A DNA stretch of 64,000 nucleotides. It comes from Actinomycetota bacterium (GTDB taxonomy: Bacteria > Actinomycetota > Actinomycetes > S36-B12 > CAIYMF01). Shown in pieces: positions 1 to 64,000 of the stretch (position 1 is its first letter; the number at the start of each line of letters is the position of its first letter). The stretch spans positions 22,387 through 86,386 of the forward strand of contig JAIUOK010000013.1 of the NCBI GenBank assembly GCA_020161245.1, written 5' to 3'. The translations under genes and the position numbers were made by a program. The notes under the pieces were generated by a model that did not search any database, was not told the origin of the DNA, and saw only the letters and a program-made list of their open reading frames with translations.

Positions 1-696
1 CTCTTCGCCCGGCTGCTGCAGTACCGGGCCTTCCGTGACGTGGCCGCGATCCTCGGAGACATGCTGCGCCGAGGGGCGCGGCGCCGGCCGCGCCAGGTGG
101 GTCTCGACCCGGAGTTCCAGGACCTCCTGCCCGAGGTGCTCCTCGGGCTCGGGCCCGTGGAGTTCGCCGCCCTCGCGGGTCGGGCCATGGCACCCAAACC
201 CGTTGCGACTGTGTCGATCTCGCACGTCCACGCACCGAAGGTGAGCGTCCGCGAGCAGGCTGCGATCCTGGTCGACCGGCTCCGCCGCGCCCCCTCCCAG
301 ACCTTCCGCCACCTGACCGCCGACTGCGACACCACCCTGCTCGTCGTGGCGCGCTTCCTGGCCCTGCTGGAGCTGTACCGCGATGGCTCCGTGGCCTTCG
401 ACCAGGTCGACCCCCTCGGCGAGCTGCACATCCGCTGGACGGGCAGCGCCGAGGGCGAGGTCGTGGTCGCGGCCGAGGAGTACGACGGCGACGCCGCCGC
501 CCAGCAGGAGGCTGCGGCGGAGGCCGAGCAGCGGACGGCGGCCGAGGTGACCGACGCGGATCTGGTGGGCCTCTCGGCCGACGGCGACGTCGGCAACGAC
601 ATCCCGGACATCCCGGACATCCCGGACGCCGACATCGGCGTCCCGGGGGCCTCCGGAGGCAGCCCCGCACCCGAGGCCCCGGAGGAGCCCGCGTGA
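1..696 (+). CDS. scpA: Segregation and condensation protein ScpA (5' truncated by window)
   Basis: This is the kleisin subunit of the SMC-ScpAB condensin, which bridges SMC heads during chromosome compaction. The open frame runs in from base 1, so the N-terminal SMC-neck-binding part lies outside the window. The visible start LLQYRAFRDVAAILGDMLRR is typical of the middle of ScpA. The winged-helix C-terminal domain follows (EQAAILVDRLRR, then DTTLLVVARFLALLELYRDG). The last 80 or so residues are an acidic, low-complexity tail with a perfect 9-bp tandem repeat. The stop overlaps the scpB GTG start by four bases (GTGA), which suggests translational coupling. The identification is firm; the tail is lineage-specific. 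Confidence 0.93.
   Translation, partial: LFARLLQYRAFRDVAAILGDMLRRGARRRPRQVGLDPEFQDLLPEVLLGLGPVEFAALAGRAMAPKPVATVSISHVHAPKVSVREQAAILVDRLRRAPSQTFRHLTADCDTTLLVVARFLALLELYRDGSVAFDQVDPLGELHIRWTGSAEGEVVVAAEEYDGDAAAQQEAAAEAEQRTAAEVTDADLVGLSADGDVGNDIPDIPDIPDADIGVPGASGGSPAPEAPEEPA
598..627 (+). repeat. 9-bp tandem repeat inside scpA (Ile-Pro-Asp units)
   Basis: Three perfect copies of GACATCCCG followed by GAC encode D-IPD-IPD-IPD in the acidic tail of ScpA. The unit is a multiple of three, so copy-number change keeps the frame. It probably arose by slippage. Confidence 0.85.
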
Positions 697-1451
697 GCGA
701 CAACGACCCGGCGACCCCGCCCGAGACCGCTTCCGACGCCCTGGAGGCGTCAGAGGCGGTGCAGGAGGCCGCTGCCAGCGGGCAGGACTCCCCGGCAGGG
801 GAGGGCGCCGCAGACGCCGAGAACGGCTCGGAGCGGCCCCTGGTGACCGCCCAGGCGGAGCCCGACGGCACCGTCGAGGACGACGCCGACGACGAGGGCC
901 TGGGCGCGCCGACGCTCGACAGCGCCCTCGAGGCGCTGCTGCTCGTGACCGACGAGCCCCTCGACGTCCCTACCCTCGCCTCGGTCGTGCGGCGGCCGAC
1001 CGGCGAGGTGGAGGCCTCGCTGCGCGCACTGGCCGCCGGCTACGACGAACAGGGGAGGGGCTTCGAGCTGCGCGAGGTCGCCGGCGGCTGGCGCTACTAC
1101 ACCCGCGCCGACTGCTCGGCCGTGGTCGAGCGGTACGTGCGCGACGGCCAGACCGCACGCCTCACGCAGGCGGCCCTGGAGACGCTGGCCGTCATCGCCT
1201 ATCGCCAGCCGGTCTCGCGGGCCCGGGTATCCGCGGTGCGCGGCGTGAACGTCGACGGCGTGATCCGCACCCTGCACAGCCGGGGCCTCATCGCCGAGGC
1301 CGGGCACGACCCGACGAGCCAGGCGATCCTCTACCGGACGACCGAGCTGTTCCTCGAGAGGCTGGGGATCGCCTCGCTCGAGGATCTGCCGCCCCTGGCT
1401 GACTACCTTCCGGACATTGAACTACTTGATGCCCTCGCGGACGAAATGTGA
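693..1451 (+). CDS. scpB: Segregation and condensation protein ScpB
   Basis: ScpB dimers bind ScpA and complete the SMC-ScpAB complex. The protein has an acidic, Ala/Glu-rich N-terminal extension of about 75 residues. Two winged-helix domains follow: one begins near ALEALLLVTDEPLDVPTLA, and the other contains the family signature LAVIAYRQPVSRARVSAVRG. The GTG start overlaps the scpA stop. The gene order scpA-scpB-rluB is conserved in actinobacteria. At 252 aa it is longer than the roughly 190-aa family core because of the N-terminal extension. Confidence 0.95.
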   Translation: MSDNDPATPPETASDALEASEAVQEAAASGQDSPAGEGAADAENGSERPLVTAQAEPDGTVEDDADDEGLGAPTLDSALEALLLVTDEPLDVPTLASVVRRPTGEVEASLRALAAGYDEQGRGFELREVAGGWRYYTRADCSAVVERYVRDGQTARLTQAALETLAVIAYRQPVSRARVSAVRGVNVDGVIRTLHSRGLIAEAGHDPTSQAILYRTTELFLERLGIASLEDLPPLADYLPDIELLDALADEM

Positions 1452-1467
1452 ACCTGAGGTTGAGACT

Positions 1468-2214
1468 ATGAGCGCGGAGAAGCCTGCTGATACCCAGGTC
1501 CGTCTGCAGAAGGTGCTGGCCTCTGCCGGCATCGGCTCGAGGCGTGCCTGCGAGCAGATGATCGACGAGGGCCGGGTCGAGGTGGACGGCCGGATCGTGC
1601 TGGAGCAGGGCCTGCGCGTCGATCCCGCGCGCTCGGTCATCAAGGTCGACGGCATGCGCATCCCGACGGCCCCCGGCCACGTCGTCCTCGCGCTGAACAA
1701 GCCGCGCGGCGTCCACTCCACCATGAGTGACGAGCGCGGCCGGCCGTGCGTCGGCGACTACCTCCGGGGGCGCAAGGAGCGGCTCTTCCACGTCGGCCGG
1801 CTCGACGCGGACACCGAGGGCCTGCTGCTGCTGACCAACGACGGGGAGCTGGCGCAGCGGCTGGCGCACCCGAGCCACGGCGTACCCAAGACCTACCTGG
1901 CCCAGGTACGGGGGACGATCCCCAAGGGCCTGGGCAAGCAGCTGCGCGAGGGCGTCGAGCTCGAGGACGGCTACGTCCGGGTCGACCGGTTCCGGGTGAT
2001 CACCTCGGCCCCCGGGCGGAGCCTGGTCGAGCTGGTCCTGCACGAGGGCCGCAAGCACGTGGTGCGCCGGCTGCTCAAGGAGGTCGGGCACCCGGTGGAG
2101 GGCCTGGTCCGCGTGAAGGTCGGCCCCATCGGTCTGGGCGATCTGCGCTCGGGCAAGGTGCGCACACTGTCGATCCAGGAGGTCGGCGAGCTCTACGCCT
2201 CGGTCGGTCTGTAG
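1468..2214 (+). CDS. rluB: 23S rRNA pseudouridine synthase, RluB/RsuA family
   Basis: This enzyme isomerises uridine to pseudouridine in 23S rRNA; E. coli RluB acts at U2605. An N-terminal S4 RNA-binding domain (VRLQKVLASAGIGSRRACEQMI) precedes the catalytic domain. The family signature is GRLDADTEGLLLLTNDGEL, in which the first Asp is the nucleophile. The ATG at 1468 is preferred over an upstream ATG at 1417, because the upstream one lies inside scpB and would add about 17 unrelated residues. A strong terminator follows at 2239, so the scpA-scpB-rluB unit ends here. Confidence 0.94.
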   Translation: MSAEKPADTQVRLQKVLASAGIGSRRACEQMIDEGRVEVDGRIVLEQGLRVDPARSVIKVDGMRIPTAPGHVVLALNKPRGVHSTMSDERGRPCVGDYLRGRKERLFHVGRLDADTEGLLLLTNDGELAQRLAHPSHGVPKTYLAQVRGTIPKGLGKQLREGVELEDGYVRVDRFRVITSAPGRSLVELVLHEGRKHVVRRLLKEVGHPVEGLVRVKVGPIGLGDLRSGKVRTLSIQEVGELYASVGL

Positions 2215-2238
2215 CGCAGCGACCCAGCAGCAGTCGAC

Positions 2239-2269
2239 GGCCCCTCATCGCGCTCAGCGATGAGGGGCC
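2239..2269 (+). terminator. Rho-independent-type terminator after rluB
   Basis: A perfect 13-bp stem (ggcccctcatcgc/gcgatgaggggcc) with a 5-nt loop lies 24 bases after the rluB stop and is followed by ttctcgttg. Confidence 0.85.
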
Positions 2270-2285
2270 TTCTCGTTGTAGCGCC

Positions 2286-2340
2286 GTATCGACAAAGAGG
2301 CAGGGGCGACAGGCAGACGCGCCTGTCTCTTTGTCGATAC
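2286..2340. repeat. 55-bp inverted repeat (19-bp arms) downstream of rluB
   Basis: The arms begin GTATCGACAAAGAG and are complementary at 18 of 19 positions (2286-2304 with 2322-2340). Inside lies a second possible 7-bp hairpin, gacaggc/gcctgtc, whose right half overlaps the outer right arm, so the two folds are mutually exclusive. It sits 16 bases after the rluB terminator. It could be an attenuator-like leader for aroH, an operator or a small mobile-repeat relic; the sequence does not decide. Confidence 0.6.
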
Positions 2341-2732
2341 CCGAGCGCGAGTGCCGGTCGCGGCATAAAGTCGATTTAGCCATTCACTCAGCCGACCCAG
2401 GGTCGGCAGTTCCCCGCTTTGTCCGGCGTCGCCGCTGTTCAGCGCGGTGGACTCGCTCAGGGACGGCCGGGCCGGCTCCGGCGGTCTGGGTCAAGCGGCT
2501 CGCCGCCTGGGCGCAGCGCACCTGGAGTGGAGCTCTGGGAGCGTGCTGGAGGGAGCAGTCCGGAAAGCGATGCATCGCTACAACTGTGAAACGGTAGATC
2601 GATAAACCGGTAGAACGCTGTAGAGGTCTGCCGCCACATCGGCCAAGAGATGGGTCGGTGCATCGGTGAGTCATCAAGGCGAGGGATCGCCGCGTCGCTA
2701 AGGTGAGACGTCGAGAGAAAGGGGACCACCCC
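2341..2732. other. Non-coding stretch upstream of aroH
   Basis: No convincing gene is visible; open frames here are antisense to aroH or lack a start signal. The stretch is less GC-rich than its surroundings near 2560-2700. It contains a 14-bp palindrome (agcgatgcatcgct, around 2567) and two CGGTAGA direct repeats around 2592-2615. It probably carries the promoter for the aroH-tyrA-cmk group. The ribosome binding site gagaaagggga precedes the aroH GTG. Confidence 0.5.
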
Positions 2733-3095
2733 GTGCCCGTCCGCGCGCTCCGAGGCGCCACCCGGCTGACCGCCGACGACCCCGCCGAGATGACCGAGGC
2801 TGTCACCGAACTGGTGACCGCGATGCTCGAGCGCAACGGCATCTCCACCGACGAGCTCATCTCGATGATCTTCACGGCCACGCCCGACCTGGTCTGCATG
2901 TTCCCTGCCGCTGCGGCCCGCGGCCTCGGCCTCGGCGACGTCCCGCTCATCTGCGCCCAGGAGATCGAGGTGCCGGGCGCGCTGTCGCGCGTCGTCCGGG
3001 TCATGGCCCACGCCGACCTCGACCGCAGCCGCGCCGAGGTCGTCCACGTCTACCTGCGCGGTGCCGAGGTGCTGCGCCAGGACCTCGCGCAGTGA
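2733..3095 (+). CDS. aroH: Chorismate mutase, AroH type
   Basis: It converts chorismate to prephenate, the branch point to Phe and Tyr. It aligns closely with the trimeric Bacillus subtilis AroH fold. Arg7 is in RALRGAT, followed by FTATPDL. The active-site segment CAQEIEVPGALSRVVRVM carries Cys75, Glu77 and Arg89, and VYLRG supplies Tyr107. The GTG at 2733 is chosen because it has an adjacent ribosome binding site and makes residue 7 the expected Arg; a start at 2703 would add ten unrelated residues. The stop overlaps the tyrA start by four bases. Length (120 aa) matches the family. Confidence 0.94.
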   Translation: MPVRALRGATRLTADDPAEMTEAVTELVTAMLERNGISTDELISMIFTATPDLVCMFPAAAARGLGLGDVPLICAQEIEVPGALSRVVRVMAHADLDRSRAEVVHVYLRGAEVLRQDLAQ

Positions 3096-4210
3096 GCGAC
3101 GGGCCGGCCGCGCCAGGGGGAGCGGCGGCGCTGCTGCCCCGAGGGGTGCTGGTCGTGGGCACCGGCCTCATCGGCACCTCCGCCGCGCTCGGCCTGACGG
3201 CTCAGGGCGTGCAGGTCTGGCTGCAGGACGTCGATGGCGGCTCGGTGGCGGTGGCCGTCGAGCGCGGCGCCGGCCTCTCGGAGGCTCCCCCAGAGTCTCC
3301 CGACCTCGTCCTGGTGGCTGTCCCCCCTGCCGCGACGGCTGAAGCCGTTCTTGAGGCACTTCGTACGTATGTCGACGCGACAGTCAGTGACGTAGCCAGC
3401 ACCAAGGCTAGACTTCAACGCGAGGTCGAGGCTCTGGCGACGGTAGCGTCCGATCAGCATCTGCTGAGCCGTTTCGTGGCGGGACACCCCTTGGCCGGGC
3501 GCGAGGTGAGCGGACCTGGGGCCGCGCTCCCGGACCTGTTCGCCGACCGGGTCTGGGCGCTCACCCCGTCGGCGCACACCGAGCCTGGCCGCACCGACCT
3601 CGTGCGCGCCGTCGTCGAGTCGTTGGGCGCCCTCCCCGTGGTCACCTCCCCCGAGGAGCACGACCGGGCTGTCGCCCTGACGTCCCACACGCCGCAGGTC
3701 GTCGCCTCCTCGGTGGCGGCAGGTCTCGGGGGCCTCGGCGAGTCTGAGGTGCGGCTGTCCGGCCAGGGGCTGCGCGACGTGACCAGGCTGGCGGCCTCCG
3801 ACCCCCGGCTGTGGACCGACATCCTCACCAGCAACGCCGAGCCCGTGGCCGACGCGCTCGACGCGCTCATCGACCGGCTGGCGGCGGTCCGGGACGGTCT
3901 GCGCGGCGGGTCGCCCGAGCCCGTCCTCGGCGCGCTCGAGGCCGGTGTCGCCGGACGGCGCCTCGTCCAGGGCAAGCACGGCTCGGGGCCGCTCGAGTTC
4001 GCAGTCGTCGCCGTCACGGTGGCCGACCGGCCGGGCGAGCTGGGCCGGCTGTTCGCCGACGCCGGCGCGACCGGGGTCAACCTCGAGGACGTCCGCATCG
4101 ACCACGCCCAGGGCCGTCCGACCGGCCTGGTCGAGCTCGAGGTGGCGCCGGCGTCCCAGGCGGTGCTGGCGGAGGGGCTGCGCGCGGCGGGCTGGGACGT
4201 CCGCGGCTGA
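3092..4210 (+). CDS. tyrA: Prephenate dehydrogenase
   Basis: It oxidatively decarboxylates prephenate to 4-hydroxyphenylpyruvate in tyrosine synthesis. It has an N-terminal Rossmann motif GTGLIGTS (residues 23-30), then the substrate-domain motifs SVASTKA-like DVASTKARL and GHPLAGRE, and ALTSHTPQ. A C-terminal ACT-like regulatory domain begins near FAVVAVTVADRPGELGRLF, suggesting feedback control by an aromatic amino acid. It is translationally coupled to aroH, so the two steps from chorismate to 4-hydroxyphenylpyruvate are co-expressed. Confidence 0.94.
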   Translation: MSDGPAAPGGAAALLPRGVLVVGTGLIGTSAALGLTAQGVQVWLQDVDGGSVAVAVERGAGLSEAPPESPDLVLVAVPPAATAEAVLEALRTYVDATVSDVASTKARLQREVEALATVASDQHLLSRFVAGHPLAGREVSGPGAALPDLFADRVWALTPSAHTEPGRTDLVRAVVESLGALPVVTSPEEHDRAVALTSHTPQVVASSVAAGLGGLGESEVRLSGQGLRDVTRLAASDPRLWTDILTSNAEPVADALDALIDRLAAVRDGLRGGSPEPVLGALEAGVAGRRLVQGKHGSGPLEFAVVAVTVADRPGELGRLFADAGATGVNLEDVRIDHAQGRPTGLVELEVAPASQAVLAEGLRAAGWDVRG

Positions 4211-4455
4211 CCGGCTCGGCGCCGGCGGGTCGACCTCATCACTTCGTCGGTACAGCGCTATGTCGACAGTGGCTGCGGTCCTGACCTCCGTTCGATTGTC
4301 GACTCGACGACTCGTCGTCACGTCGGCGCGGTGACCGACGTCGCGGTCGCGACCCCGTCTGACCTGCGCCGACGCTGCCGCCGCGGGCATTAGGCTGGCC
4401 CTACCCGGCCGCGACCGCGCCGCCGTCCCTGCAGCCGAGCCGAGAACGAGCCGCC

Positions 4456-5205
4456 GTGAGCACCGCACGTCCCGACCGCGCACCCGCCGCCGACGGCGCC
4501 GGGCTGGCCGTCGTGGCGGTCGACGGCCCGTCCGGCTCCGGCAAGTCCAGCGTGTCCCGCGGCGTGGCCCGCGAGCTCGGCCTGCGCTACCTCGACACCG
4601 GTGCGATGTACCGGGCCGCCACCTGGGCGGTCCTGCGCGACGGCGTGCCGCTCGACGACCCGGCGGCGGTGGCCCGGGCGGCGTCCGGCGTCGTGATCGA
4701 GGTCAGCGACCACCCGGACGAGTCGTGGGTCCACGTGGACGGCTCCGACGTGTCGCGCGCGATCCGCGAGCAGGCCGTCACCGGGGCGGTCTCCGCGGTT
4801 GCAGCCGTCGCCGAGGTGCGCGCCCTTCTGGTCGAGCAGCAGCGCGCCGCCGTCCGCGCGGCTGCCGCCGCCGGCCAGGGCATCGTCGTCGAGGGCCGCG
4901 ACATCGGCTCGGTGGTGCTACCCGACGCCGACCTCAAGGTGTGGCTCGTGGCCGATCCTGCCGTCCGTGCGGCCCGCCGCGCCGCCGAGGATGTCGCCGC
5001 CGGGCGGATCAGCCCGGCCGAGGCCGACGCCGCGGTCGAGGCGGTGCGGGCCGACCTCGCGCGGCGCGACGCCGCCGACGCCGGGCGCGCTGCGAGCCCC
5101 ACCGCTCAGGCCCCGGACGCCGTGGTGGTCGACGCCTCCGAGCTCGGCCTCGCCGAGGTGATCGCCGCCGTGGTCGACCTCGTCCGGGAACGGACCGCGG
5201 CGTGA
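4456..5205 (+). CDS. cmk: Cytidylate kinase
   Basis: It phosphorylates CMP and dCMP. The P-loop is [13 protein letters not shown], followed by the CMP-binding signature [34 protein letters not shown] lies in the CMP/lid region. The 245 bases after tyrA hold no gene and may contain a promoter. The GTG start at 4456 is supported by start of homology a few residues later. The stop overlaps the acyltransferase GTG start by four bases. The pair cmk-der, here with plsC between, is a common actinobacterial arrangement. Confidence 0.95.
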
Positions 5206-5921
5206 CCGGCGACGCGGCCCCGCTCTCGACGTCGGGCGCCGCGACCGGGCGGAACCTCGCTGCTCTGCTCACGCGCCTGTGGCGGGTGTCGGTGACGGGG
5301 AGCCACCTCGTCCCCGCCGAGGGTCCCGTCATCCTCGCGGCCAACCACACCGCGTTCCTCGACGGGGTGCTGCTCCCCGTGGCGAGCCCGCGGCCGGTGC
5401 ACGTCATGGCCAAGGCGGCGATCTGGGTGCCCCCGCTCGACCGCCTGCTGCGCGCCACCAGCCAGATCCCGGTCGACTACGACGGGCCCGACCGCACGGC
5501 GCTCAAGCAGGGCCTCGCCGTCCTCGGCGCAGGCGGGGTGATCGGGGTCTTCCCGGAGGCGCACCGCGGTGCCGGCGATGTCCGGCACATCCGCCACGGC
5601 GCGGCCTACCTGGCCGCACGGTCCGGCGCGCCCGTGGTGCCCGTCGCGATCCTGGGTGCGCGCCCGGCCGGCGCCGGGAAGGATGCACTGCCCCGGATGC
5701 GTTCACGCATCGACGTCCTCGTGGGCGAGCCGGTCGACATCCGTGTCGACGGCGACCCCCGCCGCAGGGCGGTCCTCGCCCGGTCCGGCGAGCGGCTGCG
5801 CCAGGTCCTTGCCGACCACGTGCGCACCGCCGCCCTCCGCACCGGGCAGGAGCTGCCCGGGCCTTTGCCCGACCAGCCGCACGATCCGCACGCCCGACCC
5901 GACCACCGGAGCCACCCGTGA
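5202..5921 (+). CDS. plsC: 1-acyl-sn-glycerol-3-phosphate acyltransferase family protein (PlsC-like)
   Basis: It probably acylates lysophosphatidic acid or a related lysolipid at the membrane. Family motif I is NHTAFLD (the NHx4D catalytic pair), and the glycerophosphate-binding block is FPEAHRG, a variant of FPEGTR. The start is the GTG at 5202, overlapping the cmk stop. The same frame is open much further upstream, but that part is out-of-frame cmk. Length 239 aa fits the family. The C-terminus ([13 protein letters not shown]) is low complexity. The exact acyl acceptor is not readable from sequence. Confidence 0.88.
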
Positions 5922-7462
5922 CCCCCGACCAGCCGCGCGAGCCGCTCGACCCGCTCGAGGACGAGACCGGCTACGACGCCGACGATTCGGCCTGGGCCGA
6001 CGACGAGGTGCTCGAGGTCGACGACCTCGACGGCGACGGCCTCCCCGACCTCGGCGACCTCGGCGACGACGAGGAGATCAGCGCCGAGACCCTGCAGGCC
6101 CTCGGGTTCGACGTCGACGACCTCGATGTCTTCGACGACGAGGACGACGAGCTGCTGCCCGTCGTCGCAGTGGTGGGCCGCCCCAACGTCGGCAAGTCCA
6201 CTCTGGTCAACCGCATCATCGGCCGGCGCGAGGCCGTCGTCGAGGACGTCCCCGGCGTCACCCGCGACCGCGTGACGTACGAGGCGGAGTGGGCCGGGCG
6301 GCGGTTCCTGCTGGTCGACACCGGCGGCTGGGAGCGCGAGGCGAAGGGGCTCGCGGCCCAGGTCGCCGCGCAGGCTGAGCGCGCCATGAACGAGGCCGAC
6401 GCCGTCCTGTTCGTCCTCGACGCGACGGTCGGCGCCACGGATGCCGACGAGGACGTCGTCAAGGTGCTGCGCCGCACCAAGAAGCCGGTGCTGCTGGTGG
6501 CCAACAAGGTCGACGACAGCCGTGGCGACGCCGACGCCGCGATGCTGTGGTCGCTGGGCCTCGGCGAGCCGCAGGGTGTCTCGTCGCTGCACGGCCGCGG
6601 CATGGGCGACATGCTCGAGAACCTGGTCAACGCGCTGCCCGAGCAGGGCAGCCGGGTCGCCGAGCCGCGCGGACCGCGCCGCGTGGCGCTGCTCGGCAAG
6701 CCCAACGTCGGCAAGTCCAGCCTGCTCAATCAGCTCGCGGGCGAGGCCCGCGTCGTGGTCGACTCCGTCGCCGGCACCACCGTTGACCCGGTCGACGAGC
6801 TGGTCGAGATCGCAGGCACCACATGGCGTTTCGTCGACACGGCCGGCATCCGCAAGCGGGTCAACGAGGCCAGCGGCCACGAGTACTACGCGTCGCTTCG
6901 CACCAAGTCCGCGCTCGACAAGGCCGAGGTCGCCGTCGTCCTCCTCGAGGCCAACGAGCCCCTCGCCGAGCAGGACACCCGCATCCTGTCGATGGTGGTC
7001 GAGAGCGGCCGCGCCCTGGTCCTGGCGTTCAACAAGTGGGACCTCATGGACGACGAGCGCCGCCGCTACCTCGAGCGCGAGATCGAGCGCGACCTGCACC
7101 AGGTCGCGTGGGCGCCTCGGGTCAACATCAGCGCCCGCACGGGACGCCACACCGACAAGCTGGTGCCGGCCCTCGACCGCGCCCTCGACGGGTGGGAGAC
7201 GCGCGTCCCCACCTCGAAGCTCAACGCGTTCCTCGCCTCACTGGTCGCCTCCCACCCGCACCCGGTGCGCGGCGGCAAGCAGCCGCGCATCCTCTTCGGC
7301 ACCCAGGCCGCCACCCGGCCGCCGACGTTCGTGCTGTTCACCACGGGGTTCCTCGAGGCCGGCTACCGGCGATTCGTCGAGCGTCGCCTGCGTGAGGAGT
7401 TCGGCTTCGAAGGCACGCCGGTCCGCATCAACCTGCGGGTGCGGGCCAAGCGCAAGCGGTGA
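5918..7462 (+). CDS. der: Ribosome biogenesis GTPase Der (EngA)
   Basis: A double-Era GTPase required for 50S subunit assembly. The first G domain has GRPNVGKST (residues 87-95), and the second has GKPNVGKSS and DSVAGTT. A C-terminal KH-like domain ends in basic RVRAKRKR. Unusually, the first 80 residues are an acidic extension made almost entirely of Asp, Glu, Gly and Leu, which is absent from E. coli Der. The GTG at 5918 overlaps the plsC stop. The frame is open upstream, but only as shadow of plsC. Confidence 0.95.
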
Positions 7463-7562
7463 CGTACGACGCGTCCGCGCGCGGCCCTGCCGGTTTCGGG
7501 GGAGCGCCGCCGGTCGTGTAACCTTCACGGGCCGATCGCGGGCGATCCTCGCGGTCGGAGTT

Positions 7563-7622
<60 letters not shown>

Positions 7623-7639
<17 letters not shown>

Positions 7640-7857
7640 CGCACGACGAAGGGCCGGCCGAATGGCCGGCCCTTCGTCGTGCCCGACCGGGCTGACGGGA
7701 TGTGGGAGGAGCGCTCGCGCTCCGCCCGGCCGCCTCCGCTGCTCGCGCCGAAGGCGCCTCCGCGGTCCTGCGCCGCCCCGAGCGCCCCACGACGACGGTT
7801 CCTGTCAGCCCGACCACGCACGACGAAGGGCCGGCCGAATGGCCGGCCCTTCGTCGT
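7623..7857 (+). repeat. 58-bp direct repeat of the tRNA-Pro 3' end plus terminator
   Basis: Bases 7623-7680 (the last 14 bases of the tRNA body, CCA and the terminator hairpin) recur perfectly at 7800-7857, with a period of 177. The intervening 119 bases hold no gene. Just after the first copy, bases 7681-7703 look like an inverted, slightly diverged piece of the tRNA end (cccgaccgggctgacggg). Duplicated tRNA 3' ends typically mark integrase attachment sites, but no integrase or cargo remains between the copies. Confidence 0.8.
7643..7680. terminator. Hairpin terminator of tRNA-Pro
   Basis: A perfect 17-bp stem with a GAAT loop begins four bases after the tRNA CCA end. An identical second copy lies at 7820-7857, immediately before the end of the leftward gene at 7866, and could act as a terminator for that gene too. 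Confidence 0.85.
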
Positions 7858-7865
7858 CGGCGGGG

Positions 7866-8453
7866 TCAGTCGGGGAGCTGCTCGGCGAGGACGGCGCCGC
7901 TGCGCTCGAGGCGGTGCTGGAGCATCTGCTCGAAGGCGATGCGGTGCCCGTGCGCCTGCTCGTAGGCAAGCAGTGCGGCCAGCTGGGCGGGCGACAGGGG
8001 CGAGAGCGAGGCCTGGGCGTCGGCCAGCGACATGCTGGGCCAGCCCTCGACGGGCAGGTCGTCGCCGGACAGGTCCCTGAGGTCGACGACCTCGACCTGC
8101 TCCGACCCCGACAGCGAACCGCTGCGGCCGTCGGGGTCGCCGCCCTCGGCCCGCGACTGCCGCGAGGACGCGCGCGTCTGGGCGCTCGAGGCGGACTCGT
8201 CGTCGCGCCGCCCCCACGAGCTGGACGTCTGCTCGACACCGCCCGCCGACGTGGTGCCCGGACGGCCGAGCACATCGGGGTCGAGCCCGCGCCCGCGCTC
8301 GGACGGATCCTCCCCGGCGAGCATCAGCTCCCAGTGGCGCGTCGTGCGGGCAGCGATGACGGTCGCCTCGCGCAGCAGCCGCACCGGCGGCAGCAGCGCC
8401 CCGCGGGCGCGGTCGATCGGCAGCAGGGCGGTCAGGTCCATGAGGCTGGGCAC
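7866..8453 (-). CDS. Hypothetical protein with a conserved C-terminal helical motif
   Basis: A 195-residue soluble protein of unknown function. The N-terminal 50 residues (LLPIDRARGALLPPVRLLRE) look folded. The middle, about residues 55-115, is Ser/Arg/Gly-rich and probably disordered. The C-terminal part, LSPAQLAALLAYEQAHGHR, resembles a short helical motif seen at the C-terminus of several actinobacterial hypothetical proteins, including some annotated as lipid-droplet associated. No catalytic motif is visible. It converges on the tRNA-Pro repeat and is divergent from the lipoprotein gene. Confidence 0.75.
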   Translation of the reverse strand: MPSLMDLTALLPIDRARGALLPPVRLLREATVIAARTTRHWELMLAGEDPSERGRGLDPDVLGRPGTTSAGGVEQTSSSWGRRDDESASSAQTRASSRQSRAEGGDPDGRSGSLSGSEQVEVVDLRDLSGDDLPVEGWPSMSLADAQASLSPLSPAQLAALLAYEQAHGHRIAFEQMLQHRLERSGAVLAEQLPD

Positions 8454-8695
8454 AGCACTTCCTCCGGTCAGGGGAACGGAGTTCGGCGGTGCCCGATGCG
8501 GACGGCCGCAAACGCCACCCCGGGTGCGATCCGGGGCACAGCAGCGAGGTCGTCAGCCGTGCGGCGCAGGCAGATCGGCCGAAGATGCGCGGAGCGGGTT
8601 ACCGTGGACCGCCCGTTCGCGGCTGTGTCGCGACGTCGCACCAGACCCGTGCAGACCTGCTGCCCGCATCGTCGGGCCCGGCCCAGGAGGTGCCC

Positions 8696-9826
8696 GTGCG
8701 CGCTCGCGCGGTCGTGCCCGTCCTCGGTGCCGGCCTGCTCCTGGCAGCCTGCGGCAGTGCGGGGCAGCAGTCCGCACCGAGCCCGGGCTCGACGTCGGCC
8801 CCAGCGTCGGCGCCGGCCGCGGCACCCGCCGCAGCAGGCGTGCCGACGCCGTCCGCGAGCAGCACAGCCGAGCCCGCGCCCGACCCGCGCCTGCTGCCTG
8901 TGATTCGTGCCGTGGTGGCCGCGTCGATCCCCACAGCGAGCGGCAAGGTCGAGGATCGCGTCTTCCGCGGCCGTAACGGACAGCCGTTCACGGTGCAGGA
9001 GTTCCTCATGGCCTGCGGGCGCTACGACGCCCGCGCCGTCCACGCGAGCCTCGAGGAGCTGACGAGCGGGCTGCCGGCCGACGCGTTCGTCGTGTACCTC
9101 GCGCCCGACAAGTCCAGCATCCGCCGGGCTGCGCTGGGCAGCAGGGCGCCGGCCCTGCTGGACTGCGCCGACGATGTGCGTGCGGCCACCGAGTCGGTGT
9201 GGCCGACGACGTCGGGCACCGTGGCGCCGCTCCGTCCCTCGGTGGCCGCGGTCGAGTCGGCCAGCCCGGGGTCGACGTACCCGTACGGCGACTCGCACTG
9301 GACCGCGCGCGGGGCTCGCGTGTGGGTGCGCGACCTCGTGCTGCGCTACGAGCGGCAGGGCCTGCTGCCTGCCGGCACCTGGGCGCGCGCGCGGATCGAG
9401 CAGGGTCCGAAGGCGCTGTTCACCAGCACCCTCCTCGCCTCGATCGGCGTGAAGCACTCCGAGCGCATCGCCACCGAGAAGATCGTGCGCGCCGGCGTCA
9501 CGACGACCACGTCGTCGAGCCCGGGCCTCGGCAACCCCACGCTCGACATCCGCTCGACGTCGGCCACGGGCGCACGGCTCGTGCCGGGCCGCACGGTGCT
9601 GGTGCGCGACTCCTTCGTGTGGCGCGCGCTGCCGAGCCTGCAGCCGTTCTTCTCCCGGCTCACAGTCGTGCACTGGGCCGAGTTCGACCGGATGGTCCGT
9701 ACCGGCACGCTCCCCACCGCCGACCGCTACGTGTTCGAGAGCGTCCAGCGCGGCTGGGTGTCCCGGGCTGCGAAGCTGTCCGATCCCCAGGTGCAGGTCG
9801 CCCTGCGCAGTGCGTTGGGCCGCTGA
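8696..9826 (+). CDS. AlgX/AlgJ-like SGNH-fold lipoprotein
   Basis: Probably a membrane-anchored O-acetyltransferase or esterase acting on an extracellular polysaccharide. The GTG at 8696 follows a strong AGGAGG five bases away. The signal peptide ends in the lipobox LLLAACG, making Cys19 the lipidation site. A Ser/Pro/Ala-rich linker follows. The catalytic Asp-x-His of the AlgX/AlgJ family is in YGDSHWTARGA, and the likely nucleophile Ser is in VLVRDSF. The motif is usually GDS, so Arg replaces Gly here. No polysaccharide polymerase genes are adjacent. The fold call is good; the substrate is unknown. Confidence 0.78.
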   Translation: MRARAVVPVLGAGLLLAACGSAGQQSAPSPGSTSAPASAPAAAPAAAGVPTPSASSTAEPAPDPRLLPVIRAVVAASIPTASGKVEDRVFRGRNGQPFTVQEFLMACGRYDARAVHASLEELTSGLPADAFVVYLAPDKSSIRRAALGSRAPALLDCADDVRAATESVWPTTSGTVAPLRPSVAAVESASPGSTYPYGDSHWTARGARVWVRDLVLRYERQGLLPAGTWARARIEQGPKALFTSTLLASIGVKHSERIATEKIVRAGVTTTTSSSPGLGNPTLDIRSTSATGARLVPGRTVLVRDSFVWRALPSLQPFFSRLTVVHWAEFDRMVRTGTLPTADRYVFESVQRGWVSRAAKLSDPQVQVALRSALGR

Positions 9827-9839
9827 GAGACCCTGCCGC

Positions 9840-10031
9840 TCAGTCGATCCGCTCCCACACGACCACGGTGTTGCGGTCCTGCGTGAACACGTGGGCCATC
9901 CGGTAGCCGTTGGCCCACCGCTCGTTGGACACCTTGCTGAAGTGCTTCATGTTGATGGAGTCCTCGTTGACCTCGCACTCGTAGTGCGGGCCGCCCTTGC
10001 TGCCGCCTGAGAGACCGCCGACGCCGAACAT
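9840..10031 (-). CDS. Small conserved protein, DUF4177-like
   Basis: A 63-residue protein with ATG at 10031 and a good ribosome binding site (caggagg, six bases upstream). The end of the protein, WANGYRMAHVFTQDRNTVVVWER, follows the pattern of DUF4177 proteins (a Trp-Gly-Tyr turn, a strand, then a strand ending in Glu/Arg). Function unknown. It converges on the lipoprotein gene with a gap of only 13 bases. Confidence 0.7.
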   Translation of the reverse strand: MFGVGGLSGGSKGGPHYECEVNEDSINMKHFSKVSNERWANGYRMAHVFTQDRNTVVVWERID

Positions 10032-10419
10032 GTCGTCCTCCTGTCGTCGCGCCCGCGCGGGCGCCGGCTCCAGCATCACCCACGTGACAGGCGGCACGCG
10101 GCGGATCGCGGCATTGCGCCGGACATGACGAAGGCCCGCCGCACCCCAGTGAGCGGCGGGCCCTCGTTCATCGACGGGGCTCCTGACCGAAGGCCCGTCG
10201 GCCCGGTCGCTGCGGTGAGTTCCCGACCCGCCGGCGACCTGGCAGGAACTCTGGCAGACGTATGTGAACCCGGCGTTACACCGGGGGCGGGCACCTGTGG
10301 CCCCGGCCACAGGGCACCCGGACAGAGCATCGGGAGACGACGCGGCGTACCCAGCCGTTGCCGGGACAGGCGGCCGTACGACGCGCCACGATCGCGGCCA
10401 GCAGCAGCGAGGAGGAGCC
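10032..10419. other. Divergent intergenic region with a hairpin
   Basis: No gene is supported. It separates the small leftward gene from the beta-propeller gene. It contains the GC-rich hairpin listed at 10133 and, near 10264-10285, an imperfect inverted sequence (aacccggcgttacaccggg). Open frames crossing it lack ribosome binding sites. Confidence 0.5.
10133..10162. terminator. GC-rich hairpin, terminator-like
   Basis: A 10-bp perfect stem, ggcccgccgc/gcggcgggcc, with a 10-nt loop, flanked by ACGAA and CTCGT that extend it. It resembles the other ACGAAGG-type terminators in this window. It is oddly placed between two divergent genes, so it may insulate them or mark the end of a lost gene. 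Confidence 0.55.
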
Positions 10420-11289
10420 ATGGAGCCGATCGGCGCGAGCAGGGTGCCGCTGCCCGAGGTGTCGGGCCTGTCGTCGATGCCGGGGGCGGGCGAGGAGGGC
10501 GGCCATCTGCTGGTCGCGCTCGGCGACGACCGGGTGGCTCTCGCTCTCGCCACCTGCCGCGGGTCCGACATCGGCGAGTGGGTGGTGGTCACTGCCGAGG
10601 AGGTCGGTGCGCAGCCCGGCTACGAGGACATCGCGACCCAGCTCGAAGCGGTCGCCCTCGACGGCCGTGGCCGGGCCTGGCTGCTCACGGAGGGGACGTC
10701 GCTGCTCGGCGGCATCGACCTCGCCAGCCGCACCATCGTGGCGCGGGCGGCGCTCGACACGAGCACGATCCCGGAGCTGCACCGCACCTGGACCGCCACG
10801 AAGGCCTCGCGCGGCGAGGGGATCCTGCTGCTGCGGGACGGGCATCTGCTCGTGGCCAAGGAGAAGGACCCGGCCGGTCTGGTCGAGCTCGGGCCTGCGG
10901 GAAGCGCGCCCCTCGGCATCAGCACGCAGACCCTCCTGCCCGACGACGAGGGCTGGGACGAGCCGCACGGCGATCTCGTCGCGCTCGCGTGGTGGCCGTG
11001 GGAGGGGGAGGGCACCGACGACCTCGACGACCTCAGCGATCTCGCGCCAGACCACCGCGGCGGGGTCTGGGTCCTCTCGGACGAGGGACGCTGCCTGGCC
11101 GAGCTGGTCCTGCCGCTGCGCCCGGGCGCAGCACCCGCGGTCCGACGCACGCAGGCGCTCCCGCGCAGCATCGCCAAGCCCGAGGGGCTCGCCTTCCTCG
11201 ACGTCGACCTGGTGGCCGTCGCGGACGACTTCAAGGACAAGGGCAAGGACAAGCACCGCGACAACGTCACGGTGCTGCGCCTGTCCTGA
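10420..11289 (+). CDS. SdiA-regulated/phytase-like beta-propeller protein
   Basis: A 289-residue protein made of repeating beta strands. The blocks LSSMPG, ALDGRGRAWLLTEG, LSDLAPDHRGGVWVLSDEGR and PEGLAFLDVDLVAVADD resemble the SdiA-regulated and esterase-like-phytase propeller families, which typically bind or turn over phosphoesters or act as scaffolds. No signal peptide is seen from the ATG at 10420, which has a GAGGAGGAG ribosome binding site. The C-terminal segment is Lys/Asp-rich (KDKGKDKH). A terminator follows. Function is unproven. Confidence 0.7.
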   Translation: MEPIGASRVPLPEVSGLSSMPGAGEEGGHLLVALGDDRVALALATCRGSDIGEWVVVTAEEVGAQPGYEDIATQLEAVALDGRGRAWLLTEGTSLLGGIDLASRTIVARAALDTSTIPELHRTWTATKASRGEGILLLRDGHLLVAKEKDPAGLVELGPAGSAPLGISTQTLLPDDEGWDEPHGDLVALAWWPWEGEGTDDLDDLSDLAPDHRGGVWVLSDEGRCLAELVLPLRPGAAPAVRRTQALPRSIAKPEGLAFLDVDLVAVADDFKDKGKDKHRDNVTVLRLS

Positions 11290-11307
11290 GCCGCAGCAGG
11301 ACGGAGG

Positions 11308-11336
11308 AGGGCGCCGGGGCGTGGCCCCGGCGCCCT
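11308..11336. terminator. Bidirectional terminator between convergent genes
   Basis: A perfect 12-bp stem (agggcgccgggg/ccccggcgccct) with a 5-nt loop lies 18 bases after the propeller gene and 23 bases before the end of the leftward sigma operon. Confidence 0.8.
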
Positions 11337-11359
11337 GCGCGCCCCCGGTCTGCCGGCCG

Positions 11360-11944
11360 TCAGGCGGCCGGGTCGATGCTGCCGCCGTCGACGACGGTGC
11401 CGGGCGGGTTCGGGTACTGCGACGCCGCGGCGCACACCGCCGACGCGATCGCGTCGAGGGAGGCGCCGCCGAGCGCAGCGGAGTCGGCCGAGCAGCCGGA
11501 CGCGGTCACGGCGATCGACAGCTTCGCGGCCCCGGAGGACGTGGCCAGCGGCAGCTCGATGGTGCCCGCAGGCGTCCAGGCCGCATCCATCGCCAGCTCG
11601 CCGACCGTGGTGCCGGCCGGCAGCTCGGCGTCCACGACCGCCACCGTCTCGCCCACGGGCAGGCTCGTCGGCAGGCCGATCGCACCGGGGTCCGGCGCGG
11701 GGGAGGACGCCGCAGCCGTGGGCTGCGCGACGGGGGCCAGGGCCGGACCGCCCAGCAGCCCGCCGCCGACGGCGACCGCGGCGGCCACCGACGCCGCGGC
11801 GCCGATGCCGGCGACGCCGTACCAGGCGCGGCGGCGCCGGGTGCGGGCCCGCGCCGCCGAGGCGATCACAGGGGTGCTGAACTCGCGGGCGGGCGCGTCG
11901 CCGACGGCGTCGCGCATCAGGGTGCGCAGGTCGTTGTCGCTCAT
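11360..11944 (-). CDS. Single-pass membrane protein partnered with SigE-type sigma factor
   Basis: A 194-residue protein with a cytoplasmic N-terminus (DLRTLMRDAVGDAP), a basic RARTRRRR stretch, then one membrane helix at about residues 40-63 and an extracytoplasmic Ala/Pro/Ser-rich domain. Its ATG overlaps the sigma factor stop by four bases, so the two are co-translated. That placement and topology suggest an anti-sigma or sigma-modulating role, but no zinc anti-sigma motif (HxxxCxxC) is visible. Two Cys residues in the external domain could form a disulfide. Confidence 0.7.
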   Translation of the reverse strand: MSDNDLRTLMRDAVGDAPAREFSTPVIASAARARTRRRRAWYGVAGIGAAASVAAAVAVGGGLLGGPALAPVAQPTAAASSPAPDPGAIGLPTSLPVGETVAVVDAELPAGTTVGELAMDAAWTPAGTIELPLATSSGAAKLSIAVTASGCSADSAALGGASLDAIASAVCAAASQYPNPPGTVVDGGSIDPAA

Positions 11945-12450
11945 GGCTTCTCCTCGTCCAGGCCCGCGAGCACGGGCGTCCTCATGAGCTCGCGCAGCCG
12001 GTCCAGGCCGCGCGAGGTCGAGCTCTTCACCGTCCCCGGGGTGATCCCGAGGACGCGTGCGGTGTCGTCGACCGAGAGGTCGTCGAAGAACCGCAGCACC
12101 AGGACGGCTCGTTGGCGTGCAGGCAGCTCGGCGAGGGCCGAGACCACGTCGTAGTCGGGCCCGTCGTCGGGTGCGCCCGACGGCCGGTCCGGCAGCACCT
12201 CGCTGGGCACCTCGCGCCGCCACGGCCGGCGCGAGCGGTCGACCGCCGCCGTCGCGACGACCCGTCGCGCGTACGACGTCGCCGCCTCGGGCCGGATCCG
12301 GTGCCAGCGCTCGTACACGCGGACCAGCGCGTCCTGCACGACGTCGTCGGCCGTGTGCCAGTCGCCGCACAGGAGGTACGCCGTGCCGCGCAGCTGCTGC
12401 GCGGTGCGCTGGGCCCACTCGGTGAAGGCGCCGTCGCGGTCCTCGCCCAT
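11941..12450 (-). CDS. ECF RNA polymerase sigma factor, SigE family of actinobacteria
   Basis: A 169-residue group 4 sigma factor. Region 2 contains TAYLLCGDWHTADDVVQDAL and region 4 contains LPARQRAVLVLRFFDDLSV followed by the helix-turn-helix LGITPGTVKSS. The start ATG at 12450 has GGAGG upstream. It is in an operon with the membrane protein at 11360. The regulon is unknown; the sequence directly upstream could hold an autoregulated promoter. Confidence 0.9.
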   Translation of the reverse strand: MGEDRDGAFTEWAQRTAQQLRGTAYLLCGDWHTADDVVQDALVRVYERWHRIRPEAATSYARRVVATAAVDRSRRPWRREVPSEVLPDRPSGAPDDGPDYDVVSALAELPARQRAVLVLRFFDDLSVDDTARVLGITPGTVKSSTSRGLDRLRELMRTPVLAGLDEEKP

Positions 12451-12530
12451 CCCTGCCTCCGTCCTTCCGCCGTCGCAGCACAGACGGATCGAGAGGCGCC
12501 CGAGGTTGCCTCGTGGCCGGACGGGTTTCG

Positions 12531-12821
12531 TCAGACGTCGACGTCGCGCGTCGTCGTGACGACGAGGCGAGTGCCGGTCACCCGCTCGATCGAGTCGGCC
12601 ATCGCCTCGAGGAACGAGGGCTTGCTCGCCCGCTGGTAGCCGTGGACGCCGGCCATCTTGGTCGCGTCGACGAAGTCGAGGGTGAGCACACCGTCCTCGA
12701 GGGAGGCGAGCCGGCCGTCGAACAGGGCGATCCACGCCGTGCGGTGCGTCGACTCGAGGTCGTAGAGGACGTCGATCCACTGCGCCTTGAGCTGCGGCAG
12801 CGTGAGGGGGACGTCGGCCAT
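12531..12821 (-). CDS. Stand-alone DnaX C-terminal-domain-like protein
   Basis: A 96-residue protein. The pattern LKAQWIDVLYDLESTHRTAW, then RLASLEDGVLTLDFVDATK, then FLEAMADSIERVTG resembles the domain that follows the clamp-loader core in actinobacterial DNA polymerase III gamma/tau. That domain reads R-x-x-W, a buried-strand segment with DGxLTL, and a helix ending in a strand. Here it exists alone. Whether it contacts polymerase III is inference. It lies upstream of the sigma factor with an 80-base gap. Confidence 0.68.
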   Translation of the reverse strand: MADVPLTLPQLKAQWIDVLYDLESTHRTAWIALFDGRLASLEDGVLTLDFVDATKMAGVHGYQRASKPSFLEAMADSIERVTGTRLVVTTTRDVDV

Positions 12822-12923
12822 GGCCCGATCCTGCCCCACCGGCGCACCCGGCCGCCTGCCCGGACGGCGCATCGACGTCGTGGCGCGGCGCCCCGCGCGC
12901 CTTCCGCGGGCTACCGTGACCGC

Positions 12924-13787
12924 GTGGCACGGGTGCTGCTGCTGGTGACGGGTGCCGTCGCCGCAGTCGTGGGGGCGGTGGTCCTGGCGACCGGCGCTGT
13001 CTTCGCGGTGACGTTCGGCTCCGACGACCGCGTCGCCACGGCGCCGACCACCCTCACCGCCCAGGGCTCCGCCCTCGTCCTCGACGACCTCTCCGTCGAC
13101 GCCGTGGGACTGCCGATCCCCGACGACGTCGGATCGCTGCGGCTCACCGCCGCCGGCCCGGACGGCCGCGCCGTCTTCCTCGGCGTCGCCCGCACCTCCG
13201 ACGTCGACACCTATCTGGTGGGCGCCCCCTACGACTCCGTGGTGGCCGACCTCGGCGGCGGCACGGCGCAGACCCGCCCGGTGCCCGGCTCGCAGGCGCC
13301 GGCGCCCCCGTCGTCGCAGGGGTTCTGGCTGCAGAGTTCTGAGGCGTCGCCCGCCACGATCCCGGCGAAGGTCCCCGCCGGGACGTCCGTCGTGATCATG
13401 AAGCCGGACTCGGCCACGGGCGTCAGCGCCGCCGTGTCGGTCGCGCTCACGCTGCCCGGCGCATGGACGGCGTCGCTCGTCGCGATAGCCAGCGGCCTCG
13501 CGCTGCTCGTCCTCGGCGCGCTGCTGCTGGTGTGGGGGCGTCGGCGCGGTCGGCCCGTGCCGGCGGGCGCGCACTCCGCCGCAGCTGGGGCCGCGGCGCC
13601 CGCCGCCGTCGACGTGCTGCCGGGCGGGGGAGAGCCGGCGCCGGCGCCGGCTGAGGCGCCGGGGGAGCAGGGCGACGACGACGCTGCGCCCCCTCCTGCG
13701 GCCGACGACCCGGATCCCGAGCTCGCGGCGTCCGACCCGGCCGACTCCGACGACGGGCTGACTCCCGAGGCGGCGCCCGGCGGTTAG
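12924..13787 (+). CDS. Two-helix membrane protein, unknown function
   Basis: A 287-residue protein. An N-terminal hydrophobic helix (residues 3-28, VLLLVTGAVAAVVGAVVLATG) is followed by an exported beta-rich domain of about 145 residues. A second helix (LVAIASGLALLVLGALLLVW) comes next, then a long Ala/Pro/Asp/Glu-rich cytoplasmic tail. The start is the GTG at 12924; a longer frame starting at 12513 is unsupported, since it runs antisense to the DnaX-like gene. It is followed nine bases later by the CDP-alcohol phosphatidyltransferase gene. No family is recognised. Confidence 0.75.
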   Translation: MARVLLLVTGAVAAVVGAVVLATGAVFAVTFGSDDRVATAPTTLTAQGSALVLDDLSVDAVGLPIPDDVGSLRLTAAGPDGRAVFLGVARTSDVDTYLVGAPYDSVVADLGGGTAQTRPVPGSQAPAPPSSQGFWLQSSEASPATIPAKVPAGTSVVIMKPDSATGVSAAVSVALTLPGAWTASLVAIASGLALLVLGALLLVWGRRRGRPVPAGAHSAAAGAAAPAAVDVLPGGGEPAPAPAEAPGEQGDDDAAPPPAADDPDPELAASDPADSDDGLTPEAAPGG

Positions 13788-13796
13788 GGTCGAGGC

Positions 13797-14405
13797 GTGG
13801 ACGTGCAGGAGAACGAGGTCACCACCGACCGCATCCTCACCGTGCCGAACATCCTGTCGTTCCTGCGGCTGCTCGGCGTCCCGCTGTTCCTCTGGCTCAT
13901 CCTCGTGCCGCAGGCCGACGGCTGGGCGATCGTCCTGCTCATGGTGTCGGGCATCACCGACTGGCTCGACGGCAAGATCGCCCGCGCCACCGGCCAGATC
14001 AGCCGCCTCGGGCAGCTGCTCGACCCCCTCGCCGACCGTCTCTACATCGCTGCCACGCTGCTCGGCCTCGCGCTGCGCGGGATCATCCCGTGGTGGCTGG
14101 TGATCGTGCTGGTCGCCCGCGATGTGCTGCTCGCGTTCTACCTAGCAGCCCTCAAGCGCCGAGGGATCACGGGCCTGCCGGTGCACTTCCTCGGCAAGGC
14201 CGCGACCTTCTGCCTCATGTACGCGTTCCCCATCCTGCTCATCAGCGACGGAGCCTCGGCCGCGGGCACCGACATCCGCGACGTCGCGCTGGCGCTCGGC
14301 TGGGCCTTCGCCATCTGGGGCACGGCGCTGTACTGGTGGGCCGGCGTGCTCTACATCGAGCAGGCCAACCGCATCCTGCGCCGGCCCGTGGCGCGGACGG
14401 CGTGA
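13797..14405 (+). CDS. CDP-alcohol phosphatidyltransferase (PgsA-like)
   Basis: An integral membrane enzyme transferring a phosphatidyl group from CDP-diacylglycerol to an alcohol, most likely glycerol-3-phosphate. The complete catalytic motif DG-x2-AR-x8-G-x3-D-x3-D is present in DGKIARATGQISRLGQLLDP plus LADR. About five membrane helices are visible. It opens the conserved block that continues with DUF881, SbP and gcvH, in the position of Rv1822 (pgsA2) of M. tuberculosis. The exact alcohol is inferred only. Confidence 0.88.
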   Translation: MDVQENEVTTDRILTVPNILSFLRLLGVPLFLWLILVPQADGWAIVLLMVSGITDWLDGKIARATGQISRLGQLLDPLADRLYIAATLLGLALRGIIPWWLVIVLVARDVLLAFYLAALKRRGITGLPVHFLGKAATFCLMYAFPILLISDGASAAGTDIRDVALALGWAFAIWGTALYWWAGVLYIEQANRILRRPVARTA

Positions 14406-14409
14406 CGCC

Positions 14410-15333
14410 GTGAGCCCCGCCACCGCGCAGGGCGAGGAGCGCACGCGCCCGCGCGATCCCGCAGCGTCGATGGCGCTGCTGCGCGAGCTGGTCAACGACG
14501 ACGCCGCCCAGGAGTACGCCGAGGCGCACCGGCGCCACGCAGGCTCCCGTCCCTCGACCGGGTCGAAGGCGCTGCTCCTGCTCTGCGTCGCACTCGCCTC
14601 GGGCCTGCTGGTGACCGCTCTCGTGCAGAACCGCGCCGTGGCACCGGAGAAGGAGCTCGCACGCGAGCAGCTCGTCCAGCGCGCGCAGGCGGCGCAGGCA
14701 GAGGTGGAGCGGCTCGAGACGGAGGTCGAGCAGACGCGCGAGGAGCTCGCCGCCGCGCAGGAGGTGCTGCTGTCGCAGTCGGCCGAGGGCAACGCGCTCG
14801 CGGAGCGGATCGCCCGGCTCGAGGCGCAGGCCGGCTACACCGACGTCGTGGGCCCGGGCCTGGTCGTCACCCTCGACAACGCACCCGGCTCCGACCCCGC
14901 CGACCCGGAGGACCCGGGCCGCGTGCTCGACCAGGACGTCGTGCAGGCGGTCAACGGGCTGTGGCTGTCGGGGGCCGAGGCGGTGGCGGTCAACGGCGTG
15001 CGCCTCACCTCCACCACGGCGATCCGCGCGGCCGGGCAGGCCGTCCTGGTCGACTTCCGCCCGCTCGTGCCGCCCTACCGCATCGAGGGCATCGGCGACC
15101 CCGCGGCGATGGCGCAGGCCTTCGGAGCATCGGCGTCGGCCCTCGAGCTGGCGCAGGTGGCCGAGCAGTACGGCATCCGCGTCACGACCGAGCAGGCGCA
15201 GTCGCTGGCGCTCCCGGCCTCGACCGCGCTGCTGCCCGTGCGGGCGCGAGTGCCGCGGCCGGCCGGGGATACGGTGGCCGGGCAGGGGAGCGCGTCCCCG
15301 CAGCCGGACGCGACGACAGGAGGAACGCCGTGA
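14410..15333 (+). CDS. DUF881 family membrane-anchored protein (first copy)
   Basis: A 307-residue protein. A cytoplasmic N-terminus of about 50 residues precedes one membrane helix (ALLLLCVALASGLLVTALVQ). A coiled coil rich in Glu/Gln/Ala (about residues 80-140) is followed by the DUF881 domain: GPGLVVTLDNAPG, then QDVVQAVNGLWLSGAEAVAVNG, then PYRIEGIGDP. Its role is unknown; conserved linkage with SbP and cell-envelope genes suggests a membrane or division-associated function. The GTG of the next gene overlaps its stop by four bases. Confidence 0.88.
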   Translation: MSPATAQGEERTRPRDPAASMALLRELVNDDAAQEYAEAHRRHAGSRPSTGSKALLLLCVALASGLLVTALVQNRAVAPEKELAREQLVQRAQAAQAEVERLETEVEQTREELAAAQEVLLSQSAEGNALAERIARLEAQAGYTDVVGPGLVVTLDNAPGSDPADPEDPGRVLDQDVVQAVNGLWLSGAEAVAVNGVRLTSTTAIRAAGQAVLVDFRPLVPPYRIEGIGDPAAMAQAFGASASALELAQVAEQYGIRVTTEQAQSLALPASTALLPVRARVPRPAGDTVAGQGSASPQPDATTGGTP

Positions 15334-15662
15334 TCGCCGTGGTCGGCCTCGTCATCGGCGTCGTGCTCGGCGTCGTCCTGCAGCCCACCGTGCCGCTGTG
15401 GATGCAGCCGTACCTGCCGATCGCCGTCGTCGCGGCGCTCGACGCGGTGTTCGGCGCCACGCGCGCCCTTCTCGACGACGTCTTCGACGACCGCGTCTTC
15501 GTCATCTCGTTCCTGTCGAACGTCGTGGTCGCGTCGATGCTGGTGTTCCTCGGCGACCAGCTCGGCGTCGGGGCGCAGATCTCGACCGGTGTCGTCGTCG
15601 TCCTCGCGATGCGCATCTTCGCCAACGTGGCCGCGATCCGCCGACGGCTGCTCAAGGCGTGA
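15330..15662 (+). CDS. sbp: Small basic protein, SbP (DUF1290)
   Basis: A 110-residue protein with three hydrophobic helices: an N-terminal VVGLVIGVVLGVVLQP, the middle LPIAVVAALDAVFGATRALL and FLSNVVVASMLVFLGDQLGVG. It ends in basic RRRLLKA. This matches the SbP family found next to division or cell-wall genes in Gram-positives. The GTG at 15330 has ACAGGAGG upstream. It is sandwiched between two DUF881 genes, as in Rv1823-Rv1825. Confidence 0.88.
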   Translation: MIAVVGLVIGVVLGVVLQPTVPLWMQPYLPIAVVAALDAVFGATRALLDDVFDDRVFVISFLSNVVVASMLVFLGDQLGVGAQISTGVVVVLAMRIFANVAAIRRRLLKA

Positions 15663-15666
15663 CGGC

Positions 15667-16497
15667 ATGGCAGATACAGGTAGGAACGGCACGGACGGCA
15701 CGGACGGCACGGACGGCGTAGGCAGCGCGGAGCCGGCCTCGCCCTCGTCGCTGGGGCCGTCGGAGACCGACCGCGCGCGGGCGCGGCTGCGCGGCGCGCT
15801 GGTGCCGAGGGCGACCGGCCGCCAGCTCGTGGTGGGCCTGCTGTTCGCGGTGCTGGGCTTCGCCGCCGTCGCCGCCACGCAGACCGCGTCCGGCACCGGG
15901 CTGCTCGCGACGGCCCGTGACGACGAGGTGGTGCGGGTGCTCGACGATCTCACCCAGCGCCAGCAGCGACTTCAGGCCGAGCAGCTGGCCCTCGAGGCCG
16001 CCCGGGACCGGCTGGTCTCGGGCAGCGAGGAGCAGCGGCTCGCCGCATCGCGCGCCCGTGCCGACGCCCTGGCGATCCTCGCCGGCACGGTGCCGGCGGT
16101 CGGGCCGGGGATCCGCATCACGATCAGCGACGGCGACGGGCTCGTGAGCGCCACGGTGCTGCTCGACGCCGTGCAGGAGCTGCGCGACGCCGGCGCCGAG
16201 GCGATCCAGATCGGCACCGTGCGCGTCGTCGCCTCCACGTGGTTCGCCGACGCCCGCGACGGCACCGGCATCAGCGTCGCCGGCACCACGCTGGCAGCGC
16301 CGTACCGCATCAGCGTCATCGGCGACCCGCAGACCCTGGCCACAGCGCTCGAGATCCCCGGCGGGGTGTCGGACTCGGTCCGCACGGCCGGCGGGCGCAT
16401 CGACGTCGTCCAGAGCCAGGAGGTCGTGATCACCGCGTTGCAGCCGCCGACGGCGCCCGAATACGCTCAGCCCGCCCCGAGCCCCAGCGGCTCGTAG
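15667..16497 (+). CDS. DUF881 family membrane-anchored protein (second copy)
   Basis: A 276-residue paralogue of the protein at 14410. A low-complexity N-terminus with Gly-Thr-Asp repeats is followed by one membrane helix (LVVGLLFAVLGFAAVAATQT) and a coiled coil (about residues 85-130). The DUF881 domain contains GPGIRITISDGDG, LLDAVQELRDAGAEAIQIG and APYRISVIGDPQ. It starts four bases after the sbp stop. The two DUF881 proteins probably form a membrane complex with SbP; this is inference from linkage. Confidence 0.87.
   Translation: MADTGRNGTDGTDGTDGVGSAEPASPSSLGPSETDRARARLRGALVPRATGRQLVVGLLFAVLGFAAVAATQTASGTGLLATARDDEVVRVLDDLTQRQQRLQAEQLALEAARDRLVSGSEEQRLAASRARADALAILAGTVPAVGPGIRITISDGDGLVSATVLLDAVQELRDAGAEAIQIGTVRVVASTWFADARDGTGISVAGTTLAAPYRISVIGDPQTLATALEIPGGVSDSVRTAGGRIDVVQSQEVVITALQPPTAPEYAQPAPSPSGS
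15691..15717 (+). repeat. 9-bp tandem repeat in the second DUF881 gene
   Basis: Three perfect copies of ACGGACGGC encode alternating Thr-Asp-Gly near the N-terminus. The copies preserve the frame, as in the scpA repeat. Confidence 0.8.
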
Positions 16498-16522
16498 CCA
16501 CCCCACGACGAGGAGCCCGACG

Positions 16523-16912
16523 ATGGCCGGCCAGACCCCGGAGAACCTCCGCTACACCCGCGAGCACGAGTGGGTCGAGGTCACGGCCGACGGCCGCGTC
16601 CGCTTCGGCATCACCGACCACGCGCAGGACGCCCTCGGCGACATCGTCTTCGTGACCCTGCCGACCGTCGGTGCGGCCGTCAGCGCGGGCGACCCCTGCG
16701 GCGAGGTCGAGTCGACCAAGTCGGTCAGCGACATCTACGCGCCGGTGTCCGGCACCGTCGTCGCCCGCAACGACGCCGTCGAGACCAGCCCCGAGACCAT
16801 CAACTCCGACCCGTACGGCGCCGGCTGGCTGGCCGAGGTCGAGCTCGCCGAGGGCACCTCGCTCGACGACCTGCTCGACGCCGCGGCCTACGTCGAGCAC
16901 ACCGGCGCCTGA
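16523..16912 (+). CDS. gcvH: Glycine cleavage system H protein
   Basis: The lipoyl carrier of the glycine cleavage complex shuttles the aminomethyl group from GcvP to GcvT. The lipoylation site is Lys66 in EVESTKSVSDIYAPV. REHEWV near the N-terminus and NSDPYGAGWL near the end are family blocks. Length (129 aa) is normal. It lies in the DUF881-gcvH-FHA-MerR block; gcvP is 3.3 kb downstream and gcvT is not in the window. A hairpin terminator follows. Confidence 0.96.
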   Translation: MAGQTPENLRYTREHEWVEVTADGRVRFGITDHAQDALGDIVFVTLPTVGAAVSAGDPCGEVESTKSVSDIYAPVSGTVVARNDAVETSPETINSDPYGAGWLAEVELAEGTSLDDLLDAAAYVEHTGA

Positions 16913-16932
16913 GCCGCAGCGCCGGGGGAGCG

Positions 16933-16951
16933 GCGCCCGCTGGGCGGGCGC
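16933..16951. terminator. Hairpin after gcvH
   Basis: A perfect 8-bp all-G/C stem, gcgcccgc/gcgggcgc, with a TGG loop lies 20 bases after the gcvH stop and separates gcvH from the FHA-MerR unit. Confidence 0.65.
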
Positions 16952-16974
16952 GCTGATCCGCTGGAGCCCTTCCC

Positions 16975-17005
16975 GACAACCCTCGACCTGATGTCGAAGG
17001 TTGTC
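16975..17005. promoter_or_regulatory. Predicted MerR-type operator 1 (upstream of -35)
   Basis: Inverted arms gacaaccctcgac and gtcgaaggttgtc pair at 12 of 13 positions around a 5-bp spacer. The core ACCCTCGAC-N5-GTCGAAGGT is shared with 17049 and 19009. It abuts the predicted -35 of the FHA-MerR promoter. Confidence 0.72.
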
Positions 17006-17010
17006 GCCTG

Positions 17011-17040
17011 TTGACCCCCGTCGGCCCAGGTCCGTAGGGT
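17011..17040 (+). promoter_or_regulatory. Predicted promoter of the FHA-MerR unit
   Basis: TTGACC (17011) and TAGGGT (17035) are separated by 18 bases, lying between operators 1 and 2. An 18-bp spacer is near the range at which MerR-family regulators act. Confidence 0.65.
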
Positions 17041-17048
17041 TTTGCCCG

Positions 17049-17071
17049 ACCCTCGACCCAGGATCGAGGGC
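17049..17071. promoter_or_regulatory. Predicted MerR-type operator 2 (downstream of -10)
   Basis: ACCCTCGAC-CCAGG-ATCGAGGGC has an identical left half-site and the same 5-bp spacing as operators 1 and 3. It begins eight bases after the -10, so binding there would repress initiation. Confidence 0.68.
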
Positions 17072-17089
17072 GAGCCAGGAGGTCAGCCC

Positions 17090-17596
17090 ATGAGCCGTCA
17101 GTGCCCCCGGTGCGGCCATCTGGCCGAGGATTCCGACCACTTCTGCGCCTCCTGCGGCGCCGAGCTCGCCCCCCAGCCCGACGCGGCGTTCCAGACCGGC
17201 GTGCTCGGCGTCCGCGTCGCCAGCGAGGGCGACAGCGCTCCGCTGCCCGCGGTCGACGCCACCAGCGTCGGCGACCTGTCCGCCGGCCACGCCGTGCTCG
17301 TCGTCCTGCGCGGGCCGCAGGAGGGCGCCCGGTTCGACCTCGACCCGTCGTCGGGCGCGGTGGTCCTCGGGCGCGCGCCGGAGTCCGACCTCTTCCTCGA
17401 TGACGTCACGGTCTCGCGCCGGCATGCCGAGCTCTCGGCCGTCGACGGCGAGTGGCAGCTGGTCGACCTCGGCAGCCTCAACGGCTCCTACGTCAACCGC
17501 CGCCGCATCGACCGCGCCCAGCTGACCGGCGGCGACGAGGTGCAGATCGGCAAGTACCGCTTCGTCTTCCTCGAGGCCGCGGGCGGCGCGGCATGA
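17090..17596 (+). CDS. garA: FHA domain protein, GarA/OdhI-like, with N-terminal zinc ribbon
   Basis: A 168-residue phosphothreonine-binding regulator. GarA/OdhI proteins bind 2-oxoglutarate dehydrogenase and glutamate enzymes when unphosphorylated and are switched off by Ser/Thr kinases. The C-terminal FHA domain has GRAPESDLFLDDVTVSRRHA and DLGSLNGSYVN. The N-terminus differs from mycobacterial GarA. It has a CPRCG...CASCG zinc ribbon (residues 4-25) and I do not see the classic ETTS phosphorylation motif, so regulation may differ. The start ATG has CCAGGAGG nearby. Its stop overlaps the MerR start. Confidence 0.85.
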   Translation: MSRQCPRCGHLAEDSDHFCASCGAELAPQPDAAFQTGVLGVRVASEGDSAPLPAVDATSVGDLSAGHAVLVVLRGPQEGARFDLDPSSGAVVLGRAPESDLFLDDVTVSRRHAELSAVDGEWQLVDLGSLNGSYVNRRRIDRAQLTGGDEVQIGKYRFVFLEAAGGAA

Positions 17597-18342
17597 GCGC
17601 CACGTCCGCGGCGGCGTCGGCGTCCGGCCGCGGGCTGCTGGGGATCGGCGACGTGCTCTCGGTGCTGCGCCCGGACTTCCCGGACATCACCATCTCCAAG
17701 ATCCGCTTCCTCGAGGGCGAGGGGCTCATCGCCCCGCAGCGCACCGCCAGCGGCTACCGCAAGTTCAGCCACGCCGACGTCGAGCGGCTGCGCTACATCC
17801 TGGCCTGCCAGCGCGACCAGTACCTGCCGCTCAAGGTCATCCGCGAGCACCTCGAGGCCATCGACCGGGGGCTCGAGCCGCCGGCGTCCACCGGCGACGG
17901 CCCGCGCGTGCCGCGGGCGCTGGTCTCGACCGACGGCATGCCCTCCGCCGACGCCTTCCGCCCGTCGCAGGCCGATGTGCGGCTGTCGAAGGGCGAGCTG
18001 CTCGAGGCCAGCGGCCTCGACGCCGCGCTGCTCGACCAGCTCGAGGGCTTCGGGCTGGTGAGCCGTCGCGGCCAGCACTACGACGGCGAGGCGCTCGTCA
18101 TCGCCACGACCGTGGCCGAGATGGCCGCCTTCGGCATCGAGCCGCGCCACCTGCGTACGTTCAAGGTCGCCGCCGACCGCGAGGTCGGTCTCGTCGAGCA
18201 GGTCGTCACCCCGATGCTGCGCCAGCACGACCCCGAGTCGCGCCAGCGCGCCGACGACGCCGTCCGCCAGCTGGCCGCGCTCTCGGTCCGGCTGCACTCG
18301 TCGCTGGTGAAGGCGGGCCTCGCTGCCGAGCTCGGCCGCTAG
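17593..18342 (+). CDS. MerR-family transcriptional regulator (Rv1828-like)
   Basis: A 249-residue protein with an N-terminal MerR winged helix-turn-helix (DITISKIRFLEGEGLI, then TASGYRKFSHADVERLRYIL), a middle linker and a C-terminal helical domain (SRRGQHYDGEALVIATTVAE). It sits in the Rv1828 position, directly after the FHA gene with an ATGA overlap. It is the prime candidate to bind the shared palindromes at 16975, 17049 and 19009. No metal-binding Cys cluster is visible, so it is unlikely to be a classical metal sensor. Confidence 0.88.
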   Translation: MSATSAAASASGRGLLGIGDVLSVLRPDFPDITISKIRFLEGEGLIAPQRTASGYRKFSHADVERLRYILACQRDQYLPLKVIREHLEAIDRGLEPPASTGDGPRVPRALVSTDGMPSADAFRPSQADVRLSKGELLEASGLDAALLDQLEGFGLVSRRGQHYDGEALVIATTVAEMAAFGIEPRHLRTFKVAADREVGLVEQVVTPMLRQHDPESRQRADDAVRQLAALSVRLHSSLVKAGLAAELGR

Positions 18343-18440
18343 CCCGTCGGGTCGCGCGGCCCGCGGCCCGGGTGCGCTCTGAACGGATGCCGACCGCCCG
18401 CCGGGGTCGCGTACCGGCGCTGCGCGGATAGGGTTGCGGC

Positions 18441-18932
18441 ATGCGCCAGATGGACGTCGTGGGTGTCCGCGTCGAGATGCCGTCGAACCAGCCGATCGTG
18501 CTCCTGCGCGAGGTGGACGGCGAGCGCTACCTGCCGATCTGGATCGGCGCGGTGGAGGCCACCGCGATCGCCTTCGCCCAGCAGGGGGTCGTGCCGGCCC
18601 GGCCGCTGACCCACGACCTGCTGCGCGACGTCGTCGCCTCGCTCGGCCACACCCTGGCCGAGGTGCGGATCACCGAGCTCACCGACGGGGTGTTCTTCGC
18701 CGTCCTCGCCTTCGACGGGGGAGTCGAGGTCAGCGCCCGCCCGTCCGATGCCATCGCGCTCGCCCTGCGCACTGGCACGCCGATCTACGGCGCCGAGACG
18801 GTGCTCGAGGCCGCGGGCATCTCGGTGCCCGACGAGCAGGAGGACGAGGTCGAGAAGTTCCGTGCGTTCCTCGACGAGGTGTCGCCGGACGACTTCCTCG
18901 GCGGGAGCGGCGGAGCCGCCGGCCCGGCATAG
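18441..18932 (+). CDS. DUF151 (bifunctional nuclease) family protein
   Basis: A 163-residue protein matching the Rv1829 position. The blocks LPIWIGAVEATAIAFAQQG and RPLTHDLLRDVVASLG, followed by RPSDAIALALRTGTPIY, are the DUF151 signature. Plant members are DNase/RNase enzymes; the bacterial role is unproven. The last ten residues (GGSGGAAGPA) are encoded by the first copy of a 47-bp tandem duplication, so the C-terminus is recently altered or dispensable. The sequence upstream is short (98 bases), with no clear promoter. Confidence 0.88.
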   Translation: MRQMDVVGVRVEMPSNQPIVLLREVDGERYLPIWIGAVEATAIAFAQQGVVPARPLTHDLLRDVVASLGHTLAEVRITELTDGVFFAVLAFDGGVEVSARPSDAIALALRTGTPIYGAETVLEAAGISVPDEQEDEVEKFRAFLDEVSPDDFLGGSGGAAGPA

Positions 18933-19004
18933 GCCCGAGGCGGCACAGCGGGAGCGGCGGAGCCGCCGGCCCGGTCTAGGCCCGAAGTGGCACAGCGGGA
19001 GCGG
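18901..19004 (+). repeat. 47-bp tandem duplication over the DUF151 stop codon
   Basis: The unit at 18901-18947 recurs at 18948-18994 with three differences, and a partial third copy ends at 19004. Each full copy contains its own TAG (GGCATAG, GGTCTAG). The unit is GC-rich and includes a palindromic part (cggcggagccgccg), which would favour slippage. Confidence 0.82.
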
Positions 19005-19008
19005 CCAA

Positions 19009-19031
19009 ACCCTCGACATGTGGTTGAGGGT
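19009..19031. promoter_or_regulatory. Predicted MerR-type operator 3 (upstream of second MerR gene)
   Basis: ACCCTCGAC-ATGTG-GTTGAGGGT has a left half-site identical to operators 1 and 2 and the same spacing. It lies 44 bases upstream of the predicted -35 of the second MerR gene. Confidence 0.72.
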
Positions 19032-19075
19032 CACCCCTGGGTGCGGACGCCTGCGGCGTGTCGCGTGCGTGTGCG

Positions 19076-19104
19076 TTGACCCGGCACCCCGCCCGGCCTA
19101 GCGT
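19076..19104 (+). promoter_or_regulatory. Predicted promoter of the second MerR gene
   Basis: TTGACC (19076) and TAGCGT (19099) are separated by 17 bases. Both hexamers closely resemble the FHA-MerR promoter. The gene begins at 19188 after a GAGGAGG ribosome binding site. Confidence 0.62.
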
Positions 19105-19187
19105 TCGACCCAGAACGTCACCGGTGTGACTCTCGCGGCGCGCTTCCCCCGCCCGCGGCGCCGGGCGGCGGTTCGAGGAGGTCTCCG

Positions 19188-19808
19188 GTGAGCGGAGTCG
19201 GCGAGGGTCACGGCACCCAGGGCGCGCCCGACCAGGGCGCACGGCAGGACGCGGTCGCGTCCGCCGGCAGCCAGGGCCTGCTGTTCGGCGACGAGGTCCG
19301 CTCGCTCCCGGACGACGTCGGCTTCCGCGGCCCCGTGGCCTGCTCCGCGGCCGGGATCACCTACCGCCAGCTCGACTACTGGGCCCGCACCGGCCTGGTC
19401 GAGCCCTCCGTGCGCACCGCTCACGGCTCGGGCAGCCAGCGCCTCTACAGCTTCCGCGACATCCTCGTGCTCAAGGTGATCAAGCGCCTGCTCGACACCG
19501 GGGTCTCGCTGCAGAACATCCGCACCGCCGTCGACCACCTGCGCGAGAGCGGCGTCGACGACCTCGCCCAGGTGACGCTGATGTCCGATGGCGCGAGCGT
19601 CTACGAGTGCCGCAGCCAGGACGAGGTCATCGACCTCGTGCAGGGCGGCCAGGGCGTGTTCGGCATCGCGGTCGGCCGGGTGTGGCGCGAGGTCGAGGGC
19701 GACCTCGCCGAGCTGCCCAGCGAGCGCGTCGACGGCACTCCGCTCGGCACCCCTCTCGTCGAGGGCGACGAGCTCGCGGCCCGCCGCGCCGCCAAGCACG
19801 CCATCTGA
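19188..19808 (+). CDS. MerR-family transcriptional regulator (Rv1830-like)
   Basis: A 206-residue protein. About 45 unstructured residues precede the MerR helix-turn-helix ([51 protein letters not shown]). It ends in a helical region with [18 protein letters not shown]. The position matches Rv1830. With the Rv1828-like protein it may co-regulate this block; the shared operator supports cross- or auto-regulation. The GTG start has GAGGAGG upstream. Confidence 0.88.
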
Positions 19809-19899
19809 TCCAGCCAGACCCTCCTCCCCGCGGCGGCCCGGCCGTGGCGTGCGTCGCCGTGCCCTCCGTGGGCCGGTAGCCTGGGCCCTGCGCCGAGCA

Positions 19900-20092
19900 C
19901 CCGTGCGGGAGAGTCCTGTCGCAGCCAGCGACGGGCGCCGAAGGAGCAACCCCCCGCCAACCTCTCAGGCACCGTGGACCGCGCGGGCTGGCGCCTCTGG
20001 AAAGCGGGACCCCCGGGTCCCCGCCGACGGTGCAAGCCGGGCCCGCCCGGTGAAGCTCTCAGGCGCGCGGCATCGCGCACGGACAGAGGGGG
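19900..20092 (+). ncRNA. Tandem glycine riboswitch
   Basis: Two gcvT-type aptamers lie in series upstream of gcvP. The first contains GCGGGAGAGT, GCGCCGAAGGAGCAA, CCTCTCAGGC and GCCTCTGGAAAGC. The second contains GACGGTGCAAGCCGG, GTGAAGCTCTCAGGC and GGACAGAGGGG. These are the conserved P1/P3 junction elements, and the aptamers are joined by the usual short linker. Only 71 bases separate its end from the gcvP start, consistent with translational or short-range control. It should switch on gcvP at high glycine. Confidence 0.93.
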
Positions 20093-20163
20093 ACCGCCGA
20101 CGCGCGCCCGCGCGCCGGGGTCCGCCCGCCGAGCCCGCTCGGCCCCTCCCGCCAGGACGCGCC

Positions 20164-23082
<2,919 letters not shown>

Positions 23083-23221
23083 CATCGAGGGGCGTGGTCC
23101 AAACGTCATCCCCCGGGCGGCTCATCGCGACGCGGGCCTCCGCTCCGGATCGAGCCCGTCGAGCAGACTGGCGTCCTGGGACACGGCCGTAGGTGACGTG
23201 ACGACGGAGGGCGAAGATCCG

Positions 23222-23791
23222 ATGGCGCTGATCGACGCGCTGCGCGAGTGGGAGGCGCAGTGGAGAGCCACGGGTGCGCCCGTGGACCGCAAGTTGCGGG
23301 CCGGGTACTTGGAGGCAGAGATCCGGGCCGCGTTTGCCGCGCCGCCTCTGCACCCGGACGTGATCACGTGGTTCTCGTGGTGCGGCGGTCTGGCGGACGG
23401 CGTCGAGTACTTCCCGCTCCCGCCCTCGGCGTGCGACCCGCTAACTCTCGAGGCCGTCCGGACGTGGGCCGAGACCCTCAGGGTGTGGTTTCCGCAGAGG
23501 TCGGGCACCGATTACGACCCTGCCCTGATCCCGCTCATGGTCGGCGACGACTCGTTCACGCTGCTCATCGACCGGCGTTCAGGCGAGGTCCTCCGCTTCG
23601 AGAATCTCAACGCAGTCGAGGTACTTGATCCGCCGTTGTTGAGGGTCAGCGACGACCTCGAGGCGCTCGTCCGCCGCTGGATCGCGATCAACGACGTGGT
23701 CTGCCCCACCTGGTCGGTTGAGGACGACGACGTCTTCGATTTCGACAGATCAAGGTTGAGCATCGAGGACCAACGGCTAGGGATTGTCTAG
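23222..23791 (+). CDS. SMI1/KNR4 (SUKH)-like protein
   Basis: A 189-residue single-domain protein from the ATG at 23222, which has GGAGGG ten bases upstream; a GTG at 23198 would add eight residues. The pattern LHPDVITWFSWCGGL, then PALIPLMVGDDSFTLLIDRRSGEVLRFE, then DDLEALVRRWI fits the SUKH fold, a superfamily that includes immunity proteins against contact-dependent toxins. No toxin gene is adjacent. Codon use looks less GC-biased than gcvP, suggesting acquisition. The family call is by pattern and moderate. Confidence 0.62.
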   Translation: MALIDALREWEAQWRATGAPVDRKLRAGYLEAEIRAAFAAPPLHPDVITWFSWCGGLADGVEYFPLPPSACDPLTLEAVRTWAETLRVWFPQRSGTDYDPALIPLMVGDDSFTLLIDRRSGEVLRFENLNAVEVLDPPLLRVSDDLEALVRRWIAINDVVCPTWSVEDDDVFDFDRSRLSIEDQRLGIV

Positions 23792-23901
23792 CGGGGACGC
23801 ACATCGAGTGGCGCGCAGAAGGCACCGCCGAGGGTATGGACGCGTCACCGCTCGCGTCGCGCGGTCGAAACTCGCACGCGCGCATGGGGTTACGGCTAGT
23901 A

Positions 23902-23937
23902 CGGTCGTGCGCTTGTGTCCCACAGGGCACACGACCG
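23902..23937. promoter_or_regulatory. Inverted repeat in the rtcB leader
   Basis: CGGTCGTG and CACGACCG are perfect 8-bp arms, and the inner part (gtgtccc/gggcac) extends the pairing with a bulge. It ends 16 bases before the rtcB ATG and could be an operator or an RNA hairpin affecting translation. Confidence 0.45.
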
Positions 23938-23953
23938 ACAGGAGCAACGAGTC

Positions 23954-25120
23954 ATGACCCCGACTCTCAGCACGGACAAGTCCGTCCTGTCGTGGGCTTC
24001 GACCCTGGAGCCCGCGGCCATGGACCAGGCGCGGCGCACGGCCTCGATGCCGTTTGTCGTGAAGCCGCTCGCCCTCATGCCCGACGCCCACCTCGGCAAG
24101 GGGTCGACTGTCGGCTCGGTCATCGCGACCGAGGGCGCCGTCATCCCTGCCGCCGTCGGCGTCGACATCGGCTGCGGCATGGCTGCGGTCGAGACGCGGC
24201 TGACCAGCCACGACCTGCCCGACTACCTCGCGCGCCTGCACGACCGCATCCGCTCGGTGGTGCCCGCCGGCGTCGGACGCGGCCACGAGCAGCGCGACGT
24301 CGACGTCATGCAGGTCGTGACGCGGGCGCCGTCGACCGAGCTCTCCGACGGGCAGCTGCGCACGGCGCGGACGCAGTACGGATCGCTCGGGTCCGGCAAC
24401 CACTTCGTCGAGGTCTGCCTCGACGAGCGGGACCGGGTCTGGATCGTGCTGCACTCGGGCTCGCGCGGCATCGGCAACCAGCTCGCGGCGCACCACATCG
24501 CGGTGGCGCAGGGCCTGATGAAGGAGTGGTTCATCAGCCTGCCCGACCCCGACCTGGCCTACCTCGTGGCGGGGACGCCGCAGTTCGAGGCCTACGTCGC
24601 CGATCTCCTGTGGGCGCAGGCCTACGCCGCCGCCAACCGCGAGGAGATGCTGCGCCTCGTCGTGGCGGAGGCCGAGGCCGAGCTCGGCGCGGAGGGGATC
24701 GAGACCTCGCGCGTGAACTGCCACCACAACTTCACCCAGCAGGAGCGCCACCGCGGGCGGACGCTCTGGATCACCCGCAAGGGCGCGATCCAGGCCGACG
24801 CCGGGCGCCTCGGGATCATCCCGGGCTCCATGGGCACGCGCTCCTACATCGTCGAGGGCCTCGGCTCGGCGGCGTCGTACGAGTCGTGCTCCCACGGCGC
24901 CGGGCGCCGGCTGTCCCGCAGCGCCGCGCGCCGCACGCTGTCGGTCGCCTCGCTGCGCGAGGCGATGGAGGGCCGCTCCTGGAACGCCGCCGAGGCCGAG
25001 CGCCTCGTCGACGAGCACCCGATGGCCTACAAGGACATCGACGAGGTGATGGAGGACCAGCGAGACCTCGTGCGCCCCGTGCGCACGCTGTCGCAGATCC
25101 TCAACTACAAGGGCACCTGA
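23954..25120 (+). CDS. rtcB: RNA-splicing ligase RtcB
   Basis: It joins RNA 3'-phosphate (or 2',3'-cyclic phosphate) ends to 5'-OH ends using GTP and Mn2+. Key motifs are present: MPDAHLGKG, GVDIGCGM with the metal-binding Cys74, GSGNHFVEV, LHSGSRGIGNQ, NCHHNFTQQE and SCSHGAGRRLSR, in which the His is the guanylylated residue. Length (388 aa) matches the shorter bacterial RtcB group. ATG at 23954 follows GGAGCAACGAG. No archease or rtcA gene is beside it, but a HAD phosphatase resembling polynucleotide 3'-phosphatase converges on it. Confidence 0.94.
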   Translation: MTPTLSTDKSVLSWASTLEPAAMDQARRTASMPFVVKPLALMPDAHLGKGSTVGSVIATEGAVIPAAVGVDIGCGMAAVETRLTSHDLPDYLARLHDRIRSVVPAGVGRGHEQRDVDVMQVVTRAPSTELSDGQLRTARTQYGSLGSGNHFVEVCLDERDRVWIVLHSGSRGIGNQLAAHHIAVAQGLMKEWFISLPDPDLAYLVAGTPQFEAYVADLLWAQAYAAANREEMLRLVVAEAEAELGAEGIETSRVNCHHNFTQQERHRGRTLWITRKGAIQADAGRLGIIPGSMGTRSYIVEGLGSAASYESCSHGAGRRLSRSAARRTLSVASLREAMEGRSWNAAEAERLVDEHPMAYKDIDEVMEDQRDLVRPVRTLSQILNYKGT

Positions 25121-25136
25121 CCCGCGAGCAGGTGAT

Positions 25137-25176
25137 GGGGGTCGGATCGCGCTGCAGACAGCGCGATCCGACCCCC
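25137..25176. terminator. Bidirectional terminator hairpin between rtcB and HAD gene
   Basis: A perfect 17-bp stem (gggggtcggatcgcgct/agcgcgatccgaccccc) with a 6-nt loop lies between convergent genes. The stem core is nearly the same as in the hairpin at 39927. Confidence 0.82.
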
Positions 25177-25183
25177 AGCGGCG

Positions 25184-25723
25184 TCAGGTGCGGCCGTCGA
25201 GCTCCTGGGCGTCGAAGAGGGCCTGCTGCTCGTCGCGGTCGGCGGTCATCCAGGTGGCCAGCAGCACCGGCCAGCCGTCGCGGCGCAGCACCTCGACCAC
25301 TGCGGGGTCGTCGTCGACGACGGCGACGACGGTCCCCTCGCGCGCCAGGCGGCGCAGGGCCTGCGGCTTGAACTGGCGGGCCGGCCGGCGGTCGTCGTCT
25401 CGGCGCATCACGAGCCGGCCGTCGGGCAGGCCGTGGCGGCGCATCCACTCGAGGGTGGTGCGCCGGTATGTCTCGTTGCGGCCGGTGAGGTAGACGATCG
25501 CGTGCCCGGACGCCGCCTGGTCGTGGGCGAGCGCAATGCCGACGTCGAGCGGGCCGTCGTCGCCCATCGAGGCGAAGAACGCGGGCCAGTCCTTGGGCCG
25601 GCGCTCCACGTGATGCAGCCGGTGCCGCACGTCGGCCAGCACGCCGTCGACGTCGAAGACCGCGATCGTGCGTCCTCGCGGTTCCCTCTCGGGAGCCTCG
25701 TCGTCGGGGGCGTCGGACGGCAT
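25184..25723 (-). CDS. HAD phosphatase resembling T4 polynucleotide kinase 3'-phosphatase domain
   Basis: A 179-residue HAD-superfamily enzyme. The catalytic Asp pair is in AVFDVDGVLAD, motif II is YLTGRNE with the following Thr/Arg-rich helix, and motif IV is VVDDDPAVVEVLRRDG. The insert DWPAFFASMGDD and the spacing match the phosphatase half of T4 Pnkp (PseT), which removes 3'-phosphate from RNA or DNA. The convergent rtcB suggests RNA repair, although the activities would compete for the same 3'-phosphate. The substrate is inferred. Confidence 0.75.
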   Translation of the reverse strand: MPSDAPDDEAPEREPRGRTIAVFDVDGVLADVRHRLHHVERRPKDWPAFFASMGDDGPLDVGIALAHDQAASGHAIVYLTGRNETYRRTTLEWMRRHGLPDGRLVMRRDDDRRPARQFKPQALRRLAREGTVVAVVDDDPAVVEVLRRDGWPVLLATWMTADRDEQQALFDAQELDGRT

Positions 25724-25753
25724 GCGCCGAACCTACGCCGGTACTGTCGGGGC

Positions 25754-26227
25754 ATGGCACTCGACCTGGAGACCGTGCGCGCGACGATGCCCACCACCGT
25801 GCCGATGGTGGGCACGCTGGGCCTGGAGTACCTCGAGCTCTCGCCCGACCACGCCGTCGTGCGGATGACCGACGACGAGCGGTTCCGCAACCACATCGGC
25901 GGTCTGCATGCCGGCGCGATGTTCACCCTCGCCGAGACCGCCTCCGGCGCGCTCGTGCTTGCCAACTACGGCGAGATGCTCGACCAGGTGACACCGCTGG
26001 CCGTCGAGGCGACCATCCGCTACCTGAAGATCGCCCGGGGCGACGTCACCGCGACGGCGACCCTGGGCTCGCAGGCCGACACGGTCCTCACCACGCTGCA
26101 CGCCGGCGGGCGGCCGGAGTTCCACGTCGAGGTCGAGCTCACCACCGGCGAGGGCGACGACCGCCTCGTCACCGGCAGCATGACGGTGCTGTGGACCCTC
26201 AAGCCCACCCGCAAGCCCGGCGCCTAG
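25754..26227 (+). CDS. Hotdog-fold thioesterase-like protein (DUF4442/YiiD type)
   Basis: A 157-residue single hotdog domain. The characteristic segment RNHIGGLHAGAMFTLAETASG carries the region where PaaI-type thioesterases place the catalytic Asn/Asp and His-Gly, and VEATIRYLKIARGDVTA follows. It probably hydrolyses an acyl-CoA or is a related binding protein. Start ATG at 25754. It converges on the SRPBCC gene four bases away. Confidence 0.8.
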   Translation: MALDLETVRATMPTTVPMVGTLGLEYLELSPDHAVVRMTDDERFRNHIGGLHAGAMFTLAETASGALVLANYGEMLDQVTPLAVEATIRYLKIARGDVTATATLGSQADTVLTTLHAGGRPEFHVEVELTTGEGDDRLVTGSMTVLWTLKPTRKPGA

Positions 26228-26231
26228 CGCG

Positions 26232-26642
26232 TCAGCGGGCAGGCTGCGCCTTCGGTGGCCGCACGAGCCCCTCGAGCGAGATCCGCGCCACGGGCGCGTA
26301 GGTGAGCACGGCGGCCGCGGGGCCGTCGGCGATGAGCTCGGTCGACGTGCCGCCGCCGATCCGCGACTCGCTGCGGTGGTCGAGGTGCATACGCACCGGC
26401 CCGGCCACGACGTCCCACGACCAGCGGTGCTCGGACTCGTCGTAGTCGACGACCTCCCAGCTCGCCCCGATGTTGGGGATGACGCCGAACACGGTGCCCG
26501 TGACGCCGATCGCGAGGCGCTCGGCGCTGCTCTCGACCCGGCGGATCTGCGGGGCCCATCCCGGCCACAGCGCGGGGACGGAGTACCGCTCCCAGACCAG
26601 GTCGAGCGGTGCCGCGCCGTCGGCGCGCAGGGTCAGTCGCAC
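26232..26642 (-). CDS. SRPBCC (START-like) domain protein
   Basis: A 136-residue hydrophobic-ligand-binding fold. VWERYSVPALWPGWAPQIRRVE, then GTVFGVIP and WDVVAGPVRMHLDHR follow the pattern of polyketide-cyclase/coenzyme Q-binding SRPBCC proteins. There is no export signal. The ligand is unknown. It is divergent from the NUDIX-like gene across about 100 bases. Confidence 0.75.
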   Translation of the reverse strand: MRLTLRADGAAPLDLVWERYSVPALWPGWAPQIRRVESSAERLAIGVTGTVFGVIPNIGASWEVVDYDESEHRWSWDVVAGPVRMHLDHRSESRIGGGTSTELIADGPAAAVLTYAPVARISLEGLVRPPKAQPAR

Positions 26643-26743
26643 GGGTACATCCTGCCGTCAGGGCAGGCGTCATGCGCACCAGGGGCACCCGCGCGGCCGG
26701 GTCCTGCCGTGAACGCGGCGCCCCGCCCCGTACCGTGGTGGCC

Positions 26744-27280
26744 GTGAGCGAGATGACCGACGCGCGTACCGGATGGATGTCCCGCGACGACCTCGAGCAG
26801 GCGCGCGAGCGCGTGCCCATGGTGTACGTCGACGCCGTGCCCGTGCGCACCGACGATCGCGGTGTCGTCACCCTCGTCGGCCTGCTGCTGCGGGCCATGC
26901 CCGACGGCAGCATCAGCCGGGCCCCCGTGTCGGGCCGCGTGCTGTACGGCGAACGGGTGCGCGACGCCCTCATGCGCCATCTCGAGAAGGACCTCGGCCC
27001 GATGGCGCTGCCGCAGCTCCCGTCGGCCCCGCAGCCGTTCACCGTGGTCGAGTACTTCCCGGACCCCGAGGTCACCGGGTTCCACGACCCCCGCCAGCAC
27101 GCGGTGTCGCTCGCGTTCGTCGTCCCCGTCCGCGGCGACTGCGTCCCGTCGGCCGAGGCGCTCGACCTCGTCTGGATGACGCCGGAGGAGGCCGTGAGCG
27201 ACGACGTCGCGCTGGAGATGACCGGCGGCCAGGACCGGCTGCTGCGCCTGGCGATGGCGCACGTGGGCGTGCTGCCCTAG
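26744..27280 (+). CDS. NUDIX-like DUF4916 protein
   Basis: A 178-residue protein. YVDAVPVRTDDRGVVTLVGLLLR begins a NUDIX-type fold. The expected G-x5-E-x7-REUxEE box is degenerate (GRVLYGERVRDALMRHLEKDLG), so catalytic activity is doubtful. The late strand AVSLAFVVPVRGDC and WMTPEEA are typical of the family. Start is the GTG at 26744, with an in-frame ATG three codons later. It overlaps nothing but is two bases from the next gene, so the two are probably co-transcribed. Confidence 0.75.
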   Translation: MSEMTDARTGWMSRDDLEQARERVPMVYVDAVPVRTDDRGVVTLVGLLLRAMPDGSISRAPVSGRVLYGERVRDALMRHLEKDLGPMALPQLPSAPQPFTVVEYFPDPEVTGFHDPRQHAVSLAFVVPVRGDCVPSAEALDLVWMTPEEAVSDDVALEMTGGQDRLLRLAMAHVGVLP

Positions 27281-27282
27281 CC

Positions 27283-27804
27283 GTGGGCCACCGGATCACC
27301 ACCGAGCGGCTGGTCCTGGAGACCCTCACCGCCGACGAGGCCGCCGCCATCCGCGCCGGCGAGCGTCACGGGCGCTGCTGGGCCGACGACTACCCGACCG
27401 ACGGCGACGCCGTGGTGGCCGCCGTCATCGGCGAGGCCGGCAGCGCCTACGACGAGGAGGCCGAGCTCGGCGTCCTGCAGATCCGGCTCGCCGCCACCGG
27501 CGAGGCCGTCGGCGGGGTCGGGTTCATCTCCGGCGCCGACCGCGACGGCGTGGCCGAGATCGGCTACGGCATCGCGGAGTCCGTGCGCGGCCAGGGCCTG
27601 GCCACCGAGGCGGTGGCGGCGGTGCTCGGCTGGGTCGCCGGCTCGGGCGTCGCGGCGGTGGAGGCACTGACCGATCCCGCGAACACGGCGTCGCACCGGG
27701 TCCTCGAGCGCTGCGGCTTCGAGCGCGCGGGCGAGTGCGCGACCGACGACGGCGCCATGCTGAGGTGGCTGCGTCCGATGCCCGGCGGGGCCGCCGGACA
27801 GTAA
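27283..27804 (+). CDS. GNAT-family N-acetyltransferase (RimJ/RimL-like)
   Basis: A 173-residue acetyltransferase. It begins with the RimJ-like ITTERLVLETL. The acetyl-CoA-binding loop is in EIGYGIAESVRGQGLATEAV, and the final ANTASHRVLERCGFERAG is the standard motif B end. Acceptor unknown. GTG start directly after the DUF4916 stop. Confidence 0.85.
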   Translation: MGHRITTERLVLETLTADEAAAIRAGERHGRCWADDYPTDGDAVVAAVIGEAGSAYDEEAELGVLQIRLAATGEAVGGVGFISGADRDGVAEIGYGIAESVRGQGLATEAVAAVLGWVAGSGVAAVEALTDPANTASHRVLERCGFERAGECATDDGAMLRWLRPMPGGAAGQ

Positions 27805-27851
27805 TTCATCACGCGTGGACTTGCCGTCCGCGGCGGGTCTACGTTCGCCGC

Positions 27852-28931
27852 ATGCGAGCCATGATCCTCAAGGAGTTCCGAGAGCTGCGGCGCGACCGGC
27901 GCACGGTCGGCCTGCTGGTCGGGATGCCCCTGCTGCTGCTGGTCATCTTCGGGTACGCCGCGAACTTCTACGTCTCGAGCGTCAAGGCGGCCGTGGTCGG
28001 GCCGCAGGCCGAGCAGGTCGCGTCGGCCCTGCCGTCCTTCTTCGACGTCACCGTCGTCGAGCCCGCTCAGGGGCAGGCCGACGCCGAGTCGCTGCTGCAG
28101 GCCAACACCGTCGACGTCGCGCTCGTGACCGGCCAGCAGCCGGTGCTCGCGCTCGTCGACGGCTCCAACCTGTTCGCCGCGCAGTCGACGGTGTCGGTGC
28201 TCAACAAGGCCGGCGACCAGGTGACGACGCAGATCCTCTACAACCCCGACCTGTCGACGTCGTGGGTGATGATCCCGGCGATCATCGGCCTGATCCTCAC
28301 GTTCATCGGCACGATCGTGACGAGCATCGGGCTGGTGAAGGAGCGGGAGACCGGCACCCTCGAGCAGCTGGCCGTGATGCCCATCCGGCCGAGCACCGTG
28401 ATCCTCGGCAAGATCACGCCGTACTTCCTGCTCGCCTCGCTCGACATGGTGATCATCACGGTGCTCGGCATGCTGCTGTTCGACGTGCCGTTCAACGGCA
28501 ACCCGTTCGCCTTCGCGCTCGGCGCCGCGCTGTTCCTGCTCGTGGTGCTGGGCCTGGGCGTCTTCATCTCGACGATCTCGCAGACCACCGGGCAGGCGAT
28601 CCAGACCGCGTTCTTCTTCCTGCTCCCGCAGATCCTGCTCAGCGGCATGATCTTCCCGCTGGACGCGATGGCGGCCGGGGTGCGCTGGATCGGCTACCTG
28701 CTCCCGCTCACCTACTTCACGATGATCAGCCAGGGCATCATGCTGCGCGGCGCCACGGTCGCCGAGCTGTGGCTGCCGTTCACGGTGCTGGCCGTGATGG
28801 CCGTCGTCGTCCTCACCGGGGCGACCCTGCGCTTCCGCCGCGACCTCGCCCCCGGACGTCGTCGCCGCCACGGCCACGCCCATGAGGCGTCGTCGGCGCC
28901 GGTGTCGGACGAGGCAGGTGCGTCGCGATGA
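27852..28931 (+). CDS. ABC-2 type transporter permease (YhhJ/RbbA-partner type)
   Basis: A 359-residue permease. One N-terminal helix (TVGLLVGMPLLLLVIFGYAA) is followed by an external domain of about 130 residues and then five helices, including the ABC-2 signature region GLVKERETGTLEQLAVMPIRP. The external domain and topology match the YhhJ/YbhS class of efflux permeases. It ends in a His/Arg-rich tail. Its stop overlaps the first ATPase gene by four bases. Substrate unknown. Confidence 0.87.
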   Translation: MRAMILKEFRELRRDRRTVGLLVGMPLLLLVIFGYAANFYVSSVKAAVVGPQAEQVASALPSFFDVTVVEPAQGQADAESLLQANTVDVALVTGQQPVLALVDGSNLFAAQSTVSVLNKAGDQVTTQILYNPDLSTSWVMIPAIIGLILTFIGTIVTSIGLVKERETGTLEQLAVMPIRPSTVILGKITPYFLLASLDMVIITVLGMLLFDVPFNGNPFAFALGAALFLLVVLGLGVFISTISQTTGQAIQTAFFFLLPQILLSGMIFPLDAMAAGVRWIGYLLPLTYFTMISQGIMLRGATVAELWLPFTVLAVMAVVVLTGATLRFRRDLAPGRRRRHGHAHEASSAPVSDEAGASR

Positions 28932-29749
28932 CCTTCGGCCTCGCGTCGGCGTCGGTCGAGCTCGGCGGGCGCACCGTGCTCGACGACGTGACGCTGCGGA
29001 TCGCGCCGGGCTCGGTGGTCGCCGTCGTGGGCGGCGACGGCGCCGGCAAGTCGACGCTGCTGCGCGCGCTGGTGGGCGAGGTCGCGCTGTCGCGCGGCTC
29101 GGTCGATGCCCCGCCGCCGGACCGCATCGGGTACCTCCCGGCGTCGGCCGGCAGCTGGGCGGCGCTCACGGTGCAGCAGAACGTCGACTTCGTGGCCGGC
29201 GTGTACGGCGTGCCGCCGGGCGAGCTCGGCGCCCGCAGGGGAGCGCTGCTCGAGCGGGCCGCGCTGACGTCGGCGTCCGACCGCCCCGCCTCGCAGGTCT
29301 CCGGCGGGATGCGCCGCAAGCTCGGCTTCAGCATGGCCGCCGTGCACGCGCCGCAGCTGCTGGTGCTCGACGAGCCCAGCACCGGCGTCGACCCCGTGAG
29401 CCGCATCGACCTCTGGCGCCTGGTCACCCAGGCCGCCGCTGCCGGCGCCGCCGTCGTGCTGTCCACCACGTACCTCGACGAGGCGGAGCGGGCGGCATCG
29501 CTCGTCGTGCTGGACCGGGGGCGGGTGCTGGCCCAGGGACCGGTCGACGATGTGCTCGACGCCTTCGACGGCGTCGTGGTGCGGACCCCGGTAGCTCAGC
29601 GGCCGGAGTGGTCGTGGCGGCGAGGCCGCGACCTGCACGAGCTCCTCCCGCCGGGCGCGGCCGCGGACCGCGCCGATGCTGTGGTGCCCGACCTCGAGGA
29701 CGTCGTCGTGGCACTGTCGCTGCGCTCGCGGGCGGAGGTGCCGGCATGA
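28928..29749 (+). CDS. ABC transporter ATPase, first of a pair
   Basis: A 273-residue ATPase. Walker A is GGDGAGKST (atypical second Gly-Asp), the signature is VSGGMRRKLGFSMA and Walker B is LLVLDEPSTGVD, so it looks active. A roughly 65-residue C-terminal extension follows. It lies between the permease and the second ATPase with ATGA overlaps on both sides, so all three are translated together. The arrangement resembles the two ABC halves of RbbA/YhiH split into separate genes. Confidence 0.88.
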   Translation: MTFGLASASVELGGRTVLDDVTLRIAPGSVVAVVGGDGAGKSTLLRALVGEVALSRGSVDAPPPDRIGYLPASAGSWAALTVQQNVDFVAGVYGVPPGELGARRGALLERAALTSASDRPASQVSGGMRRKLGFSMAAVHAPQLLVLDEPSTGVDPVSRIDLWRLVTQAAAAGAAVVLSTTYLDEAERAASLVVLDRGRVLAQGPVDDVLDAFDGVVVRTPVAQRPEWSWRRGRDLHELLPPGAAADRADAVVPDLEDVVVALSLRSRAEVPA

Positions 29750-30621
29750 CCGCCCCGCCGGCGCTGCTGCGCGCTGCCTCCGTCTCGCGGGCCTTCGGGG
29801 GCTTCACCGCCGTCGACTCCGTCTCGATGGACCTGCGCCCGGGCGAGGTGGTCGGCCTGCTGGGCGCCAACGGAGCCGGCAAGACCACGCTGCTGCGCCT
29901 GCTGCTGGGGCTGCTCGCCCCGACGTCCGGCGCGGTCGAGCTGCTCGGCGGTGCTCCTGACCGCGAACGCCGGCGCCGCCTCGGCTATGTGCCGCAGGGC
30001 CTCGGCCTCTACCGCGACCTCACGGTCCGGGAGAACCTGGCGTTCGCCGCGAGCAGCTACGGCGCTGCCCCCGCACCGCTCGAGGGCGAGCTGGCGGAGT
30101 CCGCCGACGCGCTGGTGCGCGACATCCCGCTCGGCCTGCAGCGCCGTCTGGCGTTCGTGTCGGCACTCGCGCACGGGCCGTCGGTGGTGGTCCTCGACGA
30201 GCCGACGTCGGGCGTCGACGCGGTGGCACGCGCCGAGCTGTGGGACACGATCCGGGCGCAGGCGGCGTCGGGCGTCGGCGTCCTCGTGACCACGCACTAC
30301 ATGCAGGAGGCCGAGCAGTGCGACCGGCTGCTGCTCATGTCCGAGGGCAGGCTGGTGGGTGAGGGCGACGAGCAGGCGATCGTCGCCGGCACCACCGCCG
30401 TGGCCGTCCGTACCGACGACTGGGCCCGCGCCTTCGACGTCCTCGACTCTGCGGGCGAGCTCGTGATGCTCTCCGGCCGTGCCATCCGGGTGGCCGACGG
30501 CGACCCCGACGGGCTCAGGACCATCCTGTCGGCCGCCGGGCTGGACGCGACGGTGGAGCGGGTGCCGGCCACGATCGAGGAGCGGATGGCCGTGCTGGCC
30601 CGCGGCGGGGGAGCGGCCTGA
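29746..30621 (+). CDS. ABC transporter ATPase, second of a pair, variant signature
   Basis: A 291-residue ATPase. Walker A GANGAGKTT and Walker B VVVLDEPTSGVD are intact, but the ABC signature is IPLGLQRRLAF instead of LSGGQ. This variant (LPLGxRQRL) is known from the second ABC half of E. coli RbbA/YhiH, which supports the split-RbbA reading. A C-terminal domain (about 80 residues) follows. The stop codon shares a base with the TetR start. Confidence 0.88.
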   Translation: MTAPPALLRAASVSRAFGGFTAVDSVSMDLRPGEVVGLLGANGAGKTTLLRLLLGLLAPTSGAVELLGGAPDRERRRRLGYVPQGLGLYRDLTVRENLAFAASSYGAAPAPLEGELAESADALVRDIPLGLQRRLAFVSALAHGPSVVVLDEPTSGVDAVARAELWDTIRAQAASGVGVLVTTHYMQEAEQCDRLLLMSEGRLVGEGDEQAIVAGTTAVAVRTDDWARAFDVLDSAGELVMLSGRAIRVADGDPDGLRTILSAAGLDATVERVPATIEERMAVLARGGGAA

Positions 30622-31238
30622 TGCCGCCACGGGGCCGGAGGCCGTCGGGGGGCCCGGACACCCGTGAGCAGATCCTCGAGGCCGCCCGTGAGCTCTTCGC
30701 CGAGAAGGGGTTCGAGCGCACGACGATGCGAGCGGTGGCCGAGCGGGCCGGGGTGGACCCCGCACTGATCGCGCACTACTTCGGCAACAAGGACGGGCTG
30801 CTCAACGAGGCGCTCGCGATGCCCGTGGACGTGCCCCTGCTGCTCTCTGACCTCGACCACGCGCGCCCGGGCGTCGACATCGTGCGCCGGGTGCTGCACT
30901 TCTGGGACACCTCGCCGCAGCTGCGCAAGCGCATGACGGGGCTGCTGCGCACCGGGCTGTCCAACGAGCATGCCGCCGCGATCCTGCGCGGAGTACTGAG
31001 CAGGAACGTGTTCGCGACGCTGTCGCAGCACGTCGCCGAGGACCAGCGGGAGCTGCGGACGACGCTCGTGGGGTCGCACATCGCCGGCCTGCTCATGGCC
31101 CGCTACATCCTCAAGGTGCCTGGCCTCGCCGACGCCGACCCGGAGCAGATCGCCGTCGCGGTGGGCCCGGTCGTCCAGCACTACCTGGACGGCCCGATCG
31201 CCCAGGTGCCGAGGCACCCGGCCCGACGCTCAGGCTGA
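30621..31238 (+). CDS. TetR-family transcriptional regulator
   Basis: A 205-residue repressor-type protein. The helix-turn-helix is ILEAARELFAEKGFERTTMRAVAERAGVDPALIAHYFGNKDGLL. The ligand-binding domain contains a conserved PVVQHYLDG near the end. It is the last gene of the exporter operon and probably represses it in response to a substrate, as is common for TetR beside efflux pumps. Its 3' end overlaps the convergent DUF2277 gene by nine bases. Confidence 0.9.
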   Translation: MPPRGRRPSGGPDTREQILEAARELFAEKGFERTTMRAVAERAGVDPALIAHYFGNKDGLLNEALAMPVDVPLLLSDLDHARPGVDIVRRVLHFWDTSPQLRKRMTGLLRTGLSNEHAAAILRGVLSRNVFATLSQHVAEDQRELRTTLVGSHIAGLLMARYILKVPGLADADPEQIAVAVGPVVQHYLDGPIAQVPRHPARRSG

Positions 31239-31454
31239 CGGGCGCGCCGCCCCGCGCACGACCACCTGGTCGAGCAGCTGCTGGGTGGCCCGGGCGACGT
31301 CGTCGACGGCGCGGTCGAACGCCTCACGGTTGGCCGCCGAGGGCGCCCGCATCCCGGCGATCTTGCGGACGTACTGCAGCGCCGCGGCGTGGACGTCGTC
31401 GTCGGTGACCTCGTCCTGGTAGGGCGGGCGCAGGGTCTTGATGCTGCGGCACAT
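31230..31454 (-). CDS. DUF2277 family protein
   Basis: A 74-residue protein opening with the family signature MCRSIKTLRPP, then DVHAAALQYVRKIAGMRAPS. Function unknown; its small size and conservation suggest a nucleic-acid or regulatory role, unproven. ATG at 31454 has GAGGAGGA upstream. Confidence 0.87.
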   Translation of the reverse strand: MCRSIKTLRPPYQDEVTDDDVHAAALQYVRKIAGMRAPSAANREAFDRAVDDVARATQQLLDQVVVRGAARPSA

Positions 31455-31520
31455 GTCGTCGTCCTCCTCGTCGGGCGACCAGCCTGGCACGGCCGGGCGC
31501 TGATCGGTGGCGGCGTGCGG

Positions 31521-32147
31521 TCAGGCCGCGGCGGCGTGCTTGTCGACGAGCCCCACATCGGCCAGGGCCGCGGCCACCAGTGCGTCGTAGCGCTCCGCAG
31601 CCAGGTCGCCGAGCGGGTCGGGGGTGTGCTCGAGCAGCTCGTCGTAGGGCAGTCCGAAGGCGGCGCGCATGGCCAGCAGCCGACGGCGCTCCGGGTCGTG
31701 GAGGTCGGTGAGGACCCGCGAGGCCACCGACATGTGGCGCACGCGCCGCACGCGCCGGGGGACGACCACCGCGATGAGGACGAGGATCGGCAGCGCTGCC
31801 GTGACGATGCCGACGATCCGCGCCACCGTGTAGACGGCGTCCTCGCCGGACTGCCCGAGCTCGGCGAGGTTGCCGCCCGTGCCGTCGCCCGCCCCGGCGA
31901 TCGCGTTGCCGATCGATTCGCCGACCACCGGCACCCCCGACACGGCGTCGGCGACCGACTGGAACCCGCCCTCGACTGTGAGGCCCGCCTCCTTGACGCC
32001 GGTCGCCAGCACGGCGAGCGACCCCACGGCGTCGTGGACGAACTTCCCGACCCAGATGAAGAACACGATCAGCAGCACGACCACGACGTCGGACGCGATC
32101 TGCCTGGTCCGCTGCTCCGGGACCTCGCTGTACAGGCGGATGCTCAT
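31521..32147 (-). CDS. Membrane protein, unknown function
   Basis: A 208-residue protein with two hydrophobic helices, VVVVLLIVFFIWVGKFV (about residues 21-37) and ARIVGIVTAALPILVLIAVVV (about 108-128). A Gly/Asp-rich external loop of about 70 residues connects them, and the cytoplasmic C-terminus is charged. The pattern recalls transmembrane proteins of actinobacteria with no assigned role. It is 66 bases from the DUF2277 gene. Confidence 0.72.
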   Translation of the reverse strand: MSIRLYSEVPEQRTRQIASDVVVVLLIVFFIWVGKFVHDAVGSLAVLATGVKEAGLTVEGGFQSVADAVSGVPVVGESIGNAIAGAGDGTGGNLAELGQSGEDAVYTVARIVGIVTAALPILVLIAVVVPRRVRRVRHMSVASRVLTDLHDPERRRLLAMRAAFGLPYDELLEHTPDPLGDLAAERYDALVAAALADVGLVDKHAAAA

Positions 32148-32167
32148 GCCCGGAGGCTAGGGGAGCG

Positions 32168-32545
32168 TCACCAGATCCAGGCGACGATCAGCGCGATGAG
32201 GGGGAGCAGGCCCTGGACGAGGGCCGCCCGCAGCATCGACGGCTGCTTGACCAGCAGCACGAGCGCCGCGCCGATCATGAACAGCAGGCCGTAGACGACG
32301 AGGGTGGGCCCCTGCGGCTCCCAGCCGGCGAAGGTCCCGACGACGCCGACGAGCGTGCCCAGGGCGAGGAAGAGGTTGTAGAAGCCCTGGTTCCACATCG
32401 AGAAGACCAGGCCCTCGACATCCTCCTGGCGCACGCCGAAGACGCGGTAGGCGCGGGGCGAGCGGAAGACCAGGCTCTCGAGCACCCAGAAGTAGACGTG
32501 CAGCAGAGCCGCGATCGCGGCCAGGACGAGCGACACCGTGGGCAT
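32168..32545 (-). CDS. DUF1304 membrane protein
   Basis: A 125-residue protein with four helices matching DUF1304: an N-terminal helix with HVYFWVLES, the polar loop RAYRVFGVRQEDVEGL, then NQGFYNLFLALGTL. Function unknown. Confidence 0.87.
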   Translation of the reverse strand: MPTVSLVLAAIAALLHVYFWVLESLVFRSPRAYRVFGVRQEDVEGLVFSMWNQGFYNLFLALGTLVGVVGTFAGWEPQGPTLVVYGLLFMIGAALVLLVKQPSMLRAALVQGLLPLIALIVAWIW

Positions 32546-32569
32546 GGCGCGACCCTAGAGCAGCGCCGC

Positions 32570-34216
<1,647 letters not shown>

Positions 34217-34355
34217 GCCCGCATCCTCGCCTGCCGCCGCCCCGCCCGACGAACGGGTTCCCTCGGGGCCTCCCGGTCCGCGTGCTACAGCCCGAACTGG
34301 GGCAGACTGCCGCCGGTTTGGCCCACTCCCGGCTGTTACGCGCGTCGGGGAGGCG

Positions 34356-35291
34356 TCAGGCGTGGGCGGTCTCGGCGGCCGACTCCTCGGCCTCGCGCGA
34401 GGTGGTGGGGCGGGTCGACAGGTACGACCCCAGCAGCACCAGCGGGAAGCCGACGGCCACGCCCCACGTGAGCGGCTCGGACAGGATCACGATGCCCAGC
34501 AGCACCGCGACGGCCGGGTTGACGAAGGTGATGATCGTGGCGCGCACCGGGCCGGCGGCAGCGATGAGCTCGAAGAACAGCACGAACGCGAGCGCGGTGC
34601 AGACCAGCGCCAGCACGAGCACGGCGGCGATGACCGGCCCGGAGGGCAGGCCGCCCGCGAGCTCGACGACGGTGAACGGCGAGTACAGCACCGCCACCAG
34701 CGACAGCGAGAGGGCGATGATGCCCATCGTGGGCACCCCGCGGAGCTTGCGGTCGGCGACGGCCGGCGCGACGGCGTAGAGCACCGCGACGGTCAGCAGC
34801 TCGACGACGCTGAGCGGATCCGCCGTGCCCTGGAACGACTCGATCCCCACCAGGGCGGCGACGCCGAGGATGCCGGTGAACAGGCCCAGCAGCCGGACCG
34901 GCGCGAAGGCGTGCCGGTCGCCCAGGATGCGCGCCAGCACGGTTCCGACCAGGGGCACCGCGGCGATGACGAGGCCGGCGAACCCGCTGGCGACCCGCAG
35001 CTCGGCGTGGCCGAGCAGCACCCAGGGGATGGCCATCTCCATGACGCCGAAGGCCACGACGTAGGGCCACTTCGCCAGCGCCGGGCGCACCGCCCCCTGC
35101 CGCCAGGCGAGCGGCAGCAGGATCAGCGCGGCGAGCAGGGTGCGCATGCCGGCGAGCGCGGGCGGCGAGATCTCGACCACGGCGATCTTGATGAACAGGT
35201 ACGGGATGCCCCAGATGACCGCCATGGCCGCGAACAGGCCCCAGGCCCGGCTGCTCATGCGGGCCGGGGCGGAGGCGGCGGTGCTGGTCAC
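34356..35291 (-). CDS. EamA/DMT-superfamily transporter
   Basis: A 311-residue transporter with about ten hydrophobic helices in two EamA repeats. Repeat one contains PYLFIKIAVVEISPPALAGM and repeat two contains PFTVVELAGGLPSGPVI and the terminal GVAVGFPLVLLGSYLSTRPT. Probably exports amino acids or drugs. A 140-base region separates it from the ABC-F gene upstream of it on the chromosome. Confidence 0.88.
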   Translation of the reverse strand: MTSTAASAPARMSSRAWGLFAAMAVIWGIPYLFIKIAVVEISPPALAGMRTLLAALILLPLAWRQGAVRPALAKWPYVVAFGVMEMAIPWVLLGHAELRVASGFAGLVIAAVPLVGTVLARILGDRHAFAPVRLLGLFTGILGVAALVGIESFQGTADPLSVVELLTVAVLYAVAPAVADRKLRGVPTMGIIALSLSLVAVLYSPFTVVELAGGLPSGPVIAAVLVLALVCTALAFVLFFELIAAAGPVRATIITFVNPAVAVLLGIVILSEPLTWGVAVGFPLVLLGSYLSTRPTTSREAEESAAETAHA

Positions 35292-35412
35292 CGGGGGAGA
35301 CTACGGCCTGCGTCCGACGCCGGGACTGCGGGAATCGGCCGTCGCGCCGGACCTGGCGGGACCCCTGCGCAGGTCGTCCGGATCGCTGCGGCGCGGCAGC
35401 CGCCAGCAACGC

Positions 35413-35447
35413 CGCGAGCCGCCGTCCCGAGGGGACGACGGCTCGCG
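35413..35447. terminator. Terminator hairpin after the protease gene
   Basis: A 16-bp stem with one mismatch (cgcgagccgccgtccc / gggacgacggctcgcg), lying 17 bases beyond the end of the leftward protease gene. Confidence 0.75.
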
Positions 35448-35463
35448 GGACGTGCCGGGACGG

Positions 35464-36324
35464 TCAGGGACGGACCTGCAGCTCCTGCTGCAGCCACGAG
35501 TAGACGCCCGGGATGTCGACGCGCTGGTAGCCGCCGAGGTAGCGGCAGTTGTCGGTGTAGCCGTAGCTGGTCACCGTCACCAGGTAGCCGCCGAGGAACG
35601 ACGGGCCGCCGGAGTCGCCGAAGCAGGTGCCGCCGGTGCCGCGGGTGTCGTTGATGTTGCCGTTCATCTGGACGATCTGGTCGGTCATCTTCTGGCCGGG
35701 CGAGTAGGCGACGCGGCGGATGAGCGGGTAGCTCTGCGGCGTCGGCTTCTGCGGGCCGGAGTCGGGCTTGCGCACCTCGGTGCCGTAGCCGACGAGCTCG
35801 AAGAGCGTCTTGTTGAGGACGCTGGCCGGACGGTACTTCTCGAGGAAGTTCTGCGGCGCGAGGGCTGCAGGCGTGATGCCGGTGACCGGGGTCGCCAGGT
35901 GCACCACGGCGACGTCGTTCCAGTTCTTCAGGTCGGTGAAGTCCGAGTAGTCCGGGTGGGCCTCGGCGATGCCGGCGACGTAGCCGGCGGCCTCGATCTC
36001 GGCCTGGGTGAAGCCGGCCTCGGGGTCGGCCGCGGCGGGCAGGCCCGACGGCGGCTGCTCGGCGACGACGCTCTTGAACGTCACGAGCGTGTAGCCGTCG
36101 GTCGCCACGCAGTGCGCCGCGGTGACCAGGGTGTACTCGTTCACGAGGGTGGCCGAGCAGCGGTAGCGGCCGCCGTCCTCGTAGAACAGGATCATGCCGA
36201 CGTTGGGGTGGCCGTCGCCGTCGGGCTCGCCGCCGGTGATGGCCGACGCCGGGACTGCCGTCATCGCGAGCGCCGCGGCCGAGGCGGCGAGCACGGCGAC
36301 GGCGCCGCGCAGGGTGGTGCGCAT
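35464..36324 (-). CDS. Secreted trypsin-like serine protease (S1)
   Basis: A 286-residue exported protease. The signal peptide (MRTTLRGAVAVLAASAAALA... PASA) would be cleaved before ITGG, the classical mature N-terminus. The catalytic triad is readable: His71 in VTAAHC, Asp136 in NWNDVAVVHL and Ser237 in CFGDSGGP. Six Cys residues occur (CSAT, AHC, TCF and near the C-terminus DNCRY), which would form disulfides. The S1 pocket residue cannot be assigned confidently. ATG at 36324 is close to GAGGAAC. Divergent from the flavodoxin gene. Confidence 0.9.
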   Translation of the reverse strand: MRTTLRGAVAVLAASAAALAMTAVPASAITGGEPDGDGHPNVGMILFYEDGGRYRCSATLVNEYTLVTAAHCVATDGYTLVTFKSVVAEQPPSGLPAAADPEAGFTQAEIEAAGYVAGIAEAHPDYSDFTDLKNWNDVAVVHLATPVTGITPAALAPQNFLEKYRPASVLNKTLFELVGYGTEVRKPDSGPQKPTPQSYPLIRRVAYSPGQKMTDQIVQMNGNINDTRGTGGTCFGDSGGPSFLGGYLVTVTSYGYTDNCRYLGGYQRVDIPGVYSWLQQELQVRP

Positions 36325-36586
36325 GGGTTCCTCCGCTTCCTGCTGATGGCGCAGAGCGGATCCCCTCCGGCCCGCCCTGCCAGGTGCGGCGACGCTAGTG
36401 GCCGCAGCTTCCACGGTGAGGTGACGCCGAGCGTGCGGATTCTCACCGCCAGGAGGTGTAACGCAGGAGGAACTGCGCCGGTGGGGATGGAAGGCGGGGC
36501 TGCGTGATGGAGCAGACAAGCCGTCTCCGCCCGCTCTCATCGCTGCCGGAGGACCCTGGTGACGAACCGGGAGAAGGGGCAGCACC

Positions 36587-37090
36587 ATGAGCGCCGTCGT
36601 CGTCTACGAGTCCATGTTCGGCAGCACCCAGGCGGTCGCGGAGGCCGTCGGGCGGGGGCTCGCGAAGCACCTGAGCACCGAGGTCCTCGAGGTGGGGCAC
36701 GCCCCGCTGCCGGGGCCGGGCGTCGACCTGCTCGTCGTCGGGGGGCCGACCCACGCGTTCAGCATGAGCCGCCCGCAGACCCGCACCGACGCGCACAAGG
36801 ACTCTCCCGACGGCCGCGTCATCAGCAACGGCCCGGGCGTGCGGGAGTGGATCGACTCGCTGCCCAAGCAGCGCGGCGCACGCGCCGCGGTCTTCGACAC
36901 CAAGGTGCTCAAGCCCCTCACGGGGTCCGCGGCCAAGGCCGAGGGCAAGGCGCTGACGGCGCACGGCTACGACGTACTGGCGCACAAGAGCTTCGGCGTC
37001 TCCGGCAAGACCGGTCCGCTGTCCGATGGCGAGCTCGCACGGGCCGAAGCCTGGGGCGAGCAGCTGGCAGCCCAGATCGTCCGGCACTGA
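36587..37090 (+). CDS. Flavodoxin-like protein
   Basis: A 167-residue FMN-binding domain. The phosphate-binding loop is YESMFGSTQAVA, followed by LLVVGGPTHAFSMSR as the second flavin-binding loop. No partner reductase is adjacent. It may be an electron carrier or a quinone-reductase-like stress protein. ATG at 36587 follows GGAGAAGGGG. Confidence 0.87.
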   Translation: MSAVVVYESMFGSTQAVAEAVGRGLAKHLSTEVLEVGHAPLPGPGVDLLVVGGPTHAFSMSRPQTRTDAHKDSPDGRVISNGPGVREWIDSLPKQRGARAAVFDTKVLKPLTGSAAKAEGKALTAHGYDVLAHKSFGVSGKTGPLSDGELARAEAWGEQLAAQIVRH

Positions 37091-37163
37091 CACAGCAGCG
37101 GCCGCGCCTGCCGCCCCCGAACACGGGCGCGCGGGCAGTTGCGTGCGTGCTTGGCTGTCGCAC

Positions 37164-37910
37164 GTGGAGATGACGTCGGAGCTGCTGCGCGCCGCGCACG
37201 GCGACGCCTGGCAGGTGGCCGGGCGGATCCGGTCCCATGACGGGGGCGGGACGGCCGAGCTGCCCGGCGTCCGGCTCATGGCCAGCGGGCTGCCGCACGC
37301 GCAATGGAACAACGGCGAGGTGCACGACGTCGGCGCGCTCGACGTCGAGGCGGTGCGCGCCTGGTACGCGGCGCGCGCCCTGCCCTGGGGCCTGCGGGTG
37401 CCGGCGGGCGAGCCGTTCCCGCACGGGCGCCGCCTGTTCGGCAAGCGGCTCATGGGCGTAGCCGCCGAGCGCCTGGTCGGGCCCGCGCCCGTCGACGGCC
37501 TCGAGCTGCATCCCGCCGGGCCGGCCGACCTCGACGCGGTGGTCGCCGTCGACGTCGTGGCCTTCGAGTCCGATGCCACGACAGAGCGGCCGTGGCACGT
37601 CGCCCACCTCGCCGCCGACGAGGTCGACGTCGTCCTCGCGCTGCTCGACGGCCGTCCGGTCGGGACGGCGTACTGCCTGCGCAGCGACCTGTGGGCGGGG
37701 CCCGCCGCGTACGTCGCCGGGGTCGGAGTCCTGCCCGAGGCCCGGGGCCGGGGCGTCGCCGGCGCGATGTCCGCGTGGTTGTGCGGCCGGGCCTTCGCGG
37801 CCGGTTCGGCCTTCGCCCACCTGCACCCCGACGACGAGCGTGCAGCCCGCGTCTACGCCCGGCTGGGCTTCGCCGAGGTGCCGGGGTTCGACGTCTACAT
37901 CGACCTCTGA
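37164..37910 (+). CDS. GNAT-family N-acetyltransferase
   Basis: A 248-residue protein with a degenerate N-terminal half and a C-terminal GNAT domain: VAGVGVLPEARGRGVAGAMSAW is the acetyl-CoA pyrophosphate loop, and DDERAARVYARLGF is the closing motif. Start uncertain: GTG at 37164 or ATG at 37170. Acceptor unknown. Confidence 0.82.
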   Translation: MEMTSELLRAAHGDAWQVAGRIRSHDGGGTAELPGVRLMASGLPHAQWNNGEVHDVGALDVEAVRAWYAARALPWGLRVPAGEPFPHGRRLFGKRLMGVAAERLVGPAPVDGLELHPAGPADLDAVVAVDVVAFESDATTERPWHVAHLAADEVDVVLALLDGRPVGTAYCLRSDLWAGPAAYVAGVGVLPEARGRGVAGAMSAWLCGRAFAAGSAFAHLHPDDERAARVYARLGFAEVPGFDVYIDL

Positions 37911-37968
37911 CCGACGACCTCGTCCGCATCCCGGGCGACAGCCACCGCTGCGGTGGCACGCTGGGGCC

Positions 37969-38574
37969 GTGCGCAGCGCGTGGATCGCCGCGGCCGGGCT
38001 GACCGTCCTGCTGGCCGCGCTGCCGACGACCCCGTCGCAGGCGATCAGCGCCCCCGAGCCTCCGAGCGGCACAGGCGCCCTCGGAGTCCCGGGGCCCCCT
38101 CCCTTCCGCGGGCAGGGCTTCGCCATCGGCGACTCGGTCATGATGGGTGCGCGCCGCTGCCTGGAGCCGAAGGCCTGGACCGTCGACGCCGTCGGCAGCC
38201 GTCAGGCCGACGCCGTCGCAGACAACCTCTGGGCGCGGCGCGGCCACCTGCCGCGGGTCATCGTCGTCCACACCGGCACCAACGCCGGGGTCGACCAGCG
38301 GCAGTTCGACCGCATCATGCGCGTCGTCGGCAACCGCATCACGGTGGTGTGGGTGACGGTGCAGCTGCCGGAGACCCCCCGCTACACCCGCGAGGACTCG
38401 ACCAACCGCGTCATCCGCAGCAGCGTCCCGCGCCACCTCAACGCCCGGCTGGCCGACTGGAACGCGGTGTCGTTCCCGCACCGCCACCAGTGGATGTGGG
38501 GCGACGGCATCCACCTGACGCCGGCAGGCTGCACGGCGTACGCGCGCCTGGTCGACCGGGTGGCCCGCGCGTAG
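37969..38574 (+). CDS. Secreted SGNH hydrolase/acetyltransferase-like protein
   Basis: A 201-residue exported SGNH protein. A signal peptide (AAGLTVLLAALPTTPSQA) is followed by FAIGDSVMMG (catalytic Ser), then VHTGTN (Asn) and GDGIHLTPAG (Asp-His). It resembles the C-terminal SGNH domains attached to acyltransferase-3 proteins that O-acetylate cell wall polymers. Here it is free-standing. Start GTG at 37969. Confidence 0.82.
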   Translation: MRSAWIAAAGLTVLLAALPTTPSQAISAPEPPSGTGALGVPGPPPFRGQGFAIGDSVMMGARRCLEPKAWTVDAVGSRQADAVADNLWARRGHLPRVIVVHTGTNAGVDQRQFDRIMRVVGNRITVVWVTVQLPETPRYTREDSTNRVIRSSVPRHLNARLADWNAVSFPHRHQWMWGDGIHLTPAGCTAYARLVDRVARA

Positions 38575-38695
38575 CGACGGGTCACGCGCCGGCGGCAAGT
38601 TCGCCCGATCGGCGTACGGAGGCGCGACGCTGTCCCTACCCTGCGTTGCTAACGGGCCCTCGGGGGCGGGGGCCCGATGTCTCGAGGGGGCCGCC

Positions 38696-39907
38696 ATGGG
38701 GCGGACTGCTGCATCGCGTCGCGCGTTCATCGTCGGCGGCGCCGTCATGACCATCGCCCTGCTGGGCTGGCTGGTGCTGGCACCGTCGTCGTCCTTCGAC
38801 CCGCTGCATACGCACCACGCAGCCGCGGCGACCGCGACCGGCGGCATCCAGCCCGGGGCGGTGGGCCCGCGCACGCGGACGTACTACATCGCCGCGGAGG
38901 AGGTCGACTGGGACTACGCGCCCGACGGTCGCGACCGTGTCGCCGGCGAGCCCTACGGCGAGGACGCCGACGTCTTCGTCGCGGCGGGTCCGGGCCGCAT
39001 CGGGACGGTCTACCGCAAGGCGCTCTACCGCGAGTACACCGACGGGTCGTTCTCGTCGCGCAAGAAGCGCTCCGGCGACGACGCCTACCTCGGCATCCTC
39101 GGCCCGGTCATCCGCGCGCAGGTCGGCGACACCGTCAAGGTGGTGTTCAAGAACCGCACGTCGCGGCCGGCGTCGGTGCACCCGCACAACGTCCTCTACA
39201 CCAAGGCCAACGAGGGCGCGCCCTACAGCGACGGCACGAGCGGGTCGGCCAAGAAGGACGACGGCGTGCCGCCGGGTGCGACGTACACCTACACCTGGAA
39301 GGTGCCCGAGCGAGCCGGTCCCGGACCGGGCGACGCGTCGTCGATCCTGTCGATGTACCACTCGCACAAGGCCGAGGTGGGCGACACCTACGCCGGCCTC
39401 ATCGGGCCGATGATCATCACGCGGGCCGGCTGGGCTCGCGCCGACGGCTCGCCGGTCGACGTCGACCGCGAGATCGTCAACCTCTTCCAGGTGTGGGACG
39501 AGAACCAGAGCCCCTACCTCGACGACAACATCGCTCGCATGGAGCCCGACCCGGTGCTCGGGCCGGAGGAGCTCAAGGGCGACGACGGCTTCGGCGAGTC
39601 CAACCTGATGCACGCCATCAACGGCTACGTGTACGGCAACGGCCCCATGGCCACGATGAGGCTGGGCCAGAAGGTGCGCTGGTACGAGTTCTCGATGGGC
39701 ACCGAGGTCGATCTGCACACGCCGCACATCCACGGCAACGTGTGGACCTCCGCGATGGGCATGCGGATGGATATGGCCGGGCTGCTGCCCGGCGAGATGG
39801 TGGCGATGGACATGGTGGCCGACAACCCCGGAATCTGGCTGTTCCACTGCCACGTCAACGACCACATCACCGCGGGCATGATCACCCGCTACAAGGTCGT
39901 CGCCTGA
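38696..39907 (+). CDS. Tat-exported ceruloplasmin-like multicopper oxidase
   Basis: A 403-residue copper enzyme. A Tat-type signal with ASRRAFIV and a hydrophobic stretch starts the protein. All four copper-ligand clusters are present: HPHN (His162/164), YHSHKAEV (His222/224), LHTPHIHG (His341/344/346) and LFHCHVNDHITAGM (His384, Cys385, His386, His390, axial Met395). The last block is close to ceruloplasmin/hephaestin rather than to laccase or CueO. Probably oxidises Fe2+, Mn2+ or Cu+ outside the membrane. It uses two cupredoxin domains where animal ceruloplasmin has six. Confidence 0.9.
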   Translation: MGRTAASRRAFIVGGAVMTIALLGWLVLAPSSSFDPLHTHHAAAATATGGIQPGAVGPRTRTYYIAAEEVDWDYAPDGRDRVAGEPYGEDADVFVAAGPGRIGTVYRKALYREYTDGSFSSRKKRSGDDAYLGILGPVIRAQVGDTVKVVFKNRTSRPASVHPHNVLYTKANEGAPYSDGTSGSAKKDDGVPPGATYTYTWKVPERAGPGPGDASSILSMYHSHKAEVGDTYAGLIGPMIITRAGWARADGSPVDVDREIVNLFQVWDENQSPYLDDNIARMEPDPVLGPEELKGDDGFGESNLMHAINGYVYGNGPMATMRLGQKVRWYEFSMGTEVDLHTPHIHGNVWTSAMGMRMDMAGLLPGEMVAMDMVADNPGIWLFHCHVNDHITAGMITRYKVVA

Positions 39908-39926
39908 CAGCACAGCGGCACCCCGA

Positions 39927-39974
39927 CGATGGGGGTCGGAACGCGCTCCCCACGACGCGATCCGGCCCCCATCG
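39927..39974. terminator. Terminator hairpin after the multicopper oxidase
   Basis: Nineteen-base arms with one G-U pair and one mismatch, and a 10-nt loop. The core GGGGGTCGGA-ACGCG matches the stem at 25137 closely. Confidence 0.75.
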
Positions 39975-40019
39975 GCGTCGGAGGCGCGCGCCCAGCCCTC
40001 CGGCTGGCACGATCGCGCT

Positions 40020-40802
40020 GTGCCTGTCGACCGCCGAGACCTGTGCGCCCTCGTGCTCGCGGCCGGGGCGGGCACCCGGCTGCGGCCGCTGACCGACGAG
40101 CTGCCCAAGGCGATGTGCCCCGTGGGCAACCGTCCGCTGGTCGACTGGGCGCTCGACCGCGTCGCCCGGCATGTCGACCCGGAGGCGGTCGCCGTCAACG
40201 CCCACGGGAGCCAGCCGGTGCTGGCCGAGCACGCGGCGCGCCGCGCGCACGTGTCGGTGGAGGAGGGCGAGCGGCTCGGCACGGCGGGGGCGCTCGGCCG
40301 GCTGCGGCCCTGGATCGACGGGCGCGCCGTCCTGCTCCACAACGCCGACTCGTTCGTCGAGGACGATCTTGAGACGCTCGTCTCGGGGTGGGACGGCGAC
40401 CACCCGCGGCTGCTGGTCCGACGCGACGCCGCTCGTGCGGACTTCGACGGGTTGCGCTACCTCGGTGTGAGCCTGCTGCCGGCGCGCTACGTCGACGTCC
40501 TGCCAGACGAGCCGTCGGGGCTGTACTCGCTCGTGTGGCGGCCCGAGCACGACGCCGGGACCCTGGAGCTGGTCGAGGCATCCGGGACGTCGATCGACTG
40601 CGGCACACCGGCCGACTACCTCGCGGCCAACCTGCACGTGTCGGGCGGGGCTTCGGTGGTCGACCCTGCTGCGGAGGTGCTGGGCAGCATCGAGCGCTGC
40701 GTGGTGTGGGCGGGGGCGCGGGTCGGGCCCGGCGAGCGGCTCGTCGATGCCGTGCGGACGCCGTTGCACACTGTCCGCTGCGCACCGCCGTCGGAACCCT
40801 GA
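40020..40802 (+). CDS. Nucleotidyltransferase, sugar-1-phosphate type
   Basis: A 260-residue NTP-transferase. The nucleotide-binding motif is LVLAAGAGTRLRPLTDELPKAM, with LHNADSFVEDDL as the metal-binding block. It resembles glucose-1-phosphate thymidylyl/mannose-1-phosphate guanylyl and MurU-like enzymes; the sugar is not determinable. Part of the C-terminus (GASVVDPAAEVLGSIERCVVW) is a left-handed-helix-like tail. GTG at 40020. Confidence 0.85.
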   Translation: MPVDRRDLCALVLAAGAGTRLRPLTDELPKAMCPVGNRPLVDWALDRVARHVDPEAVAVNAHGSQPVLAEHAARRAHVSVEEGERLGTAGALGRLRPWIDGRAVLLHNADSFVEDDLETLVSGWDGDHPRLLVRRDAARADFDGLRYLGVSLLPARYVDVLPDEPSGLYSLVWRPEHDAGTLELVEASGTSIDCGTPADYLAANLHVSGGASVVDPAAEVLGSIERCVVWAGARVGPGERLVDAVRTPLHTVRCAPPSEP

Positions 40803-40839
40803 CGGCGCCGACGTCGTCGAGACGAGGGGAGGGACCGGA

Positions 40840-41115
40840 GTGGACGATCAGGACTGGGTCTTCGACGAGGACTTCGTCGCGGGCGCGCGCAAGCAGGAGG
40901 GCTCCGCCGAGGAGCGGGCCGACAAGGCCGCCCGCATCCGGCACGGCCACGAGCGCATGGGCGAGCAGGGGCTGCTGCGCGGGCCGCAGCTGCCGCCGCG
41001 CGAGCGCACGTCGTGGTCGTCCAGGACGCTCGGGATCCCGCGCTGGGCCATCGCCGGCGTCACGGTGCTGCTCGTCGCGGGCATGCTCGGGCTCGTGATC
41101 GCCCAGGTGCTCTGA
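40840..41115 (+). CDS. Small membrane-anchored protein
   Basis: A 91-residue protein with a charged N-terminal domain of about 60 residues and one C-terminal helix (AIAGVTVLLVAGMLGLVIAQVL). A type II tail-anchored topology is likely. No family recognised; GTG at 40840 has GGGAGGGA upstream. Confidence 0.7.
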   Translation: MDDQDWVFDEDFVAGARKQEGSAEERADKAARIRHGHERMGEQGLLRGPQLPPRERTSWSSRTLGIPRWAIAGVTVLLVAGMLGLVIAQVL

Positions 41116-41196
41116 CCGCTCGCCGTCATGCGGGCGAGGTCCACGACGTAGAGCACGGCGTCCATGTACCGCACGCTACGTAGGCGCGGCGGCGGC

Positions 41197-42513
41197 TCAC
41201 CCCTTCCCGCGGCCCTTGCCCTGTCCCTTGTCCTTGCCCTTCGCCTTGCCCTTCTCCCGTGGGCCTGCCTTGTCGGGCCCGGCGCCCGTCGTGCGGGACG
41301 TGTCCACGGGCGCGGCGGCCGGCACCGCACGCGGCGCAGGTGCCGACGCCGACGGCTTCCCCGCCCGGGTCGCAGCCCCGGTGGGGGACGAGGTCGGGCT
41401 GCTGACGGTCGCCGAGTCTGCAGGGGCGGTGTCGTCCGGGGCGGCGAGCGCCCACACGGCACCTACCAGGAGGACGCCGGCGAGCACGGCGCCCACGGCC
41501 GCCAGAGCCCTGCGGTCGCGCACCTCGTCGCGCACCTCGTCGTGGCGCTCGGGCAGTGCTGCGGTGGCCCGCGCGTCGTCCCAGGGCAGCATCGGCTCGA
41601 GGTCCACGGCGGTGGGCGGGATGAGCGCTTCGGTGGTGATTGCCGATCCGGCCAGGGGAGCGGTGGCGCCTGTCGCGGCACCGACGAGGACGGGCTCGCG
41701 GACACGGGCCAGCGCCAGGTGCAGCTCCGCCGACGTCGGGCGGAGCAGCGGCTCGGGCGCGAGCGACTGGTCCACCACCGGGCGCAGCGACCGGGGCAGC
41801 CGGTCGAGATGCGCTGTCCCTGAACGCATCCGCTGGTGCAGCACCTCGGGGGTCCCGTCGCCGAAGGGCGACGACGCCGTAGCCGCGTAGGCCACGGTGC
41901 AGCCCCAGCCATGGACGTCCGATGCCGTCGACGCAGGTCGTCCGGACATCACCTCGGGGGCGCACCACCCGGGCGATCCCAGGCGCGCGCCCGGTGCCAC
42001 CGGCTCGTCCTGGGTGCGTACCAGGCCCAGGTCGATGAGCCGGACGCCGTCGGGGCCCAGCACCACGTTCGCGGGCGTCACATCGCCGTGCACGAGGCCG
42101 TGCGAGTGCAGCGCCGACAGCGCCTCGGCCAGGGAGGCGGCGACGCGCTCGACGTCGTCGTGGCCCAGCCCGCCGCCCGACGCCGCCTCCGCCACCGAGG
42201 GCCCGGGCACGAACTCCGAGGCGAGCCAGGGCCGTGCGGCATCGACGTCGGCGCCCACCAGCCGGGGCACGAACGTGCTCTCCAGAGAGGCGAGGTGCCG
42301 CATCGCCGCGACCTCGGCCCGGAAGCGCTCGCGGAAGAGCCGGTCGTGGGCCAGGTCGGCGCGGACCAGCTTCACCACGACCAGGGAGTCGGGCCGATCG
42401 TCCTCGCGCCCGAGGTACACCTCGCCCATGCCGCCGGCGGCGAGCCGGCCGAGGAGATGGAAGGGTCCGACGCGGGACGGGTCCGCAGGGGTGAGCGGGG
42501 TGGGGGCACGCAC
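41197..42513 (-). CDS. Ser/Thr protein kinase-like membrane protein
   Basis: A 438-residue protein from the GTG at 42513; an ATG at 42546 would add 11 residues. The kinase domain has the glycine loop LAAGGMGEVYLG, the invariant Lys in VVVKLV and the catalytic loop VHGDVTPANVVL. The usual HRD is HGD here and DFG is DLG (IDLGLV). APEVMSGRP follows. A juxtamembrane linker leads to one membrane helix (ALAAVGAVLAGVLLVGAVWAL), then an external Thr/Ser/Pro-rich tail ending in alternating Lys-Gly. No sensor domain such as PASTA is present. It is an HGD non-RD kinase and may still be active. Confidence 0.85.
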   Translation of the reverse strand: MRAPTPLTPADPSRVGPFHLLGRLAAGGMGEVYLGREDDRPDSLVVVKLVRADLAHDRLFRERFRAEVAAMRHLASLESTFVPRLVGADVDAARPWLASEFVPGPSVAEAASGGGLGHDDVERVAASLAEALSALHSHGLVHGDVTPANVVLGPDGVRLIDLGLVRTQDEPVAPGARLGSPGWCAPEVMSGRPASTASDVHGWGCTVAYAATASSPFGDGTPEVLHQRMRSGTAHLDRLPRSLRPVVDQSLAPEPLLRPTSAELHLALARVREPVLVGAATGATAPLAGSAITTEALIPPTAVDLEPMLPWDDARATAALPERHDEVRDEVRDRRALAAVGAVLAGVLLVGAVWALAAPDDTAPADSATVSSPTSSPTGAATRAGKPSASAPAPRAVPAAAPVDTSRTTGAGPDKAGPREKGKAKGKDKGQGKGRGKG

Positions 42514-42612
42514 CGGCCCTCTGTACCCGTCACCGTGCGTCCTCAACCCTGCGACTCTCCGCGTCCGGCGGGGACACGCGCCGGCTGTGGCGTGCCCCGT
42601 GACGCCGGGGAC

Positions 42613-44679
42613 TCAGCCGCGCGGCTCGTCGGCCAGGCAGGCCAGCACGAGGGCGGGGTCGGCGGCCTCCTGCGCCGCCTGGGCGACCGTGGCCGCCATC
42701 GTCGCCAGCTCGCCCTCCGGCAGCTGGCGTGCCCAGTGCATGGGACCGCCGAGATGGCGGGGGAAGCCGAAGCCGTTCACCATGACCACGTCGACGTCGT
42801 CGATGTGACGGGCCGTCCCGTCTTCCACGGCTCGGCAGCCCTCGACGACCAGGGCGCCCACGGCGCGGCGCACGATCTCGTCCGGACCGATCGGCCGCCT
42901 GCGCAGTCCCTTGCGCGCGGATTCCGCCAGCACGAGCGCGTCCACCAGAGGATCCGCGGTGCGGCGGCCCTTCTCGTCGTAGGCGTAGTAGCCCGCAGAG
43001 GTGCGCCTCCCCAGACGTCCCTGGTCGACGAGCACGTCGGGGATGTCGACGTACCGGGCGGGCAGCCGTCCTTCGCGCCGCAGCCGCTCCCTCAGCGAGT
43101 GCGCGATCTGCAGGCCGGAGAGGTCGGCGACCGCGAACGGGCCCAGCGCGAAGCCGAAGCCCTCGAGGGCGCGGTCGACATCGGCTGGCAGTGCGCCGTC
43201 CTCGATCAGGTACTCGGCATGACGGCGGTAGGCGGCGAAGAGCCGGTTCCCGATGAATCCCTCGCGGTCGCCGGCCAGGACGGGCTGCTTGTCCATGTCC
43301 GCGACGAGCCTGAGGACCGTCGAGACGGTCTCGGGGGCGGTGAGGGCCGTGGGGACGACCTCCACGAGGCGCATGACGTCGGCAGGGTTGAAGAAGTGCA
43401 GGCCGATGAGCGCCGCGGGGTCGGGCAGGGCTGCGGCCAGGCTCGCGACCCCGAGATAGGAGGTGTTGGTCACCAGCACGGCGGACGGCGCCTGGCGCTG
43501 GGCCTCCACCAGGACGCCGGCCTTGATCGCCGCATCCTCGAACACCGCCTCGACGACGAGCTCGGCCCCCGCGAGATCCTCCATGCGCCCGGACGAGGAG
43601 AGCCCGGAGGCTGCCCGTTCGCCGGTCTCGGGCTCGAGCAGGCCTCTGGCCACCGCTCTCTCGAGCGACTGCCGAGCACGGTCGCGGCCCCGGGCTGCTT
43701 GCTCGGTGTCGACGTCGATGAGCATCACCTCGGCCCCGGACCGGGCGAGCGCCGCGGCGATGCCGGAGCCCATCGCGCCGGCGCCGATGACGGCAGTGCG
43801 ACGCAGCGCGGTCGGAGACGGCCGGATGCCGCTGCGCCGGGCCGCGGCACGCTCGGCGAAGAAGATGTGCCGCAGGGCTGCGGCCTCCGCACCGACGCGC
43901 AGCCGGTCGAAGCGCGCCCGTTCCTCGGCGAGGGCAGCTCCGACGGGCACGGATCCGGCCATCCGCACCAGCTCCACGGCGTCGGCCGCGTTGGGCCGCT
44001 GCTTCGAGGTGCGCATGCCGTCGTCCACGGCTGCGGCGAAGAGGGCCTCGTCGACGGGAGGCACGGGCAGGCCGGACGTGGGCCGCTTGCTGCAACGGCA
44101 CGCGGCCTCGACGGCAGCGCCGAGCAGGTCGGCCTCGGTCGTCTCGTCCAGCAGCCCGAGCGCCAGGCCTTCGGCTCCCGAGATGCGGCGGCCCGTGAGG
44201 ATCAGCCGGATCGCGGCGACCGGCCCGACCAGGCGGGGCAGCCGCTGCGTGCCGCCGGCCCCGGGGACCATCCCGAGCGAGACCGCGGGCATGCCCAGCC
44301 GCACACCCGGTGAGCCGATGCGGTAGTCGCAGCCCAGCGCGAGCTCGAGCCCGCCGCCGAGGGCGAAGCCGTCGAGCGCGGCCACCACCGGCAGGGGGCA
44401 GGCCTCGATGGCGGCGATCACGGTCGGGAGCAGCGGCTCGGGCACGGGCCCGTCGAACTCGGTGATGTCCGAACCGGAGACGAACGTCCCCCGCGCACCG
44501 ATGATGACGCCGGCGACGAGCGCCGGGTCGTCCGCGAGCCGACGGATGCCGTCGAGCAGGCCCGCGCGCACCGCCGCGGAACTGGCGTTGACCGGAGGGT
44601 TGTCGATCGTGAGCACGAGGACGTCGCCCCTGGAGGCGGGGCGTACGTCGATGCGCACGGCCGGGACCGGCGAGCTCAT
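42613..44679 (-). CDS. Bifunctional enoyl-CoA hydratase / 3-hydroxyacyl-CoA dehydrogenase (FadB/FadJ-like)
   Basis: A 688-residue fusion. The N-terminal crotonase domain (residues 10-190) has the oxyanion region FVSGSDITEF and FALGGGLELALG. The NAD-binding HCDH domain starts at VIGAGAMGSGIA (residues 298-309), with catalytic IGLHFFNPADVM. Glu112 (first catalytic Glu) is present, but the second expected Glu is Ala132 (GMPAVSLG, usually GLPExxLG). Hydratase activity may be weak or changed to isomerase. The ATG at 44679 has GGGAGGAGG, and the start overlaps the upstream gene's stop by four bases. Confidence 0.9.
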   Translation of the reverse strand: MSSPVPAVRIDVRPASRGDVLVLTIDNPPVNASSAAVRAGLLDGIRRLADDPALVAGVIIGARGTFVSGSDITEFDGPVPEPLLPTVIAAIEACPLPVVAALDGFALGGGLELALGCDYRIGSPGVRLGMPAVSLGMVPGAGGTQRLPRLVGPVAAIRLILTGRRISGAEGLALGLLDETTEADLLGAAVEAACRCSKRPTSGLPVPPVDEALFAAAVDDGMRTSKQRPNAADAVELVRMAGSVPVGAALAEERARFDRLRVGAEAAALRHIFFAERAAARRSGIRPSPTALRRTAVIGAGAMGSGIAAALARSGAEVMLIDVDTEQAARGRDRARQSLERAVARGLLEPETGERAASGLSSSGRMEDLAGAELVVEAVFEDAAIKAGVLVEAQRQAPSAVLVTNTSYLGVASLAAALPDPAALIGLHFFNPADVMRLVEVVPTALTAPETVSTVLRLVADMDKQPVLAGDREGFIGNRLFAAYRRHAEYLIEDGALPADVDRALEGFGFALGPFAVADLSGLQIAHSLRERLRREGRLPARYVDIPDVLVDQGRLGRRTSAGYYAYDEKGRRTADPLVDALVLAESARKGLRRRPIGPDEIVRRAVGALVVEGCRAVEDGTARHIDDVDVVMVNGFGFPRHLGGPMHWARQLPEGELATMAATVAQAAQEAADPALVLACLADEPRG

Positions 44680-46796
44680 GCCTCCTCCCGCTCCACCACG
44701 CGCACGAGGGCGTCGACAGCGACGGCCCCGCGGCCCTCTGGCAGGACGATGACCGGGTTGGCCTCGGCCTCGACGACGGCGCCGTCCGTCACGACGCCCA
44801 CGCGCGAGACTGCGACGATCACCTCGGCGAGCGCAGCCACGTCGCCCCTCGGCAGGCCGCGGTATCCCTGGACCGCCTTGAGCGAGACGACGTCGTCGAT
44901 CATGTCCTGCGCGGTGGCGAGGTCGACGGGGGCTGTGCGCACGCTGCGGTCGTGATGGAGCTCGGCCAGGACGCCCCCGGCCGCCAGGACGACGACCGGC
45001 CCTGCCAGCTCGTCGTGGCGGAAGCCGACCAGCACCTCGCCCACGCCCTCGACCATCTCCTGGACGAGCACGCGGTCGAGACCGACGTGGGGCGCCGACG
45101 TCGAGACCTGAGCGACGATGCTCGAGATGGCAGCGGCGAGACCGTCCCGGTCGCGGACGCCGAGGACCACTCCGCCGATGTCGGACTTGTGCGGCGCGTC
45201 GGGCGACAGGATCTTCACAGCGGCGGGCACGGCGACCGGCATCTCGGGCGAGGGCATCGCGGTGCTCACCACTGCGTACGGCGCATGGGCGACGCCGACG
45301 GAGGCGAGCAGCCGGTAGGACTCGTCCTCGTCCAGTACGCGGCTGCGGCCGCCGGGATCCGGGTGGACTGCGGGAGAGCCCGTCGGCCTGCGACGGCCGA
45401 ACACGGCGACGAGCGCATCGGCGCACGACTCCGGCGTGGCGAAGGCGGCCACGCCGCTGCGGCGCAGCAGCGCGAGCGCCTCGGGGGCCTCGGGCATGAC
45501 GAAGGCCGCCAGCGGGCGGGCCGTGCCCGCGCTGTCGGCGATCGGCTTCACCGCGAGGTCGGGATGGAAGCGGGCCGACGACCCGGGCACGGCCACGACG
45601 GCGTCGAACTCGGGCGCGGTGGTCAGGACGTCGAGCGCGGCCTTCATCACCTCGTAGCGGGCCCCGGCGAGGGTGAGGTCGACCAGCGCCCCCGGGCCGG
45701 CATCGATCCCGTGCTCGGCCAGCCGGAGCAGCGTCTCGGCGGACGGCGGCGTCGGCACCGCCCCGTACGTGGCGAGGCAGTCGACCATCATCGCGCCGCC
45801 ACCGCCGGTGGTGGAGACGACGGCGACGCGGGGCTGGCGCAGCGGCCGCTCGGCGAGGGCGGTGGCGCGCGCCAGGTGCTGCGCCTCGAGCAGGGCCTCG
45901 AAGTGCGATACCCGGGCGATCCCGAGGGACTGCAGGAGCGCGCTCGCCACGGTGTCATCGCCAGCGAGCGCTCCGGTGTGGGACACCGCGAGGTCGGCCG
46001 CCGCAGCGGACCGGCCGAGCTTGTAGGCGACGACCGGCTTGCCCCGCTCCGCTGCGGCGTGCGCGAACTCCCGCAGGTCGTCCACCCCGGACAGGTTCTC
46101 GAGGAACAGCGCGTAGCTGGCGACGCCGGGGTCCTCCAGGGAGGCCAGGCACAGCTCGCCGAGCGAGAGGTCGAGCTCGCCACCGGTGGAGACGAGCGCC
46201 CTGAAGCCGATCCCCATGGACTTCCCGCGGGAGAGCAGCGCGCCGATCGCACTGCCCGACTGGGAGGCGACGAACACGTCGCCGGCGGGAAGATCGGGCT
46301 CGACCAGAGCGGCGTTGGCCGTCAGCAGGAAGCCGTCGGCGAGGTTGACCACGCCGAGGCTGCTCGGACCGAGCACCCGGGTCGTCGACGACTCGACGGC
46401 CTGCCGGAGCCGGCGCACGCGGTCTCGGCCGGCAGGGTCGGACTCCGTGAACCCGTCCGCCATGAGGGTCACGACCGGCACTCCGATCTGTGCGCACTCC
46501 TCGAGGGCGTCGAGCGCCGGTTCCGCGGTGGTCACGACGAAGACGTGGTCCGGTACCTCGGGAAGGTCGCGGACCCGTGCGTAGGACCGCTGTCCGAGAA
46601 CCGTCGGCCGGGCCGGGTTCACGGGGTGGACCCGCCCGCCCCAGCCGGACGCCAGCAGGTACTCCAGCGGGCGGGCCGTCGTCTTGCCCGGGGTGCCGGA
46701 GGCGCCCACGATCGCCACGCTTCTCGGGCGTAGCAGCGCCTCGGACAGCGCCGGCCCTGGAGCGCCGTCCCGGCCCGCGGTCCGTGCCGCGGTCAC
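44676..46796 (-). CDS. ADP-forming acyl-CoA synthetase (ACD family)
   Basis: A 706-residue fused alpha-beta NDP-forming acyl-CoA ligase. It has the CoA-binding domain VAIVGASGTPGKTTARPLEY, the CoA-ligase region with VSHTGALAGDD (region of the phosphohistidine) and the C-terminal ATP-grasp domain (AVKILSPDAPHKSDIGGVVLG). It activates a carboxylic acid to acyl-CoA, or runs in reverse. The GTG at 46796 overlaps the acyl-CoA dehydrogenase stop by four bases. An upstream extension exists in frame but is shadow of that gene. Confidence 0.88.
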   Translation of the reverse strand: MTAARTAGRDGAPGPALSEALLRPRSVAIVGASGTPGKTTARPLEYLLASGWGGRVHPVNPARPTVLGQRSYARVRDLPEVPDHVFVVTTAEPALDALEECAQIGVPVVTLMADGFTESDPAGRDRVRRLRQAVESSTTRVLGPSSLGVVNLADGFLLTANAALVEPDLPAGDVFVASQSGSAIGALLSRGKSMGIGFRALVSTGGELDLSLGELCLASLEDPGVASYALFLENLSGVDDLREFAHAAAERGKPVVAYKLGRSAAAADLAVSHTGALAGDDTVASALLQSLGIARVSHFEALLEAQHLARATALAERPLRQPRVAVVSTTGGGGAMMVDCLATYGAVPTPPSAETLLRLAEHGIDAGPGALVDLTLAGARYEVMKAALDVLTTAPEFDAVVAVPGSSARFHPDLAVKPIADSAGTARPLAAFVMPEAPEALALLRRSGVAAFATPESCADALVAVFGRRRPTGSPAVHPDPGGRSRVLDEDESYRLLASVGVAHAPYAVVSTAMPSPEMPVAVPAAVKILSPDAPHKSDIGGVVLGVRDRDGLAAAISSIVAQVSTSAPHVGLDRVLVQEMVEGVGEVLVGFRHDELAGPVVVLAAGGVLAELHHDRSVRTAPVDLATAQDMIDDVVSLKAVQGYRGLPRGDVAALAEVIVAVSRVGVVTDGAVVEAEANPVIVLPEGRGAVAVDALVRVVEREEA

Positions 46797-47965
46797 GTCG
46801 CGCTCGTCGGGGCCGGGCGCGGCGGGCGCTGGTCGAAGCGCCGGCCGAACACCGTCTCGGCGATGCGGTTCTTGAGGATCTCGGTGGAACCGCCCGCGAT
46901 CATCCAGCCGCGCGTGCGCCGGAAGCAGTACTCCACCAGCGACTCCTCGCTGAAGCCGGTGCCTCCCATGGCCTGAACGGCGACGTTCGCGGCGCCGTAG
47001 CCGGCCTGGTTGGCGGCGTACTTGGCGACGGCAGTCGAGTGGGCCGAGGGGAGCCCGTCCTCGCCCTCCAGCGCCGCTCGGTGCAGCAGCAGCTGGGCGG
47101 AGTCCAGAGCGACGGCCTGCTCGGCGAACATCCACTGCAGTCCCTGGAACTCCGCCAGCGGACGCCCGAACTGCTCGCGGGTGTTGAGGTGCGCGACGGC
47201 GGCGTCGAAGGCGTACCTGCCGACGGCGATGGAGCGCGACGCGTTGCCGAGCCGCTCGACGTTGAAGCCCGCGATCTGCTTCTTGAAGCCGCCCTCTCCG
47301 AGCAGCACCTGCGAGTCAGGGATGAAGCAGTCCTCGAAGTAGAGCTGGCTCCACTGCTCCCCGTTCATGAACGCGGACGGCGTCCCCACCGTGAGACCGG
47401 GCGTGCCCCGGTCGACCAGCACCGAGCCGATCCCCGACGTGCCGGGGCCGAACCGCAGGTACACGAGGAAGACGGCGGCCTCCGGGCTGTGCGTCCCGAA
47501 GACCTTGGTGCCGTTGATGGCCCACCCGCCGTCCTTGCGGGTCGCGGTGGTCCTGAGCTCCGTGACCGCGGATCCCGCCTCGGGCTCGCTCATGCTCAGA
47601 CCGATGACCGACCTTCCCCCGAGCAGGTCCGGCAGGTAGCGCTCGCGCTGCTCGTCGGTCGCGTACTCGGCGAAGGTGCGGATCGCGCCGAAGTTCCCCG
47701 CCTGGACGACGTCGGCGCTGCGGGGGCAGTACTTGGCGACGGCCTGGATCGCCGTCACGGCCGCCAGCAGCGACGCGCCCTGGCCGCCTTTGTCCTCGGG
47801 GATGGTGAGCCCGAGCAGGCCCTGGTCCGCCATGGCCCGAGCCACGTCCCAGGGGTACGCGTGCGAGTGGGCACGGGCCAGCGCACCGTCTGCCAGGTTG
47901 CGGCGTGCGAACGACTCGACGGAGTCGCGGAAGGCGACGATCTCGTCGGGGAGGCGGAAGTCCAT
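46793..47965 (-). CDS. Acyl-CoA dehydrogenase
   Basis: A 390-residue FAD enzyme introducing the alpha-beta double bond. It has SMSEPEAGSAVTELRTTATR, YAFDAAVAHLNTREQFGRPLAEFQGLQWM (shown as two overlapping blocks in the family) and QAMGGTGFSEESLVE. The C-terminal motif is WMIAGGSTEILKNRIAE. Here the residue that is the catalytic Glu in the medium-chain type (YEGT) is Gly, so the base may come from another position, as in several branched-chain or cyclic acyl-CoA dehydrogenases. It is operonic with its neighbours. Confidence 0.9.
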   Translation of the reverse strand: MDFRLPDEIVAFRDSVESFARRNLADGALARAHSHAYPWDVARAMADQGLLGLTIPEDKGGQGASLLAAVTAIQAVAKYCPRSADVVQAGNFGAIRTFAEYATDEQRERYLPDLLGGRSVIGLSMSEPEAGSAVTELRTTATRKDGGWAINGTKVFGTHSPEAAVFLVYLRFGPGTSGIGSVLVDRGTPGLTVGTPSAFMNGEQWSQLYFEDCFIPDSQVLLGEGGFKKQIAGFNVERLGNASRSIAVGRYAFDAAVAHLNTREQFGRPLAEFQGLQWMFAEQAVALDSAQLLLHRAALEGEDGLPSAHSTAVAKYAANQAGYGAANVAVQAMGGTGFSEESLVEYCFRRTRGWMIAGGSTEILKNRIAETVFGRRFDQRPPRPAPTSAT

Positions 47966-48026
47966 GGTCGGTGCTCCGGTCGGGTGCGGCTGGGCTCGGG
48001 GGAGTGGGGGCGGCGCGCTGTGCGGG

Positions 48027-48905
48027 TCAGCCGCGGCCGTCGATGATCCGGACCATGACCGGGTAGTACTCGTCGACGTACCCGGCGTCGCGCGTCTGCT
48101 CGAGCAGCGCCATGGTCTGCTTGGCGGCCCTGAGGTCCAGGCCGGCCGCGTCGGCGAGTGCGAGCGCCAGGCCCAGGTCCTTGATCGCGTACTTGGTCGG
48201 GAAGGTCTGCGTCGGGAACTCGTCGGGCACCAGGGTCGCCATGGCCGACCGGCGCAGCTGGAAGCTGTCGGCCGAGCCGAGCTGCAGCGTCTCGAACAGC
48301 AGCCTGCCGTCGACTCCTGAGGCGCGGCCGACGGCCATCGCTTCCGCAAGCGCGTTGACGGTCTGGAACACCACCATGTTGTTGAGGATCTTGATCACCT
48401 GCCCGTTGCCCAGGCCGCCTGCGTGCACGATGTCGGAGCCCATGCAGGCCAGGAGGGGCTGCAGCTCGCCGAACATGTCGTCGGAGGCCCCGACCGTGAT
48501 GAGCAGCGTGCCGTCCTGGGCGGCCTGGCGCAGTCGCGCCACAGGGGCATCGACGAGCGTGATCCCGTGGGCGGCCAGCCTCTCGCCGAGCTCGCGCGTG
48601 CGGGCGACGTCGCTCGTGCTCATGTCGACGATGACTGCCGGGCGCTCGTCTGCGGCGAGGATCTCGTCGCAGACCGTCTCCACCTGCACGATGCTGGGCA
48701 GCGAGAGGAAGACGATCTCGGCACGGGCAGCCACCTCGGCCACGTCGCGCGCACGCGCGGCCCCCGCAGCCACGGCCGAGTCGAGCGCCGTCTCTACGGG
48801 GTCGTAGGCGACGACCGGCAGACCCGATCGGCGCGTCAGGTTCGCGCACATGGGGCCGCCCATGACGCCGAGACCGATGAATCCGAGGGCTTCGCTGCTT
48901 GTCAC
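48027..48905 (-). CDS. 3-hydroxyisobutyrate dehydrogenase-type oxidoreductase
   Basis: A 292-residue beta-hydroxyacid dehydrogenase. The NAD(P) motif is GFIGLGVMGGPMCANL, the substrate loop is DAPVARLRQAAQDGTL (the usual S-G-G is altered) and the catalytic Lys lies in GNGQVIKILNNMVV. It may convert 3-hydroxyisobutyrate to methylmalonate semialdehyde or reduce a related semialdehyde. It lies between the acyl-CoA dehydrogenase and the aldehyde dehydrogenase. Confidence 0.87.
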   Translation of the reverse strand: MTSSEALGFIGLGVMGGPMCANLTRRSGLPVVAYDPVETALDSAVAAGAARARDVAEVAARAEIVFLSLPSIVQVETVCDEILAADERPAVIVDMSTSDVARTRELGERLAAHGITLVDAPVARLRQAAQDGTLLITVGASDDMFGELQPLLACMGSDIVHAGGLGNGQVIKILNNMVVFQTVNALAEAMAVGRASGVDGRLLFETLQLGSADSFQLRRSAMATLVPDEFPTQTFPTKYAIKDLGLALALADAAGLDLRAAKQTMALLEQTRDAGYVDEYYPVMVRIIDGRG

Positions 48906-48954
48906 GTGGGGTCCTTGTCTGCCGGGAGGGAGATGCCCCTCCGGTGCCCGGGGG

Positions 48955-50433
48955 TCAGTGGAGGTCGACGATGACGCTCTTGACCTGGCTGTAGTGGAGG
49001 AGCGCGTCCATGCCCTTCTCCCGCCCGATCCCGCTCTGCTTGTAGCCGCCGAACGGCACCTCCACCCCGGCGCCGGTGTAGCGGTTGATCTGCACCTGCC
49101 CCGCCTGCAGCGCGGCCGCGAGGCGGTGCGCGCGCCCGAGATCCGCGGTGAAGACCCCCGCCGAGAGGCCGTAGCTCGTGTCGTTGGCGATGCGGACGGC
49201 CTCGTCGAGGTCGTCGAACGCGAGAACGGACTGAACGGGGCCGAACACCTCGGTGCGCGCGATGGGCATGTCCTGGGTGACGTCTGCGAGCAACGTAGGC
49301 GCGACGAACCAGCCCGAGGACAGGTCGCCGTCGGTGCCGCCCGTGACGACCCGCGCGCCGTCGGCGCGGGCGTCCTCGACGAGGCCGAGGACGCGCTGGC
49401 GCTGCTGCTCGCTCACGAGAGGTCCCAGGTCCGGGTCGTCCAGGCCGGGGCCCAGGCGCAGACCGCTGAGCCGCTCCGCCACCAGCTCGACGAACGTCTC
49501 GTGCACAGCCCGGTCGACCAGCAGCCGTGTCGTGGCGAAGCACGACTGGCCCGAGTTGCGCACGACGGCCAGCGCGCCTGCTGCAGCAGCCCTCGAGAGG
49601 TCGGCGTCCGCGCACACGATGGTGGGGGACTTGCCGCCGAGCTCGAGGTTGCAGCCGACGATCCGGTCGGCCGCGGCGCGGCCCACGAGCCTGCCCGTCG
49701 CCACCGATCCGGTGAAGGCGATGTGCTGGACGAGCTCATGCCGGACGAGGGACTCGCCGACGCCGCCCGGCCCCAGGACCACGTTGCAGAGCCCGGGGGG
49801 CAGGCCGGCCTCCGTCATGAGCACGGCGGCGAGGGCGGTCGTCAGCGGTGTGATCTCGGACGGCTTGACCACGACCGCGTTGCCGGCCGCCAGGCTCGGT
49901 GCCACGCCGCGCATCATCTGGCTGAGGGGCGCGTTCCACGGCGTGATGTGCGCGACGACGCCGTACGGCTCGCGCACCGTGTAGGCGAACGTCCCGAGCG
50001 GCTGGCTGAGCGTCTGCCCGGCCACCTTGTCGCACGCACCGGCGTAGTACTCGAGGTAGCGCGCCGTCACGTCCACATCCGCGCGGGCCTGGGACAGGGG
50101 CTTGCCCGTATCGAGCGATTCCAGGCGGGCGAGCGCGGAGGCGTTGGTACGGAACGCATCGGCGCATCGCAGCAGGATGCGGCCGCGGTCGGCTGGCGAG
50201 ATCCGGGCCCAGTCGCCCTGCCAGGCTTCCTGGCCGGACCTCACCGCGGCGTCGACGATCTCGTCGGAGGACTCCTCGAACTGCCCGATGATCTCCCCGC
50301 TGCTCGGGTCGGCCACCTCGTGCACCTGGCCGCCTGCGCCGGGGGACCACCATCCGTCGATGACCGCGGTGAGGGTCCTCGGGATTCCGGTGGCCGCGAG
50401 CTCGCCGTGCTCCTGGAGCTGGGACCCCGCCAT
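48955..50433 (-). CDS. NAD(P)-dependent aldehyde dehydrogenase
   Basis: A 492-residue ALDH. It has ITPWNAPLSQMMRGVAPSLA for cofactor binding, LELGGKSPTIV with the general base Glu and NSGQSCFATTRLLVD with the catalytic Cys. EVFGPVQSVLAFDDLDEAV follows. ATG at 50433 gives normal length; the 26 extra residues of the longer frame are unlikely. It is the first gene of the leftward operon and is divergent from the GntR regulator across 148 bases. Confidence 0.92.
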   Translation of the reverse strand: MAGSQLQEHGELAATGIPRTLTAVIDGWWSPGAGGQVHEVADPSSGEIIGQFEESSDEIVDAAVRSGQEAWQGDWARISPADRGRILLRCADAFRTNASALARLESLDTGKPLSQARADVDVTARYLEYYAGACDKVAGQTLSQPLGTFAYTVREPYGVVAHITPWNAPLSQMMRGVAPSLAAGNAVVVKPSEITPLTTALAAVLMTEAGLPPGLCNVVLGPGGVGESLVRHELVQHIAFTGSVATGRLVGRAAADRIVGCNLELGGKSPTIVCADADLSRAAAAGALAVVRNSGQSCFATTRLLVDRAVHETFVELVAERLSGLRLGPGLDDPDLGPLVSEQQRQRVLGLVEDARADGARVVTGGTDGDLSSGWFVAPTLLADVTQDMPIARTEVFGPVQSVLAFDDLDEAVRIANDTSYGLSAGVFTADLGRAHRLAAALQAGQVQINRYTGAGVEVPFGGYKQSGIGREKGMDALLHYSQVKSVIVDLH

Positions 50434-50581
50434 GCCGCGCTGTTCCTCTCCCGAGCGCCCGGCCGGCCCGGGGATGCGCGGAAAGGTATCAAGGTAGGGA
50501 CGTTCGAGCAATCATCGTGCCGACAGGCCGGCCGAGTATCGTGGCTGTGCGCCCGGGCGGGCGCCGTGCTCGAGGAGGGCG

Positions 50582-51361
50582 ATGACCACCCAGATCCTGG
50601 ACCCGCGCGCGGGGCTCCCGCTGTACCACCAGCTCGCCGACCTGCTGCGCCGCCGGATCATCTCGGGCGAGCTGGCGGTCGGTGCGACGCTCCCGACCGA
50701 GGCCCAGCTCATGGCCGCCTACAGCGTGAGCCGGGTGACGGCCCGGCAGGCCGTCGGCCTCCTCGTGGACGAGGGCCTCGTCGAGAGGGGCAGCGGGCGA
50801 GGGACGCGGGTGCTGCCTGCGGCGACCGCGCGAGCCGGACAGCACTTCAGCGGTTCGCTGTCCGAGCTGATCAACGAGACCCAGCGCACCCGGGTGAAGG
50901 ACGTCCGCATCGAGCGCGGTGTCCCTGCGCCAGCCGACGTGCGGGAGGCCCTCCGGCTCGCCCCCGACGGCTCCGACCTGGTGAGGGTGTCCCGGACCCG
51001 GTACCTCGACGACGAGGTGTTCGCCTACACGGTCGACCATCTCCCGGCCGGGATCGGGCGCCTCGTGACCAAGCGCGCCCTCGCCCAGGACTCGCTCATG
51101 GCACTCCTGGCCAGATCCGGCGTGGACCTGGCCAGCGCGCGGCAGGCCATCCGGGCCGACGTGGCCAACGCCGAGAACGCCCCGCTCCTGGATCTGCGTC
51201 CCGGCGACCCGGTCCTCGCGGTGACGCGCGTCGTGTACGACAGCAGGCGCCAGCCCGTCTACCACATCCGGACCTACTACCGCGGCGACCGCTACACCTA
51301 CACCGTCGAGCTGCGGCTCAACAACGCCGACCCCGGCGCCATCCATGGCGACCTGGCGTAG
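50582..51361 (+). CDS. GntR-family transcriptional regulator with UTRA domain (HutC subfamily)
   Basis: A 259-residue regulator. The winged helix is GLPLYHQLADLLRRRIISGE and LPTEAQLMAAYSVSRVTARQAVGLL. The UTRA ligand domain contains DDEVFAYTVDHLPAGIG and YHIRTYYRGDRYTYTVEL. Its position suggests it controls the divergent ALDH operon in response to a substrate or CoA ester. ATG at 50582 follows GGAGGGCG. Confidence 0.9.
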   Translation: MTTQILDPRAGLPLYHQLADLLRRRIISGELAVGATLPTEAQLMAAYSVSRVTARQAVGLLVDEGLVERGSGRGTRVLPAATARAGQHFSGSLSELINETQRTRVKDVRIERGVPAPADVREALRLAPDGSDLVRVSRTRYLDDEVFAYTVDHLPAGIGRLVTKRALAQDSLMALLARSGVDLASARQAIRADVANAENAPLLDLRPGDPVLAVTRVVYDSRRQPVYHIRTYYRGDRYTYTVELRLNNADPGAIHGDLA

Positions 51362-51382
51362 GGCCGCTGCACCTGCCACGAC

Positions 51383-51412
51383 GAAGGCCCCGACCTGCAG
51401 GTCGGGGCCTTC
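51383..51412 (+). terminator. Terminator after the GntR gene
   Basis: A perfect 30-base palindrome (gaaggccccgacctg / caggtcggggccttc) lies 21 bases after the stop and is followed by tgctgtgt. Confidence 0.85.
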
Positions 51413-51413
51413 T

Positions 51414-51847
51414 GCTGTGTCCGAGGGGTCGCTAGACCCGGCCCGGGGCGGGCTGGAGCCCACCGGGGGCTCCCAGCCGGGCTCTTGGCGCCCGGCGATA
51501 GGTGTGGTGGCTTGGGCGGCGGTCATGGCGGGCTCCTCGCAGGTGCTTGGGCAGACGACCGGCTGGTCGCGTTGGGCCAAGGTGCCGGTACGTGCCCGGC
51601 TGGCACAGGTCTCAGCGTTGCGGCGGACTGGGACAGATCGTCCCCTGATCGGTTGCGCGGCGGGGGCGCTGCCCGTGCTGGGCATGGCGCCCCGGCTCGT
51701 GCCTTGACCACGCTGGGGCGGGCCGCTACGGCATGATCGCGAGCGGAACGATCCGACGGCCGACGCACGTCGCCCAGGCTTCCGGGACGGCGAGAGAGCC
51801 GTGAACGAGGCCGGGTTCGGCGCGACACCGGGCAGGGGGGTGCTGGA
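51414..51847. other. Gene-poor junction between the catabolic operon and the helicase island
   Basis: No intact gene is supported over 434 bases. On the minus strand an ATG at 51525 has a well-spaced GAGGAG and opens a frame (TAAQATTPIAGRQEPGWEPP) that runs into the GntR terminator and is antisense to the GntR gene beyond it. It may be the remaining 5' end of a gene cut off when the island or terminator moved. The left edge of the helicase island is therefore about here. Confidence 0.45.
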
Positions 51848-54571
51848 GTGGACGAGCGCGGGCTTCCCGACGCCCTGTTCGAGCTCGCCGACTGCCTCAA
51901 GCACGTCACCCGGGACTTCGAGGGAACGGTCCGCAGGCTTATGGCGAACCCGTCCTCAGGCACCGCCCGGGAGCAGCGGTGCCTGCGTGACCTGCAGACG
52001 TCCCTGCCCGAGGCCGAATGGGAGCGGCTTCCCTCCCTGCTGCGCACGGAGCTGGATCGGGGCCGCGGCCCGATCCGCCCCCGTCCAGGCGACCGGAAGA
52101 GGCCCGCCGATCCCCGCCCCGATCAGTCCCCGCGGCAGCGGGTCGAGGTTGCAGCGCGCCGCGAGGAGGCGCGGCGCCGACTCGCGGAATGCCTCCAGAA
52201 CGACTACCTCGCCGGCCCCCAAATCTTCGCCGATGAGCTCGCGCAGTGGTTGTCGGACGACGACTTCGACGCAGCGCGTCGGTCAGTCGTGGAGGACTGG
52301 GCTGCTCGCCGAGGCCACTGGTCGCCTGACGCGGCGCAGGCAGCGGCCGCCTCGCCGACCGGTGGCCACGTCCTGGTCACAGCCCGAGCCGGGAGCGGGA
52401 AGACCGCAGTCCTGGTGAACAGGGCCGCCTTCCTGATCGAGCACTGCGGTGTGCCCGGCGATCAGATGCTGCTTCTCGCCTTCAACCGGCGTGCCGCCGA
52501 AGAGATGGAGCAGCGCATCTCCCTCCTGACCAGCAAGCCTCCTCCCCACGTGTCGACCTTCCACTCCCTCGCCTATGCGGTCGTGCAGCCTGACGAGCGC
52601 CTCGTGTACGACGAGCCGGAGGACCCGAGCCCCGTCCTGAGCCGCCTGGTGCAGCAGGCGATCGACGAGGCCTGCCGGGAAGAAGCGTTCCAGCGTCGGG
52701 TGCGCTCGGTGATGATGCAGTTCTTCCGCGCCGACTTGGATTCCGACCAGTCCCGCTCGCTCGGCGCGAGCGCCCAGCAGAACCTGGCCATGCGGCGGAG
52801 CCTGCGTCAGCTCAGCCTGGGCGGAGATCGGGTCAAGTCGCACGGCGAGAAGGTGATCGCCAACTTCCTGTTCGAGCGCGGCATTGCCTACGAGTACGAG
52901 CGGTCCGTCCGATGGGGGAGCACGGTCTACCGCCCCGACTTCACCATCGATCTGCCCGGCGGCGGGACCGTCGTCCTCGAGTACTTCGGGCTCGCCGGCG
53001 ATAGCGCCTACGACTCGAAACGCGCCGAGAAACGTGCTTTCTGGAACAGGACTCGCACACCGCTGGTCGAGCTGGATCGCCATGAGCTCGCCGGCGACCC
53101 GCCACGTGTCGAGGCCGTGCTTCGCCGCAAGCTGGAACGCGTCATGCCGGTGCCGGCCAGGCAGTCCGACGAGGAGATCTGGGCCCGCTGCCGCGATCAC
53201 TCGATCCTGTCGATCTCGCGCAGCCTGCGCGGCTTCATCACGCGAGCCCGGCAACTCGGCCTAGCACCGCAGGAGGTCAGCGAACTTGAGATCCCGCCAG
53301 GCTTGTCCGGGTCGCCGTTCCTCCGTGAGTACGTCCGCCTCGGCGCGGATACCTACCAGGCCTACCTCGACCTGCTGGCTGCGCAGTCATCGGAGGACTT
53401 CAGCGGGCTGGTCCAGCGCGCCACGGCCCGCGTCCGTGCAGGATCGACAACCTTCAACCGAAGAGGACGGTCAGGTGATCTCGCCCGTATCCGGTTCATC
53501 CTCGTCGACGAGTTCCAGGACTTCTCCACCCAGTTCCACCAGTTGGTCGACGCGGTCACGCAGGCTGCCCCCAGGGCAGAGGTCTTCGCCGTCGGCGACG
53601 ACTGGCAAGCCATCAACGGCTTCGCGGGGTCCGACCTCACGTTCTTCGAACGCTTCGGCGACTACTACCCGGCGGCGCAGGCCCGGCACCTGACGACGAA
53701 CTACCGATCAACCCGGCCGGTGGTCGAAGCTGGCAATCACCTCATGGTCCGGCTCGGCATGCCTGCGGAAGCGCACAACGGCGGTGGGACGCTGATCGGC
53801 TGGACCGACACCCAAGACGTCGACCTCGGGGTCTCCGACCTTGCCCGTCTGGCCGGGAAGCCCGGTCAGCGCCGACTCGCAGCCATCGAGCGCATCGTCC
53901 AGCGCTCCCTCGGTCAGGGCGACACGGTGCACCTGCTGACCCGGCGGACCCCGGACGACGGACTCCTTCGCCTGCTGCGCCAGACCTTCCCCGACGCGCG
54001 GGACCGCATCACCGCATCGACGGTGCACAAGTACAAGGGCCGCGAGTCCGATGCGGTCGTGCTCCTGGACGCCGATGGGAACAGCTTCCCCCTCATCCAT
54101 CCCGAGTGGGCGTTCCAGTCGATCTTCGGGGATTCGCTCGCAGATATCGTCGATGCCGAGCGACGGCTCCTGTATGTCGCCCTGACCCGCGCCCGCCGGT
54201 ACCTGCACCTCCTGGTCGACAGCCGGAACCCGAGCCCCTTCCTCACTGGCATCCGCAGCTCCCCGTGGTTCCAGGAGGTCCCTTGGAGCACCCTCGCTCC
54301 CCTCGACTCCGCAGCACAGGCGCCCGGGGCGACAAGGGTCGTGGTGAGCGGAGCGACGTTCGCCGCACGTGAGGCCCTGAAGGCGGCCAAGTTCCGGTGG
54401 GAACCCGAGACCCGGACCTGGTGGCGGCACACGTCTGGATCGCTTGCAGACTGGCGAGCGGAGCCGTGGGCCGCGACCTCCGCCGATCTCGAAGTCTCGA
54501 TCTCCCACGACGGAACCACTGTCCGCTTCCACAACCGCGATCGCGGTCGCTGGCAAGAGGTTCGGAACTGA
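51848..54571 (+). CDS. UvrD/helicase IV-like SF1A helicase with inserted nuclease-like domain
   Basis: A 907-residue DNA helicase. Walker A is TARAGSGKTAV (residues 178-188), motif II is VDEFQDF (553-559), motif III is AVGDDWQAING and motif VI is RRLLYVALTRARRYL. Between motifs Ia/Ib and II, about residues 330-412, sits a nuclease-like insert: SHGEKVIANFLFERGI (Glu334), YRPDFTIDLP (Asp364) and VVLEYFG (Glu378). That is the PD-(D/E)xK pattern common in helicase-IV-like proteins of defence loci, although the usual Lys is not immediately after Glu378. The C-terminus (ALKAAKFRWEPETRTWWRH) resembles DUF5710-like modules. The N-terminal 165 residues are unassigned. GTG start. Confidence 0.87.
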   Translation: MDERGLPDALFELADCLKHVTRDFEGTVRRLMANPSSGTAREQRCLRDLQTSLPEAEWERLPSLLRTELDRGRGPIRPRPGDRKRPADPRPDQSPRQRVEVAARREEARRRLAECLQNDYLAGPQIFADELAQWLSDDDFDAARRSVVEDWAARRGHWSPDAAQAAAASPTGGHVLVTARAGSGKTAVLVNRAAFLIEHCGVPGDQMLLLAFNRRAAEEMEQRISLLTSKPPPHVSTFHSLAYAVVQPDERLVYDEPEDPSPVLSRLVQQAIDEACREEAFQRRVRSVMMQFFRADLDSDQSRSLGASAQQNLAMRRSLRQLSLGGDRVKSHGEKVIANFLFERGIAYEYERSVRWGSTVYRPDFTIDLPGGGTVVLEYFGLAGDSAYDSKRAEKRAFWNRTRTPLVELDRHELAGDPPRVEAVLRRKLERVMPVPARQSDEEIWARCRDHSILSISRSLRGFITRARQLGLAPQEVSELEIPPGLSGSPFLREYVRLGADTYQAYLDLLAAQSSEDFSGLVQRATARVRAGSTTFNRRGRSGDLARIRFILVDEFQDFSTQFHQLVDAVTQAAPRAEVFAVGDDWQAINGFAGSDLTFFERFGDYYPAAQARHLTTNYRSTRPVVEAGNHLMVRLGMPAEAHNGGGTLIGWTDTQDVDLGVSDLARLAGKPGQRRLAAIERIVQRSLGQGDTVHLLTRRTPDDGLLRLLRQTFPDARDRITASTVHKYKGRESDAVVLLDADGNSFPLIHPEWAFQSIFGDSLADIVDAERRLLYVALTRARRYLHLLVDSRNPSPFLTGIRSSPWFQEVPWSTLAPLDSAAQAPGATRVVVSGATFAAREALKAAKFRWEPETRTWWRHTSGSLADWRAEPWAATSADLEVSISHDGTTVRFHNRDRGRWQEVRN

Positions 54572-54957
54572 GAGGCGATTCCTGCGCCGTCGACGCCTTA
54601 GGCCGCCACGTGCCCGGAGGCGGGTTCGCGGACGCCCGGCTGCACATAAGGCCTGCTTCCGACGCCTCGCATGTGCGTCCCGAAGATCCGCGGCCCCCAA
54701 GCAGTCGCACCGGAGGGTCTCGTGTGATCGAGGTGAACAGCCATGTCGGCGGCCCCAGCCGGTGCCGTTGTCCGAGGGGAGACGCCGTCACCGGGGAGCC
54801 GCTGACACAGGTGCGCGTCGCAGCACCGGGACTCATCCCTTCGGCACGCTTCGGGCCGCTTGCTGCGGCAAGATCACGTGCTGAACGATCTTCGACGGAT
54901 CAGGAGCTGTAGCGGGACCCCGGGACTGCGGTGGCTCGCTTCCGAGAGGGGGAGCGG
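54572..54957. other. Intergenic region between the two rightward helicases
   Basis: No gene is supported. A frame from 54724 to 54912 is open but lacks a clear ribosome binding site. A weak hairpin (aagatc...gatctt) lies at about 54869-54891. The next gene has its own ribosome binding site (gagagggggagcgg). It could contain a promoter. Confidence 0.45.
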
Positions 54958-61986: not shown

Positions 61987-64000
61987 GGCGCCTGTACCTC
62001 CAGGACGCCGTAGCAGAGGGGCTCGGCCAGAAGATCCGCGCGCGACACCGCCTGCAGCAGCGCCGCCTCCCGGCGCTGGAAGTCGATGTCGGCGTTGCGC
62101 AGCTGCCCTTCACGCATCCGCCTGATGCGGTCCTCGTTCGCGCCGGCGAGCTGCTCGGTGATCAGCGAGGTACGCGCAGTGTGCGTCGTCCGCAGCGATG
62201 CCAACCGCGCATCGAGCGACACCTGCGTCGCGAGCACATGCTCCGCCCGGGCGTCGGCCCACGCGGCGTAGTGCCGCCGGTCGATGCTGTCCCGGTCGCT
62301 CTCACCCATCGTCGCTGTGGCGTTGAAGTCGGTCGCCTGGCCCAGTAGGCTGGTCACCACCTCGTCGACGGGGTCAGCAGCGGAGAACACACGGATAGAG
62401 AAGTCGTCGCGAAGCCCCAGGTGCGTCCAGCCGAAGATCGCGAAGGGGTAGCGACCGGGCTCCAGGGCGTCCGAGCGGGCGAGCAGCGACGTGGTCGGCA
62501 CTCCCTCGAGCCGTGCAGCCTGGGCCGCCGCTCGCACCAGCGGGTGGGCCGGGCCGAGCACCTCGATCTCCGGGTCGTCTTCGGCCAGTGATGCGGTGAC
62601 GACCAGGCGCCGCGTCGGTTCGGTCCCCTTGAGCCAGCGCAGCCAGCGTGAGTCGTTGTGGTTGGTCTCCCGGATGTCCTCCGCGGCCCGAAGCAGGAGC
62701 TCCCGGGCGGTCTGGGACGGGCGTAGCACGGCGATCCGGTCCTCGGCCAAGGCGATCTGCCTGCCCGGGTCGATCGTGTTGAGATAGCCGCGCACGAGAT
62801 GGGCGATGCTCGTGGGGGTCAGCCAGGGTGAGGTTGCCTCGTGGACGGCCGTGTCGTCGGTTCCCTTGACGGCGAGCCCGAACAGGTGGGCCTGTTCGTC
62901 TTCGAGCTTCTGCAGCTCCTGCAGGCGTCCCAGCTTGTTGTCGGCCAGTTGTCGGAGGCGGTCGTCCCTCTCAGCCTGGCTGAGGCTGAGGTTGTCGGCG
63001 ATGCTGCGCATCTCGCGAGTGAGCTCGCCGAGGATCGCTTCGCTCCCGCCCAGGGCGCTCTGGAAGACGCCGATACGGTACAGGCAGCGGTGGTAGATGG
63101 AGGCGTCGACGGTCCCGGGCGTGATCAGGTTGATGATCGCCACGGTCTCGCTGCGCTGTCCCCGCCGGTCGATGCGGCCGATGCGCTGCTCCACGCGCAT
63201 GGGGTTCCACGGCAGGTCGTAGTTCACCAGCGCATCGCAGAACTGGTAGTCCAGGCCCTCTGTCCCCACCTCGGAGGAGAGCAGCAGGTCAAGAGCCCGG
63301 GGATCCTCTCGCGGGAGCTTGAACCGTCGCCGCAGTTCGCGCCTGTCGGCATCGGGCACGTTGCCATGCACGACGCCTAGTCGGAGCTCGTCCGTGGCCA
63401 GCCGCCGCTGGAGGTAGGCCAGGGTGTGCCGGAAGGTGCTGAACAGGAGGAGCTTGTTGTTCTCCATCGTCTGCTTCTGCTCGACGATGGTGCGCAGCGC
63501 GTCGAACTTGGGGTCATCGTCGCCGAGGGCGTGCGTCGCTGCGACTACGGCGTCGATCTCGGTGCGGAAGAGCTCGAGCAGCTCGGTTCCGGGCTGGGTC
63601 TCATCGTCGCCGTCCGCTTCGCTGATCTCTTCGCTCGTCAGACGTCGCTGCAGGATGTCGTTCACGAGAGGGCCTAGCCCGTTGATGCAGCTCGCGGCCT
63701 GGCGCTGCAGCGTGGAGATGAGGAACTCGACCGGTTGGCCGGGGGCCTGCTGACGAGCCATGCGCCGGCAGAGGTCCACCAGGTCGTCGTAGACCATCCG
63801 TTGATCGTCGGAGAACTCGACTTCGACGGTCTCCGGCTTCCGCGTGGTGAAGTTGCCGATGTCCCGCCGTCGGGTGCGGTTGATGAAGCCCGAGAAGGTG
63901 TTGAGGCTGTCGAGAGTGCGGACGACCTGAACCCGGTTCTCGTCGCTGCTGGCGTCGTCCAGCAGATCCCGTACCTGCTGGGCGCGAGGGTCGAGGCTGA
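61983..64000 (-). CDS. SNF2/RapA-like helicase (5' part outside window)
   Basis: The frame is open from 61983 to the right edge of the window, so at least 672 residues of the C-terminal part are visible. The segment reading NRTRRRDIGNFTTRKPETVEV (split FINRTRRRDIGNF / TTRKPETVEVEF) precedes the helicase C domain, with LLLFSTFRHTLAYL, DLLLSSEVGTEGLDYQF and PWNPMRVEQRIGRIDRRGQ (motif VI). The N-terminal ATPase lobe is not in the window. The C-terminal 300 residues (LFGLAVKGTDD onward) are a typical extension of this family and may bind partner proteins. It is the upstream gene of the sacsin-like ATPase. Confidence 0.88.
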   Translation of the reverse strand, partial: SLDPRAQQVRDLLDDASSDENRVQVVRTLDSLNTFSGFINRTRRRDIGNFTTRKPETVEVEFSDDQRMVYDDLVDLCRRMARQQAPGQPVEFLISTLQRQAASCINGLGPLVNDILQRRLTSEEISEADGDDETQPGTELLELFRTEIDAVVAATHALGDDDPKFDALRTIVEQKQTMENNKLLLFSTFRHTLAYLQRRLATDELRLGVVHGNVPDADRRELRRRFKLPREDPRALDLLLSSEVGTEGLDYQFCDALVNYDLPWNPMRVEQRIGRIDRRGQRSETVAIINLITPGTVDASIYHRCLYRIGVFQSALGGSEAILGELTREMRSIADNLSLSQAERDDRLRQLADNKLGRLQELQKLEDEQAHLFGLAVKGTDDTAVHEATSPWLTPTSIAHLVRGYLNTIDPGRQIALAEDRIAVLRPSQTARELLLRAAEDIRETNHNDSRWLRWLKGTEPTRRLVVTASLAEDDPEIEVLGPAHPLVRAAAQAARLEGVPTTSLLARSDALEPGRYPFAIFGWTHLGLRDDFSIRVFSAADPVDEVVTSLLGQATDFNATATMGESDRDSIDRRHYAAWADARAEHVLATQVSLDARLASLRTTHTARTSLITEQLAGANEDRIRRMREGQLRNADIDFQRREAALLQAVSRADLLAEPLCYGVLEVQAP

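Follow-up and report, generated by a model that had tools for sequence, protein, structure and literature searches.

The right-hand 12 kb of the window, that is, of the whole 64,000-nucleotide stretch of DNA that was analysed, carry rightward helicase genes facing a leftward SNF2–sacsin operon, and the assembly contig terminates exactly at the window end. The following features were recognized (+, rightward strand; −, leftward strand), and all the genes named in the preliminary description were found to be present as it had described them.

51383..51412, no strand: 30-base perfect palindrome, 3' of a GntR/UTRA gene (match to its own reverse complement)
51848..54571, +: UvrD/Rep-like SF1 helicase, 907 aa; both UvrD helicase domains, N- and C-terminal, are present (Pfam UvrD-helicase, 9e-36)
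52781-53053, +: PD-(D/E)XK-like insert in the UvrD-like protein, residues ∼312-402 (conserved insert; PADLOC PDC-S68 match)
54958..57753, +: RadD-like SF2 helicase with a C-terminal SprT/YgjP-like metallopeptidase domain (Pfam ResIII, 1.1e-23)
57750..58295, +: zinc-tail protein, 181 aa, with a conserved C-x2-C...H-x2-C end
58422..58721, −: small ORF, 99 aa, a doubtful gene (no family match)
58771..61986, −: sacsin-like GHKL ATPase, 1071 aa (Pfam SACS, 3.4e-17; PDB sacsin, 3.4e-14)
58987-59118, −: C-terminal McrA-like treble clef of the sacsin-like protein, without the HNH histidines (EcoKMcrA 6ghc, 0.0034; alignment)
61609-61917, −: N-terminal ATPase of the sacsin-like protein (SACS domain)
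61983..63998, −: SNF2 helicase, C-terminal 671 aa only, incomplete at the contig end (Pfam Helicase_C, 2.7e-18)

The genes for the UvrD-like helicase, the helicase–SprT fusion and the sacsin-like ATPase were each absent from all 16 other genomes of the family, and the sacsin-like gene was missing from all 165 other genomes of the order as well, on which grounds core-genome status was rejected. Judged by these comparisons the 12 kb is accessory DNA, as had been proposed in calling it non-core and of defence type, and the palindrome at 51383..51412 is its left edge. The GC content of the stretch (0.691) was lower than that of the left flank (0.735). In samples of the phylum, the helicase–SprT and sacsin-like genes were found in their own genome only, among 396 genomes for each gene; no more than two candidates per genome were scored, so that some copies may have been missed. 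A DNA search with the left flank yielded only scattered short matches in relatives and no common neighbourhood, and neither promoter or terminator patterns nor Rfam families were detected in the stretches scanned.

The start of the helicase–SprT fusion was placed at the ATG at 54958 in preference to the GTG at 54931, as in its database copy (P0003, 931 aa). RadD was the best solved structure for this protein, both by sequence search and by Foldseek; RadD (YejH), a DNA repair helicase, is thus the nearest solved relative of its SF2 core, to which the fusion adds N-terminal and middle regions and the metallopeptidase-like domain. The HExxH...H of this domain lies at 57580-57618, and HExxH...GH is kept without exception in the 22 aligned relatives. 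Eight of ten C-terminal pieces were SprT-like and seven of the ten YgjP-like (E up to 1), the window's own piece scoring under the Pfam gathering values for both (15.9 vs 25.6 bits for SprT-like and 17.8 vs 26 for YgjP-like). Matches of the metallopeptidase end in a PDB sequence search were weak (E 0.46 and above), and structure searches of whole models gave matches dominated by the helicase and ATPase parts. Generic helicase motifs were also picked up when genome contigs were scanned with the helicase alignment, and of 80 loci only the eight whose match reached the metallopeptidase end were kept (L005-L011 and L081), the other 72 being dropped; in one of the eight, L008, the relative lies within BREX genes. 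The best 80 loci in viral contigs matched the helicase core only, and patterns from the metallopeptidase end detected no relative there; among plasmids, none of the 97 matching records covered 80% of the fusion and none matched at 1e-40.

The start of the zinc-tail gene (ATG at 57750) lies inside the stop of the helicase–SprT gene in an ATGA overlap; given this overlap and two relatives that start at the same methionine, it is a real gene. A total of three members of its family turned up in the database, the window's own included. No NCBIfam match was obtained for the protein and no Pfam match for its 78% relative, and relatives were found neither in viral contigs nor in plasmids. The small ORF at 58422-58721 is doubtful as a gene: Pfam, PADLOC and NCBIfam gave no match, tblastn gave none in the loci compared, and its coding bias was weak (third-position GC 0.79).

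On the leftward strand, the sacsin-like gene overlaps the end of the SNF2 gene (61983) by four bases (GTGA). Its sacsin ATP-binding domain scored above the curated cut-offs of both Pfam SACS (63.5 vs 32.8 bits) and NCBIfam P_loop_sacsin (98.4 vs 50). At its other end the spacing, the four Cys and the Asn of the EcoKMcrA HNH domain (6ghc) are kept, but in every one of the 26 rows aligned (one a duplicate) the McrA histidines that we take to be catalytic are replaced by other residues. The four Cys were invariant across the 21 rows of one alignment, and one of them is His in L189; phmmer with this C-terminus alone returned weak, unrelated matches only. A search of its own assembly with a complete relative did not turn up the missing N-terminal part of the SNF2 protein, where the first lobe of the helicase and a HEPN domain, if there is one, would lie. 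HEPN_Swt1 (PF18731) with R-x4-H was present in five of five SNF2 proteins from viral contigs and absent from all three from rhizobial plasmids, and hence present in five of the eight relatives with an N-terminus; an RNase output is therefore not universal, as three of the eight lack HEPN. On the tree the window's SNF2 groups with the HEPN-bearing SNF2 of L187 (support 96/97), and HEPN_Swt1 is predicted on its missing N-terminus. In a published account, Swt1-type HEPN domains are described together with SNF2-DUF3883 in restriction operons and fused to an AAA ATPase (PMC3710099); the operons given there are alike in joining a Swt1-type HEPN with an SNF2 helicase and differ in that HEPN is here fused to SNF2, which is paired with sacsin.

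Nine loci with relatives of this SNF2 of at least 36% identity were examined, from three plasmids, five viral contigs and one genome contig. In eight of these a SACS gene lay directly downstream of SNF2 on the same strand, the partner being a close relative of the window's sacsin in six and, in L212 and L215, a distant SACS protein whose match lies mostly in the ATPase end. Since the gene order and the close packing are found again in plasmids of proteobacteria, in viral contigs and in another genome of the same class, SNF2 and the sacsin-like gene are, on comparative grounds, a recurring two-gene unit. More distant SNF2 proteins (28-31%; L196, L216 and L009) had no sacsin gene nearby. The five viral-contig SNF2s were the top five of 80 loci, the other 75 including a sacsin-like match in L232 only, and for five of the seven sacsin matches in viral contigs SNF2 gave no match in the vicinity. 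Defence-type company of the pair was noted in three of the nine loci, where it was preceded by HsdS, HsdR, YgjP and HARE-Mrr (L212) or lay near an AbiEi-type protein (L187) or an ABC-three component system (L103, a Rhizobium plasmid).

With somewhat more confidence than doubt, we read the locus as an accessory stretch in which a recurring SNF2–sacsin unit, probably serving antivirus defence, stands beside an apparently separate unit of a helicase and a predicted protease. The SNF2–sacsin pair itself is likely to be an undescribed antivirus defence; no description of it or of the helicase–SprT fusion was found in the open-licence literature, judged from titles or the openings of abstracts. In the proposed mechanism, the SNF2 motor would engage invading DNA and travel along it, the sacsin/Hsp90-like ATPase would work as a switch powered by ATP, and the HNH fold of the sacsin protein, lacking the histidines, may serve for contact and not for cutting. 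RNA cleavage by the Swt1-type HEPN domain, predicted for the window's copy, would be the output, leading to abortive infection. In the neighbouring unit, the RadD-like motor may pull DNA past the SprT-like protease, which would cleave DNA-bound proteins with the help of the coupled zinc-tail protein. In humans, sacsin is a chaperone-type protein linked to disease, and we know of no job for the bacterial proteins that carry its ATPase domain; a pair of a sacsin-like ATPase and a DNA motor, with HEPN in five of eight cases, would offer such ATPases a role in immunity that can be tested, and the helicase–SprT fusion would connect defence islands with the proteolysis of proteins bound to DNA.

The same genes could also be accessory DNA-repair enzymes, namely a RadD-like helicase with a crosslink protease, a UvrD-nuclease and an SNF2 remodeller with a chaperone. 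RadD is after all the nearest solved relative of the helicase–SprT fusion, and crosslinks between DNA and protein are the target of SprT-type proteases. We consider a role in repair instead of defence unlikely, because the patchy presence of the genes, the plasmid carriage of the pair, its RNase-type HEPN domains and, in four loci, neighbours of the restriction, BREX, AbiEi or ABC-three component kind are more in keeping with defence.

Whether the stretch holds one system or several was judged from a recount of neighbourhoods at one threshold (E up to 1e-3), in which some flanks were short (the contigs of L005 and L007 being ∼4 kb). In the fetched flanks, no UvrD, helicase–SprT or zinc-tail match accompanied any of the nine SNF2–sacsin loci, no UvrD, zinc-tail or sacsin match any of the eight helicase–SprT relatives, and no helicase–SprT, zinc-tail or sacsin match any of the four UvrD relatives. 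The earlier proposal that the six genes form one recurring set did not hold up against this, and a six-gene system was rejected as the leading view because the neighbourhoods of each part elsewhere lack the other parts; going by gene neighbourhoods, the 12 kb most likely does not constitute a single system of six genes. Co-occurrence was seen for SNF2 and sacsin (eight of nine loci), and by the test that the preliminary description itself had set, the two halves of the stretch proved mostly unlinked elsewhere, with one apparent exception: a zinc-tail relative (78%, P0244) and a sacsin relative (84%, P0124) appear to share one 30,439-base metagenome contig (JGI data), which speaks against the halves being fully independent. 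The L009 locus, where an SNF2-like gene faces the helicase–SprT relative, was rejected as a parallel case, since this SNF2-like gene falls outside the pair's SNF2 family on the tree.

These apparent contig mates, each the best relative of its protein, would suit a single immune system with two arms, in which the convergent helicase–SprT/zinc-tail and SNF2–sacsin operons travel as a block, as would the presence of only a doubtful small ORF between the operons and of a YgjP-like metallopeptidase two genes before the HEPN-SNF2–sacsin pair in L212. Such a system is nevertheless quite improbable, since the left-hand genes accompany none of the nine SNF2–sacsin loci, and sacsin or zinc-tail genes none of the eight helicase–SprT loci, within the fetched flanks; no helicase–SprT relative lies on a 30,439-base contig among the 120 matches listed out of 220; and third-position GC differs (0.93 vs 0.85-0.88). 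Still more doubtful is the mechanism that could be drawn for it, in which a HEPN-armed, sacsin/Hsp90-gated SNF2 would kill by RNA cleavage and the convergent helicase–protease operon would strip protein shields off invading DNA; if true, a crosslink-type protease would be joined to a chaperone-gated RNase within one defence.

The statement that the set matches no listed named system was upheld, the nearest PADLOC matches being partial (GajB with the core of UvrD, DrmD with SNF2 and TmtA with the N-terminus of sacsin). DISARM DrmD was the best PADLOC (4.7e-69) and NCBIfam match of the window's SNF2 part, at 162.6 bits vs an equivalog cut-off of 610 for a protein incomplete at the contig end; here, in contrast, the partner is a sacsin-like ATPase, and five SNF2 relatives carry an N-terminal HEPN. 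The TmtA model of the Tiamat system (1.2e-46) shares the sacsin/GHKL ATPase end (residues 26-413), but the match covers 388 of 1071 residues, and the present protein forms a two-gene unit with SNF2 and has a McrA-like HNH end without histidines. Up to the contig edge, no separate DrmA, DrmB, DrmC or methylase gene appeared in the PADLOC rows shown for seven window ORFs (one of them, at 57734-58318 in the zinc-tail region, in the wrong frame), and no row for PglZ or BrxC of BREX in the window ORFs scanned. It is very improbable that the SNF2–sacsin pair represents diverged components of DISARM or Tiamat and not a unit of its own, as the DrmD and TmtA matches and a DrmA-model match on SNF2 (9.9e-23) are outweighed by the low DrmD score of the incomplete protein, the partial TmtA coverage and the lack, among the rows displayed for the right end of the window, of a separate gene for DrmA, DrmB or DrmC.

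The UvrD-like protein shares its helicase core with GajB of Gabija and differs from it by the nuclease-like insert; a GajA-type partner appeared in no PADLOC row, whether for the neighbouring helicase–SprT gene or for the GntR gene upstream. The insert is common to two relatives (Anabaena and a Tenderia plasmid), with the motifs GEK.IA.FLFE, PDF and E. Its residues E...PD...E/K, which we take to be the PD-(D/E)XK nuclease motif, are conserved in the three sequences, and no Pfam nuclease match was obtained. The gap of 386 bases between the UvrD and helicase–SprT genes implies that the two are not translationally coupled, and the UvrD–nuclease gene probably makes up a third cargo of the stretch, independent of the other two.

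In the region between position 51848 and the end of the window the following genes were identified, in agreement with the preliminary description:

from 51848, forward strand: UvrD-like helicase, upstream of the helicase–SprT gene
within 51848–64000, forward strand: SF2 helicase with a metallopeptidase-like tail (helicase–SprT)
within 51848–64000, forward strand: zinc-tail protein of 181 aa, coupled to the helicase–SprT gene
within 51848–64000, reverse strand: SNF2 helicase, then sacsin-like ATPase

The window is part of assembly contig 84 and ends where this contig stops, and therefore the SNF2 gene is incomplete. A search of the window's own genome with a complete relative recovered the known C-terminal part plus a weak helicase match at another place, but not the missing N-terminus. 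To the left of the island lie genes of the acyl-CoA, enoyl-CoA and aldehyde dehydrogenase types (42613–50511, catabolic) and a GntR/UTRA regulator; six of ten left-side ORFs had no Pfam match, some of these six being likely wrong-frame.

Of 17 family genomes (the own and 16 others, 10 of these in the same genus), only the own gave a match for helicase–SprT, for UvrD or for sacsin. Among 166 genomes of the order, with up to four candidates scored in each, the sacsin profile detected the own genome alone; among 394 of the class sample (two candidates scored in each), it detected a single other genome. In the phylum samples (two scored each), helicase–SprT and sacsin were each detected in 1 of 396 genomes, the own genome both times. 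The island has a GC content of 0.691, the stretch on its left one of 0.735. At third positions GC is 0.85–0.88 in UvrD, sacsin and SNF2 versus 0.92–0.95 in four flanking genes, and 0.93 in helicase–SprT and 0.88 in zinc-tail; this mixture suggests cargo that differs in age or origin.

The most interesting content of the island is the SNF2–sacsin pair, of which the titles, abstract starts and some passages of the open-licence literature searched held no description. Among the matches listed (120 of 322), sacsin relatives are mostly 1,030 to 1,120 aa long. Eleven records of the plasmid collection matched sacsin, three of them (L102–L104, rhizobial plasmids) over at least 98% of the protein and all three with an SNF2-type helicase gene directly upstream; the remaining eight matched at most 36% of it, and context was compared in the three long ones. 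Likewise, of seven sacsin matches in viral contigs two, in L187 and L189, were long and directly preceded by SNF2; the other five, mainly to the N-terminal part, had no SNF2 match nearby. A viral-contig search by SNF2 gave 80 loci, the five best (L187, L189, L212, L213 and L215) being relatives across ∼640 residues or more. In L212 and L215 a SACS-domain gene, distant from the window's sacsin (24–35% over parts), lies directly downstream, and in L213 the strand opposite to SNF2 bears a sacsin-like C-terminal stretch; one of the 75 weaker loci, L232, had a sacsin-like match. In the sole other sacsin relative found in the class sample (L294), an SNF2 end is joined to sacsin. In this contig (G590 contig 261, 913–4042), sacsin occupies two reading frames, the break lying near residue 160, and the cut-off SNF2 end immediately precedes it.

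Altogether, a sacsin-domain gene lies directly downstream on the same strand in eight of nine SNF2 relatives with at least 36% identity, six of the eight being close relatives of the window's sacsin, and none lies near the more distant SNF2s (28–31% identity; L196, L216, L009). At seven loci, with the gene starts of L187 and L212 set mechanically, the two genes either overlap, by at most ∼30 bases, or stand up to two bases apart; those of the window overlap by GTGA.

Pfam HEPN_Swt1 was detected at the SNF2 N-terminus of all five best viral loci, though only in part for L213, where the gene start is missing. All five have an R-x4-H motif that reads R[ND]xWAH; HEPN families are tabulated with Rx4-6H (PMC3710099). 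Because the tree groups the window's SNF2 with the HEPN-bearing L187 (support 96/97), its missing part is predicted to be likely to carry this domain too. HEPN_Swt1 was absent from the three plasmid SNF2s by alignment and motif search (and by Pfam scan of L102), which are preceded by a gene of 176–184 aa without Pfam match in the two copies scanned. This conserved gene opens the rhizobial operons (L102, 8226–8780; L103, 8235–8765; L104, 8239–8769) and, placed where others have HEPN, might serve as an effector in its stead, or as a regulator.

The ATPase boxes of sacsin are invariant in the 21-sequence family alignment, and the protein as modelled (pLDDT 79.8) is similar in structure to Hsp90-type, sacsin SR1 and MutL ATPases. 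The C-terminus matched the EcoKMcrA HNH domain (E 0.0034); its four zinc cysteines are invariant in the alignment, one being His in L189, and none of 26 rows aligned has a His at the McrA histidine positions, which include the presumed catalytic ones.

Neighbour families were scanned for L212, L187, L103 and one gene after the Ensifer pair. The pair is preceded in L212 by HsdS, DUF3644, HsdR, a YgjP-like metallopeptidase and a HARE-HTH/Mrr protein, in L187 directly by an AbiEi-type protein, and in L103 (Rhizobium bangladeshense plasmid) by an ABC-three component system. Defence-type settings at three of nine loci would link the pair to defence through guilt by association, which is no proof; the defence-type reading of the preliminary description is plausible, function being something we infer throughout. 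In L102 (Ensifer plasmid, 15093–18482), the gene that begins 11 bases past sacsin encodes a TM0106-type RecB-like nuclease-helicase and is a possible fourth operon gene. Downstream of the pair in L189 (13191–22816), an opposite-strand block of genes opens, by eye, with a Vsr-like protein, and a DNA-methylase-like piece comes after it.

The proposal of one new six-gene system did not hold, as nine SNF2–sacsin, eight helicase–SprT and four UvrD loci mostly occur without the other parts in the flanks compared. No UvrD, helicase–SprT or zinc-tail match (E up to 1e-3) was present in the fetched flanks of the nine SNF2–sacsin loci. That the helicase–SprT/zinc-tail and SNF2–sacsin halves nevertheless form one system is improbable. 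This reading is retained mainly because the same longest contig, 30,439 bases from JGI, is given for P0244 (best zinc-tail relative, 78%) and P0124 (best sacsin relative, 84%), which hence very likely share it. Among the matches listed (120 of 220) no helicase–SprT relative has a contig of that length, candidates being limited to copies of at least 0.55 of the length, which leaves out shorter ones cut by the contig edge.

RadD is the nearest solved structure to the SF2 core of helicase–SprT, by sequence and Foldseek. All 22 family members aligned carry HExxH and a third His, and the C-terminal pieces gave weak matches to SprT-like (8/10) and YgjP-like (7/10) Pfam families. Three members of the zinc-tail family are known, the window's among them; they share the starting Met and a C-x2-C…H-x2-C ending. 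Eight helicase–SprT relatives had no UvrD, zinc-tail or sacsin match nearby (flanks short in L005 and L007), and an SNF2 of another family lies near that of L009. In L008 (Pseudonocardia lacus) the relative lies among PDC-S37, BrxHI, PglZ and BrxC genes. Its presence in Pseudonocardia is patchy, since 61 other genomes of the genus gave no match at E 1e-50, yet two more species carry relatives among the protein matches listed. Two similar clusters in one Deltaproteobacterium genome (L010, L011) each comprise a helicase–SprT-like gene, then a 448 or 509 aa gene of unknown type, and on the opposite strand a large gene that has the same end in both clusters; in L010 this gene is helicase-like. A 4.3 kb contig under a Bifidobacterium breve MAG (L005) encodes a relative with 52% identity; this bin label looks doubtful.

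UvrD looks like a solitary cargo gene. Its relatives in L194, L195, L209 and L210 were not accompanied by any helicase–SprT, zinc-tail or sacsin match; a 202-residue SNF2-like match lies near that of L195, and an annotated tyrosine recombinase neighbours that of an Anabaena plasmid. In viral contig L193, 74 residues encoded at 3546–3767 match the window's UvrD in its nuclease-like insert (E 8e-5) and lie immediately ahead of a sacsin-domain gene.
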